Assembly: GCF_000428045.1 (NCBI RefSeq)
Contig: NZ_KE386616.1
Location: forward strand, 31,942 to 83,599
Length of the DNA: 51,658 nt
Source of the DNA: Sedimenticola selenatireducens DSM 17993
Lineage (GTDB): Bacteria; Pseudomonadota; Gammaproteobacteria; Chromatiales; Chromatiaceae
Reading direction: 5' to 3'
A program made the translations under genes and the position numbers. Below, in pieces: positions 1 through 51,658 of the stretch; within the stretch, counting starts at the first letter, position 1; every line of letters starts with the position of its first letter. The notes under the pieces were generated by a model, which saw only the letters and a program-made list of their open reading frames with translations, was not told the origin of the DNA and searched no databases.

Positions 1-210
1 ATGATGGGTGGCCGGCAAGGCTATCCCCAGGGTGGTCCCGGGATGATGGGGGGTCCGCAAGGTTATCGCCAGGGTGGTCCCGGGATGATGGGGGGTCCGC
101 AAGGTTATCCCCAGGGTGGTCCCGGGATGATGGGGGGTCCGCAAGGTTATCCCCAGGGTGGTCCCGGGATGATGGGGGGGCCGCAAGGTTATCGCCAGGG
201 TGGTCAAATG
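1..210 (+). repeat. 42-bp tandem repeat, five copies
   Basis: Five consecutive 42-bp units are nearly identical in DNA as well as protein. Differences are few: the first unit differs at several bases, and units two and five carry CGC where others carry CCC in the Tyr-Pro/Arg codon. The low synonymous divergence suggests recent unit expansion or gene conversion, and the copy number is probably variable between strains. Confidence 0.85.
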
Positions 211-219
211 CCTGAGTGA
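1..219 (+). CDS. C-terminal part of a Gly/Gln/Met-rich repeat protein (partial)
   Basis: The reading frame is open from the first base to a TGA at 217-219, so this is the tail of a longer gene cut by the window edge. It consists of five tandem copies of a 14-residue unit close to MMGGPQGYPQGGPG, followed by GGQMPE. The copies start at 1, 43, 85, 127 and 169. The composition (Gly, Gln, Pro, Met, Tyr) is that of a flexible or disordered low-complexity tail. No catalytic motif is present in what remains, so no function is assigned; the N-terminal domain lies outside the window. Confidence 0.6.
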   Translation: MMGGRQGYPQGGPGMMGGPQGYRQGGPGMMGGPQGYPQGGPGMMGGPQGYPQGGPGMMGGPQGYRQGGQMPE

Positions 220-419
220 TTAAAAATAAGGTACCCCGGCATGATGTGATGGGTTTCGCCAACAATCGGGTTCGCGAAACTTATTACAGCCTATCGCCGG
301 TATCCATAATGTTAACCGTGCTGTTTCCTTGGATTAGGGAGTTTGCAGGAATGACAAAATATTGCGACTTATCACTAATAAATTAACCATCGGACGAATA
401 TCCTCGCTGCAAAATTATA

Positions 420-620
420 TCAGGGCGGGTGACGATCGATTGTTAGGGGCGAACGTGGTTTGGTTGAATGATGGATTGCCACGCCTGCTTTTCTGAGTCC
501 GCCGTCGTTTGGCATGGCTTCAGCAGGAGGTGAGAGCGCCGGTGATCTTAATCCCGTTGTGACCTTCACTTTGGCTTTAAACCGCTTCCAGTTGTTTTTT
601 AAAATATCTCGGGTTATCAC
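420..620 (-). pseudogene. CsbD-like stress protein remnant
   Basis: Read on the minus strand from GTG at 620, the first 19 residues (ITRDILKNNWKRFKAKVK after the start) match the usual beginning of CsbD-family proteins, which start with a similar N-W-K-x-F-K-x-K-V-K block. After that block the frame loses the expected W-G-K-L-T-D-D-D stretch. Weak fragments of the family C-terminus (EKQAW) appear in another frame. There is no clear ribosome binding site. The most likely reading is a frameshifted, decayed csbD-like gene; a chance ORF is the alternative. Confidence 0.35.
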
Positions 621-750
621 AATTCTACCGCTCAGTTCCCGACTGGCGATATTGCCAATCGGGAATCTTTCACTGTCACCGGAGGAGTAGGCCTGGTCTA
701 TTGCCTTTCCCTATACACCGGCTTATTGCGGAAACACGGGCTAACCCGCT

Positions 751-1029
751 TTATTTGCCTTTTTTGGCATCTTTTCCAGGGACGGCCTGCGGTGGTTTCT
801 GCTGCTGCGGTTTTTGCTGTTGCGGCTGTACTTGTTGCGTTTTTTGACTTGCAGGTCTGTCGTCATGCTTGGCAGCAGTTAATGGGCTGTCCTTGTCATC
901 TGAATCTGAATCTGAAACTTTTGAAAACGGCGCATTAAATTTCGTTACAGGCTTTTGCTCCTGTTGGGTACCCTTTTTCTCACTGTTTTTCCCACTGTAA
1001 AGTGAATCCTGTTGACGTGGTTTGTCCAT
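751..1029 (-). CDS. Small low-complexity hydrophilic protein, unknown function
   Basis: A 92-residue ORF on the minus strand starts at an ATG preceded by AGAGG at suitable spacing. The product is very polar: Lys/Asp/Ser-rich in the first two thirds (including an SDSDSDDKDS acidic run) and Gln/Pro/Lys-rich at the end (repeated QQQKPQQ). There is no signal peptide, membrane segment or recognised domain, and it looks intrinsically disordered. The overlapping plus-strand ORF with Phe/Ala/Val-rich sequence is a shadow. The ribosome binding site supports expression, but it could also be a decaying gene in this accessory stretch. Confidence 0.45.
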   Translation of the reverse strand: MDKPRQQDSLYSGKNSEKKGTQQEQKPVTKFNAPFSKVSDSDSDDKDSPLTAAKHDDRPASQKTQQVQPQQQKPQQQKPPQAVPGKDAKKGK

Positions 1030-1267
1030 AATAACCTCTGCTTATTTCCTCGGCCCGCACATTTGCGAGCAGCCGGAACAGTCATGATGGGCGTATCTCA
1101 CCGTTGCGTCTGTACGTTGCCACACACAGCATTTTCTGAGAGGGCAATACAGTAAATTCCGTTGGTCAACTTACTTGCCAACGCGGTTTCGGATAATAAG
1201 CGCAATTGGTAATCGGGAGGCCAGCTGGTAGAGTCAGCGCTTCTCCCGACCAAGAGATGAAGCACTT
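1030..1267. other. Gene-free stretch with decayed sequence
   Basis: No credible ORF, RNA gene or strong hairpin was recognised here. It separates the small minus-strand ORF from transposase fragments and probably belongs to the same eroded accessory DNA. Confidence 0.4.
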
Positions 1268-1348
1268 ATGAGCTACAGCCAGCTGATCGAACATAAACGA
1301 TACCAAGTTTTAGCACTAAAGAAAGCCGGACATTCACATTATTTGTGA
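1268..1348 (+). pseudogene. IS30-family transposase N-terminal fragment
   Basis: The ATG at 1268 opens a 26-codon frame, MSYSQLIEHKRYQVLALKKAGHS, ending at TGA 1346-1348. It resembles the conserved start of IS30-family transposases (M-S-Y-x-Q-L-x-x-x-x-R-Y-Q-I-x-A-L-x-K-A-G-x-S), which is the N-terminal helix-turn-helix. Everything after the GHS block is missing, because the sequence runs directly into an IS630-type fragment in another frame. It cannot encode a functional transposase. Confidence 0.6.
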
Positions 1349-1657
1349 TAATTACGCAACGCATAAATACCCAAAGGTGAAAGGCTGGTTGAGATGCCAC
1401 AAACGTTTTTACATACGTTTTATGTCGACCAGCGTATCGCGGTTAAACATGATGGAGAGATTCTTTCGTGAATTAACGCTAAGCAGTTAAGGCGGGTGTG
1501 TTCAGTAGTGTTAAAGAACATCAAGAGTCAGTCATGACATTCATTGAAAAGCATAATAAGGTACCAGCGTCCTACATCTTGACCAAGTCAACGTAGTGAT
1601 ATTCTGGAGAAAGTAAAGCGTGGAAGAGAAACGCTGAATAAGTTACAAACTGTTTGA
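1335..1657 (+). pseudogene. IS630-family transposase C-terminal remnant
   Basis: Translating from 1335 gives CDNYATHKYPKVKGWL and then LNMMERFFRELT before a TAA at 1488-1490. These match the catalytic DDE region of IS630-family transposases: the second Asp in CDNYATHK and the Glu in MMERFFRELT. Homology continues in a shifted frame (KAGVFSSVKEHQESVMTFIEKHN), then after further breaks as DILEKVKRGRETLNKLQ ending at TGA 1655-1657. At least two frameshifts and an internal stop make it a dead remnant. No terminal inverted repeats were recognised. Confidence 0.75.
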
Positions 1658-1762
1658 CGACCTACACTAGCAAATAAAATTCGTGTGGTATTAAATGGTG
1701 CGTTAGTAATTTCTGTATCACCGATCCAAGTCAGATGCACATTGCAAGAGGAATAAAAAAGC

Positions 1763-3910
1763 ATGCGTGAAGATGTCGCTCAATTTGAGAATATGGTCGA
1801 GTTTGATTCCCAACAGGGTGCTATCACCTTTTGTGGGCGGCGTGCCATTTTGGTCAACACAAATGCCATGGGTGTTCTGCGGCATGAGTTGATTCAAACC
1901 TTAGGACGGGATATTGCCAAGGTAATTCTCACCCGTTACGGTTTTAGTTGTGGCCAAGAAGATGCTGAAACTCTTGAGACTGAATTTCGCCCTAAAGGAT
2001 TATCAGAGTTTGTCATGGCTGGGCCTCGTCTACATATGATTGCCGGCATTGCTCAGGTAATACCAGAGAAACTGGAAGTCAATGCTGAGACAGGGAAATA
2101 CCATATGTCTGGCACTTGGTTAGGTTCTTATGAGGCAGAGCAACATCTGCATCTGTATGGCCCGGATCAAGAGTCTGTGTGCTGGACATTGGCAGGTTAT
2201 GCCTCTGGTTACTCTTCCGTAGTATTCAATACCTCAATGATCTGTGTGGAACATAAGTGTGAGGGGCGTGGCGATAACTGCTGTACCTGGTCTCTGATGC
2301 CGGCAGATGAGTGCGGTCCCGAATGGGGCGAGATACATAAATATTTCAAGCCGCTGAATATTCATGCTCACATTAATCTGCTGGAGCAGAAGGTTAAGGA
2401 ACGGACGCAAGCTTTAGAGGCCTCGGAGCAACGTTACCGTGAGTTGCTGAAAAACTTACCTGATATTGCATTTAATATGGATACGGATGGACGGCTGACT
2501 GAACTTAACAGTTCAGGCCGTGCGCGCCTGGGGATTTCCATTAGTGATGTTCCAAATGTCGTGCTGAGTGATCTTCTGGCACCCTTCGAGCATCGAAAAA
2601 TAATTAATTTTATCCGCCAATTATCAAGAGAACGCAAAACCAACCGGCTGGACGTGACTTTTATCGATGGTAATGAAGAGGAGTTTCCTGCCCAACTGCT
2701 GATAAAGCCCATAGTGGTGAAGGATGTGTTGATCGGTTACCAGGGGTTGGCGGTAGATATGGCCGCGCAGAAGGCCCGCGAACGGCGTTTGTCCGAATAT
2801 GCGAGCCGGCTTGAGCACCGCGAGGAACAAATTTATGACTTGATCAGTGACGCCCTCTATGTGACGGATCATGAAGGCTGTTTTATTCTGGTAAATGCCA
2901 CCATGGCCAGACGTATGGAAACCACCGAGGAAGAGGCCATAGGCAAGAATTTTGCCGAATTTGTTCCTCCTTCGGCCGCTGACCGTATTAATCAGGAACT
3001 CAGACTCTGTTTGAGCGGAGAACGGACAGAGCCATTTGAGTTATCCCTGCCGGGTCGCGAGGGGCAAGTGCGTATTGTCGAGGTGAGTAATGAGCCGCTG
3101 ATAGAAAATGGTAAGGTGATTGGTGTGGTAGGGGTTGCCCGGGATATCACTATCCGACGCGAACTGGAGCGTCGGCTTGCACAATCCTCACGGTTGGCCG
3201 CCCTGGGTGAGTTTGCCTCCGGGATTGCACATGAGATAAATAATCCGATCGGTCTGATTTCGGGATATGCGGAGGAGATCCTGGATCTGATGAAGGATCT
3301 GCCCGCCGCCGCTGGGCTGCCTGAAATAGAAATATTTCGGCGAGGGCTGAATACGATTCAGGAGCAGGCTTATCGCTGTAAATATATCACCGGGAACCTC
3401 CTCTCATTTGCCAAGCAGCAAAAAGTGTTGTTGCAGCCGACCTATATGGATCAGCTTGTGCGGGAATCGGTCGAATTCTTTATCGAGGGCAAACAGGCCA
3501 AGGGGATTGAGGTGTTGGTGGAGACTGAGGAGGAGTCGATGATGGTTGACACCGATCCCAACCTGTATGGTCAAGTGATGCTGAATCTGTTGAAAAATGC
3601 CTGTGATGCGATGAACGGTAAGGGGCGAATCTGGGTTCGGTTATATCGTGAACAAGAGACGATGATCCTGGAGGTGGATGACGAGGGCCCCGGGCTGGCA
3701 CCGGATATTGCCAGTCAGATATTCGATCCGTTTTTTACCACAAAGGGACCAGGGGCCGGAAGTGGATTAGGGCTTTCAATTTGTTATGGTATCGTGGGAG
3801 AACTGCAGGGAAATATCAGTTATGTTGCACGCCCTGGAGGTGGGGCTCGGTTTCGAGTAAGTACGCCCTTTGTCCCGAGTGATGAAAATAGATTCCAGAA
3901 CGGCAGATAG
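1763..3910 (+). CDS. Sensor histidine kinase with XylR_N/V4R ligand module and two PAS domains
   Basis: This 715-residue protein starts at ATG 1763 behind AGAGGA. Residues ~20-125 resemble the XylR_N activator domain, followed by a V4R segment (~125-190) with the Cys-rich CVEHKCEGRGDNCCTW stretch typical of the metal- and phenol-sensing module of XylR/DmpR-type regulators. A short coiled linker, two PAS domains (~215-335 and ~350-475), a HisKA domain with the H-box AHEINNP (His490) and an HATPase domain (N-box NLLKNACDA, G-boxes DEGPGL and GSGLGL) follow. There is no transmembrane segment, so it should be a soluble cytoplasmic kinase. The adjacent sigma54 response regulator is its obvious partner. 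By family knowledge the XylR_N/V4R unit binds aromatic effectors; sensing a cresol-like phenol is inference from the downstream operon. Confidence 0.88.
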   Translation: MREDVAQFENMVEFDSQQGAITFCGRRAILVNTNAMGVLRHELIQTLGRDIAKVILTRYGFSCGQEDAETLETEFRPKGLSEFVMAGPRLHMIAGIAQVIPEKLEVNAETGKYHMSGTWLGSYEAEQHLHLYGPDQESVCWTLAGYASGYSSVVFNTSMICVEHKCEGRGDNCCTWSLMPADECGPEWGEIHKYFKPLNIHAHINLLEQKVKERTQALEASEQRYRELLKNLPDIAFNMDTDGRLTELNSSGRARLGISISDVPNVVLSDLLAPFEHRKIINFIRQLSRERKTNRLDVTFIDGNEEEFPAQLLIKPIVVKDVLIGYQGLAVDMAAQKARERRLSEYASRLEHREEQIYDLISDALYVTDHEGCFILVNATMARRMETTEEEAIGKNFAEFVPPSAADRINQELRLCLSGERTEPFELSLPGREGQVRIVEVSNEPLIENGKVIGVVGVARDITIRRELERRLAQSSRLAALGEFASGIAHEINNPIGLISGYAEEILDLMKDLPAAAGLPEIEIFRRGLNTIQEQAYRCKYITGNLLSFAKQQKVLLQPTYMDQLVRESVEFFIEGKQAKGIEVLVETEEESMMVDTDPNLYGQVMLNLLKNACDAMNGKGRIWVRLYREQETMILEVDDEGPGLAPDIASQIFDPFFTTKGPGAGSGLGLSICYGIVGELQGNISYVARPGGGARFRVSTPFVPSDENRFQNGR

Positions 3911-4001
3911 GCTATCGCCTGTGACACCTGGATAATGGTAGACCTTATAATAGTAATGTTTAGGCGTATTTCTCTTCGCCTGAGCAGGGGTAAGTTATAC
4001 T

Positions 4002-5378
4002 GTGGATAATCGTAAAAACATTTTGATTGTTGATGATGAGCCGCGGTTCAGGGAACTCCTTTGCAGCCGTTTGCAGCGGCGCAACTACAATATAATCGAA
4101 GCTGAAGATGGTGTGCGGGCTCTGGAGCATGCTGAGCGTGCCCGAGTAGACCTGGCGTTGGTGGATATCAATCTGCCTGGGATGGATGGTATTGAGCTGT
4201 TACAACGGCTCAAAGAGCTGGATGGACGGATAGAGGTAGTGATCGTCACCGGCTATAGCAATATAGAAACTGCCATTGCGGCCATGAAACATGGGGCGTA
4301 CGACTATCTGTCGAAGCCCTACAAGCTCAGTGAACTGGAGGCGGTGGTGGAGAGGGCGCTGGAGAAGCAGCGACTGACCCAGTGCTGTGCCGGTCTCTCC
4401 GCCGAGGTGAATCATCTGCGCGAGCGCAGTTGGTCTTTGCCGGTGGGGCAGAGTGAACCTTGGCTGAATTTAATGCAAGTAGTGCAAAAGATCGCTTCCT
4501 TGGGGGTCCCGGTATCGGTGCTGATTACTGGACCGAGTGGTGCTGGCAAAGAGGTAATTGCCCGCGCCCTGCATCAATTGAGCAACGCAAATTGCAATCC
4601 GTTTGTGCCGATAAACTGCAGTCTTTTACAGGAAAATCTGCTGGATAGTGAATTGTTTGGCCATAAAAAGGGCTCATTCACTGGGGCTGTGGCTGATAAG
4701 GAGGGTCTGTTTTATACCGCGCGGGACGGTATTTTGTTTCTTGATGAGATCGGTGAGCTGCCAGAATCCAGTCAGGCCAAACTGTTGCGGGTACTGGAGA
4801 CTGGTGAGTATCGCCCGGTTGGTGGGACCAAGGAGCTCCACACCAATGCCCGTATTATTGCGGCCACCAATGTTGATCTTGAGAAGGCTGTCGCCGAGGG
4901 ACGCTTCCGGCAGGACCTGTTCTATAGGCTTAATGTAATCAATATCAAAGTCCCATCCTTGAGCGAACGGCGCGATGATGTGCCCCTGCTGGTCGAGCAT
5001 TTTATGGAACGGGGCAAGAGCCTGTCCGCACTGTCGCTGAAGTTCACCGCTGAGGCAATGGCTCGGTTAATGGCCTACCCCTGGCCAGGCAATACCCGCG
5101 AGCTACGCAATGTAGTCGAGCGAATTATGGTATTGAATGTGGGCGATCTGGTAGAGGATGCTATGGTAGCGGCCATGCTGAATCAGCAGCAGGAACAGGC
5201 AGCTGTCGCAAACACCGCCCCGTTTGAAGAGGTTATCCCGTTGGCAGAGTTGGAACATACTTATGTGAAATGGGCTGCCGAGCAGTTAGATGGAAATCTC
5301 AGTGCACTTTCCAGGTGTCTGGGGATTTCACGTTCCAAAGTATACCGAATACTCAAGCAGATCGAAGCGTCCGTTTAG
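4002..5378 (+). CDS. Sigma54-dependent response regulator, NtrC family
   Basis: A 458-residue protein with GTG start at 4002 behind AGGGG. The receiver domain (~5-120) has acidic residues D11/D12, phospho-acceptor D55 (VDINLPGMDG) and the SKPY lysine motif. The AAA+ sigma54-interaction domain (~150-380) has Walker A GPSGAGKE (177-184), the sigma54-contact loop GSFTGA (224-229, Ser in place of the common Ala) and Walker B ILFLDE (244-249). A Fis-type helix-turn-helix closes the protein (LSALSRCLGISRSKVYRIL). It lies 91 bp after the V4R kinase gene, very likely co-transcribed. Two palindromes and a sigma54 promoter lie downstream before the cytochrome operon, so activation of that operon is the expected role. 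Partner and target are inferred from position. Confidence 0.92.
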   Translation: MDNRKNILIVDDEPRFRELLCSRLQRRNYNIIEAEDGVRALEHAERARVDLALVDINLPGMDGIELLQRLKELDGRIEVVIVTGYSNIETAIAAMKHGAYDYLSKPYKLSELEAVVERALEKQRLTQCCAGLSAEVNHLRERSWSLPVGQSEPWLNLMQVVQKIASLGVPVSVLITGPSGAGKEVIARALHQLSNANCNPFVPINCSLLQENLLDSELFGHKKGSFTGAVADKEGLFYTARDGILFLDEIGELPESSQAKLLRVLETGEYRPVGGTKELHTNARIIAATNVDLEKAVAEGRFRQDLFYRLNVINIKVPSLSERRDDVPLLVEHFMERGKSLSALSLKFTAEAMARLMAYPWPGNTRELRNVVERIMVLNVGDLVEDAMVAAMLNQQQEQAAVANTAPFEEVIPLAELEHTYVKWAAEQLDGNLSALSRCLGISRSKVYRILKQIEASV

Positions 5379-5529
5379 ACGGCTGGTGGCGTCCACGTCG
5401 GCTGCCAACCGTTCTGTGTGATCGATCCTTCTAGCCCCTTATGCCTGTCGGAAAAGAGGCGGCCACGACTCTCACGTTGCTACACATTTGAGCCCCTGTC
5501 CCGGTCAGTTTTGTGTCGAGGATGGGGCT

Positions 5530-5554
5530 AAAAATAACCTGTCTGGTTATTTTT
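5530..5554 (+). terminator. AT-rich hairpin, probable terminator of the two-component operon
   Basis: AAAAATAACC and GGTTATTTTT form a perfect 10-bp stem around a TGTCT loop, with the right arm ending in a run of T. It lies about 150 bp after the regulator stop. Because of the A-run on the left arm it could also act bidirectionally. The stem is AT-rich, so its strength is uncertain. Confidence 0.5.
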
Positions 5555-5647
5555 CTGCGGTCAATAAAGTTAACCGCCGCCCGTTTCAAGCTGTCATCCT
5601 GAGCAATCCAAAACAGCGGCCCGGCGGCGGGTTGAGAGTGTCTCATA

Positions 5648-5682
5648 TCAAGCCACTGTCTCGATTCGAGACAGTGGCTTGA
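5648..5682. promoter_or_regulatory. Long palindrome containing activator site 1 (UAS)
   Basis: A perfect inverted repeat with 17-bp arms (TCAAGCCACTGTCTCGA and its complement) around one central T. Its core, TGTCTCGATTCGAGACA at 5657-5673, has the same TGTCT-N7-AGACA layout as the second site at 5738. It is about 175-190 bp upstream of the sigma54 promoter, a usual distance for an enhancer bound by an NtrC-type activator. Binding by the adjacent response regulator is inferred. Confidence 0.6.
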
Positions 5683-5737
5683 TAGACATTGTAAAAAAGG
5701 CAGTTTTACCTCGGATCCCACGGAGAGGAGTCATAAG

Positions 5738-5754
5738 TGTCTTATTTTGAGACA
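5738..5754. promoter_or_regulatory. Activator site 2 (UAS) upstream of the pch-type operon
   Basis: TGTCTTATTTTGAGACA is a 17-bp imperfect palindrome matching the core of the site at 5657-5673 in 12 of 17 positions, including both outer pentamers. The centres are 81 bp apart, roughly eight helical turns. It lies about 90 bp upstream of the -24 element. Confidence 0.55.
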
Positions 5755-5844
5755 AATAGCGACCTGGTAAAAAACGCGTAAAACTCCCGATAAAATATCA
5801 CTAACATACTGAATTAATTAGATATTATATCTTTATCGCGCGAG

Positions 5845-5861
5845 TTGGCCTTTGACTTGCA
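5845..5861 (+). promoter_or_regulatory. Sigma54 (-24/-12) promoter of the p-cresol-type operon
   Basis: TTGGCCTTTGACTTGCA carries GG at 5847-5848 and GC at 5859-5860 with exactly 10 bp between, the defining sigma54 spacing, plus the TTGCA context of the -12 element. Transcription would begin near 5872. That rules out the upstream in-frame GTG at 5862 as a start and supports the ATG at 5931. Confidence 0.75.
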
Positions 5862-5930
5862 GTGCCCTATGTGGTCGAGCCCGAGGGGCATTGCCCGTTT
5901 ATAAAGAAATACAGCCATGAGGAGTTCAGT

Positions 5931-6284
5931 ATGAAGACCAAGCGTGCCTGGCAGACAGCGCTATTGATCACCCTGTTGGGGAGCAACCTTTTACTTTTTA
6001 GTACTCTTGTTCGTGCCTACAATGCAGATTCATGGCGCGAGGCGGGTCAGGTTTACCAAAAGGTTTGTGGCCATTGCCATGAAACCGGAATCGGGCCGCA
6101 GCTCAAGGGACGCAATCTCCCAACTGCCTACATCAATCAGATGGTGCGACAGGGTAATCGGGCCATGCCTGCGTTTCGACTGTCTGATGTCAATGACCAG
6201 ACGTTGAATCAATTGGCGCTGTTGATCGGTAACAGCAAGCTGACAGACAACCTCATGCGTAGTGGCAAGGTTGCTGAAAAATAG
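5931..6284 (+). CDS. pchC: Periplasmic cytochrome c subunit of a p-cresol methylhydroxylase-type enzyme
   Basis: A 117-residue protein starting at ATG 5931 behind GAGGAG. Residues 1-30 form a Sec signal peptide (basic start, hydrophobic core, VRAY end). The haem c site is CGHCH at 46-50, and the likely Met ligand is M79 in AMPAF. After cleavage the mature protein would be about 88 residues, close to the small cytochrome subunit PchC of flavocytochrome 4-cresol methylhydroxylase. It would take electrons from the flavoprotein and pass them to the respiratory chain. First gene after the sigma54 promoter. EhyA-type cytochromes of eugenol hydroxylase are the nearest alternative. Confidence 0.82.
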   Translation: MKTKRAWQTALLITLLGSNLLLFSTLVRAYNADSWREAGQVYQKVCGHCHETGIGPQLKGRNLPTAYINQMVRQGNRAMPAFRLSDVNDQTLNQLALLIGNSKLTDNLMRSGKVAEK

Positions 6285-6292
6285 GGGGCGAG

Positions 6293-7003
6293 ATGGAATT
6301 GAAGCGACGCAGATTTTTACAGGGCATGCTGGCCGGTGGCGGGGCCTTGGCCAGCGGTGGCCTGTTCAGCGCTATGGCGGCTGCACTTGATGTCAGTCCG
6401 GTTTCTGCCTCAGCCAGACAGCTGTGGCTTAAGAATGGCGCTCCACGTGAGGCCGAGTTTGCTCAAGGATTGGCAATGGCCAACCCGGATGGGCTAACCC
6501 GTTTATCTCTCAGCCGTGCCGAGCTCTATCGCCCTACACATCTACAACACCTGCTCGCTACCTACAGCGGACAGCAGCTGGTGGGGATGATGGAACAGGG
6601 TGCCTTTGAACTCCTGCATGAACTGGTGCGCAGTGCTGGTGGGCGTGTGCTCTACACCGGCCAGCACAGGTGGGGAGGAGGGGCGCATGATCGCCCTCGT
6701 CACGCGATCGCGACCACGCCACAGACCCAGCGCCTGGGCAACATCTTATACCGCAATTTGCGAGTCCTCGGGGAGCATGTGTTGCTGAATCAGCTGCACG
6801 CTACGGGCAGTATGGCAAGCCTGTCGGGTACCCGAGGGCCGTCGATGCCCCACGGCTCCTGGCCGGAATTGGTGGGTGCGGCCCTGGGAAATGTCGGGGC
6901 ATCTGCAGGACGGCCCTATCCCGTTGAGAAAAAACCACACATGCAATTGGTCGCCGATGCAACGCCGGGCGGGAGCCTTGTCTCCTTTATGTTTGAGGTG
7001 TAA
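6293..7003 (+). CDS. pchX: PchX-like Tat-exported protein of unknown function
   Basis: This 236-residue protein begins 8 bp after the cytochrome stop, behind a GGGGGCGAG ribosome site. Its N-terminus RRRFLQG followed by a hydrophobic Gly/Ala stretch is a twin-arginine signal. The mature part has no recognised enzyme motif or Cys pair. By position it corresponds to the uncharacterised pchX gene between pchC and pchF in Pseudomonas p-cresol operons. Tat export suggests it folds, perhaps around a cofactor, before reaching the periplasm. A role as assembly factor or chaperone for the flavocytochrome is a guess. Confidence 0.6.
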   Translation: MELKRRRFLQGMLAGGGALASGGLFSAMAAALDVSPVSASARQLWLKNGAPREAEFAQGLAMANPDGLTRLSLSRAELYRPTHLQHLLATYSGQQLVGMMEQGAFELLHELVRSAGGRVLYTGQHRWGGGAHDRPRHAIATTPQTQRLGNILYRNLRVLGEHVLLNQLHATGSMASLSGTRGPSMPHGSWPELVGAALGNVGASAGRPYPVEKKPHMQLVADATPGGSLVSFMFEV

Positions 7004-7048
7004 TCGCCGGGCCATCAGATCGCTTAACTGCATCCGAGGAGGATGAAG

Positions 7049-8593
7049 ATGACAACAAAATATATTGCTCTGCCGGAAGGTGTGAGCGAACAGCAGTTTG
7101 ACCAGGCTATTGCCGAGTTTCGTCGTGTTTTGGGTGATGAGCACGTACTGATCAAGCCTGAGGAGTTGGCTCCCAACATGAAAATCATGTTGCCGGTGGA
7201 TACCTCCCAGCACACGCCGTCCGCCGCCATCCTGCCTAAAAGCGTCGAACAAGTGCAGGAAATAGTAGCTATCTGCAATCGCTACAAGGTGCCGGTGTGG
7301 CCGGTTTCTACCGGGCGCAACCTCGGCTACGGCTCCGCGGCCCCCGCTACTCGTGGCCAAGTGGTGCTCGATATGCGGCTGATGAACCGCATTTTGGAAG
7401 TCGATGCCGATCTCTGCACCGCACTGGTCGAACCCGGGGTGACCTATCAGCAGCTGCACGATTATATCCGGGAACATGATTTGCCCCTGTGGCTCTCATG
7501 TCCGGCCCCTTCCGCCATCGCCGGGCCAGTGGGTAATTCGCTCGATCGCGGGGTGGGTTATACCCCTTACGGTGAACACTTTCTGTTCCAGTGCGGTATG
7601 GAGGTGGTGATGCCGGACGGCGATGTCTTGCGAACCGGCATGGGGTCCATGTCAAACTCCAATACCTGGCAGGTTTTTAAGTGGGGTTATGGCCCCAGCC
7701 TGGATGGCATTTTTACCCAGTCAAATTATGGCATCGTGACCAAGATGGGGATGTGGCTGATGCCTGCGCCGCCCGCCTTCAAGCCGTTCCTCATTCGCTA
7801 TCCAGATGAGGTCGATATCGACAAAATCGTTGAAACGTTACGCCCCCTGCGCATCGCCATGATCATCCCTAATGCGGTGGTCATTGCGCATACGCTTTGG
7901 GAGGCCGGCGCGTTCGTTCGGCGGAGTGATTTTTACCAAGGCAAAGGTTCGATTTCGGAAGAGGCGGTGGGAGAGATCCGCAAGACCCATAATCTGGGTG
8001 CGTGGAACGTCTATGCCGGCCTCTACGGCAGTCCGGAACAAATCGAAGTGAATTGGAACATCATTAAGGGTGCCGTGGAGGCCTCTGGCGGTGAGCTATT
8101 AACAGAGGAGCAGGTGGGAGACAGTCCCACATTCCGCTACCGCAGAGACTTGATGCGCGGCGATATGAATCTGCAGGAGTTCGGCCTTTATAACTGGCGT
8201 GGGGGTGGTGGGTCACTCTGGTTTGCACCGGTCTCACAGGCGCGCGGGAGTGAGACCTTGAAGCAGATGGATTTAGCCAAGCGCATCCTGGGCAAGTACG
8301 GATTTGATTATGTCGGCGAGTTCATTGTCGGATGGCGCGATATGCACCATGTCATTGATCTCCTATACGACCGAACGAATCCCGAGGAGACCAGTAAAGC
8401 CAATGCCTGTTTCAGGGAACTCATAGATGAGTTCGCGGCGCAGGGCTATGGCATGTACCGCACAAACACGGCTTTTATGGACAAAGTGGCCGACACATAC
8501 GGCCCAGTAAAACGCAAAGTCAATCAGGTGCTTAAACGGGCATTGGACCCTAACGGCATTATTGCTCCGGGAAAGTCGGGTATTTATGTTTAA
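7049..8593 (+). CDS. pchF: 4-cresol dehydrogenase (hydroxylating) flavoprotein subunit, VAO family
   Basis: GAGGAGG at 7036-7042 touches the ATG at 7043, so the ATG at 7049 is the better start, giving 514 residues. The N-terminal half is a PCMH-type FAD-binding domain (PVSTGRNLGYGSAAP, LVEPGVTYQQL). The C-terminal half is the VAO-type cap domain. A Tyr in LYNWRGGGGS lies at residue 381 (383 from the earlier ATG), numerically very near Tyr384, which holds FAD covalently in Pseudomonas PchF. It is the candidate attachment site. The family reaction is methyl oxidation of p-cresol to 4-hydroxybenzyl alcohol and then the aldehyde, with water as oxygen source. No signal peptide is seen. 4-Ethylphenol, vanillyl alcohol or eugenol remain possible substrates. 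Confidence 0.85.
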   Translation: MTTKYIALPEGVSEQQFDQAIAEFRRVLGDEHVLIKPEELAPNMKIMLPVDTSQHTPSAAILPKSVEQVQEIVAICNRYKVPVWPVSTGRNLGYGSAAPATRGQVVLDMRLMNRILEVDADLCTALVEPGVTYQQLHDYIREHDLPLWLSCPAPSAIAGPVGNSLDRGVGYTPYGEHFLFQCGMEVVMPDGDVLRTGMGSMSNSNTWQVFKWGYGPSLDGIFTQSNYGIVTKMGMWLMPAPPAFKPFLIRYPDEVDIDKIVETLRPLRIAMIIPNAVVIAHTLWEAGAFVRRSDFYQGKGSISEEAVGEIRKTHNLGAWNVYAGLYGSPEQIEVNWNIIKGAVEASGGELLTEEQVGDSPTFRYRRDLMRGDMNLQEFGLYNWRGGGGSLWFAPVSQARGSETLKQMDLAKRILGKYGFDYVGEFIVGWRDMHHVIDLLYDRTNPEETSKANACFRELIDEFAAQGYGMYRTNTAFMDKVADTYGPVKRKVNQVLKRALDPNGIIAPGKSGIYV

Positions 8594-8647
8594 CACTCTG
8601 CCCTAAAAACGAAGCGGAAAAGAATCCAATCAAAGTGAGAATGAACC

Positions 8648-10090
8648 ATGCAAGAGTACAGACTATTTATAAATGGTGAATGGGTGGAGACGCAGGATGG
8701 TGAAGTGCTGGATGATATCAATCCGTCCACTGGAGAGGTTTTTGCCCGCGTCCATCAGGCCGGTCCCAAAGATGTGGAGCATGCGATTACCGCGGCCAGT
8801 GCGGCCAGTGTCGCTTGGGGTAAGACGCAACCGGCGGTGCGTGAAGAGATCCTGATTAAGGCGGCGGACTGCCTTCAGGCACGTATTCACGAGATTGCCG
8901 ATGTGTTGATTGACGAGGCCGGTTCGACCTTTGGAAAGGCGATGTTCGAGGCTTCGTTTGTGGTCAACCTGCTGCGAAGTGCGGCTGGTGAAGCACGCCG
9001 TATCTTTGGCGAGACGATGCCCTCGGATGGGCCCGATATCTTCTCCATGTCGGTGCGCCGTCCTCTGGGGGTCATTGCGGGTATTGCGCCCTTCAATTTT
9101 CCTTTCCTGTTGGCTTGTAAAAAAGTGGCATTAGCCATTGCGGCGGGAAATGCCTTTGTCCTTAAACCCTCTGAGGAGACGGCGGTCACGGGTTTGAAGA
9201 TTGCAGAGATATTTGAACAAGCGGGATTGCCCAAAGGCGTACTGAATGTAATTCCGGGAAGCGGCCCCGAGGTGGGCGGACGATTGGTGGATGATCCCCG
9301 GGTGAAGATGATTACCTTTACGGGATCAACGGTAGTGGGTAAGAAACTTGCCGTGCAAGCGGCTCAACAGCTTAAGAAGATCACGTTGGAATTGGGTGGC
9401 AAGAGTCCACTCATTGTACTGGCGGATGCAGATTTGGATTATGCCGTGGATGCCGCCTGCTTCGGTATCTTCCTGCACCAGGGTCAGGTATGTATGGCCA
9501 ATTCGAAGCTGATTGTTGAGGCGGCTGTGTACGATGCCTTCTGTGACAAGTTTGCCGCCAAGGTGAAAAGTCTCAAGGTGGGTGATCCGCGTCAGCCGAA
9601 TACGGTGATTGGCCCATTGATTCGTGGTGCGCAGTGCCAGGTAATCGATCGCCATGTTCAAGATGCTCTTGACAAGGGAGCGCGACTGCTGACTGGCGGT
9701 AGCAGCGAATCCAATTTTTATCAGCCCACCGTTATGGCCGATGTGGGCCCTGACATGCAGATTTATCGTGAGGAGAGTTTTGGTCCCGTGGTTTCGATCA
9801 TCAAGGCGGATGATCATGAGGCGGCCCTCTATATCGCTAATGACAGCGAGTATGGACTCTCTTCAGCGGTTATTACCAACGATCTGCAAAAGGCAATGGA
9901 GCTCTCCCTTCGACTCGAAGCAGGCATGGTGCATATCAATGATTGCACGGTGTTTGATGAGCCACATGTGCCCTTTGGAGGTGTCAAGAAAAGTGGCTTT
10001 GGACGCGAAGGAGGGCGATATTCGATGGAAGAAATGACCGAAGTCAAGTGGATTACCATTCAGATGGGTAAGCGACACTTCCCATTCTAG
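8648..10090 (+). CDS. pchA: Aldehyde dehydrogenase, probably 4-hydroxybenzaldehyde dehydrogenase
   Basis: A 480-residue NAD(P)-dependent aldehyde dehydrogenase with full family architecture. It has the substrate and cofactor motifs (GVIAGIAPFNFPF, GNAFVLKPSEE), catalytic Glu248 in LELGGKSP and catalytic nucleophile Cys282 in HQGQVCMAN. It follows the flavoprotein gene by 54 bp in the same direction. In known p-cresol operons the aldehyde dehydrogenase PchA converts 4-hydroxybenzaldehyde to 4-hydroxybenzoate. That assignment is by context, since the family is broad (vanillin and benzaldehyde dehydrogenases look alike). Here the gene is downstream of pchF rather than at the operon front. Confidence 0.82.
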   Translation: MQEYRLFINGEWVETQDGEVLDDINPSTGEVFARVHQAGPKDVEHAITAASAASVAWGKTQPAVREEILIKAADCLQARIHEIADVLIDEAGSTFGKAMFEASFVVNLLRSAAGEARRIFGETMPSDGPDIFSMSVRRPLGVIAGIAPFNFPFLLACKKVALAIAAGNAFVLKPSEETAVTGLKIAEIFEQAGLPKGVLNVIPGSGPEVGGRLVDDPRVKMITFTGSTVVGKKLAVQAAQQLKKITLELGGKSPLIVLADADLDYAVDAACFGIFLHQGQVCMANSKLIVEAAVYDAFCDKFAAKVKSLKVGDPRQPNTVIGPLIRGAQCQVIDRHVQDALDKGARLLTGGSSESNFYQPTVMADVGPDMQIYREESFGPVVSIIKADDHEAALYIANDSEYGLSSAVITNDLQKAMELSLRLEAGMVHINDCTVFDEPHVPFGGVKKSGFGREGGRYSMEEMTEVKWITIQMGKRHFPF

Positions 10091-10185
10091 AACCCGGAAA
10101 ACATCAACCCTGTGCAGTTTGTATGTGTGGCCACAGCTGTTGTGGTCAAAGCAGGAGTCTGCACGCCATAATAAAGTGAAAAGTG

Positions 10186-11796
10186 ATGGAAAAGACGGTT
10201 GAAAGATATTTTCCCTCGGGTGCGATGAATGCGGTCGAGGAGTTGATTGGGCCTGCATTGTCAAAGGGGTTGGAGCAACAGACCGCCCTGATAGGGGATA
10301 CAAAATCTCTTACTTACGGTGAGTTGGATTTGCTCGTTAACCGGTATTCGGATGCCCTGCGTACGGCGGGCGTAGTGCGGGAAAATCGTGTGCTCTTTAT
10401 GCTTAACGATAGCCCCGATTTTGTGGCTGCTTACCTAGGGGCTATGCACATGGGGGCTGTTTCGATTGCCTTTAATGTGCGTTCAGCAGCCAAGGATCTG
10501 CTGTTTGTTATCGAGGACAGCAACTGCACCATGCTGGTCATTGATGCTGCCTATCTACCTATCTACCTGCAGATCGCGGATAGAATAAAGCACCCCCTGA
10601 AAGTGGTGGTCGATGGTGACTATGAGGGCGATCTTCCAACGCTGGGCAGCTTTGTCGAAAGTGGCGCAACGCGCTCACCGGCGCTCAAGGTGTCACCCGA
10701 TGATATGGCTTTCTGGGTCTATACCTCTGGCACTACAGGGACCCCGAAGGCGGCGGTGCACCTGCATCACGATGTAATAATTGCCGACCTGCATATGCGG
10801 GAAAATCTGGGAGTTGAGCCTGGTGACAGGATATTCTCTACTTCCAAACTGTTTTTTGCCTATGCCCTGGGCCACTCCTTGTTGGGAGGGTTGCGTAGCT
10901 GTGCCACGATTATCCTGACCAAACAGTGGCCGGATGCAGCTGCAATTGCGGAGCTAATTCGCCGCCATCAGCCTGACTTGGTCTTTAGCGTGCCTACCCT
11001 TTATCGCAATCTGTTGCGGGATGGTGTTGCGGATACTGCGCCATTTAAATCTGTAAGGGTCTATGTCTCTGCTGGTGAAAAACTACCCGTTAAGCTGTTT
11101 GATCAATGGCGGCTGGCAACAGGACGCCCAATTCTTGAGGGTATTGGTACTTCAGAGACACTGTTCCTTTATGTAACCAACAGCATCAAGCAGTTTCGTT
11201 CCGGGAGTTGTGGCAAGCCCGTACCCTGGGCGGAAATCAAGCTCATGGATGAGTCAGAACAGGCTATCTCCACTACTGAAACACCGGGACAACTTTGGGT
11301 GCGCATGCCCTCAGTCGCCGATCGTTACTGGAATCGCCAGGATCAATCCCGTAAATCTTTTCATGGCCATTGGTACAAGACCGGTGACATGTTCCGTGTT
11401 GATGAAGATGGATGGTGGTACCACCTGGGACGTGGTGACGAGATGCTGAAGATCTCCGGGCAGTGGGTGAGCCCGGCGGAAATAGAAGCTTGTGCGCTGA
11501 CAGTGCCCGGGGTAGAAGCTGCAGCCGTTATTGGCTATTCAAATGAAGATAGTCTGGTCCGCTCCGCGTTGTTCGTCGTGCCCCAGCAAAGGGGTACGGA
11601 TGATGACATGTTGGCTGACAAGATCCGTCAGGCCTTGATTCAGACACTCTCCATCTACAAATGCCCGCGCATTATCCGTCTCGTTGATGAAATGCCCTGC
11701 ACGGCGTCCGGAAAGATGCAGAAGTATAAACTGCGCGAGCTATTACGCGAGGGGGCTGGTGAAGGAGATCAGAGTGCTTGTCAAGTCGAGGTTTAA
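10186..11796 (+). CDS. Benzoate-CoA ligase family enzyme (4-hydroxybenzoate-CoA ligase candidate)
   Basis: A 536-residue AMP-forming acyl/aryl-CoA ligase. ATG 10186 is preferred over the GTG one codon earlier. The P-loop YTSGTTGTPKAAVH, the YKTGD motif and the C-terminal catalytic lysine context (MPCTASGKMQKYKLREL) are intact, so it should adenylate and thioesterify its acid. The whole-protein pattern is that of benzoate-CoA ligase type enzymes. Being last in the operon after the aldehyde dehydrogenase, its substrate is most likely 4-hydroxybenzoate. Forming 4-hydroxybenzoyl-CoA points to the anaerobic benzoyl-CoA route rather than ring hydroxylation by PobA, but no reductase genes are in the window. 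Confidence 0.82.
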   Translation: MEKTVERYFPSGAMNAVEELIGPALSKGLEQQTALIGDTKSLTYGELDLLVNRYSDALRTAGVVRENRVLFMLNDSPDFVAAYLGAMHMGAVSIAFNVRSAAKDLLFVIEDSNCTMLVIDAAYLPIYLQIADRIKHPLKVVVDGDYEGDLPTLGSFVESGATRSPALKVSPDDMAFWVYTSGTTGTPKAAVHLHHDVIIADLHMRENLGVEPGDRIFSTSKLFFAYALGHSLLGGLRSCATIILTKQWPDAAAIAELIRRHQPDLVFSVPTLYRNLLRDGVADTAPFKSVRVYVSAGEKLPVKLFDQWRLATGRPILEGIGTSETLFLYVTNSIKQFRSGSCGKPVPWAEIKLMDESEQAISTTETPGQLWVRMPSVADRYWNRQDQSRKSFHGHWYKTGDMFRVDEDGWWYHLGRGDEMLKISGQWVSPAEIEACALTVPGVEAAAVIGYSNEDSLVRSALFVVPQQRGTDDDMLADKIRQALIQTLSIYKCPRIIRLVDEMPCTASGKMQKYKLRELLREGAGEGDQSACQVEV

Positions 11797-12029
11797 GTCA
11801 GGGCCGTGGTTAAAACAGAGCAGTTACCGTTTTAGATCGAATCTTCAGTGGAGAGATAAATCAATGAGATAGTGAAGTATACCAAGTTTTATGAGGTGTT
11901 TTATTTAAAGAAAATCGAGAATCAAATTTTTGGTTTATGTAGCCAGATAAGTGTTGGAAGTACTTGTTTAGGTCCGCCTTAAACAAAACCAGAGAGTTTT
12001 GTATTTTAAAATAACGTTGGAGTGGAGCA

Positions 12030-12911
12030 ATGAATAAATTATTAATAGGTATAGTATGTTTTGGTCTGTCACTGAGCGCCTGTGCAGGTGGTCATTATGT
12101 TCCTGGAATTGAAGGTATAAAAGGGGCATCTGTCCCTCCACCAGGTAATTATTATCTTGGCTACTTAGTAAAGTATGACATTGATGCATTGAAAGCACCG
12201 GGTACAGATACAGATATCCCAACTAATAACAATGGAACGGTTACTGCCATAGCAAACCGTATTGTGCATATTACAAATACTAAATTATTAGGTGCTGATT
12301 ACGGAATGGAAGTAATCATTCCTGTAATAAACAAAGATTTCAATTTTAGTGCTGCTGGTTATGCAGATGAAAAAACTGCTGTAGGAGATATTTTTATTGG
12401 TCCGGTCGTGCTCGGGTGGCATGGCGATCGTTGGGATGCGGTAGGTGCAGCAGGTATTTGGCTGGATACGGCTAACAGTGCTGAGATGGCTTCTGCAGGT
12501 AATGGATATCGATCAGTAATGCTAACCGGCGGTGGTACCACGTACTTGAACGCAGATAAAAGCCTGTCAGCGTCAGCTCTGATGCGTTACGAGATAAACT
12601 CAAAAGATGATGCCGGATTAGAACCAGGTGACCAGATTTCTTTCGAATGGGGAATTGGCAAAAAAATCAATAATAACGTAGAGCTTGGTCTGGTTGGCTA
12701 TGATCAGTGGCAAGTAAGCAAGGATAAGGGAACGGGATCAACAACTAATAAATTCAGCAAGCATGCAATTGGTGTCGAGGGCTCTTACTTTTCTACTACG
12801 ATAGGTGGTGTATTAAAAGCTGCCTATTACAATGAATATGCTATTGAAGCTGGCAGTAATCCAGCTCCTTCCGGCAACACTATTCGGTTGACTTTGATCA
12901 AGCCATTTTAA
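12030..12911 (+). CDS. Outer-membrane protein, MetA-pathway phenol degradation family
   Basis: A 293-residue protein behind GGAGTGGAG. It has an N-terminal export signal with a lipobox-like LSAC (Cys18) followed directly by GGHYVPGIEGIKGASVPPPG, the hallmark start of the Phenol_MetA_deg family. The rest alternates short hydrophobic beta-strand-like segments and ends in Phe (IKPF), as beta-barrel outer-membrane proteins do. Such proteins often sit beside aromatic or hydrocarbon catabolic genes and are thought to aid substrate entry. Codon use is clearly more AT-rich than in neighbours, suggesting separate acquisition. Whether it is lipid-modified at Cys18 or cleaved normally cannot be told. 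Confidence 0.78.
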   Translation: MNKLLIGIVCFGLSLSACAGGHYVPGIEGIKGASVPPPGNYYLGYLVKYDIDALKAPGTDTDIPTNNNGTVTAIANRIVHITNTKLLGADYGMEVIIPVINKDFNFSAAGYADEKTAVGDIFIGPVVLGWHGDRWDAVGAAGIWLDTANSAEMASAGNGYRSVMLTGGGTTYLNADKSLSASALMRYEINSKDDAGLEPGDQISFEWGIGKKINNNVELGLVGYDQWQVSKDKGTGSTTNKFSKHAIGVEGSYFSTTIGGVLKAAYYNEYAIEAGSNPAPSGNTIRLTLIKPF

Positions 12912-13603
12912 ACGGTGCTCTTGGTTTAAGTAGTGCCCCGGCAGAAGCGGTGTATTTTATCGAACAAGGCTGAAATCCAGTTTGTGTTTTCTTGGCTAGC
13001 AATACGCTTATTACCTAGTGGGCTATGCGGTTAATTCTGAAACGAAAGTTTATATTGAAAGCGTTGATTGATCTGTAGACGCGTCACTGCAACACGAATT
13101 CTGAGTCCTTTTAGTTTTTCGTTGTTTATGGTTATTCACATAACTTTCCGCATGGCCCACTAGATCCTGCTGAAAAAGCAGGACTTATCGAAAATGCATT
13201 AGATGCACATTGACCGAGGCATAATGGTGCACGACAACCACTACAGAGGTGAGGATCATATGAAAAGGCAAATAGGTATGCCTGACCCAGATCGACTACG
13301 ACTGTGAGATGGCTTTTGTCTCCGTCTCTGAAAAGGATAGCGAAAGTGAGGCTCTGGCCGTTGTCTGGATCGTTACCGATCCCAATAATCAGGCCTGGGT
13401 TGGCTGTGTGAACCGGGCATGCCATCTTGTCGGTTTTGAAACTACCGGCCACCCGCGACCAAGCCAAATTGATTATTCTTAAAGACAACATCGCATAATA
13501 ACCCTACTCTGTGCCAGAATTATGCGCGTCACAGCGATCGGCTGATCATTGTGGTGCCCGTAACCCGGATTTAACTCACTGGAACTGTTGATCAATACCT
13601 GTC
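12912..13603. other. Gene-free decayed stretch
   Basis: No intact gene was recognised. It contains a 7-bp hairpin TCCTGCT-GAAAA-AGCAGGA at 13165-13183 without a T-run, and an acetyltransferase remnant at ~13279-13440. The minus-strand 119-codon ORF covering 13132-13491 overlaps that remnant and has no recognisable domain, so it is taken as a shadow. Confidence 0.5.
13279..13440 (+). pseudogene. Pat-type GNAT acetyltransferase remnant
   Basis: The frame from 13279 reads CLTQIDYDCEMAFVSVSEKDSESEALAVVWIVTDPNNQA (split here: CLTQIDYDCEMAFV, then VVWIVTDPNNQ). These are recognisable pieces of the GNAT domain at the C-terminus of Pat/acetyl-CoA synthetase-like protein acetyltransferases, which carry x-L-T-Q-I-D-Y-D-R-E-M-A and D-P-D-N blocks. 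A TAG precedes the segment in frame, and the expected acetyl-CoA-binding block is missing, so only a fragment remains. Confidence 0.5.
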
Positions 13604-14815
13604 ATGAAGCGCTTATGGCTGATGCTCTGTTTGCTGGCGGGGTGCCTGGTATCCACCCTGGGATATGCGCTGCCGCCACTGCAATTGTTTGTCGACATCA
13701 CACCGCCGGGAGGCGTGCTGACCCTGCCGGCAGGGAGCTATGCCGGTCCGGTGGTGATCCGACGGCCGATCATTATTGACGGCAGGGGCGAGGTGACGGT
13801 GGATGGTGAGGGTGGCGGCACCGTGGTTACGGTCCTGGCGGACGGGGTGACAATCCGTGGCCTGCACCTGACCAACTCCGGCCATTCCCATGATCAGGTG
13901 GACGCCGCTCTGCTGCTGGCGGCGGATGACGCGCTGGTGGAGGACAACCGCATGGATGACGTGTTGTTCGGGATTCATATTCGCCAGGCCAACGGCAATG
14001 TGGTCCGCAACAATCGGATTGAGTCGCGTGCGGAGGAACCCAGCCTGCGCGGGGAGGGCATTCGCGTCTGGTACAGCAGCGACAACCTGATGGAAGGTAA
14101 CCACATCACTCAGGTCCGGGATGTGGTGTTTACCAACTCGTCGGATAACCGCTTTATCGGCAACACCATCGAGAACAGCCGCATCGGCATGGAGCTGATC
14201 TTTTCGCCCGATAACGAAATAGCTGAAAATACCCTGATCAGAAACACCACGGGTATTGTGCTGATCTACTCCAACGGCGTGGTCATTCGGGAAAACCGGC
14301 TGCTGAATATGCCGGATGCCACCAGTTCCGCGCTGGCGGTGAAAGAGAGTTCCCAGGTGCGGCTGGAGGCCAACGATATTGTCCGCTGTGCCGTTGGCCT
14401 GACCGCCAACTCGCCCACCGATCCGGAGAATATCATCTATCTCACCAATAACCACTTTGCCTACAACGATGTGGCGATGTACTTCTATGGTGAAAAGGGC
14501 GGGCATATCATTCATGGCAACCGTTTTACCGGCAATATCATACCCATCGCCGTGAGTGCCGCCTCCAGCGCTCTGGACAACGACTGGCGGGGCAACGCCT
14601 GGGACACCTACGAAGGATTCGACCGGGACCTGGATGGTACCGGTGATACCCCGCACAATATATATCTCTATTCCGACCGGCTCTGGATGGACCGGCCGAT
14701 GGCGCGCTTCTTCCGTGGCTCCCCGGTGCTGGAGATGGTGGATTTTATCGAGCGTCTGGCGCCCTTTTCCATGCCCGACCTGATCCTCTCTGACCCTTCA
14801 CCGCGCATGCACTGA
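13604..14815 (+). CDS. NosD-like periplasmic parallel beta-helix protein
   Basis: A 403-residue protein with a Sec signal peptide (first ~22 residues, ending near GYALP). It then has many imperfect ~22-residue coils with N-x-I/V spacing (VEDNRMDDVLFGI, VRNNRIESR, MEGNHITQV, IGNTIENSRIGMEL), the signature of right-handed parallel beta-helix (NosD/CASH) proteins. The nearest named family is NosD, needed for copper-site maturation of nitrous oxide reductase. No nosZ, nosF or nosY is adjacent; the next gene is a HugZ-like protein. It may be a detached nosD or a different beta-helix maturation factor. Confidence 0.75.
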   Translation: MKRLWLMLCLLAGCLVSTLGYALPPLQLFVDITPPGGVLTLPAGSYAGPVVIRRPIIIDGRGEVTVDGEGGGTVVTVLADGVTIRGLHLTNSGHSHDQVDAALLLAADDALVEDNRMDDVLFGIHIRQANGNVVRNNRIESRAEEPSLRGEGIRVWYSSDNLMEGNHITQVRDVVFTNSSDNRFIGNTIENSRIGMELIFSPDNEIAENTLIRNTTGIVLIYSNGVVIRENRLLNMPDATSSALAVKESSQVRLEANDIVRCAVGLTANSPTDPENIIYLTNNHFAYNDVAMYFYGEKGGHIIHGNRFTGNIIPIAVSAASSALDNDWRGNAWDTYEGFDRDLDGTGDTPHNIYLYSDRLWMDRPMARFFRGSPVLEMVDFIERLAPFSMPDLILSDPSPRMH

Positions 14816-14891
14816 AGCGTTGGACGGGGTTTATCTCCGCGTCGCCTCGTGTCAGCATGGGCGTCTGTTTTTCAACCGATGACTGTGCTTT

Positions 14892-15398
14892 ATGACCACC
14901 CCCGAATCAACCGATCTGCGACAGGCAGAGGCGGACCTTCAAGCTCTGATTGATTCGCACCAGACCCTGCTGCTCTCCACCGTGACGGCCACAGGTCAGC
15001 CGGCAATCAGCTATGCCCCCTATGTCCGGGATGCGTCGGGCCGTTTCTATATCTTTATCAGTGACCTGGCGGAGCATACGGGCAATCTGCAGCAGCAGGG
15101 CAGTGCCGCGATCCTGTTTGTCCGTCCGGAGGCGGAAACCCGCAACCCGTTCGCCCGGGAGCGGGTGATCCTGCAGTGCCGGGCGGGTGAGGTTCCCGAG
15201 ACCGATACAAATCATGCCGCCATGCTGTCTCGGCTGGAGCAGCGTTTTGGCGATACCGTGGCCCTGTTGCGCCGCCTGCCGGACTTCCATCTGTTTGCCC
15301 TGACGCCACAGTCGGGTCGCTATGTGGCGGGCTTTGGCAAGGCGTATGATCTGGAGTTGCCGGCCGGTACTCTTCGTCCCGTCTCGCCGCCGGACTGA
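14892..15398 (+). CDS. HugZ/HutZ-like haem-utilisation protein, PNPOx-like fold
   Basis: This 168-residue protein has the pyridoxamine-phosphate-oxidase-like split barrel (LLLSTVTATGQPAISYAPYV, FYIFISDLAEHTGNL) and near its end GRYVAGFGKAYDL, the motif typical of HugZ/HutZ haem-degrading proteins. It is close to the ~170 residues of HutZ. Family members bind haem and open the ring to release iron. No haem uptake genes are near, so the link to iron supply rests on the family only. The downstream trmN6 frame starts 8 bp after its stop. Confidence 0.75.
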   Translation: MTTPESTDLRQAEADLQALIDSHQTLLLSTVTATGQPAISYAPYVRDASGRFYIFISDLAEHTGNLQQQGSAAILFVRPEAETRNPFARERVILQCRAGEVPETDTNHAAMLSRLEQRFGDTVALLRRLPDFHLFALTPQSGRYVAGFGKAYDLELPAGTLRPVSPPD

Positions 15399-15405
15399 GT
15401 GCGCG

Positions 15406-16137
15406 GTGTCGATTTTCCGCTTTCAGCGATTCAGCGTGCAGCAGGGTGAGACCGCCATGAAGGTGTGCACTGACGCCACGCTGTTTGGCGCCATGGCGCC
15501 GGTTGCCGGCGGCGAGCGAGTGCTGGACATCGGTGCCGGCAGCGGGCTGCTGTCGCTGATGCTGATGCAGCTGGGGGCGGGCCATGTCACTGCCGTGGAA
15601 TTGACCGAACAGGCGTGTCGGGACGCCGCCGTCAATTTCTCCGCCAGTCCCTGGTCTGAGCGGTTGGAACTGGTGTGGCAGTCGATACAGGACTATGCCG
15701 AATGCTGCGATCAACGTTATGACCTGATCATCAGCAACCCACCGTTTTTTGAGCAGCACAGTAAAAACAGCGTCAATCTGCGCCGCCTGGCCCGCCATGC
15801 CGATCTGCTGCCGCACCATGAACTGGTGCGGCTTGTAGCCCGGTTATTGGGTGAGGCCGGGCGCTTCTATCTGCTGATTCCGGCACATGAGGTGGTCCGG
15901 ATTACTGATCTGGCGGCGGCTGCCGGCCTGTGGCTGACCGGGCGGGTCGACTATGCCGGGCTTGCCCACAGCCGGGCCAAGGTGGCCGCGCTCACCTTCA
16001 GTCGCCGACCTGAAATGTTCGTCTGCCGCCGGCTGGTCATCTATAATGCGCCGCGCGCCTACAGCGAAGAGAGTGCCCGTTATCTCTCCCCCTTTCTGTT
16101 ACGATTTGCCGCCCCGGCCGACTGGCAGCAAGCGTAG
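15406..16137 (+). CDS. trmN6: tRNA1(Val) (adenine-37-N6)-methyltransferase
   Basis: The GTG at 15406 gives SIFRFQRFSVQQ at the N-terminus and 243 residues, nearly the E. coli length. The SAM-binding motif is VLDIGAGSGLLSLMLMQ and the catalytic N6-adenine methylase motif is NPPFF. The segment MKVCTDATLFGA is characteristic of the YfiC/TrmN6 family. It methylates A37 of tRNA1(Val). Initiation 8 bp after the hugZ-like stop suggests translational coupling. An in-frame upstream start at 15322 would overlap the previous gene and add residues not in the family. Confidence 0.88.
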   Translation: MSIFRFQRFSVQQGETAMKVCTDATLFGAMAPVAGGERVLDIGAGSGLLSLMLMQLGAGHVTAVELTEQACRDAAVNFSASPWSERLELVWQSIQDYAECCDQRYDLIISNPPFFEQHSKNSVNLRRLARHADLLPHHELVRLVARLLGEAGRFYLLIPAHEVVRITDLAAAAGLWLTGRVDYAGLAHSRAKVAALTFSRRPEMFVCRRLVIYNAPRAYSEESARYLSPFLLRFAAPADWQQA

Positions 16138-16165
16138 CTGCAGAAACCTTGTTGGAGTAAGAAGT

Positions 16166-18769
16166 ATGACCAATCTGGATGAATCATTACGCGACGATGT
16201 ACGTATGCTCGGTGAGAGTCTGGGGCAGACCATCGAAAACCATCTGGGACCGGCGTTTCTGCAGAAGATCGAGCGCATACGCCATCTGGCCAAGGCGGGG
16301 CGGGAGGATACCGGCTCCAATCATGACGCGCTGTTGCGGGAACTCTCCGGTCTGAGTGAAGCCGAGATGCTGCCGGTGGCGCGCGCCTTTACCCAGTTTC
16401 TCAACCTGGCCAATATCGCCGAGGAGTTTCATCGCGTGCGACTGCATCAGGACGTGTGCGAACTGGATGCGGAGGACTCCTTTGCCCGGCAACTGAAGCA
16501 GCTGCAGGTGGATGGACTCACCGATGAGCAGATCCTGCAGGCGATCGGCCGCATGGAAGTGGATCTGGTACTCACCGCCCACCCCACCGAGGTGAACCGC
16601 CGCACCCTGATCAAAAAATATAACGCCATCACCGACTGTCTGCGCAAACTGGAGCGGGGGGAGTACCGCCAGCGCCGCCTGAATGAGCTGGTCAGCCAGA
16701 TCTGGCACACCAATGAGATTCGCCGGCAGCGCCCCACGCCGATCGACGAGGCGAAATGGGGGTTTGCCGTTATCGAGGGGTCACTCTGGCAGGCGGTGCC
16801 GAACTACCTGCGGCAGCTGGATGAGTCGATGCAGGCGGTGTTGAACCAGCCGCTGCCACTCGACTGTTCGCCGGTTCGTTTCTCCTCCTGGATGGGCGGG
16901 GACCGGGATGGCAATCCCTATGTCACTGCTGCGGTGACCCGGGAGGTGCTGCTGCTGTCGCGCTGGATGGCTGCCGATCTGTATGACCGGGATCTGGATG
17001 AGCTGCGCTCGGAACTCTCCATGTATCAGTGTAATGACGAACTGCGGGAGCGGGTTGGGGATGCGGCCGAACCTTATCGGTATCTGTTGGCCGGTCTGCG
17101 CCGCCGCCTGGATCAGACCAAGACCTTGATCCAACAGGGGCTGTCGGGGCAGGGCTTCAAGCCTGAGGTGCTGATGACCGCCGAAGATCTGCTGGAGCCG
17201 CTGATGCTTTGTCATCGCTCCCTCATCGAGTGCGGTATGCAGATCATCGCCGGTGGTCTGCTGGAGGATATCATCCGCCGCATCGCCTGCTTCGGCGTGA
17301 CCCTGGTGCGGCTGGATATCCGGCAGAACGCCGACCGCCACGCGGCCGTATTCGACGCCCTGACCCGGTTCTACGATCTTGGCTCCTATCTGGCGTGGGA
17401 CGAGGCGGAGAAACAGCGCTTTCTGTTACAGGAGCTGCAGAGCAAACGACCACTGATACCGGTGGACTGGCAGCCCGATGAAGAGATCAGCGAGGTGCTG
17501 GAGACCTGCCGGGCGATCGCCCAGGCCGATCCCAATTCCTTGGGCTCCTATGTCATCTCCATGGCCAGCCGGCCATCCGATGTGCTCTCGGTCATTCTGC
17601 TACTGCGGGAGATGGGAGTCGGGCACGACATGCGGGTGGTGCCGCTGTTTGAAACCCTGGCGGATCTGCAGGATGCCCATCACTGCATTGATCAGCTGCT
17701 CTCCATCGACTGGTACCGGGACTACACCCACGGACACCAGGAGGTGATGATCGGTTACTCCGACTCCTCCAAGGACGCCGGTCAGCTGGCGGCGGTCTGG
17801 GCGCAGTACCAGGCCCAGGAGGCGTTGACCGCCACCTGTCGTGCCCGGGGGGTTCATCTGACCCTGTTTCATGGCCGTGGTGGTACGGTCGGCCGCGGTG
17901 GCGGCCCGACCCACCGGGCGATTCTGGCCCAGCCTCCCGGTTCGGTGGACCACACCCTGCGGGTGACCGAGCAGGGCGAGGTGATCCGCTTTAAATTCGG
18001 CATTCCGGAGATTGCCGAGCGCAATCTGGAACGCTATACCGGCGCCGTGCTGGCCGCCACCCTCTGTCCGTCACCGGCACCGCGCCCGGAGTGGCGGGCC
18101 ATGATGGAGTCGCTGGCACGGGACGCCTTTCGTGAATATCGGGCAGTGGTGCGGGATGATCCGCGCTTCGTGCCGTTCTTTCGTGCCTCGACACCGGAAC
18201 ATGAACTGGGCAAGCTGCCGCTGGGATCGCGGCCGGCCAAGCGTCGTGCCGACGGCGGTGTCGAGAGCCTGCGGGCGATTCCCTGGGTGTTCGCCTGGAC
18301 CCAGATCCGGCTCATGCTGCCGGCCTGGCTGGGATCAGACAGCGCCCTGGGGCAGGCGATCGAGTCCGGTGAGTTGGCCCGGCTGCACGAGATGTACGCG
18401 GCCTGGCCCTTCTTCGCCAGTTATGTGGATATGCTGGAGATGGTGCTGGCGAAGAGTGATCCGGTGATTGCGGAATACTACGCAGCCAGATTGGTGCCGG
18501 AGGAGTTACAGGCCCTGGGCGAGACGCTACGGGAACGCCTGAGCGGCACTTTCGATATGGTGCTGAAAATCAAACAGACGCGCAAACTGCTGGCGGATTT
18601 TCCCCTGATCCGGCGCTCCATCAATGTGCGTAACCCCTATATCGATCCGCTCCACTATCTGCAGGCGGAACTGCTCCATCGCGACCGCAATACACCGAAG
18701 GAACGCCTGGAGCAGGCGCTGATGGTGACCATGGCGGGGATTTCGGCCGGTATGCAGAATACCGGCTGA
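16166..18769 (+). CDS. ppc: Phosphoenolpyruvate carboxylase
   Basis: ATG 16166 behind TTGGAG gives 867 residues, close to E. coli Ppc (883). Family landmarks are all present: catalytic His139 in VLTAHPTEVNRRT, GGDRDGNPYVT, GYSDSSKDAG, the Gly-rich FHGRGGTVGRGGGPTH loop and the conserved C-terminal QNTG. It fixes bicarbonate onto PEP to form oxaloacetate, refilling the TCA cycle and feeding aspartate synthesis. A longer in-frame extension upstream overlaps trmN6 and is not coding. Confidence 0.97.
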   Translation: MTNLDESLRDDVRMLGESLGQTIENHLGPAFLQKIERIRHLAKAGREDTGSNHDALLRELSGLSEAEMLPVARAFTQFLNLANIAEEFHRVRLHQDVCELDAEDSFARQLKQLQVDGLTDEQILQAIGRMEVDLVLTAHPTEVNRRTLIKKYNAITDCLRKLERGEYRQRRLNELVSQIWHTNEIRRQRPTPIDEAKWGFAVIEGSLWQAVPNYLRQLDESMQAVLNQPLPLDCSPVRFSSWMGGDRDGNPYVTAAVTREVLLLSRWMAADLYDRDLDELRSELSMYQCNDELRERVGDAAEPYRYLLAGLRRRLDQTKTLIQQGLSGQGFKPEVLMTAEDLLEPLMLCHRSLIECGMQIIAGGLLEDIIRRIACFGVTLVRLDIRQNADRHAAVFDALTRFYDLGSYLAWDEAEKQRFLLQELQSKRPLIPVDWQPDEEISEVLETCRAIAQADPNSLGSYVISMASRPSDVLSVILLLREMGVGHDMRVVPLFETLADLQDAHHCIDQLLSIDWYRDYTHGHQEVMIGYSDSSKDAGQLAAVWAQYQAQEALTATCRARGVHLTLFHGRGGTVGRGGGPTHRAILAQPPGSVDHTLRVTEQGEVIRFKFGIPEIAERNLERYTGAVLAATLCPSPAPRPEWRAMMESLARDAFREYRAVVRDDPRFVPFFRASTPEHELGKLPLGSRPAKRRADGGVESLRAIPWVFAWTQIRLMLPAWLGSDSALGQAIESGELARLHEMYAAWPFFASYVDMLEMVLAKSDPVIAEYYAARLVPEELQALGETLRERLSGTFDMVLKIKQTRKLLADFPLIRRSINVRNPYIDPLHYLQAELLHRDRNTPKERLEQALMVTMAGISAGMQNTG

Positions 18770-18801
18770 GGCTCGGGTAGCGGTTTCTAAATTATTGGGG
18801 C

Positions 18802-19401
18802 TCAGCCTGATTTCTTGACGAACTGGGTCAGGATGACAATCTGCTGGCCATTGACCCGGCCTTCTATCTGTCCCGGGTTATCGGCCACCAGCGAGATGCC
18901 GCGCACGGCGGTGCCGCGCTTGGCGGTAAAATTGGCGCCCTTGACGTTGAGATCCTTGGTCAGGGTGACGGTATCGCCTGCTTCGAGCCGCGCGCCGTTA
19001 CAGTCCAGATGCTGCACTGAAGTGTCGTTGTCGCTGCCATCACCGGCAGCCTCCGCCCATGCCTGGGTCTGTTCGTCCAGATAGAGCATATCCAGCAGAT
19101 CCTGCGGCCAGCCCTCCGCGCTGAGGCGCTTGAGCATGCGCCACGCCATCACCTGCACCGCCGGCACCGTGCTCCACATGCTGTCGTTGAGGCAACGCCA
19201 GTGATTGGGGTCGATCTTTTCCGGGTCTTCTATCTGTTCACGACAGGTGTCACAGAGCAGCAGGGATTGATCGGCACTGCCATCGGAAGTGGGTGGGATT
19301 TCGTAGGGCTGGAGGTTTTCCGTTGCCCTGCAGAGTTCACATTTGGATTCACTGCGCTCAAGTAACGCCTGTTCGGTACTCATAGTTGTGGATGCTCGCA
19401 T
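18802..19401 (-). CDS. PhnA/YjdM-family zinc-ribbon protein
   Basis: The minus-strand product is up to 199 residues. An N-terminal zinc ribbon (CELC ... CDTC) is followed by the PhnA C-terminal domain (CNGARLEAGDTVTLTKDLNVKG ... RGTAVRGI). This long form exceeds the ~111-residue E. coli YjdM by an extra helical middle segment. Despite the historic name, the family is not shown to act in phosphonate use. The start is uncertain: ATG at 19401 or ATG at 19383 (MSTEQALLER), neither with a good ribosome site. The 19383 start begins closer to the first Cys pair. It converges with ppc, 32 bp apart. Confidence 0.82.
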   Translation of the reverse strand: MRASTTMSTEQALLERSESKCELCRATENLQPYEIPPTSDGSADQSLLLCDTCREQIEDPEKIDPNHWRCLNDSMWSTVPAVQVMAWRMLKRLSAEGWPQDLLDMLYLDEQTQAWAEAAGDGSDNDTSVQHLDCNGARLEAGDTVTLTKDLNVKGANFTAKRGTAVRGISLVADNPGQIEGRVNGQQIVILTQFVKKSG

Positions 19402-19531
19402 GAAAAAGGCCGGGTATAACTGCAGGCAGGGGTTCTGCCTTGCAGTTATTGTCTGACGGTTGGGTCGGGCACACCATACCGGTCATCCTCTGTTCCGACA
19501 AGTCCGTTGTGAATGTGGCAGGATGCCGGCA

Positions 19532-19933
19532 TCAAATGGAGAGGCTATTTGAAACAGCATCTGTTTCAACGGGGTCCGGCTGGTCTTCGGATGAATTGCT
19601 GTCACTGCATTCCAGCGCTATTTCGGACAGCACGTCGGCAAGGGCAGCAGTCGCCGTGGTTTTATCCAGCCCGAGTTGGACAGCAAAAATCTCGAGCCGC
19701 TCACTACCCAGAATCAGCTCGATCTGCTCCGCGGCAAAAGACCGGTCGTCAACCTCTCCAAGCCATGCGCGGGTGAGGCGTTGCAGTTCGTTGTTCTGCG
19801 AGAGCATGCGGTTAAGCTCCGCAAAATTGATAGATTCCAGAGTCTCCGCCAGAGCCGCAGCCACTGTGCTGAAGTCCAGGATGGTACCAAGTCGGGTGAT
19901 TAAACGGAGTGTTCCCCGTGTTATATAGTCCAT
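19532..19933 (-). CDS. YidB-like (DUF937-type) small protein
   Basis: ATG 19933 has AGGATTGAGGTG in front and gives 133 residues. The longer frame to 20179 overlaps the next gene and lacks a ribosome site. The segment WLGEVDDRSFAAEQIELILGSERLEIFAVQLGLDKTTA with DVLSEIALE resembles the C-terminal part of YidB/DUF937 proteins (G-S-x-x-L-x-x-x-A-x-x-L-G-x-x, V-L-P-x-x-V-D-K). It has an acidic Ser/Asp-rich tail. The molecular function of the family is unknown. Confidence 0.6.
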   Translation of the reverse strand: MDYITRGTLRLITRLGTILDFSTVAAALAETLESINFAELNRMLSQNNELQRLTRAWLGEVDDRSFAAEQIELILGSERLEIFAVQLGLDKTTATAALADVLSEIALECSDSNSSEDQPDPVETDAVSNSLSI

Positions 19934-20075
19934 CACCTCAATCCTGTTGCCCGGGCAGCTAAGCTTTGTGGGTCGGTCTGCTGTGGTGGTCGGGTGCTGT
20001 CGTTTCGCATATTTTGCATGGGGATTCACCGGGACAGATGTTACCCGTCCCGGTGGATGTCTTTTCAGACCCTGT

Positions 20076-20483
20076 TCAATAGTTGATTGCACGTGGCAGC
20101 TCTTTTGCCTGTGCAACCCACTTTTCGACCTCGGATGCCGAAGGTACACGGCGCACGACATTGCCCCGTGCTTCCGCAACCTCTTTTATCTTGGCATGAA
20201 GATTCGCTGCATTTCTCTGTGCCAGTTCGGGTACCGTATCGACGCCGGCGAGCTCCAGCAGATCGGCATACTCTTCCCCGATACCCTTGACCCGTGCCAG
20301 GTCGGCACGATTGATCCAGCCGAGGATCAGTTTTTCGCTGATGCCGGATTTTTCAGCCAAGGCTTTTCTGCCCTTAGTGGTACTGCCAGCTTCGAGCAGT
20401 TTTTCCTGTGTGCTGATGCCGGCTTCCTGAAGTTTTGCGCCGTACTTTTCGCCGATACCTTCGATCTGTGTCAGTTTTGTCAT
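20076..20483 (-). CDS. DUF4332 helix-hairpin-helix protein
   Basis: A 135-residue protein with two helix-hairpin-helix-like repeats, TQIEGIGEKYGAKLQEAGI and ARVKGIGEEYADLLELAGV. This is the typical layout of DUF4332 proteins. HhH units usually bind DNA non-specifically, but the function of this family is not established. It has no signal peptide or membrane segment. It lies 142 bp upstream of the YidB-like gene on the same strand and may be co-transcribed with it. Confidence 0.8.
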   Translation of the reverse strand: MTKLTQIEGIGEKYGAKLQEAGISTQEKLLEAGSTTKGRKALAEKSGISEKLILGWINRADLARVKGIGEEYADLLELAGVDTVPELAQRNAANLHAKIKEVAEARGNVVRRVPSASEVEKWVAQAKELPRAINY

Positions 20484-20774
20484 CTCTGTCTGCTCCGTGT
20501 AGTGGCTCTTTATCGATCCTGCGATGCCGGTGCCTGAATTATTGGCCCTCTGGTAAATTCGCTGAGTGCCGTTCTCGAAAGGGCTGGCCTCGAACAGTCG
20601 AGGTCAGGTAACTCCCTGCCTCCACTATAGTCCTGACGGTTTTTGGAATGAAGCCAAATCGCGATGAAAACGGGATGAATTACAATTGTTTACAATATTT
20701 GACCGAGAGTGGTGTCGAGTCCGCCATGGATGGGGAGTTGGAAGTGGCAGCATGACTCTGTGTCATGCTTGAAA

Positions 20775-21251
20775 CTATGTCAGGTAATCGAGCGGTAATT
20801 CAGTCTTGTGGATGATCTGTTGCATGACGAAGCTCGACTGCACCCCCGAGACACCGGCGATGCGGGTGATCTTGCCCAGTAGAAACTCCTGGTAGGCGTC
20901 CATGTCGGGTACCACCACCTTGACCAGGTAGTCAGCGGCCTGTCCCGTGATCAGACTGCATTCAATTACCTCGGGAAACTCCGCCACCTTGGCCTGAAAA
21001 TTCTCAAAGCGGTCGGGTGTGTGCCGGTCCATGCTGATCTGGATCAGTGCGGTGAGCTTCAGGTTCAGCCGCGCGGGGTCGAGCAGGGTGACATGTTTCG
21101 CGATAATACCGGCTTCCTCCAACTGCTTGACCCGGCGTGAGCAGGGTGTAGGGGAGAGTCCGACCCGTTCCGCCAGTTCCAGATTGCTGATCCGGCCATT
21201 CTGTTGCATCTCCGTGAGGATGCGTCGGTCTATACGGTCCAGTTTCATCAT
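20775..21251 (-). CDS. Lrp/AsnC-family transcriptional regulator
   Basis: A 158-residue protein with an N-terminal AsnC-type winged helix (LDRIDRRILTEMQQNGRISNLELAERVGLSPTPCSRRVKQLEEAGII) and a C-terminal RAM effector domain (VIECSLITGQADYLVKVVVPDMDAY-like). The helix-turn-helix LSPTPCSRRVKQLE is that of the Lrp branch. Such proteins form octamers and respond to amino acids. It is divergent from the bdhA leader, with an AT-rich 450-bp region between them that could hold operators for both. The target is unknown. Confidence 0.9.
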   Translation of the reverse strand: MMKLDRIDRRILTEMQQNGRISNLELAERVGLSPTPCSRRVKQLEEAGIIAKHVTLLDPARLNLKLTALIQISMDRHTPDRFENFQAKVAEFPEVIECSLITGQAADYLVKVVVPDMDAYQEFLLGKITRIAGVSGVQSSFVMQQIIHKTELPLDYLT

Positions 21252-21406
21252 GGGCTTGGAAAGTAGGGTTTGGTTAGGGTGATGTTAGAATAAAATGGAT
21301 AATATCACTATATTTAATAAAAATAATAGTTGAATAATCTAAATATCAAGCAATCATGGGCTATATTTGCATACACTCACTCATCTTTTTTCCCTATACT
21401 GAGTTC

Positions 21407-21600
21407 ACTGAACAAGCCTGACCCAGGTTGTCTCCCAGGTAAGACCCCACAAGGGTCTGTTGTCCGACCCGCTTCACAAGAGTGATAACGGCACAAGGTC
21501 CAGGAGAGCGGTCATTCAGGGAAAGGCTGATTGGTAGCAGGGAAAACCTGATCTGAGGTGGGCCGCACCCGGCCCACCGATTTCCCTCCCTTTTTGCGAT
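21407..21600 (+). ncRNA. Candidate structured leader or small RNA upstream of bdhA
   Basis: Behind TATACT (21395-21400) lie a perfect hairpin AGACCC-CACAA-GGGTCT (21442-21458), CAGG-GAAAA-CCTG with GGGA in the loop, and a strong 9-bp hairpin GGTGGGCCG-CACC-CGGCCCACC (21557-21578) followed at 11 nt by CCCTTTTT. GGA occurs several times in predicted single-stranded positions, which could suit CsrA/RsmA binding. It matches no RNA family I can name. Ends are estimated. Confidence 0.28.
21557..21578 (+). terminator. GC-rich hairpin, terminator or attenuator before bdhA
   Basis: A perfect 9-bp GC-rich stem with a 4-nt loop. The T-run is displaced by about 11 nt, so it is not a textbook intrinsic terminator and may act as an attenuator or a structural 3' end of the candidate RNA. 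Confidence 0.4.
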
Positions 21601-21697
21601 TTACCTGCTTTTTCATCACTTAATCGCCATCCCGCTGAGGTATAATTTCTGCCTGAATGATGGGCGTTGCGCCGATATTTATCAGGAGAATGAGCAG

Positions 21698-22456
21698 ATG
21701 CAGAATAAAGTGGCTGTTGTAACCGGAGGGGCAAGTGGTATCGGGCGGGCGGTTGCCGAGAAACTGGCGAGCGTTGGCTGTAAGGTGGTGATTGCGGACT
21801 TTAATCCGGAAACCGGCAGCGTGGCGGCCGAGCAGATCGGTGCCAGTTTCGTGCAGGCGGACCTGTCCGATGCCGAGCAGTGCCGTTCCGTCATCGCCCA
21901 GGCCGCTGAATTGCACGGCAGCGTCGATATCCTGGTCAACAATGCCGGCTTCCAGCATATCTCCCCGATTGAGGAGTTTCCGGTGGAGCAGTGGAACAAG
22001 CTGATCGGCGTTATGCTCACCGCCCCCTTCCTGCTGATGCGCTACGCCTGGCCGATGATGAAACAGAATGGCTGGGGTCGGGTGATCAATATCGCCTCGG
22101 TTCACGCCATGGTGGCCTCGCCCTTCAAGGCCGGCTATATATCCGCCAAACATGGGGTGATCGGCCTGACCAAAACCGCGGCCCTGGAGGGGGGCGAGTT
22201 TGGTATCACGGTCAACGCCATCTGTCCGGCCTATGTACGGACCCCCCTGGTGGAGAACCAGATCGCCGATCAGGCCCGCACCCGGGGCATTCGCGAAGAC
22301 CAGGTGGTCACCGATGTCATGCTGAAGAATGCCGCGATCAAAAAACTGATTGAGCCGGAAGAGGTGGCCAATCTGGTGGCCTTCCTGGCCAGTGATCAGG
22401 CGTCATCCATCACCGGTTCCTCCCTGACCATCGATTCGGGCTGGACGGCCCAGTAG
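21698..22456 (+). CDS. bdhA: D-3-hydroxybutyrate dehydrogenase
   Basis: A 252-residue short-chain dehydrogenase with NAD-binding TGGASGIG, NNAG, catalytic Ser in NIASVHA and YxxxK (YISAKHG). The C-terminal region CPAYVRTPLVENQIADQARTRGI and IKKLIEPEEVA is diagnostic for 3-hydroxybutyrate dehydrogenase. It interconverts 3-hydroxybutyrate and acetoacetate with NAD+ and so serves mobilisation of polyhydroxybutyrate. It follows a long structured leader, hinting at post-transcriptional control. Confidence 0.92.
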   Translation: MQNKVAVVTGGASGIGRAVAEKLASVGCKVVIADFNPETGSVAAEQIGASFVQADLSDAEQCRSVIAQAAELHGSVDILVNNAGFQHISPIEEFPVEQWNKLIGVMLTAPFLLMRYAWPMMKQNGWGRVINIASVHAMVASPFKAGYISAKHGVIGLTKTAALEGGEFGITVNAICPAYVRTPLVENQIADQARTRGIREDQVVTDVMLKNAAIKKLIEPEEVANLVAFLASDQASSITGSSLTIDSGWTAQ

Positions 22457-22653
22457 ATGGAGCGGAACTGCGGCACTCATGCAGCAACTGACTATCCTTA
22501 AAGATAGAGACAAGGTGGAAAAATAACATTCGGTCGAACAAGGAGTGGTCTTTTTGCGGGACGGCTGTGATGGCTCCGCGGGTCGGCTGCTCTAATTCAG
22601 ATCGATATTGATACTTAACAGGGATTAAGCGAAAAGAAAGAACAGGAGGGATC

Positions 22654-23013
22654 ATGTGGAACCCAGCACAATTCCGGCTTGCCGGAATCGGCGTCGTTAT
22701 TGGACTGATGGCCCTCTCCCCAACTGCCTATTCGGCCACATATCAATGTGAGCAGGATGGTGTGGTGGTCTATTCCGATACCCGCTGTGGACCCAATGCC
22801 CGGCAGAGTGGCGAGACACAAAATCTCTATCCCGGCGGCTTGCGTCCGGGGGAACAGCAGATGCTCAATGAAGCAGCTGCAGATAAGTCCGCACCGGCCG
22901 CCGGCGATACTTCAGGTGGTTATGGGGAGCGGATCAGGGAGCAGAATGAACGGCGGAAAATTGAAGGGGACAAACGGCGCATCCCTTCCAGTGCCACCAG
23001 TCCCTGGCGTTGA
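22654..23013 (+). CDS. DUF4124-domain periplasmic protein
   Basis: ATG 22654 has a near-perfect AGGAGG ribosome site. The 119-residue product has a signal peptide (hydrophobic core, PTAYSA end) followed by TYQCEQDGVVVYSDTRCGPNA, the DUF4124 module with its two Cys. A charged Glu/Arg/Lys-rich tail follows. Such small proteins are common in gammaproteobacteria and have no established function. The Cys pair may form a periplasmic disulfide. Confidence 0.8.
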   Translation: MWNPAQFRLAGIGVVIGLMALSPTAYSATYQCEQDGVVVYSDTRCGPNARQSGETQNLYPGGLRPGEQQMLNEAAADKSAPAAGDTSGGYGERIREQNERRKIEGDKRRIPSSATSPWR

Positions 23014-23068
23014 AGCAGGACCCTCCCGCAACTCGAACCCGTCCAACTGACGATGCCAGGTTGAGGCT

Positions 23069-23260
23069 ATGAGAGAACAGAACGAGACGGAAGCGACTGA
23101 CCCCTGGCCACTGGAGCAGCTGGTAGAGGGGCGGCACTACTACTGGGAAGACGGGCTGATGGTGTTTACCGAATGCTATCACCGCAGCCGGGGTAACTGC
23201 TGTGGTTCTGCCTGTCGCCACTGTCCCTTCGACCATATCAATGTGAAGCCGGCAAGATGA
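23069..23260 (+). CDS. DUF5522 small cysteine-rich protein
   Basis: A 63-residue protein with YYWEDGLMVFTECYHRSRGNCCGSACRHCPF in its second half (stated in parts: YYWEDGLMVFTE, then CCGSACRHCPF). This is the DUF5522 signature. The Cys cluster suggests metal binding. Its last codon overlaps the start of the BtuF-like gene (ATGA at 23257-23260), so the two are translationally coupled. Confidence 0.8.
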   Translation: MREQNETEATDPWPLEQLVEGRHYYWEDGLMVFTECYHRSRGNCCGSACRHCPFDHINVKPAR

Positions 23261-23994
23261 GGTTGATCTCGCTGATCCCGTCCATTACCGAAACCCTGAT
23301 CGACTGCAACGCCAACCTCGTGGGGCGTTCCCGGTTCTGTATTCACCCCGAACCCGAGGTCGGACGGATTCCGGCGGTGGGGGGGACCAAGCGGGTGGAT
23401 TGGGGATCGATGGCCGATCTACAGCCGGATCTGGTGATCCTCGACAAGGAGGAGAATACCCGGGAGATGGCCGAGAGCTGTCCTTATCCCTATCTCGCCC
23501 TGCATATTATCCGGGTGGAGGATGTTGGGCCGGAATTTTCACGCCTGGCCGAGCGGATCGGCAATATCGCACTGGGGAAGTTTGCACGACGTTGGGAGCA
23601 GGCCAGTCGGCTTGCCGGGAAGCAGTATGCTATCCGGTCTCTGCCGGGCATTATCGAGTGGTGGCGGCCGCCGACCATCCAGACGCGGGTGGAGTACCTG
23701 ATCTGGCGTGATCCCTGGATGGCGATAGGCGAGGGCACTTTTATTCACTCCATGCTGGGTCGCATGGGGGTGGGAGAGCTACTGACACCCCATGCGGAAA
23801 AATATCCCGAGATTGAGCTTGCTGCCCTGAACCCGCAGCAGACGGTGCTGCTGTTCTCCAGCGAACCTTTTCCCTTTCAGCGTTACCGGGATGAACTGCT
23901 GGAACTCGGATATGCATGTGGCCTGATCGATGGGGAGAGTTACTCATGGTACGGTACCCGTAGCCTGCGTTTTCTGGAAACCTGTTGCCAATGA
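23257..23994 (+). CDS. BtuF-like helical-backbone metal receptor protein without signal peptide
   Basis: A 245-residue protein beginning RLISLIPSITETLIDC, the typical first strand of BtuF/periplasmic-binding-like cobalamin or iron-siderophore receptors. It includes LQPDLVILDKEEN and IWRDPWMAIGEGTFIHSMLGRMG. No signal peptide or lipobox precedes the domain, so it is probably cytoplasmic, unlike true ABC receptors. No BtuCD-type permease or ATPase is adjacent. Coupling with a Cys-rich DUF5522 protein suggests a shared metal or cofactor task, which is inference. Confidence 0.75.
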   Translation: MRLISLIPSITETLIDCNANLVGRSRFCIHPEPEVGRIPAVGGTKRVDWGSMADLQPDLVILDKEENTREMAESCPYPYLALHIIRVEDVGPEFSRLAERIGNIALGKFARRWEQASRLAGKQYAIRSLPGIIEWWRPPTIQTRVEYLIWRDPWMAIGEGTFIHSMLGRMGVGELLTPHAEKYPEIELAALNPQQTVLLFSSEPFPFQRYRDELLELGYACGLIDGESYSWYGTRSLRFLETCCQ

Positions 23995-24007
23995 GCAAAT
24001 AACAACT

Positions 24008-24433
24008 ATGACATCCGACACCCCTCCCTTCATGAACTATCGCGCCCTGCTGCTGGGTGCGCTGATGCTTACGGCAATCTCTCTGGGCATGATTATCCTG
24101 GCCCTGCTGCTGGATGTGCAGAAGGCGACCGCGCCACAACTGCTCACCCTCTCTGCACTTTGGATCGCACCGGGTATCTTCACTGGCCTGAAGGCGCGCG
24201 ACGGCCGGCTGCTGCATGGAATGGTGACGGGACTTGCCGGTGCACTGCTGTTGTCACTGCTGATCTACCTGATGCCACAGGTCGCTGTTCTGCAGCAACT
24301 GGCTGGAGACAAGTCAGTGGTGGTGATTATCCTGGGGGGGCTCTGGGGCGCTATCGGCGGACTTTTTGCCGAAATAGTTCATCTGCGACGTGTCAGGAAG
24401 GGGCGTGGGCAAAACAGCCAAGTACGCCATTGA
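24008..24433 (+). CDS. Small integral membrane protein, unknown
   Basis: ATG 24008 gives 141 residues; the longer frame runs back into the BtuF-like gene. Four hydrophobic segments are visible (~11-35, 45-62, 68-88, 100-120), with a basic C-terminal tail (HLRRVRKGRG). Gly-rich repeats such as GGLWGAIGGLFAE suggest tightly packed helices. I do not recognise a named family. It begins 13 bp after the BtuF-like stop and is probably in the same operon. Confidence 0.65.
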   Translation: MTSDTPPFMNYRALLLGALMLTAISLGMIILALLLDVQKATAPQLLTLSALWIAPGIFTGLKARDGRLLHGMVTGLAGALLLSLLIYLMPQVAVLQQLAGDKSVVVIILGGLWGAIGGLFAEIVHLRRVRKGRGQNSQVRH

Positions 24434-24532
24434 CGGGGTATAGGCGGTTAAGTAGTATTTGGAGAGTTAAAATATTTTAGCGCTACGTTAATTGTAAGCC
24501 TGTCGTTTAGGCCCTGGGCAAGGGAAGCCTGG

Positions 24533-24766
24533 ATGGACCATAGCTATCGGTTCCCATCCAAAAGTAACCCTGAAAAGCAGAGTATCCAAATGATGGTCAC
24601 AAAAATCAGCGCCTTTCTGCGTAATCTATTTGCCTCATTGATTAACGATGTTCCAAAGGACAGTGCACGTTGCGAATTTATCTGCGACAGGCTGGATTGT
24701 CCGCCCGAGGTTTTTGAACATTGTAAAAAGAGAAGGGATTACCAGGTTTGGGACCGGGATAACTGA
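24533..24766 (+). CDS. Small Cys-containing protein, unknown
   Basis: A 77-codon ORF. An internal ATG at 24590 (MMVTKISAFLRNLFASL) may be the true start, since the preceding 19 residues look non-conserved in character. The C-terminal half has spaced cysteines, CEFICDRLDCPPEVFEHCKKR, a pattern that could bind metal or form disulfides. The N-terminal helix is amphipathic. No family was assigned. Confidence 0.45.
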   Translation: MDHSYRFPSKSNPEKQSIQMMVTKISAFLRNLFASLINDVPKDSARCEFICDRLDCPPEVFEHCKKRRDYQVWDRDN

Positions 24767-24958
24767 ACTGACCACGGCAGGTAGACAGGGTCTGCCTGCT
24801 CCCGGGGACAGTGTTTCCCTTTCGCCTCCGCGGTCTGTCTTCGGCCCGTTTCCTGTTAAATTAATTGCGTTTGTAACCGATTGGTCGCTGTTGTGATGAT
24901 GGTGGTGCAATAGCAGCCGCATCCGTCGGGTTTTTTCCTCCCACAACTCAGGCTATAG

Positions 24959-24972
24959 TGACGTAAACGTCA
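24959..24972. promoter_or_regulatory. TGACGT palindrome upstream of MFS gene
   Basis: TGACGTAAACGTCA has 6-bp inverted arms around AA and ends 13 bp before the MFS start codon. It has the form of an operator for a dimeric repressor, but the regulator is unknown. Confidence 0.3.
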
Positions 24973-24985
24973 ACTGGGATAATTC

Positions 24986-26275
24986 ATGAACGCTGTAGCC
25001 TTTCCACCACTGCGCCTGGCCTGGATGATCTGGGGCCTTGGTGCCGCACTCTACCTGATCGGTTTTTATCAGCGGGTGGCTCCCGGCGTAATGACCACCG
25101 AGTTGATGACTGATTTCCAACTCAATGCGACCGCGTTGGGTAATCTGTCTGCGTTCTATTTTTACAGCTATGTGGCCATGCAGGTGCCGACCGGGCTGCT
25201 GGCGGATCATTGGGGGCCCCGGCGCCTGCTGGCCAGCGGGGCGTCCATTGCGGGCCTGGGGACGCTGCTGTTTGCCATGGCGCCGGATGCGTTGTGGGCC
25301 AATCTGGGCCGACTGTTGATTGGCGGTTCGGTGGCAGTGGCCTTCGTCGGCATGCTGAAGCTGGCGGGGCACTGGTTGCCGCCCAAGCAGTATTCGCTGG
25401 CTTCCGGCATGGCACTGTTCTGTGGTGTGGTGGGCGCGGTGTTTGCCGGGGTGCCGCTGCGTTTGCTGGTGGATGCCTTTGGCTGGCGTCCGGTGATGCT
25501 GGTCTCTGCTGTGGTGGCCTTTATCGTCGCCCTGGCTATCTGGCTGCTGGTCCGGGATGACCCGACGGAGAAGGGTTATGCCAGTCATGCTATCGCCCAT
25601 GATGATCAAGCCGGCCATCAAGACAAGGGCGTGATGGCCGGTATCCGGGCAGTGCTGGGGTATCGCAATACCTGGCTGCTCTATTTCATCCCGGGAGCCG
25701 GGGTTGGCAGTGTGCTGACCTTTGCCGGACTCTGGGGCGTGCCGTTTCTCACCACCCACTATGGGCTGGAGAAGACGACCGCCGCCGCCATCTGCTCGGC
25801 ACTACTGGTCTCCTGGGCGATTGGCGGGCCGGTGTTCGGCTGGCTGTCGGATCATCTTGGGCATCGCAAACCGCTTTATCTGCTGGGCTGCGTGGTTCAA
25901 CTGGCGGGTTGGTGTGTGGTGGTCCTGGTACCGGGCCTGCCGGTCTGGCTGCTGGTGTTGCTGTTGATTGTGGTCGGTTTCTTTAGCGGTAATATGATTA
26001 TCGGCTTCGCCTTTGCCCGCGAGTCCGCGCCTGCCCGTCTTGCCGGAACTGCTTCGGGACTGGTCAATATGGGGGTGATGATCGGACCCATGCTGCTGCA
26101 ACCGGCCGTGGGCTGGTTGCTGGATAGGAACTGGTCCGGGAGCATGGATAACGGGGCAAGGATTTATGGCCTGGAGGCGTACCGCAACGGCTTCAGCCTG
26201 ATGCTGGCGTGGCTTGCACTGGCGCTGGTGCTGATCCTGTTTACCCGCGAGACCCACTGTAAACAGATCGCCTGA
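24986..26275 (+). CDS. Major facilitator superfamily transporter
   Basis: A 429-residue protein with about 12 hydrophobic segments and the MFS loop 2-3 motif (LLADHWGPRRLLASG). A second copy appears after the midpoint (WLSDHLGHRKPLYLLG). The central loop (~195-215) is His/Asp-rich. The layout resembles small-molecule or organic-acid permeases; the substrate is unknown. A second MFS gene (27119-28384, minus) lies nearby but is clearly different in sequence. Confidence 0.88.
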   Translation: MNAVAFPPLRLAWMIWGLGAALYLIGFYQRVAPGVMTTELMTDFQLNATALGNLSAFYFYSYVAMQVPTGLLADHWGPRRLLASGASIAGLGTLLFAMAPDALWANLGRLLIGGSVAVAFVGMLKLAGHWLPPKQYSLASGMALFCGVVGAVFAGVPLRLLVDAFGWRPVMLVSAVVAFIVALAIWLLVRDDPTEKGYASHAIAHDDQAGHQDKGVMAGIRAVLGYRNTWLLYFIPGAGVGSVLTFAGLWGVPFLTTHYGLEKTTAAAICSALLVSWAIGGPVFGWLSDHLGHRKPLYLLGCVVQLAGWCVVVLVPGLPVWLLVLLLIVVGFFSGNMIIGFAFARESAPARLAGTASGLVNMGVMIGPMLLQPAVGWLLDRNWSGSMDNGARIYGLEAYRNGFSLMLAWLALALVLILFTRETHCKQIA

Positions 26276-26301
26276 TATGGCAGAAGTAAGGAGTGTCAGA
26301 G

Positions 26302-26685
26302 ATGTCGAGTCTGGTAACAGGTTTTCATCACGTCAGCCTGATCGTGGCCGATACGGCGCGGGCGCTTGATTTTTACCAGGGGGTATTGGGGCTTACGCTT
26401 GATAATACACGTCCCGATCTGGGTTATCCGGGTGCCTGGCTGAATGTGGGAGAGCAACAGATTCATCTCCTGGAACTGCCTAACCCCGACCCGCTGAACG
26501 GCAGGCCGTCGCATGGCGGGCGTGACCGCCATTTGGCATGCCGGGTGAAAAATCTGGACCTGTTGATCGAAGCCCTGGACAGGATGGACATTGACTACAG
26601 TCTGAGTCGCTCCGGGCGAAGGGCGCTTTTTTGCCGTGATCCTGACCAGAACGCCCTGGAGTTTATCCAGCAGACTGCAATCTGA
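26302..26685 (+). CDS. VOC-family (glyoxalase-like) protein
   Basis: AAGGAG at 26287-26292 fits ATG 26302 (9-nt spacing) better than the GTG at 26293, giving 127 residues. The pattern HHVSLIVADTARALDFYQGVLGL, QIHLLELP, HLACRV and FCRDPDQNALEFIQ is a single VOC module with candidate metal ligands His, His and Glu. Such proteins include lyases, dioxygenases and resistance proteins; the reaction cannot be named. Its stop abuts the stop of the convergent ModE-like gene. Confidence 0.8.
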   Translation: MSSLVTGFHHVSLIVADTARALDFYQGVLGLTLDNTRPDLGYPGAWLNVGEQQIHLLELPNPDPLNGRPSHGGRDRHLACRVKNLDLLIEALDRMDIDYSLSRSGRRALFCRDPDQNALEFIQQTAI

Positions 26686-27033
26686 TCATTCGGCGGTTTT
26701 CTGTTCTGTCTCGTTCAGCAGTTTGAACAGGGGCCCGGCCGACTCATTCGCCTGTCGTTCCAGTCTTCGGTAATGCTCAATGAGTGCCTCGGCAAAAGGT
26801 GTGAGCGATGCACCGCCACCGCCTTTGCCGCCAACGGTGGTGTTTACCAGTGACTGACCCAGCGCCTCCTGGACGGTCTCTATCAGTTGCCAGGCACGGC
26901 GGAAGGTCATACCACACGCCTTGCCGGCACCGGAGATGCTGCCGTTATCCGCCACCGACTGAAGCAGGGCGATCTTGCCCGGTCCGATGACTGTGTCATT
27001 AAAGCGGATCTGCAGTCGAAGTTTTGTTTTCAT
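26686..27033 (-). CDS. ModE-like winged-helix regulator lacking molybdate-binding domains
   Basis: A 115-residue protein with the ModE N-terminal domain: GPGKIALLQSVADNGSISGAGKACGMTFRRAW, and the GGKGGGGASLTPFAEALIEHYR wing. ModE of E. coli has two C-terminal TOBE/MOP domains that bind molybdate. Here the protein ends after the DNA-binding and dimerisation part, so it either senses something else or works with a separate Mop protein. Single-domain ModE proteins are known. No mod transporter genes are in the window. Confidence 0.85.
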   Translation of the reverse strand: MKTKLRLQIRFNDTVIGPGKIALLQSVADNGSISGAGKACGMTFRRAWQLIETVQEALGQSLVNTTVGGKGGGGASLTPFAEALIEHYRRLERQANESAGPLFKLLNETEQKTAE

Positions 27034-27118
27034 TGAGTCGCCCGGGCGAAAACCCTGCTGTTGATTGGTTAAATATCCATGTCTATCCTAATTCAGCCGA
27101 AAAGGTGCCACAACCGTG

Positions 27119-28384
27119 TCAGGTTGATCTCATCGTGTGTGGGTCATCTTGCCGCGGACCGCGCCGATACTCACGGGCAAACCAGATAATGGCGGATGCC
27201 TGTAGCAGCAGCGCAAAACCGAATGCCGCCTGGTAGGCGATCTGGGGGTAGTGGCCGGGAGATGTCTGTGGCCAGAGATTGATAATGGCGCCGATGGTGT
27301 ACTGCAGAATAAAGATGGCGACGAATACCAGCAGGTTCATCGCCGTGTTGACCCTGCCGGCCAAGTGGCGCGGATAGTGTTGTGAAAGCACCGCGTACTG
27401 CACAATGCCGGTGGTGCCAAAGAATCCAAAGCCGATCCAGACCGGAAACAGCCACGCGGGTGAGGGACCGATAATAATCAATAGCTGAATGCCTTGAAAG
27501 ATCAGCATGCCGATGACCGAGAGCAGGATGGGCGGTACGCCGATTCTCGACAGCCGCTCTGCCAATGTACCCATCACCAGGAAGCCGGCCACCATGGCGG
27601 TGGCCACCAGAAACAGGCTGTCGGCCATGGCGGCACGCTCCAGTCCACCAATGTCCTGCAACCAGGGTCCGGCCCAGAGACTCTGGATAGAGATGAACGT
27701 GGCCTGCGACAGCATGGTCAGGGGGGCGATCATCCAGAAGAATCGGTCGGAAAATATGGCGCGCATGCCCTGCAATTGGGCTTTCAGTGTCTCCTGTTGC
27801 CTGACCTCGGTATGGTCCGGTACCAGCAGAAAAATGATAATCGATGAGAGAATCATCAGGGCGGCCAGTAATAGGAACACACCGCGCCAGTCGGTTATCG
27901 AGAGGGCGGCCTGGACTGGTGCTGTGGCTGTGATGGCCCCGACGCCGCCGGAAGCGAGAATGACCCCGTTGAGCAAGGGCAGTTTTTGTGGCTCGAACCA
28001 GAGGGTGAAGGTCTTGAAGGCGGCCATCAGGCAGGCCGAAACGCCCAGTCCGATTAACCCTCGTCCGATAATCAGATCGCCGGCACTGTCACCCAGGGCG
28101 AACAGCAGTGCGCCCGCCGCAGCCACCAGCAGCAGGAGGGATTCGATTTTTCGTGGACTGTAGCGGTCAAGCAGGATGCCCAGGGGAAGCTGGGCAGCGG
28201 CAAAGGTAAAAAAATAGGATGCCGTCAGCAGTCCCAGGGTGTCGGCCCCCAGTGAGAGTTCCGCCACCAGGTCCGGTGCCAGGACCGCATTCACTACACG
28301 GGCGAGATAGGAGAGGTAATAACCCAGCGCGAAGGGGAACAGGATGCTGAGAAACAGGTGGCGTCGGGTGAGATTGGGGTCCAA
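27119..28384 (-). CDS. Major facilitator superfamily transporter
   Basis: A 421-residue protein with about 12 membrane segments and MFS motif A-like LLDRYSPRKIESLLL. It is divergently arranged with a LysR-type gene across a 173-bp region that holds two dyad sequences, so it is a likely target of that regulator. The substrate is unknown. Confidence 0.88.
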   Translation of the reverse strand: MDPNLTRRHLFLSILFPFALGYYLSYLARVVNAVLAPDLVAELSLGADTLGLLTASYFFTFAAAQLPLGILLDRYSPRKIESLLLLVAAAGALLFALGDSAGDLIIGRGLIGLGVSACLMAAFKTFTLWFEPQKLPLLNGVILASGGVGAITATAPVQAALSITDWRGVFLLLAALMILSSIIIFLLVPDHTEVRQQETLKAQLQGMRAIFSDRFFWMIAPLTMLSQATFISIQSLWAGPWLQDIGGLERAAMADSLFLVATAMVAGFLVMGTLAERLSRIGVPPILLSVIGMLIFQGIQLLIIIGPSPAWLFPVWIGFGFFGTTGIVQYAVLSQHYPRHLAGRVNTAMNLLVFVAIFILQYTIGAIINLWPQTSPGHYPQIAYQAAFGFALLLQASAIIWFAREYRRGPRQDDPHTMRST

Positions 28385-28455
28385 GGTTTGATGCCTTCCA
28401 TTTGTCAGCAGATCAGCCGGACTATGCCATTGCCCGGTGAGTCAATACAAGCTGA

Positions 28456-28505
28456 TGTTAAATGGGAACATCGGTTGCAATCGAAAATAATGCGCAATAA
28501 TTGCG
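28456..28505. promoter_or_regulatory. Candidate LysR operator sites in divergent MFS/lysR region
   Basis: TGTTAAATGGGAACA at 28456-28470 is a LysR-box-like dyad whose ends (TGTT ... GAACA) match the azoR upstream palindrome. CGCAATAATTGCG at 28493-28505 is a perfect 13-bp palindrome with a central A, 52 bp before the LysR start. Both sit where an autoregulated LysR protein would bind. Confidence 0.4.
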
Positions 28506-28557
28506 GGATGCGTTACCGTATTGCCAAACGGCAGTATCAGATGAAGGGCGGATATGT

Positions 28558-29451
28558 ATGCTGGATTTCAATGAAATGGTGATCTTTGTGAAAGTGGTGG
28601 AGGCGCAGGGTTTTACCGCCGCCGCAACCAACCTGGGTCTGCCCAAATCGACCGTCAGCCGAAAGATCAGTGAGTTGGAAAGCCGGTTGGGCGCACGTCT
28701 GCTGCAACGAACCACACGCAGTGTCCGGCCCACGGAACTGGGTGCACTCTACTACGAGCGTTGTGCCCGGCTGGTGACGGAGGCGGAGGAGGCGGAACGC
28801 GCCATCAGCCAGTGTCAGGAGCAGCCGCGCGGTCTGTTGCGTATCACCCTGCCGGTGGATATCGGTATTTCCATTATGTCGGCCGTTACCCGCGAGTTTA
28901 TGCAGCAGTATCCGGAGATCCGATTGCAAGTGGATATCTCCGACCGTTACGTGGACCTGGTGGGTGAGGGGTTTGACCTGGCCATTCGTGCCGGGGTGCT
29001 GGAAGATTCCACCCTGGTGGCGCATCGGCTCTATACCGACCGGATGCTGGTCTGCGCAACACCGGGCTATTTTAAACAGAGGGGGATTCCCCGCTCCCCG
29101 GAGGATCTGAAGCAGCATGATTGCGTCGTGTTCTCCGCGCAGCACAGCAGTGAAACACTCAAATTCAGTCGGCCGCGAGGAGAGGTGGTGGTGGAGATTA
29201 GCGGGCGAATTGGCATTAATAACCTGAATGCCATTCGTGGGGTCTGCCTGACGGGCGCAGGTATTGGCCTGCTACCGGAACTGCACTGCCAGGACTTGAT
29301 TGCCACAGGCGAACTGGTCTCGGTGCTGGATGACTGGAGGGTCCGTGAGGGGGGGATTTATGCCGTCTATCCGTCACCCCGGCATCTGACCCCCAAGGTC
29401 AGGGCCTTCATCACTTTCCTGGACCGGCATTTCAGCAATCTTCCCCACTAA
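28558..29451 (+). CDS. LysR-family transcriptional regulator
   Basis: ATG 28558 (MLDFNEMVIFVKVVEAQGF) gives 297 residues; the longer frame adds a Cys-rich non-family extension. The N-terminal LysR helix-turn-helix (FTAAATNLGLPKSTVSRKISELESRLGARLL) and the substrate-binding domain (IRLQVDISDRYVDLVGEGFDLAIRAGVL) are complete. It belongs to the CrgA/DsdC-like branch with the SxVSRxIxxLE helix. It is followed by azoR, cytochrome b561 and yceI genes in the same direction, which are its likely targets along with the divergent MFS gene. Confidence 0.9.
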   Translation: MLDFNEMVIFVKVVEAQGFTAAATNLGLPKSTVSRKISELESRLGARLLQRTTRSVRPTELGALYYERCARLVTEAEEAERAISQCQEQPRGLLRITLPVDIGISIMSAVTREFMQQYPEIRLQVDISDRYVDLVGEGFDLAIRAGVLEDSTLVAHRLYTDRMLVCATPGYFKQRGIPRSPEDLKQHDCVVFSAQHSSETLKFSRPRGEVVVEISGRIGINNLNAIRGVCLTGAGIGLLPELHCQDLIATGELVSVLDDWRVREGGIYAVYPSPRHLTPKVRAFITFLDRHFSNLPH

Positions 29452-29495
29452 TCAGGTGCTGTCCCTATGGTTCACTGCGCCCCATTTCGGGCTAT

Positions 29496-29513
29496 TGTTC
29501 CATATATGGAACA
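29496..29513. promoter_or_regulatory. 18-bp palindrome upstream of azoR
   Basis: TGTTCCATATATGGAACA is a perfect 18-bp palindrome 89 bp upstream of the azoR start. Its TGTT/AACA ends recur in the dyad at 28456-28470 before the LysR gene. It is a good candidate operator for that regulator. Confidence 0.5.
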
Positions 29514-29601
29514 TAGTTTTTGAAAAAACCCATCTAATCATGAAATAGAGACAATGCTACGCTCTCCTCCAAGTTGACCAGTTCCCAAGAGAGGGCGTGA
29601 C

Positions 29602-30210
29602 ATGAACAGAAAACGGCTACTCCACATCGACACCAGTGCCCGTCTGACCGGCTCCGATTCACGCAGACTCAGCGCCCAGTTTGTCCGTCAGTGGGTGGAC
29701 AACCATCCCGAATATCAGGTCATGGAACGGGACCTGGTCAGTAAACCACTGCCCCATCTGGATGACGCCATGTTGGCAGCCATGATGAGTCCCCCGGAAC
29801 AACATACGCCCGAGATGACGCGGATCGCGGATCGAATCAATCTGCTGATTGATGAATTCCTATCGGCGGATGCAGTGGTACTGGGTGTGCCAATGTACAA
29901 CCTGGGCATCCCGTCCACGCTGAAGGCTTACATCGACCATATCGTCATGGCTGGCCGCACTTTCGCCTATACGGACAAGGGCGCGGTCGGACTGGTGCCG
30001 GATAAACCGGTATTTATTATTACCGCACGCGGTGGCATGCACAGTGGCGCCAGCACTGATCAGCAGGCCCCCTACCTGCAGACCCTGTTCAATTTCCTTG
30101 GCATTAAGCAGGTGAACTTTATCCATTCGGAAGGGCTCAATATGGGGGATGAAATGCGTCGCCAGGGGATCGAAAGCGCCCAGGCAGAGATTGGCCGTTA
30201 TGCCGCCTGA
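29602..30210 (+). CDS. azoR: FMN-dependent NADH-azoreductase
   Basis: A 202-residue flavodoxin-fold quinone/azo reductase. The N-terminal LLHIDTSARLTGSDSRRLS phosphate loop, VPMYNLGIPSTLKAYIDHI and ITARGGMHSG blocks are those of AzoR. These enzymes reduce quinones and azo compounds by two electrons with NADH and protect against thiol and quinone stress. LysR-azoR-b561-yceI order suggests an electrophile-response unit. Confidence 0.9.
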   Translation: MNRKRLLHIDTSARLTGSDSRRLSAQFVRQWVDNHPEYQVMERDLVSKPLPHLDDAMLAAMMSPPEQHTPEMTRIADRINLLIDEFLSADAVVLGVPMYNLGIPSTLKAYIDHIVMAGRTFAYTDKGAVGLVPDKPVFIITARGGMHSGASTDQQAPYLQTLFNFLGIKQVNFIHSEGLNMGDEMRRQGIESAQAEIGRYAA

Positions 30211-30247
30211 ATCGGGCGTGTGCCTCGAAGGGATAAAGGAAGTGAGG

Positions 30248-30805
30248 ATGAGGTTTGCTAACACCCGACAAGCTTATGGGGTAATCAGTATCGGACTGCA
30301 CTGGTTGATAGCGCTACTGGTCATTGGTCTGTTCCTGCTAGGCCTCTACATGACCAGTCTCGATTACTACGATCCGTGGTATCAGGCGGCTCCGGATATG
30401 CACCGCAGCCTTGGGATTGTTATGGTGGTATTGCTGCTGTTTCGATTACTCTGGCGGCTCATCAGTCCGCTGCCGGAGCCGGTCGGCAACGATCCCCGAA
30501 TACTGCGGCGCGCGGCTGAACTGGTCCATTGGGGGCTCTACCTGCTGCTGTTTGCCATTGCCATTAGCGGCTATCTCATCTCAACTGCTGACGGCCGCGG
30601 TATCGAGGTGTTCGGCTGGTTCACGCTACCGGCGCTGCTTCCGGCCATTGACAATATGGAGGATGTGGCAGGGGAGATTCACTGGGTGCTGGCGGTCGTC
30701 ATGATGACGCTGGTCGGCGTACACAGCCTGGCCGCGCTCAAGCATCACTTCATTGATCGGGATGCTACCCTGATGCGAATGCTCGGCAGGCCGCGGCGCT
30801 CGTAA
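30248..30805 (+). CDS. Cytochrome b561-type membrane protein
   Basis: ATG 30248 behind AAGGAAGTGAGG gives 185 residues with four membrane helices. The haem-b ligand pattern is that of the bacterial b561/YceJ family: His in GLHWLIALLV, MHRSLGI, LVHWGLYLL and EIHWVLAV. It would move electrons between quinol and a periplasmic or membrane partner. It is followed by a yceI gene, as in the E. coli yceJ-yceI pair. Confidence 0.88.
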   Translation: MRFANTRQAYGVISIGLHWLIALLVIGLFLLGLYMTSLDYYDPWYQAAPDMHRSLGIVMVVLLLFRLLWRLISPLPEPVGNDPRILRRAAELVHWGLYLLLFAIAISGYLISTADGRGIEVFGWFTLPALLPAIDNMEDVAGEIHWVLAVVMMTLVGVHSLAALKHHFIDRDATLMRMLGRPRRS

Positions 30806-30858
30806 TAATAAGAGTGATTTATTCAAAGACACGCATATTCAATTTCCAAGGAGACAAC

Positions 30859-31437
30859 ATGAAAAAACATCTGCTGGTTTCACTTCTGACGATCGCCGGG
30901 ATCGCACTCGCCGCCCCGGTATCGGCCGAGCGCTATGTCATCGATACCCAAAAGGCCCATGCCTTTGTCCAGTTCAAGATCTCCCATCTGGGTTACAGCT
31001 GGGTGCTGGGACGCTTTAACGAGTTTGAGGGGAGCTTCAACTATGACGAGAACAATCCATCCGCATCAACGGTTTCAGTAACGGTCAATCCCGCCAGCGT
31101 GGACAGCAATTTTGCCGAACGGGACAAACATGTGCGCGGCAAGGATTTCCTGAAGGTTGATGAGTTCACGACGGCGACATTCAACAGCACCGGCTATGAA
31201 GTGACGGGCGAAAACACGGCATTATTGAAAGGCGATCTGACCCTGCGCGGGATCACCAAACCGATTGTTATCGATGTCACCCAGATTGGTGCCGGTAAGG
31301 ACCCCTGGGGTGGCTACCGCCGGGGTTTTGAGGGAACCACCCGGTTGACCCTGGCGGATTTCGGGATACCAATGGATCTGGGCCCGGCCTCACGCGAGGT
31401 GGAACTGTTTCTTTCTGTTGAGGGGATTCGCCAGTAG
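30859..31437 (+). CDS. yceI: YceI-family periplasmic lipid-binding protein
   Basis: ATG 30859 behind AAGGAG gives 192 residues: a 23-residue signal peptide (ending PVSAE) and the YceI lipocalin-like barrel (YVIDTQKAHAFVQFKISHLGYSWVLGRF, then RDKHVRGKDFLKVDEFTTATF and LTLRGITKPI). Family members bind polyisoprenoids or quinone-like lipids in the periplasm. Third gene of the azoR operon, ended by the hairpin at 31461. Confidence 0.93.
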   Translation: MKKHLLVSLLTIAGIALAAPVSAERYVIDTQKAHAFVQFKISHLGYSWVLGRFNEFEGSFNYDENNPSASTVSVTVNPASVDSNFAERDKHVRGKDFLKVDEFTTATFNSTGYEVTGENTALLKGDLTLRGITKPIVIDVTQIGAGKDPWGGYRRGFEGTTRLTLADFGIPMDLGPASREVELFLSVEGIRQ

Positions 31438-31460
31438 CGACTGCTTTTACCGTGGTTTAT

Positions 31461-31490
31461 GGGGCCGGCGTGACGAGTGACGCCGGCCCC
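31461..31490 (+). terminator. Strong GC hairpin after yceI
   Basis: GGGGCCGGCGT and ACGCCGGCCCC form a perfect 11-bp stem around an 8-nt loop, followed by TGTTCCTGTATT. It lies 24 bp after the yceI stop. The U-tract is weak, but the stem is very stable. Confidence 0.6.
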
Positions 31491-31588
31491 TGTTCCTGTA
31501 TTACCCCAAAAATCGGTGGGTTGATCCCCGAACGATTCAGCATCATCTGTAGTCCTATAGGGAACAGCAAGGGAGAGAAGGACAAACC

Positions 31589-32317
31589 ATGCAGATGCGA
31601 CAGCTTTTTGATAAGACTTCCAGCACTTACAGTTACCTGCTCTGGGACAAGCAGAGCCTGGAGGCGGTGATGATCGATCCGGTGCTGGATCAGTATGAGC
31701 GGGATATCCAATTAATAGAAGAGCTTGGATTGATTGTTCGATATTCACTGGAGACCCATATCCATGCCGATCACATCACCGGTGGCGGCATGTTGCGGGA
31801 GCGTTTCAACTGCCATGTCGCGGTGCATGAGAACGGGCAGGTTTCCTGTGCCGATGTCTGGCTGAAACAGGGTGACCACGTGCTGTTTGGCGATAATACC
31901 CTGAAGGTGCTGTATACTCCGGGCCATACCAATACCGATATCTGTTATCTGGCGGCTGATCGGGTGTTTACCGGTGACACGCTGCTGATTCGTGGCAGCG
32001 GCCGTACCGATTTTCAGTCCGGTGATGCCGGGCAGGCCTACGACTCAATCATGGGTAAGCTGTTTGTTCTGCCCGATAATATCCGGGTTTATCCGGCCCA
32101 TGACTATAACGGCATGACCGCCTCCACCATCGGTGAAGAGAAACGGCACAATCCCCGTCTGGGCAACAATCAGACCCGCGAGGGCTATATCCGCATCATG
32201 GATAGTATGGACTTGGAAAAACCGCAAAAGATTGATGTTGCGGTGCCGGGGAATCAGCGCTGTGGTATCAGCGCAGCCCAGGGTATGCTCAATCAGGCCG
32301 GAGTCATCAGGGAGTGA
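31589..32317 (+). CDS. ETHE1-like persulfide dioxygenase (metallo-beta-lactamase fold)
   Basis: A 242-residue metallo-beta-lactamase protein with THIHADH, the PGHTNTDICY His, GDTLLIRGSGRTDFQSGD (the characteristic ETHE1 R-G-x-G-R-T-D-F-Q segment) and YPAHDYNG. ETHE1 uses one iron held by two His and one Asp to oxidise glutathione persulfide to sulfite. This fits a sulfur-oxidising lifestyle. No rhodanese domain or gene is fused or adjacent. Confidence 0.9.
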   Translation: MQMRQLFDKTSSTYSYLLWDKQSLEAVMIDPVLDQYERDIQLIEELGLIVRYSLETHIHADHITGGGMLRERFNCHVAVHENGQVSCADVWLKQGDHVLFGDNTLKVLYTPGHTNTDICYLAADRVFTGDTLLIRGSGRTDFQSGDAGQAYDSIMGKLFVLPDNIRVYPAHDYNGMTASTIGEEKRHNPRLGNNQTREGYIRIMDSMDLEKPQKIDVAVPGNQRCGISAAQGMLNQAGVIRE

Positions 32318-32338
32318 TTTAGTCTATCAGTCCGGGTC

Positions 32339-32686
32339 CTAATCCAGTTTGGCTACACGGTCGAGGTGCTCCTGCCAGTACTGCGCCTGGTTGACACCCA
32401 ACTCATAAAGAAAACGCCAGTCATACAGCCCCGAGTTGTGGCCATCATCAAAATAGAGTTTCAGGGCGTAATTGCCGATCGGCTTGATCTCTTTGAGTAT
32501 CACATCCTGCTTGTCCAGTACCAGAATCCGGTCTTTACCGAACCGGGCTCTCACCTCCTTGGACGGGGAGAAAACCCGCAGATACTCCCAGGGAAGATGG
32601 AAACGCTCGCCGGTGTCAAAAACCACTTCGAGCGTGCGTGATTGATTGTGCAGAATAATATCTGTCGGTTTGGTCTTTGTTTGCAT
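32339..32686 (-). CDS. DUF971 protein (gamma-butyrobetaine hydroxylase-like N-terminal domain)
   Basis: ATG 32686 gives MQTKTKPTDIILHNQSRTLEV and 115 residues; a start at 32716 is possible. The protein is the stand-alone DUF971/GBBH-like_N module: LEVVFDTGERFHLPWEYLRVFSPSKEVR and GNYALKLYFDDGHNSGLYDWRFLYELG. In eukaryotic hydroxylases this module binds zinc and lies in front of the catalytic domain. Bacterial single-domain versions have been tied to iron-sulfur cluster handling, without firm proof. Confidence 0.82.
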   Translation of the reverse strand: MQTKTKPTDIILHNQSRTLEVVFDTGERFHLPWEYLRVFSPSKEVRARFGKDRILVLDKQDVILKEIKPIGNYALKLYFDDGHNSGLYDWRFLYELGVNQAQYWQEHLDRVAKLD

Positions 32687-32762
32687 GACGGATAAGATAT
32701 GGGTCAATTGAGTCAATGCAATAGTAGACCCATCGAGCGTAAACAGGAACCGGAGTGTGAAG

Positions 32763-33341
32763 ATGGAAGAGCGAATTCCGAGCAGGGAAGAGGCATTTCA
32801 GTTGTTGGCTACCTACACCAAAACCGAAAGCCTGATCAGACATGGACTGGCGGTCGAAGCAGTAATGCGCTATTTCGCCCGTCACCGTGGTGGTGATGAG
32901 GAGCAGTGGGGCATCGTGGGATTGGTACATGATCTGGATTACGAGCAATTTCCCGAGCAGCACTGCATAAAAACCGAACAGATACTGCGGGAACAGCAGT
33001 GGCCGGAATCCTATATACGGGCCGTGATCAGTCATGGCTGGGGTATCTGCACCGATGTTGAACCCATCAGCGATATGGAAAAGGTGCTTTACGCCACGGA
33101 TGAACTGACTGGATTGGTGACCACCACCGCCCTGGTGCGTCCCTCAAAAAGCGTTATGGATCTGGAGGCTAAATCGGTTATCAAGAAGTGGAAGGATAAA
33201 AGTTTTGCGGCCAAGGTGGATCGCGCCATTATCGATCGCGGGGCGGCCATGCTCGGAATGGAGAGGCGGGAGCTGATCACCCAGACCATCCTGGGCATGC
33301 GGGAGGTGGCTGAACAGATCAACCTGAAGGGATTGTCATGA
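32763..33341 (+). CDS. HD-domain phosphohydrolase-like protein
   Basis: GGAG at 32751 fits ATG 32763 (192 residues) better than the GTG at 32757. The HD motif is GLVHDLDYEQFPEQH, with a first His in LIRHGLAVEAVMRY and a downstream AVISHGWG, forming a metal site of HD hydrolases. Length and pattern match the short HDIG-type hydrolases related to HD proteins of unknown substrate. The diguanylate cyclase gene follows, but no HD-GYP signature is present, so a c-di-GMP phosphodiesterase role is not claimed. Confidence 0.8.
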   Translation: MEERIPSREEAFQLLATYTKTESLIRHGLAVEAVMRYFARHRGGDEEQWGIVGLVHDLDYEQFPEQHCIKTEQILREQQWPESYIRAVISHGWGICTDVEPISDMEKVLYATDELTGLVTTTALVRPSKSVMDLEAKSVIKKWKDKSFAAKVDRAIIDRGAAMLGMERRELITQTILGMREVAEQINLKGLS

Positions 33342-33498
33342 TCAGCCGCTGAAGGGGGCTTCATACAGAGAAAGCGGTTTCTTTATCCAGATCAATTTCA
33401 CAGGCCGACTCTTCCAATAGAATCGCCAGGAGAATGTGTGTCCATATCTCCTGAAGGCTTGGTTGGCTGATTCAGGGACGGAAGGTTGCCTGTCTAAT

Positions 33499-34695
33499 AT
33501 GAAATTTCTGGCCAATTCGCTTAAATCAATCTGCTCGGCATTTGGCGTCCACACCTGGGATCAGGCGTATGAGCTGCTTTGTGGTAATCGGCATACCCTG
33601 TCCATTCAGCAGCACCGGGGTGAGTTGCTCCTTAACCGCATCTTCTTTTTCGCCTCCACATTTGCTGTGCTGACACCGGCCTGGGTGCTGGTCGACTGGC
33701 TGATTTTTCCCTGGCCCCTGTGGGTGGAACTGGCAGTATTGAGATTCTTTGCCGGAGCGGTTTTTCTGGCTATTGCCTGGCAGACCCGGCGTGATGCCAG
33801 CCTGATGCGGGCGCGGCTATTGTTGATAGCACTGCTGTTTCTGCCGTACATGTTCTACTTTGTCGCCGATTCCATGCTTTCCGGATATGAGCTGAGCGGC
33901 ATACAGAGCGCAACGGCCGATATTTACCGCCTGTTGCCATTTGTTATTATTGCCGGCCTCAGCCTGTTTCCGCTGACCCTGATCGAGTTTGGATTCTACG
34001 CCCTGCCGCTGCTGGCTTTGACACTCTATTCCGTATTTGCCGTTACCGCGGTTGAGTTGAACGGGGCAATTTCAACAGTCTGGCTGTTCCTCCTGATACT
34101 GGGCGTGTCGCTGATTTCTTCACTTAACCAGCTTCGCTATATGATCTCCCTGACCAGTCAGGCGAGCTATGACGTGCTGACCGGTGCCCTGACCCGCCGG
34201 GCAGGCATTGAAGCCATGGAGCTTCAATTTCGCCTGGCCAGGATTCGCGGTGAAAATATCTCCCTGGCGTTTTTCGATCTGGATCATTTCAAATCCCTCA
34301 ACGACTCCCATGGTCATCAGGCTGGCGACATGGCCTTGCGGAAGACCGGTGACAGGATCAGAGAGACATTGCGTAAAATCGATACCGTTATTCGCTGGGG
34401 TGGGGAAGAGTTTATTTTGATTTTTCCTGGAGCCGATTGCATCGAAGCCAGGGTGGTGCTTGGCAGGCTGATGCAAGCGGGGCTGGGTAAACGCCCGGAT
34501 GGGTCGCCGTTGACGGCGAGCATCGGCGTGGCCGAGCTGCGCAAGGACAAGATACGTCACTGGAAGGAGCTGCTTGCCTTGGCGGATTCAAGGATGTACC
34601 GCGCCAAGGATGCCGGCCGGGCGTGCTGCCTGGACAGTCATGAGGATGAGCTGCGCTGGGACTGGTGTGCGGATACTGTGAATGAGACCGGCTGA
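33499..34695 (+). CDS. Membrane-bound diguanylate cyclase
   Basis: ATG 33499 gives 398 residues. Six hydrophobic segments lie between ~45 and 220. The GGDEF domain (~225-385) has GGEEF at 301-305 and the inhibitory I-site RKID five residues before it, so product feedback is expected. It makes c-di-GMP from two GTP at the inner membrane. The signal sensed by the membrane part is unknown. Confidence 0.92.
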   Translation: MKFLANSLKSICSAFGVHTWDQAYELLCGNRHTLSIQQHRGELLLNRIFFFASTFAVLTPAWVLVDWLIFPWPLWVELAVLRFFAGAVFLAIAWQTRRDASLMRARLLLIALLFLPYMFYFVADSMLSGYELSGIQSATADIYRLLPFVIIAGLSLFPLTLIEFGFYALPLLALTLYSVFAVTAVELNGAISTVWLFLLILGVSLISSLNQLRYMISLTSQASYDVLTGALTRRAGIEAMELQFRLARIRGENISLAFFDLDHFKSLNDSHGHQAGDMALRKTGDRIRETLRKIDTVIRWGGEEFILIFPGADCIEARVVLGRLMQAGLGKRPDGSPLTASIGVAELRKDKIRHWKELLALADSRMYRAKDAGRACCLDSHEDELRWDWCADTVNETG

Positions 34696-34803
34696 GTATG
34701 ATTATTTCCCGGACGAGGTCAGGATTGGCTCGGTCACCGCTTATGCAACGCCATCCGTCTGCTGTATCCTTGGATGACTAATTAACCGGGTCTTTCCAAG
34801 TGA

Positions 34804-37800
34804 ATGGCCGCAGTTCCAGGCCATGACTTCTTCGCAAGTGGTTCTTACATGACACAACAAAAAATCAACGCAGAAGTTCACCCAAAATTTCACCGAATGA
34901 AACCGCTCTCCCGTCTTGGTAACAAATTCAGCCTGGTAATCCTCTCGCTGGTGCTTGGTGCGACGGCATTGATTGCCATGCTCTATGAGCAGACCCAGTA
35001 TCAGAATGCGATGCAGCAGGCATCATCCACCCTGGAGAATGACGCCCGGCTCCTCAGTGATCATATATATCGTCAACTGGAGAATCTGCGACGCGATATT
35101 GACCTGATCAGTGAGACACCACCTGTCCAGGGTATCATACGTGGCGTTCAGGCCAATGGTGTGGACCCCGTGGATAGTTCCACCGTCGATATGTGGCTGG
35201 CGCGTCTTGGACAGATCTTCAGTGCCGTTATCAAGAAAAATCCGGAGTATGAACAGATACGTTTTATTGGGATTGCCCATCGGGGTCGGGAAATCGTTCG
35301 GGTGAACCGGCATGGTGACGGTGTGATGCTGGTAGCGGATGATCAGTTGCAGTCCAAGGAGGCGCGCGACTATTTTCAGGCCACGATTAAACTCGCCCCG
35401 AATCAGTTTTATCTGTCTGATATGGATCTCAATCGGGAGTTCGGGAAGATCACCCCTTTACATGTGCCGACCCTGCGTATCGCCAAACCGGTATTTGATA
35501 GCAATGGTGAGCTGTTTGGCATGCTGGTGATCAACCGGACGATGAACTCCCTGTTTGCTCGACTAAAGCAACAATTGCCGGATGGTGTGGGCTTTTACCT
35601 GACCAATGAGAAAGGGGATTATCTCTATCATCCTGATATCAATAAACGCTTCGGATTTGATACTGGGCGGCGTTATCGTCTGCAGGATGACTTTCCTTCG
35701 TTGAAGAGTCTGTTCAATGAGGAGCAATATATCAATGAGCATAAACTGGATATCACATCGGCAGATAACACCTGGAAAGTGCAATTTCTGCGTATTGCCT
35801 TTGATCCGCTGAACGAAGGTCGATATCTGGGACTAATGCTCACCATACCTCATGAACAGATAGTCGCCTTCCACAAAAGCAGTCGGGTGCAGAACATTCT
35901 ACTCATCTGTGCGCTCGGATTCGTGGTGCTGTTGCTTACCGTGCATTTTTCGCAACGAATTACCCATCCGTTGAAAAGCCTGGCCAACAGTGCCAGACAG
36001 ATCGCCAGCGGTGATTATGATATCCAGATTCCCGATACGGGCAGCATAGAGCTTGAAGTACTTGCAGATGCATTACGTCATGCAGCAAATGATGTCGGAC
36101 AAAGGGAGCGTGCACTGGCTCATCTGAATGAAGAGTTGGAGTTGCGCGTTCTGGAACGAACCGAGGCGCTTCGTCAACGTGAGAAAAGCCTGCTTGATGC
36201 ACAACGCATTGCAAGCCTGGGGGGCTGGGAGTGGCAGACCGAAAAGGACAGGTTTGTCTGGTCGGATCAGATGTATCGCATCTTTGGCCTGTCACCCGAG
36301 GCGTTTACTCCCTCATACAGTGCTTTGCTGGAATATGTTCATGCCGATGATCGTGCTGCCGTGATGAATGCGGTCAATGAGCATAAAATCGGCCAGGCGA
36401 GATTTGATATCGAGTTTCGGCTGATCCGGTCAGACGGCGCTGAACGCGTGGTTCAGAGCGAAGGCGAGTTTATCCGTAATGGAGAGGGTGATGTTGTAAT
36501 TGTCAGGGGAACCGCCCTGGATATCACCGAACGCAAGCAGGCAGAGAAACGTTTGCGCCTGTTGGCCAGCGTTTTCGAACACAGTCTCGAAGGTATAACG
36601 ATCACCGATCCGCATTTGAAAATTCTTGAAGTCAATCCCGCTTTTACCAGCATCACGGGATACAGTGCGCAGGAGGTCGTCGGTAAAACACCAAAAGTAC
36701 TCAGCTCCGGCTGGCATGATGCTGACTATTACAGTGAAATGTGGCGCAGTCTGAATGATACCGGTCATTGGCAGGGTGAGATGATCGACCGGCGCAAGAA
36801 TGGGGAGTTGTTTACGGAGTGGCTGACTATCAGCACTGTGTATGATTATCAGGGTCAATTGATCAATTATGTCGGTGTATTCTATGACACTACCGAGAAA
36901 AAAGAGGCGGAACAGCGTATTGCGCGTCTTGCCTATTATGATTCGTTGACCCAGTTGGCCAACCGTAGTCTGTTTGGAGATCGCCTGGAACAGGCCTTGC
37001 GTCAGTCCCGGCGGAACAACAGCAGCGTTTCCCTGATGTATATTGATCTGGACCGATTTAAAACCGTAAATGACAGTCTTGGTCACAAGGCGGGTGATCT
37101 GCTGCTGAAACAGGTTGCCGGCAGATTGCAGGAGTGCGTCCGGGAGAGCGACACGGTGGCCCGGCTCGGCGGTGATGAGTTTGCCCTCATCCTGGAAAAT
37201 ATCGATCAGGTCCAGGCCAGCCATATTGCACAGAAACTGATTCAACGTCTGGGTCGCTCGTTCAGTCTTGAAGGAAGTGAAGCCTTTATTGGTGCAAGTA
37301 TCGGAATCAGCATATATCCCAATGACGGTACAGACATCGCCTCGCTGATAAAGCATGCCGATATCGCCATGTACCGCGCAAAAGAGCGGGGCCGCAATAA
37401 CTACCAGTTTTTCCTGCCGGAGATGAACGCCGGAGCCGATGAGCGGCTGTTCCTGGAAAACGGTCTGCGTTACGCTATCGAGCGAAATGAGCTGGAGGTC
37501 TACTACCAGCCCCAGGTGCGGCTGGAGGATGGCAAGATCATCGGCGTGGAGGCGTTATTGCGCTGGCATCATTCGGTGCTTGGTGCTGTCTCTCCGGTTC
37601 GCTTTATTCCGATTGCCGAAGAGAGCGGTCTGATCAATCAGATCGGTGAATGGGTGCTGGAGCAGGCCTGTCTACAATACCGGGCCTGGGGCGATGTGGT
37701 AGACAGCGAATTCCGTATGGCGGTCAATCTGTCGGCGCGTCAGTTTAACAGTAACATTGTGGCGATGGTCGCGTCGGTTCTGCAACGATCCGGGGTTGAT

Positions 37801-38238
37801 GCAGCCAATCTGGAACTGGAGATTACCGAAAGCATGGTGATGCAGGATGCCGACAGTTCCATCCAGTTGCTGGCGTCCCTGAAAGAGCTTGGTGTCTACC
37901 TGGCCATCGATGATTTTGGAACCGGCTACTCATCACTCAGTTACCTGAAACGATTCCCTCTGGACAAGCTCAAGGTGGACCGGGCCTTCGTCTCCGATCT
38001 GCCGGATAATGAGGAAGATGCCGCCATTGCCAATGCTGTGATTGTGCTGGCCAAATCCCTGGGGCTCCAGGTGATTGCCGAGGGTGTCGAGACCCTGGAA
38101 CAGATCCTTTTTCTGCATGACCAGGGGTGTGATGAGATTCAGGGTTATTACTGCAGTCGTCCGCTGCCGGCCGATGAGATTACGCCATTATTACGTCAAA
38201 AAAAGTGCGCCGTGACTCTTGAGTCAAGCCTGGGGTAG
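34804..38238 (+). CDS. dCache-HAMP-PAS-PAS-GGDEF-EAL signalling protein
   Basis: Up to 1144 residues from ATG 34804; ATG 34849 and 34897 are alternatives, all lacking strong ribosome sites. A first membrane helix (~45-65) precedes a periplasmic dCache-type sensor (~70-350), then a second helix (~355-375), HAMP (~380-435) and coiled coil. Two PAS domains follow (~465-580 and 590-700, each with a PAC-type end DITERKQAEK and DTTEKKEAEQ). The GGDEF domain has an intact GGDEF at 789-793 with I-site RESD. The EAL domain has EAL at 916-918 (GVEALLRWHH) and DDFGTGYSSL. Both halves look catalytically competent, so net c-di-GMP direction cannot be read from sequence. Confidence 0.93.
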   Translation: MAAVPGHDFFASGSYMTQQKINAEVHPKFHRMKPLSRLGNKFSLVILSLVLGATALIAMLYEQTQYQNAMQQASSTLENDARLLSDHIYRQLENLRRDIDLISETPPVQGIIRGVQANGVDPVDSSTVDMWLARLGQIFSAVIKKNPEYEQIRFIGIAHRGREIVRVNRHGDGVMLVADDQLQSKEARDYFQATIKLAPNQFYLSDMDLNREFGKITPLHVPTLRIAKPVFDSNGELFGMLVINRTMNSLFARLKQQLPDGVGFYLTNEKGDYLYHPDINKRFGFDTGRRYRLQDDFPSLKSLFNEEQYINEHKLDITSADNTWKVQFLRIAFDPLNEGRYLGLMLTIPHEQIVAFHKSSRVQNILLICALGFVVLLLTVHFSQRITHPLKSLANSARQIASGDYDIQIPDTGSIELEVLADALRHAANDVGQRERALAHLNEELELRVLERTEALRQREKSLLDAQRIASLGGWEWQTEKDRFVWSDQMYRIFGLSPEAFTPSYSALLEYVHADDRAAVMNAVNEHKIGQARFDIEFRLIRSDGAERVVQSEGEFIRNGEGDVVIVRGTALDITERKQAEKRLRLLASVFEHSLEGITITDPHLKILEVNPAFTSITGYSAQEVVGKTPKVLSSGWHDADYYSEMWRSLNDTGHWQGEMIDRRKNGELFTEWLTISTVYDYQGQLINYVGVFYDTTEKKEAEQRIARLAYYDSLTQLANRSLFGDRLEQALRQSRRNNSSVSLMYIDLDRFKTVNDSLGHKAGDLLLKQVAGRLQECVRESDTVARLGGDEFALILENIDQVQASHIAQKLIQRLGRSFSLEGSEAFIGASIGISIYPNDGTDIASLIKHADIAMYRAKERGRNNYQFFLPEMNAGADERLFLENGLRYAIERNELEVYYQPQVRLEDGKIIGVEALLRWHHSVLGAVSPVRFIPIAEESGLINQIGEWVLEQACLQYRAWGDVVDSEFRMAVNLSARQFNSNIVAMVASVLQRSGVDAANLELEITESMVMQDADSSIQLLASLKELGVYLAIDDFGTGYSSLSYLKRFPLDKLKVDRAFVSDLPDNEEDAAIANAVIVLAKSLGLQVIAEGVETLEQILFLHDQGCDEIQGYYCSRPLPADEITPLLRQKKCAVTLESSLG

Positions 38239-38273
38239 TTCACTATCAACCACCCCTGTTTTTAGGTTCACCA

Positions 38274-40007
38274 TTACCCAACCTTGCCGGGGGACGGGTT
38301 AACCTTCTTCTCCTGCTGGACCATCTGGTATCCACCGCTTCTGATTCCATCCATTAACAACTGCACATTGTCCTCGGAGGCACCGACCATTTTCAATGCC
38401 TCTGCACCGAGTCTGAGACTGGCCTCAATCGCCTCGGGAAATGCCTGGGTAGCCCCCGCCTTGAGCAGCTGGCCGCTGGCTTCCAGATCCCGGGCGCGGG
38501 CAATGACCGGTATGCGGGGATAGGTGTTTCGGAAGTGGGAAACCGCGCGCATCACGGTCGGACCATGGTCGATGGTGAGTACCACCAGGGATGAGCGTTC
38601 CGCATGGGCGGCTGCCAGAAGTTCGGGATCGGAGATGTCGCCATAGAGTACCGGGTGTCCATTGGCCGTCCCGCGCTTGACGTGTGCCGGATTGGTGTCA
38701 AAGGCGATAAAGGGTATACCGCTGGTTTGTAACAGCGTCGCCACTGTGTGACCGACGCGCCCATAGCCGCCAATCAGCACACTTCTCTCCTCAAGTTCCA
38801 ACCCTTCCCTGGAGGGTGCACTCGATCCGTGGGAGCTTTTCTCCAGATACCGGGCCAGCCAATCACCGAGACGGATCAACAGTGGGGTGAACATCATGCT
38901 GAGGGAGATCACCGCCACTGACATGATGAATATTTCCTCATCGATTACCTTGAGTGCCAGTGCCGAGCCGAACAGCACAAAACCGAATTCGCCGGCCTGG
39001 GCTAGCAGAAAGGTAATACGGGTGGCTTCTCCCCGGCTGTAGCCAAAGGCAATGGCCAGCGGGAACAGCACCAACAGCTTGATACTGATCAGAACCACTG
39101 TATGCCCGATAAACAGCAGCGGGCGTTCGGTCAGCGCTCCCAGATCAATGGACATGCCCACGGCGACGAAGAACAGACTCATCAGTAAGCCCTTGTAGGG
39201 CTCGATGAAGGCGCGTATCTGCATGTTGTAGCTGGAGCCGGAGAGCAGCATGCCCATGATAAAGGCGCCCAGCGCCATGGAGAGTCCGGCCCGGTGCATC
39301 ATCCAGGCGGCAAAGAATACGGCGAGCAAGACAACCAGCAGAAAGGCTTCCCGGTTGTCGTGGCGCGCCAGCCACTCCAGTGCCATGGGCACGATCTTCA
39401 GGCCGAATATCCAGAGCACAGCAAAGATTCCGGCCAGAATCAGCAACTGCTGCCACAGCGGTATGCTGGATGAGATCGCTGTATTGTTCGACAGCAGTGC
39501 CACCAGGGCCAGCAGCGGTACCACCGCCAGATCCTGCATCAGCAGGATGGCAAAGGTGCCGCTGCCATGCTTACTGGCCAGTTCCCCCCGTTCCTGCAGC
39601 AGTTGCATCACAAAGGCGGTGGATGAGAGTGACAGGGTAAGGCCGATCAGCAGTGCGGTTTGCCATGACTTCACACCGATAGAGACATAGAGTGTAATCG
39701 CCAGGCCCACCAGCAGGATTTGCAGGGAACCGAGGCCGAACAGGTAGCGCCGCATCGACCAGAGCCGGGTAGGGCGCATCTCCAGGCCGATGACGAACAT
39801 CAGCAGCACCACCCCCAGTTCGGTGAAATGGCGCACATCCTCTACATGGGCCGTGACATAGGGGCCGGGCGAGTGGGGCCCTACCACCACCCCTGCGATC
39901 AGCAGCCCCAGTATCGATCCCAGACCCAGATGGCGGAACAGTGTTACCGCTACCGATGTGACGGCCAGCAGCAACAGGGCGGAAAAAATGAAAGTATCCA
40001 GATGCAC
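38274..40007 (-). CDS. Kef-type K+/H+ antiporter with RCK_N domain
   Basis: A 577-residue CPA2 protein from a GTG start at 40007. About 12 membrane helices contain the transport motif QDLAVVPLL, whose Q-D is typical of Kef electroneutral K+/H+ exchange. The C-terminal TrkA-N (RCK) domain has Rossmann GGYGRVGHTVATLL and acidic AFDTNP. A paralogue on the plus strand (45327) has a nearly matching RCK_N domain (VYGDISDPELLA, VPVIARARDLE, AFPEAIEASLRLGA) but a divergent membrane half. Role: potassium and pH homeostasis. Confidence 0.9.
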   Translation of the reverse strand: MHLDTFIFSALLLLAVTSVAVTLFRHLGLGSILGLLIAGVVVGPHSPGPYVTAHVEDVRHFTELGVVLLMFVIGLEMRPTRLWSMRRYLFGLGSLQILLVGLAITLYVSIGVKSWQTALLIGLTLSLSSTAFVMQLLQERGELASKHGSGTFAILLMQDLAVVPLLALVALLSNNTAISSSIPLWQQLLILAGIFAVLWIFGLKIVPMALEWLARHDNREAFLLVVLLAVFFAAWMMHRAGLSMALGAFIMGMLLSGSSYNMQIRAFIEPYKGLLMSLFFVAVGMSIDLGALTERPLLFIGHTVVLISIKLLVLFPLAIAFGYSRGEATRITFLLAQAGEFGFVLFGSALALKVIDEEIFIMSVAVISLSMMFTPLLIRLGDWLARYLEKSSHGSSAPSREGLELEERSVLIGGYGRVGHTVATLLQTSGIPFIAFDTNPAHVKRGTANGHPVLYGDISDPELLAAAHAERSSLVVLTIDHGPTVMRAVSHFRNTYPRIPVIARARDLEASGQLLKAGATQAFPEAIEASLRLGAEALKMVGASEDNVQLLMDGIRSGGYQMVQQEKKVNPSPGKVG

Positions 40008-40545
40008 AAAATCACCGGTTCTTGAAAACAGACCCTGATGATACCGGTCAATGGGATTGCAGAGAAGGCGATGATCCGGTCAATTCTTTTGATGTTGTCT
40101 GTTTTTTTGAAAATTAATCGGCTGCAAGACCGGGTTCGCTCCAGGCTTCTTTGTGTCGTGCGGGGGCTTGCCGCCGGTCTGGGCGGGGTACGGTCTGATC
40201 TGCCGGTGGTTGAACAAGCTGGTTATCTTATCAACTATCCAGGACCGGGTGGTCAATAGCAACACCCCGAATAGGATATCTTGATGTCGTTCTGCTCTGT
40301 GTTTTTCACGAATGCGGTAAACCACCAACAATACAGATCATTTCGCTTCCCGGAGTGAGTGACGCAAGTACGACCGTAAAACGGATATTGTGAGTTGCGA
40401 TGCCTCCCGGTCGGCTTCGCTCGGGTATATCAGCAAAGTAATGTAATTAAACCCGTACCCGTCGCTGTAGTTAGACAGGCGGTTATCGCGGGTACGCGAC
40501 TGCATGAAGTGAGACCGTCCATCTGCCAGGCATTAGGTGAAGCCA
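40008..40545. other. Gene-free stretch between kef-type and usp-type genes
   Basis: No gene was supported. The 73-codon frames at 40038 and 40080 have no domain or ribosome site. The stretch 40360-40545 has an eroded look, with repeated short GACCGT/GTACGCG words, possibly an old mobile-element scar, but nothing identifiable. Confidence 0.4.
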
Positions 40546-41478
40546 CTAATCCAGCTTGACCGGGGTCAAAAATCCTTCTGGCTTGATCGCAAGAACTGAG
40601 CAGGAGATCTGGCGTAGAACGGAATCTGCGGTATTACCAATAAAAAAGCCGGGTATCCCCGTCCGACCCACGGTGCCGATTACTAACAAATCCGTTTCCA
40701 TGGTATTCGCTATATCAGGGATCAATTTTTCCGCATCTCCTTTATGGAAATGTATCCGTACCTCTTCCTGCACCAAGCCATTTTTTGCAAGTGCATCATC
40801 CAGCCACTGGCGATGCTTTTGCTCCTCCTTTTGCGCCAGCCTGTCAACTGTATAGGCGGAAACCGACCTGCCGCGTAGTGTCGTTTCCCCATAGAGATCC
40901 CATATATGAACCACGTCAAGCGGGGCGCCGACCAGACCGGAGACGTGCTTGCCCCACTGGAGCACCCTGTCGGCAAGGGCGGTTTTTTCCGGGTCATCCG
41001 GCAGCAGATCGACAGCTACCATTATTTTTCGCAACTCCGTGTTGCTGGTCGGTTTGAATGCCCAGATGGGCTTGGGGCACATGCGGAAAAGCTGCATATC
41101 CGTACCCCCAAAGAGAATATTCTTAACCCTGCTCTCATACTCGGAGGGTTTTATTATCAGGTCATAATCCCCCCTGACCGCTTCACGAATGATCTCCTGG
41201 TAGGGTTTTCCACTACACTGCTTCATTGTTACCTGGACACCGCCTTGGGTGAGTTTCGCGGCGATCTCTTTCATCTGTTTCAGGTGATCTTCTTCCACCC
41301 ACTGGTGTAGATCAACCGATTCTGCAGTGAGCGTATGATGGCCGGGTGGTGTGTCCAGAACACTCAGCAGCGTGACCTGTGAACCGGCGTCAGTGGCGAC
41401 AGTGGTAACCTCGCCGACCAATGCCTCAGTATTGTATTTTCCGTCAACAACCAGGAGGATATTCCGAATTTCATTCAT
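40546..41478 (-). CDS. Tandem universal stress protein (UspE-like)
   Basis: A 310-residue protein of two Usp domains. The second ends with the nucleotide-binding motif GTVGRTGIPGFFIGNTA (G-x2-G-x9-G-N). The final residues SVLAIKPEGFLTPVKLD closely match the end of the plus-strand paralogue at 44181-45161. It is cytoplasmic, and by family binds ATP and is induced by stress. It is transcribed toward the Kef-type gene, and together they form one of two usp-kef pairs. Confidence 0.88.
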   Translation of the reverse strand: MNEIRNILLVVDGKYNTEALVGEVTTVATDAGSQVTLLSVLDTPPGHHTLTAESVDLHQWVEEDHLKQMKEIAAKLTQGGVQVTMKQCSGKPYQEIIREAVRGDYDLIIKPSEYESRVKNILFGGTDMQLFRMCPKPIWAFKPTSNTELRKIMVAVDLLPDDPEKTALADRVLQWGKHVSGLVGAPLDVVHIWDLYGETTLRGRSVSAYTVDRLAQKEEQKHRQWLDDALAKNGLVQEEVRIHFHKGDAEKLIPDIANTMETDLLVIGTVGRTGIPGFFIGNTADSVLRQISCSVLAIKPEGFLTPVKLD

Positions 41479-41702
41479 AGCGACGCACCTGCCTGTTTAG
41501 CCAGTCATCGAGACTGGTTTGAAATAGTCAATCGCGCAGTACATAGACGATGAGCCAACCCGCAATCAGGCTAAGTACGGCCTGTCGGGTATACGTTATA
41601 TGCTGAAGCAGAAGATGCCCGGTGGACCATGACGCCGATCAACAGATGCTTCAGTGCCGCCAACTAATGATATGTGGTCCATGGTCAGGCTGGAATTGTC
41701 TC
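41479..41702. other. Leader region between rnk-type and usp-type genes
   Basis: Contains a 6-bp hairpin CCAGTC-ATCGA-GACTGG near 41500. No gene with a valid start was found, although a short hydrophobic minus-strand frame (AVLSLIAGWLIVYVLRD, ending near 41530) is open without an ATG. Confidence 0.35.
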
Positions 41703-42113
41703 CTAGCGATGAAATTCGCCGGCTCTTTCGGGCTGGTAGATGACTTCCACGAGCTGTACCTTCATCATGCCACCTCCCGGTCGGGGCCATTCTATGTGTT
41801 CACCCACGGACAGCCCCAGCAACGCGCTGCCGACTGGTGCGAGTATGGAGATACGTTCGGCGCTGCCATCCATGTCCTTCGGATACACCAGTGTCAAACA
41901 GAACTCTTCTCCGGATTCCAGGGCAAAACGCACCTTGCTGTTCATGGTGACCACGTCTGGCGATACTGCCTCTGGTGAAACCACCTCGGCGCGATCGAGT
42001 TCCGCCTGTAGCTCGGATTTGCCCGGAAAGCTGCCTGCCGGCAGCGTATCAAGCAGCGCCTCCAGGCGGTCCAGGTCTTGAGATGTCAGAATAATTCTTG
42101 GTCGTTTATCCAT
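41703..42113 (-). CDS. rnk: Rnk/GreA-B-like regulator of nucleoside diphosphate kinase type
   Basis: A 136-residue protein starting MDKRPRIILTSQDLDRLEALL, the typical N-terminal coiled coil of Rnk. The C-terminal GreA/GreB-type FKBP-like domain follows (VTMNSKVRFALESGEEFCLTLVYP, ISILAPVGSALLGLSVGEHIEWPRPGG). Rnk binds RNA polymerase like a Gre factor with a short coiled coil. It sits between usp and NapA-type genes, all on the minus strand. Confidence 0.9.
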   Translation of the reverse strand: MDKRPRIILTSQDLDRLEALLDTLPAGSFPGKSELQAELDRAEVVSPEAVSPDVVTMNSKVRFALESGEEFCLTLVYPKDMDGSAERISILAPVGSALLGLSVGEHIEWPRPGGGMMKVQLVEVIYQPERAGEFHR

Positions 42114-42626
42114 CAGACTTTCTCGCTCATCGGTTCATTCCAGATAATCCAACGCGCTCTATTCACTAAAGTCCACGCGCACAAATACCCCACCGCCTCA
42201 GTGGCGGTAATAGCGTGGCGCCGATAGTGCGTTGGGTTAATCTCGCCAATCGGGACAGCGTATGGGATATCCAGCTCAATCCTCGATACGCCGTAGTGTT
42301 GTAGGCGTCCATGTTAAGCCTATTTGACAAAACTTAGAAGCCCCACCGGGGCCAGACAGGAAAGTGGGCATACGAACACATTGCAAACCCCAAAGGCCCT
42401 TATTTATTTGTACACCGGTGGGAACAAGTGTGGGTGGCGATGGTTTAGGGAACTGCCCTGGTCCTTGGTCTAGACCGGATTCTAAATATGTGCCGAACAA
42501 TAGCGCATGTTGCTGGTGGCCTGCCCAGGAGTGCCGTTATGGATCGCTGGATGGGTAATCAGCCAGCGGCGGGTGAGTCCGTGCGGCCGCTCCCGAAAGT
42601 CGTCTGAATATTTCAGTAGATATCGG
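42114..42626. other. Gene-free stretch upstream of rnk-type gene
   Basis: A 513-bp region without a supported gene. A minus-strand frame of about 67 codons (includes ELDIPYAVPIGEINPTHYRR) runs into the rnk start with a TGATG overlap but has no start codon near its beginning, so it was not called. Promoters for rnk may lie here; none was identified with confidence. Confidence 0.4.
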
Positions 42627-43847
42627 TCAACTGGGGGCAGAGGCCGGCAAGCGATCGCCGTAACGCCCGTAGAACCACTCCATGACCAGAGGCGGAAACA
42701 GTGTCGTGAGCGCTATCACAATCACCATGCCTGCATAGACTTCATTATCGAATATACCGCTGATCCTGCCTAACTCGGCGAAGATCAGACCGACCTCGCC
42801 ACGCGGTATCATCGCCATGCCGATTACCCAACGTACAGGCCAGGATTCCTTTATAAACAGGGCGCCAGCGAGCTTGCCGGTGATCGCCACAAGGAACAGT
42901 GAAAGCGAAAAAATCCAGATAAAGGGTGAACCCCAATCGATCTCGCGTAGATTGAGCGAAAGCCCCACAAACACAAAGAATATCGGCGTAAACAGATGAA
43001 CAATCGGTTTCATCTGTTCCTCGATACGGTGTGCAAAACGCTCATCTTCGTGCAGAACAATGCCCAGAGGCAGAAAGAAGCGCCGCGACAGTGCCAGTCC
43101 CGCGGCAAAGCCGCCAAGTAACTCCGGCGCCCCAAGAACATGAGCCAGCCAGGCGAAGAACAACACCAGCGATACGATAGTGGTCGGCAGCAGACCGGGG
43201 ATCTCGCTAACCGCGTCGAAGCGCCGGATAACCAGTGAGATCAACTTGGCGGCCATGGGTGCCAGTACGAAAAACGCCACCACAAATATCAACACCTTGC
43301 CGGCATTGATCAGGCTCACACCGCCTCCGATTGAGAACTCGTAGAGTAGGGCCAGCAGTACCACGCCCAATACGTCATCCAGTACCGCCGCCCCCAACAC
43401 AATCTGTCCCTCCGGAGCGTGTTGTCGCTTGAGGTCGGCCAGTACCCGTATAGTGATCCCGATGCTGGTGGCAGTGAGCGTGCCGCCGATGAACAGGGAC
43501 ACCAGTGACGACAAGCCGAATACCCAGTAACCCAGCGCAAAACCCAACGCCAGCGGCAATGCGAAACCAATCAAGGCAACCACCAGGGATTTGGTGCCGG
43601 TCCGCACCAGGCGTTTGGCGTCGGTTTCCAGTCCCACCTCGAACAGCAGCAGAATAATGCCGATTTCCGCCATCAGCTTGATGATTTCAAACGGCTCAAT
43701 CCAGCCCAGAATGCTGGGTCCGAGCACCACGCCTGCGAACAATTCACCTATGACGGAAGGTGCCTGCAGACGGGTCGCCAACTCTGCGAATATGCGTGCC
43801 GTCAGAAGAATGACCAGCAGGTAAAGAAAAAACTCATGCGTCTCCAA
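42627..43847 (-). CDS. NapA-type Na+/H+ (CPA2) antiporter
   Basis: A 406-residue membrane protein. The start is TTG 43847, supported by AGGAG 6 nt upstream. About 12-13 helices carry the LDDVLGV double Asp of electrogenic Na+/H+ exchangers, unlike the Q-D of the two Kef-type proteins in the same cluster. There is no RCK domain; the protein ends after the last helix with a short Arg-rich tail. Its role is sodium and pH homeostasis. It is divergent from the plus-strand usp gene. Confidence 0.88.
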   Translation of the reverse strand: METHEFFLYLLVILLTARIFAELATRLQAPSVIGELFAGVVLGPSILGWIEPFEIIKLMAEIGIILLLFEVGLETDAKRLVRTGTKSLVVALIGFALPLALGFALGYWVFGLSSLVSLFIGGTLTATSIGITIRVLADLKRQHAPEGQIVLGAAVLDDVLGVVLLALLYEFSIGGGVSLINAGKVLIFVVAFFVLAPMAAKLISLVIRRFDAVSEIPGLLPTTIVSLVLFFAWLAHVLGAPELLGGFAAGLALSRRFFLPLGIVLHEDERFAHRIEEQMKPIVHLFTPIFFVFVGLSLNLREIDWGSPFIWIFSLSLFLVAITGKLAGALFIKESWPVRWVIGMAMIPRGEVGLIFAELGRISGIFDNEVYAGMVIVIALTTLFPPLVMEWFYGRYGDRLPASAPS

Positions 43848-44180
43848 GTCAGCTCCTTTCAGGGTTTTTAGGTCTGGGCCACAGGGACATTATTACCGAT
43901 TTTGGAGTGGCCCAAAAGGCAGGTGATGGAATCATCCAAGGCCTGGAGCTGGTGACCGTTGGATGGGCATCCTATCATGGTTTGTGGTACATTATTCGCG
44001 TCCATATTTTTTGAATCAATGCCAGAACAATCTGTGCGGGGGTCAAGATTCTGATGTGTTTTGACTGATTATTTATTCATGAAGACTGGCCTGAAGATCC
44101 TGCCAGTGATCTTGCTGCAGTCGATTTTTTTAGTCGCGGGCAAATCCAGTTAACCAATACCGATTGATGGAATAAGTGAC
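43848..44180. promoter_or_regulatory. Divergent promoter region, NapA-type and usp genes
   Basis: A 333-bp intergenic region between two diverging genes. It contains an inverted repeat TGGGCCAC (43875-43882) and GTGGCCCA (43907-43914) with a 24-nt spacer, within the leader of the minus-strand antiporter. No sigma factor sites are assigned with confidence. Confidence 0.35.
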
Positions 44181-45161
44181 ATGAATATATTTAAAGATAT
44201 TCTTTGTGTAGTGGACATCAGAGAAGATTGCGCGGCTGCTCTGGAACGTGCTGTCACACTGGCGGAGAATAATCAGGCCAGCCTCACCGTTCTTGATGTG
44301 GTTGACCGCATTACTGCCGGTATTGGTATGCCCGATGGAGGCCCTATTTCCGCTGATCTTCAGTCCGCGATAGTAGCTGCCGACATGCAGGCGTTGGAAG
44401 AGCTGGTCGATCCTTACCGCAAACGGGTTTCGATAAAAGTAGCGGTGCGGAAGGGTACCCGTTTTATGGAAACTATTCGCCAGGTGCTCACTAACGGACA
44501 CGACCTGGTCATCAAGGTCCCCGAAAAGCTGGATTGGTTTGATCGGTTATTCGGCTGTGATGATATGAACCTGTTACGTGAGTGTCCGTGTCCGGTTTGG
44601 GTGGTCAAACCTCAGATTAAAAAGTCCTATCGCGTCATTCTGGCGGCGGTCGATACCGACGACGGATATCCTCGGGCAGAACTGAGTTCACGCGATGCGG
44701 TGAACCGGGAAATTCTTGAAATTGCGTGTTCACTTGCGCTGTCCGATTTTGCCGAGTTGCATGTTGTGCATGCCTGGCAAGCAATCGGCGAGAGCGCTAT
44801 GCGCGGTGCGCTTATGCATACACCAGAAATAAAGATTATTAACTATGTAGAGCAAGTCAGGCGTCAGCGTGAAATTAAATTGAATAGGGTTGTGCACGAG
44901 GTTACCAGCCAATTGGGAAAGGGGGCTGCTGAATATCTCAATCCCCAGATCCATCTAATAAAGGGAGGGGCCCGTAAAGAGATTCCTGAACTGGCAGAAC
45001 AGTTGAAGGCTGATGTTATTGTTATGGGAACCGTCGCGCGCACGGGTGTCCCGGGGTTCATCATGGGCAACACCGCCGAGACGATCCTGAATCAGATCAA
45101 TTGTTCGGTGCTTGCCATCAAACCGTCCGAGTTTAAAACACCGGTTACACTGGAGGATTGA
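44181..45161 (+). CDS. Tandem universal stress protein (UspE-like)
   Basis: A 326-residue protein of two Usp domains. The second has GTVARTGVPGFIMGNTAETIL, the nucleotide-binding G-x2-(G/A)-x9-G-N variant, where the second Gly is Ala. The first domain has FDRLFGCDDMNLLRECPCPVWVVKP, parallel to the RVKNILFGGTDMQLFRMCPKPIWAFKP segment of the minus-strand paralogue. It precedes a Kef-type gene by 165 bp on the same strand. Confidence 0.88.
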   Translation: MNIFKDILCVVDIREDCAAALERAVTLAENNQASLTVLDVVDRITAGIGMPDGGPISADLQSAIVAADMQALEELVDPYRKRVSIKVAVRKGTRFMETIRQVLTNGHDLVIKVPEKLDWFDRLFGCDDMNLLRECPCPVWVVKPQIKKSYRVILAAVDTDDGYPRAELSSRDAVNREILEIACSLALSDFAELHVVHAWQAIGESAMRGALMHTPEIKIINYVEQVRRQREIKLNRVVHEVTSQLGKGAAEYLNPQIHLIKGGARKEIPELAEQLKADVIVMGTVARTGVPGFIMGNTAETILNQINCSVLAIKPSEFKTPVTLED

Positions 45162-45326
45162 ATAGCGATACCCATCCTTGAAAAAGGCGTTCGTTCATGT
45201 TGCTTGGGTGAAGCTCTTTTCGATACGGAACGATATTCGTGATCCTCATTGGTGCGCAATTGTGTCATCCACCGGGTGAGTCCTGCCCGAATCGCACCTG
45301 CTTTCTATTGTTAAGGAGTATTCAGC

Positions 45327-47036
45327 ATGATGGATAATCTTGCACAAATCCTCATGCTTCTGGGGGTTGCGGTTGCCGTTGCCGTCACATTTCAACGTCT
45401 GCATATTCCAACCAGCCTCGGGTACCTACTGGTAGGATTGATTCTCGGACCGCATACCATTGGGCCCGTGGTCCATGTGCCGGAGTTTAAAGCGCTGGCC
45501 GAGTTTGGTGTGGTATTCCTGCTGTTCACGATTGGCCTCAATTACTCGTTACCCCAGTTGCACAGTCTACGCAACCAGGTTCTCGGACTTGGGACAGCGC
45601 AGGTCGTATTCACCACGCTGGTGGTCGGTGCGGTCGTCTGGCTGGCTGGGTTCCCGGTCACTGTGGCGTTTGTGATAGGCGCGGTGTTTGCCCAGTCATC
45701 ATCCACTATTATTGGTAATCAATTGACAGAGCAGGGCGAGGAAAACAGCACCCACGGCAGGCTTGGACTAGCCATGTCCGTTTTTCAGGATGTCACGGCT
45801 GTCCCTTTTCTGGTGGTCATACCCGTGCTGGGCATGGCGGTTGGTATAGATGTATTGGCAGGTGCCCTTGGATGGGCCGTAATAAAAGCGCTGACGGCAT
45901 TTGTACTGGTATTTGTTGTTGGACGCTGGTTGCTACGACCGTTTTTTCATCTGGTTACCAAACATCGAACGGCTGAGGTATTCACACTGGCAGTACTGCT
46001 GGTTGCCTTGCTTGCGGCCTGGGCAACAAACAGTCTTGGTCTGTCGTTGGCATTTGGCGCCTTTATTGCCGGTATGATGCTGGGTGAGACAGAGTTTCGG
46101 CACCAGGTGGAATCGAGCATACGCCCATTTCGCGATGTGCTGCTTGGGCTGTTTTTTGTTGGCATCGGTATGATGATCGACCCAACAGCCATACCGGGTA
46201 TTTGGCATTGGGCCTTGATGGGCATGCTGCTCATATTGATCAGCAAGATTTTGATCGTCGCCGCGATGGTGCGTAAGAGTGGTATCGATATTTTGGCCAC
46301 TTGGCGTACGGCGCTATTATTGGCGGTCGGCGGTGAGTTTGGTTTTGCCCTTCTTGCGATTTCAATTGATGCCGGCGTGATTGATGTGCATATTGGTCAG
46401 ATAGCACTTACTTCTGTTCTTTTTTCAATGGTTGCGGGTTCGTTGCTGATCAAGTTCAATCATGCCATTGCCGGTAGGCTGGCCGGGCCTCAGCTTGGCA
46501 AGACACAAGGTGTAGCTGATTCACTATTGGGGGTATCCAAACCGCAAGTACTGATCGGTGGTTACGGGCGGGTGGGACATACAATAGCCGTGCTGCTGCA
46601 GTCGAGTGGTGTTTCGTTTGTGGCTTTTGATACCGATCCAAAACGGGTGGCACAGGGGCGGGCTGATGGCCATCCGGTAGTGTATGGTGATATTTCTGAT
46701 CCTGAACTGCTGGCTGTTGCCCATGTGGAACATGCCTCACTGGTGGTGATTACCGTTGATCAGCCATCTACTGCATTACGGGCAATCTCAGTGCTGCGCA
46801 ATAGTTGCCCCCAAGTACCGGTCATTGCGCGGGCACGTGATCTAGAGACCAGTACCCAACTTATTGATGCCGGTGCTACCCACGCCTATCCGGAAGCTAT
46901 TGAAGCGAGCTTGCGTCTGGGCGCGATCGCGCTGCAAGTGCTGCAAATTCCAGATAAGGATGTTGATCTGATAATTCAGGGTGTGCGGGATTGGGATTAT
47001 GACCCTGTACTGGAAGATGATCAGGAGAAATCCTGA
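45327..47036 (+). CDS. Kef/YbaL-type K+/H+ antiporter with RCK_N domain
   Basis: A 569-residue CPA2 protein behind AAGGAG. It has about 12 helices with QDVTAVPFL as transport motif and a C-terminal RCK_N domain (GGYGRVGHTIAVLL, AFDTDPKRV). The RCK half strongly resembles that of the gene at 38274, while the membrane half is more distant. Its last 16 bp overlap the convergent PP0621-like gene. The role is K+/H+ exchange, probably gated by NAD(H) or another nucleotide at the RCK domain. Confidence 0.92.
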   Translation: MMDNLAQILMLLGVAVAVAVTFQRLHIPTSLGYLLVGLILGPHTIGPVVHVPEFKALAEFGVVFLLFTIGLNYSLPQLHSLRNQVLGLGTAQVVFTTLVVGAVVWLAGFPVTVAFVIGAVFAQSSSTIIGNQLTEQGEENSTHGRLGLAMSVFQDVTAVPFLVVIPVLGMAVGIDVLAGALGWAVIKALTAFVLVFVVGRWLLRPFFHLVTKHRTAEVFTLAVLLVALLAAWATNSLGLSLAFGAFIAGMMLGETEFRHQVESSIRPFRDVLLGLFFVGIGMMIDPTAIPGIWHWALMGMLLILISKILIVAAMVRKSGIDILATWRTALLLAVGGEFGFALLAISIDAGVIDVHIGQIALTSVLFSMVAGSLLIKFNHAIAGRLAGPQLGKTQGVADSLLGVSKPQVLIGGYGRVGHTIAVLLQSSGVSFVAFDTDPKRVAQGRADGHPVVYGDISDPELLAVAHVEHASLVVITVDQPSTALRAISVLRNSCPQVPVIARARDLETSTQLIDAGATHAYPEAIEASLRLGAIALQVLQIPDKDVDLIIQGVRDWDYDPVLEDDQEKS

Positions 47037-47275
47037 TTGTTGGCAGTACGTTCCGCCTTTTTGATCCCGCAAAAGTATCGTCCCTTTTTCTCCAGCGCCC
47101 CCTCACGGGGTATCTTCATGCCACAGGTAAAGCAGGGGACAAGTCCTTGCTCGGCCTCGCGGCGGGCCTGTTCTTTCTTCCGTTTGATCTGCTGCTGTTT
47201 CCGTATTCTGTGGTAGAGGAAGCCGATCAGAATCAGGGACAGTAAGAGCAGCAGCAGTAGAAGGGGGGCGGTCAT
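47021..47275 (-). CDS. PP0621-like membrane-anchored zinc-ribbon protein
   Basis: An 84-residue protein. One N-terminal membrane helix (LLLLLLLLSLILIGFLY) is followed by a basic Lys/Arg/Gln segment and a short zinc-binding motif CFTCGMKIPREGALEKKGRYFC. It matches the PP0621 family layout; function unknown. It follows the c'-type cytochrome gene by 30 bp on the same strand and may share its transcript. Confidence 0.78.
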   Translation of the reverse strand: MTAPLLLLLLLLSLILIGFLYHRIRKQQQIKRKKEQARREAEQGLVPCFTCGMKIPREGALEKKGRYFCGIKKAERTANNQDFS

Positions 47276-47305
47276 TGATTGGTACCTTTCTGTCTCAGCG
47301 CAGTT

Positions 47306-47773
47306 CTACTGCGGGTTGCCCATGGCTATGCGGTAGGTGGCGTGGCAGCCGACACAGTTCTGCATTAGTTCACTTAGCTGGGTCAGGGTGTGGCTACCGT
47401 CTTCCATCTGTTCGGCATCCAGTGCAAGCTGGTCAAACTTCTGGTGGGTATCCAATCCCAGTTTCTTGAACTCCATGGGGAGTTTTGCTGCCAGTGATAT
47501 CGGAACGCCGCCTTGTGCCGCCATGCCTGCGGTACGTGCGGCGCCGGCAGCCTGCGCCAGATCCTTCCTGGCGATGCCCTGGGTGATGCTCTGAAGCGTG
47601 GCAACGAAAGCACGCATCTCTGCCAGTACCAGATCCCGTTCGCTACTGTTCAACTGTATGGCGATCCGGCCGTCGCTCATCGGCTCGGTGTCACCCTGAT
47701 AAACGAATTTGTAGCCAAAAAAGGCCGCGACCAGTAGCAGGGCGGTGAGCGAGCCCCAGCAGAATTTGCACAT
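47306..47773 (-). CDS. Cytochrome c'-like periplasmic haem protein
   Basis: A 155-residue protein with an N-terminal membrane or signal segment (WGSLTALLLVAAFFGYKFVY) and a helical domain ending in CVGCHATYR. The C-terminal CxxCH of a four-helix cytochrome c' is the closest match. Such proteins bind NO or carry electrons. The start ATG 47773 has GGAGACAAAG ahead. A palindrome shared with the TetR gene lies 13 bp upstream, so repression by that TetR protein is likely. Confidence 0.78.
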   Translation of the reverse strand: MCKFCWGSLTALLLVAAFFGYKFVYQGDTEPMSDGRIAIQLNSSERDLVLAEMRAFVATLQSITQGIARKDLAQAAGAARTAGMAAQGGVPISLAAKLPMEFKKLGLDTHQKFDQLALDAEQMEDGSHTLTQLSELMQNCVGCHATYRIAMGNPQ

Positions 47774-47785
47774 CTTTGTCTCCTT

Positions 47786-47805
47786 TTGCGATTACATAAT
47801 CACAA
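47786..47805. promoter_or_regulatory. TetR operator candidate at the c'-type cytochrome gene
   Basis: TTGCGATTACATAATCACAA is a near-perfect palindrome (8-bp arms, one mismatch) and matches the site at 48421-48440 in 17 of 20 bases on the opposite strand. It lies just upstream of the cytochrome ribosome site. Confidence 0.65.
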
Positions 47806-47819
47806 TTTGGTTAACTATT

Positions 47820-48410
47820 TTAGTTTGGTCTGACGGCCCGGGAGATGAACTCCCAGAGTGGCTGTGACTCCGAGTCCAGATCGAAATCAAAATCAAACAC
47901 CGACCAGCGCATGAGCAACCCCTGGATCAGCATGACCAGGTGGCTTGCCGTGATGTCCGGGTCGAGCGAGCGGTCGAAGCAGTCGTTATCCATGCCCTCC
48001 TGCAGTAACTGAGAGACCCGGGAGGTGTAATTACGCATTACCCGCTGCACACTCTGTTTCAGTTCCGGTGATTCTATATGTAGTCTGTCCGAGAAAAGAA
48101 TTCTTGGTAATCCCTTGTTATTACTGACATATTCAAGCTGTAGCCGAATCAGCTTGCAAAGCCGCTGATCGGCCGACCCGGCACCACTGAAGCAGGGTTC
48201 CAGGGTTTGCAGCATAGTGGCGCCAGTCCGGTTAACGGCGGCAGAGAAGATCTCGTCGCGGGATTTGAAGTGCCGAAAGATGGTCGACTGGGCAATGCCC
48301 ACCTGGTCCGCGATGGCCTGGGTAGTGACCGTATTGACGCCCCGTTCGGCAGCAACCGCCAGGGCGCCCTCGATGATCTCGGCTCTTCTGGTCTCGGTCG
48401 GCTTGCCCAT
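47820..48410 (-). CDS. TetR-family transcriptional repressor
   Basis: ATG 48410 (MGKPTETRRAEIIEGALAVAAERG) gives 196 residues. A TTG at 48440 is in frame but would place the operator inside the gene. The N-terminal helix-turn-helix is VTTQAIADQVGIAQSTIFRHFKSRDEIF; the C-terminal ligand domain is helical and includes a Trp/Phe/Asp-rich end. It lies upstream of the c'-type cytochrome gene on the same strand, and both carry the same palindrome before the start codon. Ligand unknown. Confidence 0.9.
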   Translation of the reverse strand: MGKPTETRRAEIIEGALAVAAERGVNTVTTQAIADQVGIAQSTIFRHFKSRDEIFSAAVNRTGATMLQTLEPCFSGAGSADQRLCKLIRLQLEYVSNNKGLPRILFSDRLHIESPELKQSVQRVMRNYTSRVSQLLQEGMDNDCFDRSLDPDITASHLVMLIQGLLMRWSVFDFDFDLDSESQPLWEFISRAVRPN

Positions 48411-48420
48411 GCGGATTGAT

Positions 48421-48440
48421 TTGTGATTAACCAATCGCAA
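48421..48440. promoter_or_regulatory. TetR operator candidate at its own gene
   Basis: Minus-strand TTGCGATTGGTTAATCACAA, ending 10 bp before ATG 48410, is the same palindrome as at 47786-47805 apart from three central bases. Its position suggests autorepression. Confidence 0.65.
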
Positions 48441-48491
48441 ATATATCGGGCTGATGGCGGGCCGTCAATCTCGTTGGTGGGAGAACAGGTG

Positions 48492-50630
48492 TCAGGTGGT
48501 TAGTCTTCGATAGATGTCAGAAACCTTCACGGGCAGCGTGCGCACATCATCCACCACACTGTAGGCGGCGGGACCGTAGAGGTGGGGCAGGTAGTCCCGC
48601 GCCTCTTCGTCGATAGTGATGCAGTAGGGATGAATACCGGCCCGACGTGCCTCGATCAGGGCGCGTCGGGTATCCTCAATGCCGTACTGCCCCCGGTAGC
48701 TGTCGTAGTCATCTGGTTTGCCGTCGGAGAGGGTAATGAGAATACGGGTCCTGGCATCGGTGGTCTGCAGTATTTTACTCAGATGCCGGATAGCAAAGCC
48801 CATGCGGGTGTAGTCCTGGGGTTCGATACCGCTGATGCGTGCCTGGACAAGTTCATTGTAGGGCTCCTCGAAGTGCTTGATGTGGAACAGCTCGCAGCGC
48901 TTGCGGGTCATACCGGAGAAGCCATAGATGGCGTAGCGGTCGCCCAGACTCTCCAGCGCCTCGCACAGCAACAGCAGGGATTCCCGTTCGGCATCATTGA
49001 TCCAGCCCTTGGTGGAGCCGCTCATATCCACCATGAAGATGACGGCGATGTTACGCTCATTGCGCTGCATTCTGGTCAGCAGCCGGTCGGTCATCTCGAA
49101 ACCGAGATGGGCGTCCGACAGCGCTTCCACCAGGGCGTCGATATCCACATCGTCCCCTTCGGGCTGGCGTTTCAGCAGCCGGTTTTCATGACGCATCGCC
49201 TCAAAGGTCTTGCGCAGATGTTTGATCAGGCCGTGGTATTTCTCCAGGGTGCGTTCGGTGAAGTCGTCATGGCGTGGAGTGACCTCGCGCTCCCTGACGG
49301 CGCACCACTGTTTGCGGTAGTGACGGCGCTGGAAGTCCCACTCATCATAGAGGTGTGCCCCCTCTTCGTGATAGCTGCCGCGCCATACATCGTCCGCGTC
49401 CCGGGTCTGATCCTGAAGCAGGGCCGGGTCGTACTCGCCAGGCCCGGCGGGTTGCAGGTAGTCATCCGGAATATCACCCAGATCGAGCAGAATGGAGCGT
49501 TGTAACGCCTGTACCTGATCGGGCAGGGGCGCCGGCATGTCATCCAGCAGGATTTGGATATTCAGACCTTCCGGTGTAGCAGGGTCTTCCCGCTGTTGTT
49601 TGCTGAACCGGCGCTCGGACTCCTGCTCTGTTGGGCTGGTGCGCTGTAGTTCTTCCAGCAGGGTATTCAGGGACACTCTGAACCGGGCCTTCTCTTTTTC
49701 AATTCGAGCGTTCATGCAATCCTGCACGGCGTCCAGCTCCAGGGAGACCTGATGACTGTATGGGGTGTAGGGGGTGATCAGGCCACGCTGTTGTAGCGCC
49801 AGTGCAATTACATCCTCTGCCCGGGTGTCCGCTGCCGAAAGTTGTGGCAGGAGCCGCTGCCACTCCGCCGGTAGCGGCGGCTCATCAAGCGTCTGTCTGA
49901 TCTGCTCAAGTGCTCTGAATAGTCCAGGTAAAGCACGTTGCAGACAGGCTTCAAGTCGTAGCATCTCCATGGCGTGATAGAGCTGCAGGAGTTCCGGCTC
50001 TGGTGAAGATAATTGCAGCAATGGACGAAATGAGCCAAAGCGAATCTGTGCCCAGAGCAGGGCGCAGGTAACCTTGTAGTGTTGAAAGTTCTGTTCCGGG
50101 GTCGGCAGCAGTGAAAGCAGCGGCGGCAGGAACAGGGTTTCAGTGTCTGTGTAGATGCGGTCCGATGGGGCGAGTTTCAGTGGTCGTCCCGAGAGCCCCT
50201 GCAGAAAATGGCTCAGCACCCCTTCATGATCCTGCAGCAGGGCGCCGCGCGCTCGTGCCTGCTGCTGCCCGGCAAACTGCCGGTACTGTTCGATGGCCAG
50301 TAGCGCCGGGCGCAGTCCCTCGGCATCGTAACAATCCATGCTGTGAAATATCCACGCCTCAAAGATATCCGGCTCCATCAGTGCCTGGGCGTCCACCCCT
50401 TTGCAGGCGACCTGATAGCCCAGTTCAACATGGGTGCTGGCTATCCGTTGAATCCAGTTGATCAGGCGTGCCTGACGCACGCCGGGGAGTTTGGCGATGG
50501 CGGCCGCGGGCGCGGAGGTGTCGCGGAAGGAGAACTCCACCTCCAGCAGCTCATCGAGCAGTTGCCGGACTTCGGGCAGGGAGCGCGAGGCGGAGGAGGC
50601 CATCTCAGAATAGCGAGGAGGAGAGCTCAT
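48492..50630 (-). CDS. cbbO: CbbO-type von Willebrand factor A protein, Rubisco activase partner
   Basis: A 712-residue protein of the NorD/CbbO family. A long helical N-terminal part (~1-480) precedes a VWA domain (~515-710) with [14 protein letters not shown] (D-x-S-x-S), [15 protein letters not shown] and a conserved [11 protein letters not shown] segment. It overlaps the CbbQ-type gene by 26 bp, so the two are translationally linked. CbbO binds Rubisco through its VWA domain, and with CbbQ it remodels inhibited active sites. NorD of nitric oxide reductase is the close alternative; no rbcL or norB is inside the window. Confidence 0.8.
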
Positions 50631-51411
50631 TCACCGAGGCGAGCATCTCCGGGTCGTCGGTCAGGGCCTGGGCAATTGCCCCCTGACAGGCAGAGACCGG
50701 GTTGACACCGGCGGCCATCAGCTTGGCGGCGTGCACCAGCAGGCGGGTGCTGGCTCCCTCTTCGAGGCCGCTGCCCTTGAGATTGCGGGTCATGCCGGCG
50801 AATTTCACCAGGCGCCCGGCCAGTTGCCGTTCCAGGCCCGATTCACGAACCACGATCTCGGTCTCCAGTTCCGCCCCGGGATAGTCGAACTCCAGGGCGA
50901 TAAAGCGCTGTCGGGTGCTCTGTTTCAGATCCTTGAGCACGCTCTGGTAGCCGGGATTATAGGAGATGGCGATGGCAAACTCCGGATCGGCCTCGATCAG
51001 CGTGCCCAGCTTCTCGATCGGTAATACCCGCCGGTCGTCGGCCAGGGGATGGATCACTACCATGGTGTCCTTGCGCGCCTCGACAATCTCATCCAGATAA
51101 CAGATGCCACCCGCCTTGACCGCCTGGGTCAGGGGGCCGTCTATCCAGGTGGTTTCACCGCCCTTGATCAGGTAGCGTCCCACCAGATCGGAGGCGGTGA
51201 GATCATCATGGCAGGAGACGGTAATCAGCGGACGTTTGAGCCGCCATGCCATGTACTCCATGAAACGGGTCTTACCGCAACCGGTCGGTCCCTTCAGTAG
51301 CACCGGCAACTGGTTGTGATAGGCCGCTTCAAACAGCTCGATCTCATCACCAGTCGGCTGGTAATAAGGTTCATCCTCAATCCGGTACTCATCCAGTCTG
51401 AAGGTGCGCAT
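50605..51411 (-). CDS. cbbQ: CbbQ/NirQ/NorQ-family AAA+ ATPase
   Basis: A 268-residue MoxR-class AAA+ ATPase. Walker A is GPTGCGKT, Walker B GICYLDEI, and a sensor-like segment is [16 protein letters not shown]-terminal [26 protein letters not shown] and C-terminal [17 protein letters not shown] are as in CbbQ/NorQ. Such ATPases form hexamers and act with the VWA partner encoded downstream. The choice of CbbQ rather than NorQ rests on sequence feel and the autotroph-like context, since the upstream gene is beyond the window. Confidence 0.82.
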
Positions 51412-51514
51412 CCTTGGGGTACTCCTGATTTACTGCAGTGCCCTGTAGTTTGCTGGGGAACAGAGGGGATATCAACAACCGGAAAGTAAGGATTTTTTTA
51501 TGGCGTTATAGTCG

Positions 51515-51658
51515 GTAGGTCGGATTAGCGCAGCGTAATCCGACAGGCAGGGGACAATTGGCAGCCAGAGTGTGTTAGGTCCGGGAAGCGCTTGCAGGCC
51601 ATCTATGCTGTGCATGCCCCGATGTCGGGTTACGCCCTGACGGTCTAACCCGACCTAC
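51515..51658. repeat. 144-bp inverted-repeat element (REP/MITE-like)
   Basis: The left end GTAGGTCGGATTAG and the right end CTAACCCGACCTAC are inverted repeats with one mismatch. Each end also contains an inner self-complementary part (CGGATTAGCGCAGCGTAATCCG on the left in essence, and GTCGGGTTA...TAACCCGAC on the right). This is the familiar GTAGGTCGGATTAGCG-type intergenic palindrome of many gammaproteobacteria. It carries no ORF and may continue past the window edge. Confidence 0.7.

Follow-up and report, generated by a model that had tools for sequence, protein, structure and literature searches.

Sensing of phenols through a V4R module is known from both two-component and one-component systems. 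PMC10715001 describes PcrS/PcrR of Aromatoleum aromaticum EbN1 as a two-component system of the sigma54 type, whose sensor is a V4R module and whose genes adjoin the p-cresol genes. The anchoring His and Trp are conserved in the V4R sensor of PcrS, and the role of the pair has been corroborated by in-frame deletion, for which Vagts et al. 2020 is cited (reference 13 of that paper). The pcr genes lie beside cmh, hbd and hcl2, with a sigma54 promoter before cmh (PMC10715001). The excerpts available of PMC2700814, PMC5847659 and PMC12826048 contain nothing on a V4R-kinase architecture.

The one-component activators MopR, DmpR/CapR, PoxR and MobR share XylR_N/V4R, the His/Trp anchor, the zinc set and the sigma54 output with the locus described here. 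Their sensor is fused to the AAA+ domain, whereas here kinase and regulator are separate proteins. Kinases of the ZraS/AtoS type and regulators of the AtoC/NtrC type have the kinase core (ZraS by fold) and the receiver-AAA+-Fis layout in common with this pair. The two proteins score far under the curated cut-offs of these families (AtoS 242 of 646, AtoC 392 of 714), and to our knowledge neither type carries a V4R module.

The window, a stretch of 51,658 nucleotides from Sedimenticola selenatireducens DSM 17993, encodes a kinase and a regulator upstream of a p-cresol operon (Table 1). Judged from sequence comparison, the two are most likely a PcrS/PcrR system that switches on anaerobic p-cresol degradation, and the two-component reading of the pair is very probably right. 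As in EbN1, a V4R sensor with His/Trp belongs to a sigma54 pair whose genes lie beside those of p-cresol breakdown; unlike EbN1, the window has a 91-bp gap between the two genes, a Tyr150/Ser151 pocket and an altered site core. It had first been supposed that the locus was a novel split of the XylR/DmpR design. This was rejected because the layout is that of the published PcrS/PcrR (PMC10715001). The architecture is already known from EbN1, and the window pair is an additional case, not a new design.

Table 1. Features of the sensor-regulator locus and the adjoining operon (positions in the window)
Feature	Position	Strand	Remarks
PcrS-type soluble sensor histidine kinase	1763..3910	+	715 aa, ATG start; ORF list and Pfam
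XylR_N/V4R ligand module, residues 1-205	1763..2377	+	anchor, zinc and pocket residues
PcrR-type response regulator	4002..5378	+	458 aa, GTG start; Pfam
19-nt perfect inverted repeat, centred on distal regulator-binding-like site	5646..5684	.	sequence
Proximal regulator-binding-like site TGTCTTATTTTGAGACA	5738..5754	.	108 bp before -24 element
Sigma54-like -24/-12 promoter TTGGCCTTTGACTTGCA	5845..5861	+	sequence pattern only
Small cytochrome c (pchC-like), first p-cresol operon gene (cytC)	5862..6284	+	listed GTG start
236-aa protein of unknown function	6293..7003	+	N-terminus Tat-signal-like (inspection)
PchF-type p-cresol methylhydroxylase flavoprotein	7043..8593	+	best solved match 1dii, 753 bits, residues 9-514
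Aldehyde dehydrogenase	8648..10090	+	p-hydroxybenzaldehyde dehydrogenase by context only
Benzoate-CoA ligase family protein	10183..11796	+	TIGR02262, 434.6 bits, cut-off 375.25
Phenol_MetA_deg protein, probably cluster member	12030..12911	+	

Domain architecture of the kinase and regulator

In the kinase, XylR_N/V4R is followed by a helical linker, two PAS domains, HisKA (His490) and HATPase_c. Pfam places XylR_N at residues 8-106 (E 1.3e-29), V4R at 124-174, PAS-type matches at 223-274 and 355-467, HisKA at 481-553 and HATPase_c at 598-703. The V4R match (E 5.4e-07, 30.0 bits) lies slightly below the curated cut-off of 31, and the assignment is secured by three further comparisons. The whole sensor module matches phenol sensors of known structure, namely MopR (E 8.3e-33), CapR/DmpR (1e-31) and PoxR (2.2e-30). 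The NCBIfam MobR model covers kinase residues 3-218 with 128 bits, far below its whole-protein cut-off of 999. In Foldseek, the predicted sensor superposes on PoxR and MopR with a target TM of 0.71-0.78 and a probability of 1.00, and the kinase core resembles ZraS. As the full-length model is modest (mean pLDDT 69.4, pTM 0.32), fold matches were used per domain only. The highest 19-residue hydropathy mean in the kinase is 1.32, which suggests no membrane span; a mean of 1.6 is usually asked for.

It is HisKA and HATPase_c that come after the sensor, and the fusion of V4R to a sigma54 AAA+ domain of the XylR/DmpR type was not found. The regulator consists of a receiver (Asp55), a sigma54 AAA+ domain with GSFTGA at residue 224 and a Fis-type HTH, matched in Pfam by Response_reg, Sigma54_activat and, weakly, HTH_8 (18.3 bits, cut-off 22). 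The architecture given in the earlier note, in which a soluble kinase bears the V4R phenol module and the receiver-sigma54 AAA+-Fis regulator is a separate protein, is confirmed as real and far beyond chance. The V4R phenol sensor serves two output machines, kinase and AAA+ activator, and for comparing them the PcrS/PcrR family offers a natural counterpart made of two proteins.

Ligand pocket and the p-cresol operon

The same kinase was found in 17 other genomes with a sensor identity of 55-61%, the next best match being at 42%. The counts exclude L003, a duplicate of L064 from the same genome (G094), and the one-component control L069. In the alignment, the phenol-anchoring His91 and Trp119 and the zinc set of Cys140, Glu163, Cys166 and Cys174 are intact. 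Gly117, Cys161 and Trp176 form the pocket signature of the kinase clade and are present in all 18 kinases. The window pocket differs from that of the one-component activators at F99, F132, Y176 and I191 (MopR numbers). V4R kinase sensors are split from AAA+ activator sensors by a clear residue signature.

The two-component reading, with p-cresol as the likely ligand, gains support from the downstream operon, the shared promoter sites, the published homologue with its deletion evidence and the adjacency of the two genes in 17 of 17 ortholog genomes. From its enzyme families, the operon would convert p-cresol to p-hydroxybenzaldehyde, p-hydroxybenzoate and the CoA thioester. This thioester could then be processed by the 4-hydroxybenzoyl-CoA and benzoyl-CoA reductases that act in the anaerobic degradation of aromatic compounds, for which the genome carries hcrA and benzoyl-CoA reductase B.

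The same relay could instead respond to another para-substituted phenol, such as p-ethylphenol, 4-hydroxybenzyl alcohol or a lignin phenol, or to a broader set. Positions 150 and 151 are Tyr and Ser in the window kinase, as in MopR and CapR, and Phe and Ala in all 17 relatives; the ligand could therefore differ. PchF-family enzymes also accept several para-alkylphenols. However, the remaining listed pocket positions hold residues occurring in the PcrS-type clade, and PchF scores 753 bits against the solved p-cresol methylhydroxylase versus 452 against eugenol oxidase and 394 against vanillyl-alcohol oxidase. A different ligand is considered unlikely.

A redox or oxygen input through the PAS domains had also been postulated. 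A kinase that integrates p-cresol with such a signal would suit the two PAS domains and the anaerobic aromatic reductases of the genome. Yet in residues 222-467, which hold both PAS domains, only one column is His, Cys or Trp in at least 16 of the 18 aligned kinases. This is column 240, where 17 kinases have His and the window protein has Asp, so that no such conserved residue is shared by the window protein. A conserved cofactor-anchoring residue of the FixL/NifL redox or oxygen type was thus not found among the His, Cys and Trp columns of the 18 kinases, the only residues that this test covers, other cofactor-holding residues being possible. PAS domains often act only as dimer relays. The claim was not borne out, and such integration is quite improbable.

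Promoter and candidate regulator-binding sites

The operon promoter in the window combines a sigma54-like -24/-12 site with two TGTC-N9-GACA palindromes, and rpoN is present in the genome. The sigma54 pattern is weak alone, with 6 occurrences in the window versus 3.3 expected. The listed GTG start of cytC abuts the promoter, so that an in-frame ATG at 5931 is, on inspection, the likelier start. The distal palindrome is TGTCTCGATTCGAGACA at 5657-5673, and a one-mismatch copy begins 18 bp upstream, at 5639.

Such sites recur upstream of the operons of the relatives. Across 12 upstream regions, that of the window included, 11 perfect TGTC-N9-GACA sites were counted versus 0.068 expected from first-order Markov resampling of each region. 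This comparison is only descriptive, since the word was settled once spacers of 8 to 10 had been inspected in the window and its relatives, and since the relatives are not independent. Without the window, 9 sites remain in 11 regions. Five of the 12 regions are without a perfect site, and two are without a site pair even when one mismatch is allowed. In the 4.59-Mb genome of the organism itself, the pair occurs once, at this promoter, and its reversed control not at all; the single word is no rarer there than the reversed word used as control, with 2 occurrences of each. The site core is TGTCT..AGACA in the window and often TGTCGCA.. in the relatives, a comparison based on site pairs hand-picked from one-mismatch lists, with five candidates for relative L055. 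PMC10715001 makes no mention of an upstream activating site, inverted repeat or palindrome, and among the matches listed from the Aromatoleum/p-cresol literature there is no mention of "upstream activating".

The palindromes at 5646-5684 could alternatively be a terminator or chance repeats, as the 19-nt perfect repeat lies 267 bp past the regulator stop. No T-run follows it and it is absent from the terminator scan, so that the terminator was rejected; chance is opposed by the counts across the 12 regions and by the single occurrence of the pair in the genome. Either origin is very improbable.

For a PcrS/PcrR system, the following sequence of events may be proposed. The kinase would be a cytoplasmic dimer, and p-cresol would enter its V4R pocket. 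There His91 and Trp119 would hold the hydroxyl of p-cresol, while the methyl group would point into a distal space that is made available by substitutions such as Phe to Gly117 and Tyr to Cys161. The signal would pass via the helical linker and the two PAS domains to HisKA, resulting in autophosphorylation at His490 and transfer of the phosphate to Asp55 of the adjacent regulator. The regulator would then assemble on the pair of TGTC-N9-GACA sites that precedes cytC, and from there drive the sigma54 form of RNA polymerase at the -24/-12 site (5845). Ligand choice and promoter targets can be predicted directly from the pocket residues common to the clade and from the TGTC-N9-GACA pair.

Relatives in other genomes

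In each of the 17 distinct ortholog genomes, the regulator gene adjoins the kinase gene and lies on the same strand. That the two are not cognate, the kinase feeding another regulator and PcrR being driven otherwise, is hardly credible given this adjacency and the description of PcrS and PcrR as one system in PMC10715001, even though the gap is 91 bp here and the genes of the relatives come to about 16 bp or less from contact.

Of the 17 relatives, 14 yielded PchF, eight within the fetched stretch and six more by genome search. In the other three, where PchF was looked for in the fetched stretch only, cytC alone is seen up to the contig end. PchF is on a different contig from the kinase in four of the 17. 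In a sensor tree, the kinase sensors, those of the window and the 17 relatives, form one group with a support of 100/100; the root is a midpoint and carries no order of origin for the two architectures. A search of 8 congeners and of 49 further members of the family did not find the kinase in any of them, and plasmid records gave no kinase match at E 1e-60.

It is possible, though doubtful, that this PcrS/PcrR system, which appears to lie outside the family of Thauera and Aromatoleum, was gained with the operon and has since drifted in its ligand and DNA specificities. If so, the one-component-like lid of Tyr150/Ser151 may shift the ligand range and TGTCT..AGACA would be a divergent core, with the ligand and DNA codes both rewritten on one conserved relay. 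The window kinase is 50% identical to that of relative L063, which we take to be Aromatoleum aromaticum EbN1, the strain of PcrS itself (UniProt Q5P0J1). In the window, the gene for the CoA ligase comes after that for the aldehyde dehydrogenase, whereas a 35% identical homologue lies before the kinase in L063.

The sensor kinase and its response regulator

The kinase and regulator encoded in the window represent the PcrS/PcrR layout, which is already published. PMC10715001 classes PcrSR of Aromatoleum aromaticum EbN1 as a sigma54 two-component system and describes its sensor PcrS as having a V4R domain with phenol-anchoring His and Trp residues. The pcrSR genes are interspersed with cmh, hbd and hcl2, cmh is preceded by a sigma54 consensus promoter, and in-frame deletion corroborated the predicted role. 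The earlier note placed both genes correctly, and its two-component mechanism, a V4R kinase with a separate sigma54 regulator, is essentially correct but not new in its layout. The PAS redox or oxygen input that it also proposed is without sequence support.

Features of the window (window coordinates)
Feature	Position	Length	Content or basis
End of reading frame	1-219		14-residue repeats (GGPGMMGGPQGYPQ)
Broken reading frame	1200-1560		DDE_3-like
Sensor kinase	1763-3910	715 aa	XylR_N, V4R, PAS, HisKA, HATPase_c (Pfam)
Response regulator	4002-5378	458 aa	Receiver, sigma54 AAA+, Fis helix-turn-helix below threshold (Pfam)
Extra site copy and distal palindrome	5639-5673		One mismatch in the extra copy, which starts at 5639
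Candidate regulator sites	5657 and 5738	17 bp	Palindromes TGTC-N9-GACA
Sigma54-like -24/-12 sequence	5845-5861		TTGGCCTTTGACTTGCA, pattern match
Protein between cytC and pchF	6293-7003	236 aa	Tat-like start
Na+/H+ exchanger-family proteins	38274-47036		Three, two with TrkA_N domains, alternating with two universal stress proteins

The phenol-sensing module that the note saw on the kinase is borne out by Pfam matches to XylR_N (E 1.3e-29) and V4R (30.0 bits, 1 under the curated cut-off). As a whole, it matches the solved phenol sensors MopR (E 8.3e-33), CapR/DmpR (1e-31) and PoxR (2.2e-30). A ColabFold model of the kinase, built from 18 orthologs, is of modest overall quality (mean pLDDT 69.4, pTM 0.32). 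Its sensor region returns PoxR and MopR as fold matches (target TM 0.71-0.78), and its kinase core returns ZraS (0.58-0.61). Hydropathy suggests no membrane span in the kinase. His490, Asn608, Asn612, Asp640/Gly642 and Gly668/Gly670 are invariant across 18 sequences, and the regulator carries Asp11, Asp12, Asp55, Thr83, Lys105 and GSFTGA.

The ligand pocket

The pocket was compared using the MopR residues named in PMC10715001, with zinc ligand numbers counted along the MopR alignment. Pro103, His106, Val114, Trp134, Tyr161 and Ala162 are kept in all 18 kinases (the window protein and 17 orthologs), as are the zinc ligands Cys155, Glu178, Cys181 and Cys189. The same 18 replace Phe132 by Gly, Tyr176 by Cys, Ile191 by Trp and Phe99 by Val, Ile or Ala, while Val112 becomes Ala in 17. 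The Gly, Cys and Trp are each absent from all 19 one-component sensors in the comparison (MopR, CapR and 17 taken from genomes). These replacements agree with the enlarged distal pocket of PcrS described in the paper, and the clade-wide signature is an addition to the known PcrS/PcrR picture. At MopR positions 165/166 the window protein alone has Tyr/Ser, the other 17 kinases having Phe/Ala.

Promoter and operon

Since six bare -24/-12 patterns occur in the window against 3.3 expected, the sigma54-like match is weak taken alone; the genome does encode sigma54. The proximal palindrome lies 108 bp ahead of the -24 element. In stretches of about 500 bp upstream of cytC, the first p-cresol operon gene, TGTC-N9-GACA occurs 11 times at 12 loci against 0.068 expected (perfect copies at 7/12), and the full 333 kb of 18 loci hold 12 occurrences. 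With one mismatch allowed, a pair spaced 81-100 bp is present at 10 of the 12 loci, its proximal site 93-108 bp ahead of a sigma54-like site; no such pair was found at the other two, L065 and L068. Within the S. selenatireducens genome, TGTCT-N7-AGACA occurs twice, both times at this promoter, and its reversed control also twice; a looser palindrome pair occurs once against none for the control. The paired sites would tie the regulator to the p-cresol operon, a possible second addition to the known layout. The extra site copy begins 18 bp upstream of the distal palindrome, a spacing that recurs at four relatives' loci (L061, L067, L068 and L055).

Downstream come genes for a cytochrome c, the 236-aa protein and the flavoprotein PchF (753 bits to the p-cresol methylhydroxylase 1dii), followed by those for an aldehyde dehydrogenase and a member of the benzoate-CoA ligase family. 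A Phenol_MetA_deg protein, probably part of the cluster, is encoded after these. The genome also carries 4-hydroxybenzoyl-CoA reductase alpha and benzoyl-CoA reductase B. Searches of Pfam and NCBIfam at E 0.001 gave no match for the 236-aa protein; weak relatives sit between cytC and pchF at L076, L077 and L055.

Distribution and origin

The window kinase is the sole XylR_N match in its genome. At E 1e-60 it is confined to that genome among 93, a set including eight congeners, some of them incomplete, and at E 1e-45 its sensor is likewise confined among 369 genomes sampled from the class. Of the 297 genomes of a Thauera's family, 97 have a match to the sensor at 1e-30. Sixteen places there stand at E <=4.2e-75 (55-61% identity), followed by a gap to the next match at 6.5e-40 (42%). 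With Thauera phenylacetica they make 17 distinct ortholog genomes, in every one of which the regulator gene directly follows the kinase gene in the same orientation. In the sensor-module tree, the 18 kinase sensors form one group (100/100 support) separate from 19 one-component sensors.

PchF lies within the fetched stretch in 8/17 ortholog genomes, and genome search found it in six more: on the kinase contig in G139 and G343 (roughly 8 and 14 kb, respectively, from the regulator) and on another contig in four. For the remaining three, L068, L002 and L004, the comparison covered the fetched stretch, in which cytC is present and the contig then ends. One relative (G195:C1) has the order CoA ligase-kinase-regulator-cytC-PchF-aldehyde dehydrogenase.

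At E 1e-120, PchF occurs in 3/93 genomes, the window's own and two from the same family that lack the kinase. Because the eight congeners lack PchF too at this threshold, kinase, regulator and operon were likely gained together. The broken frame just upstream of the kinase matches a DDE_3 transposase at 19.1 bits, below the cut-off of 28.6, and would fit horizontal arrival. One of the same-family relatives without PcrS/PcrR (G039, L077) has a p-cresol methylhydroxylase cluster at 8988-16388 of its locus, with an AraC-like gene noted nearby by eye.
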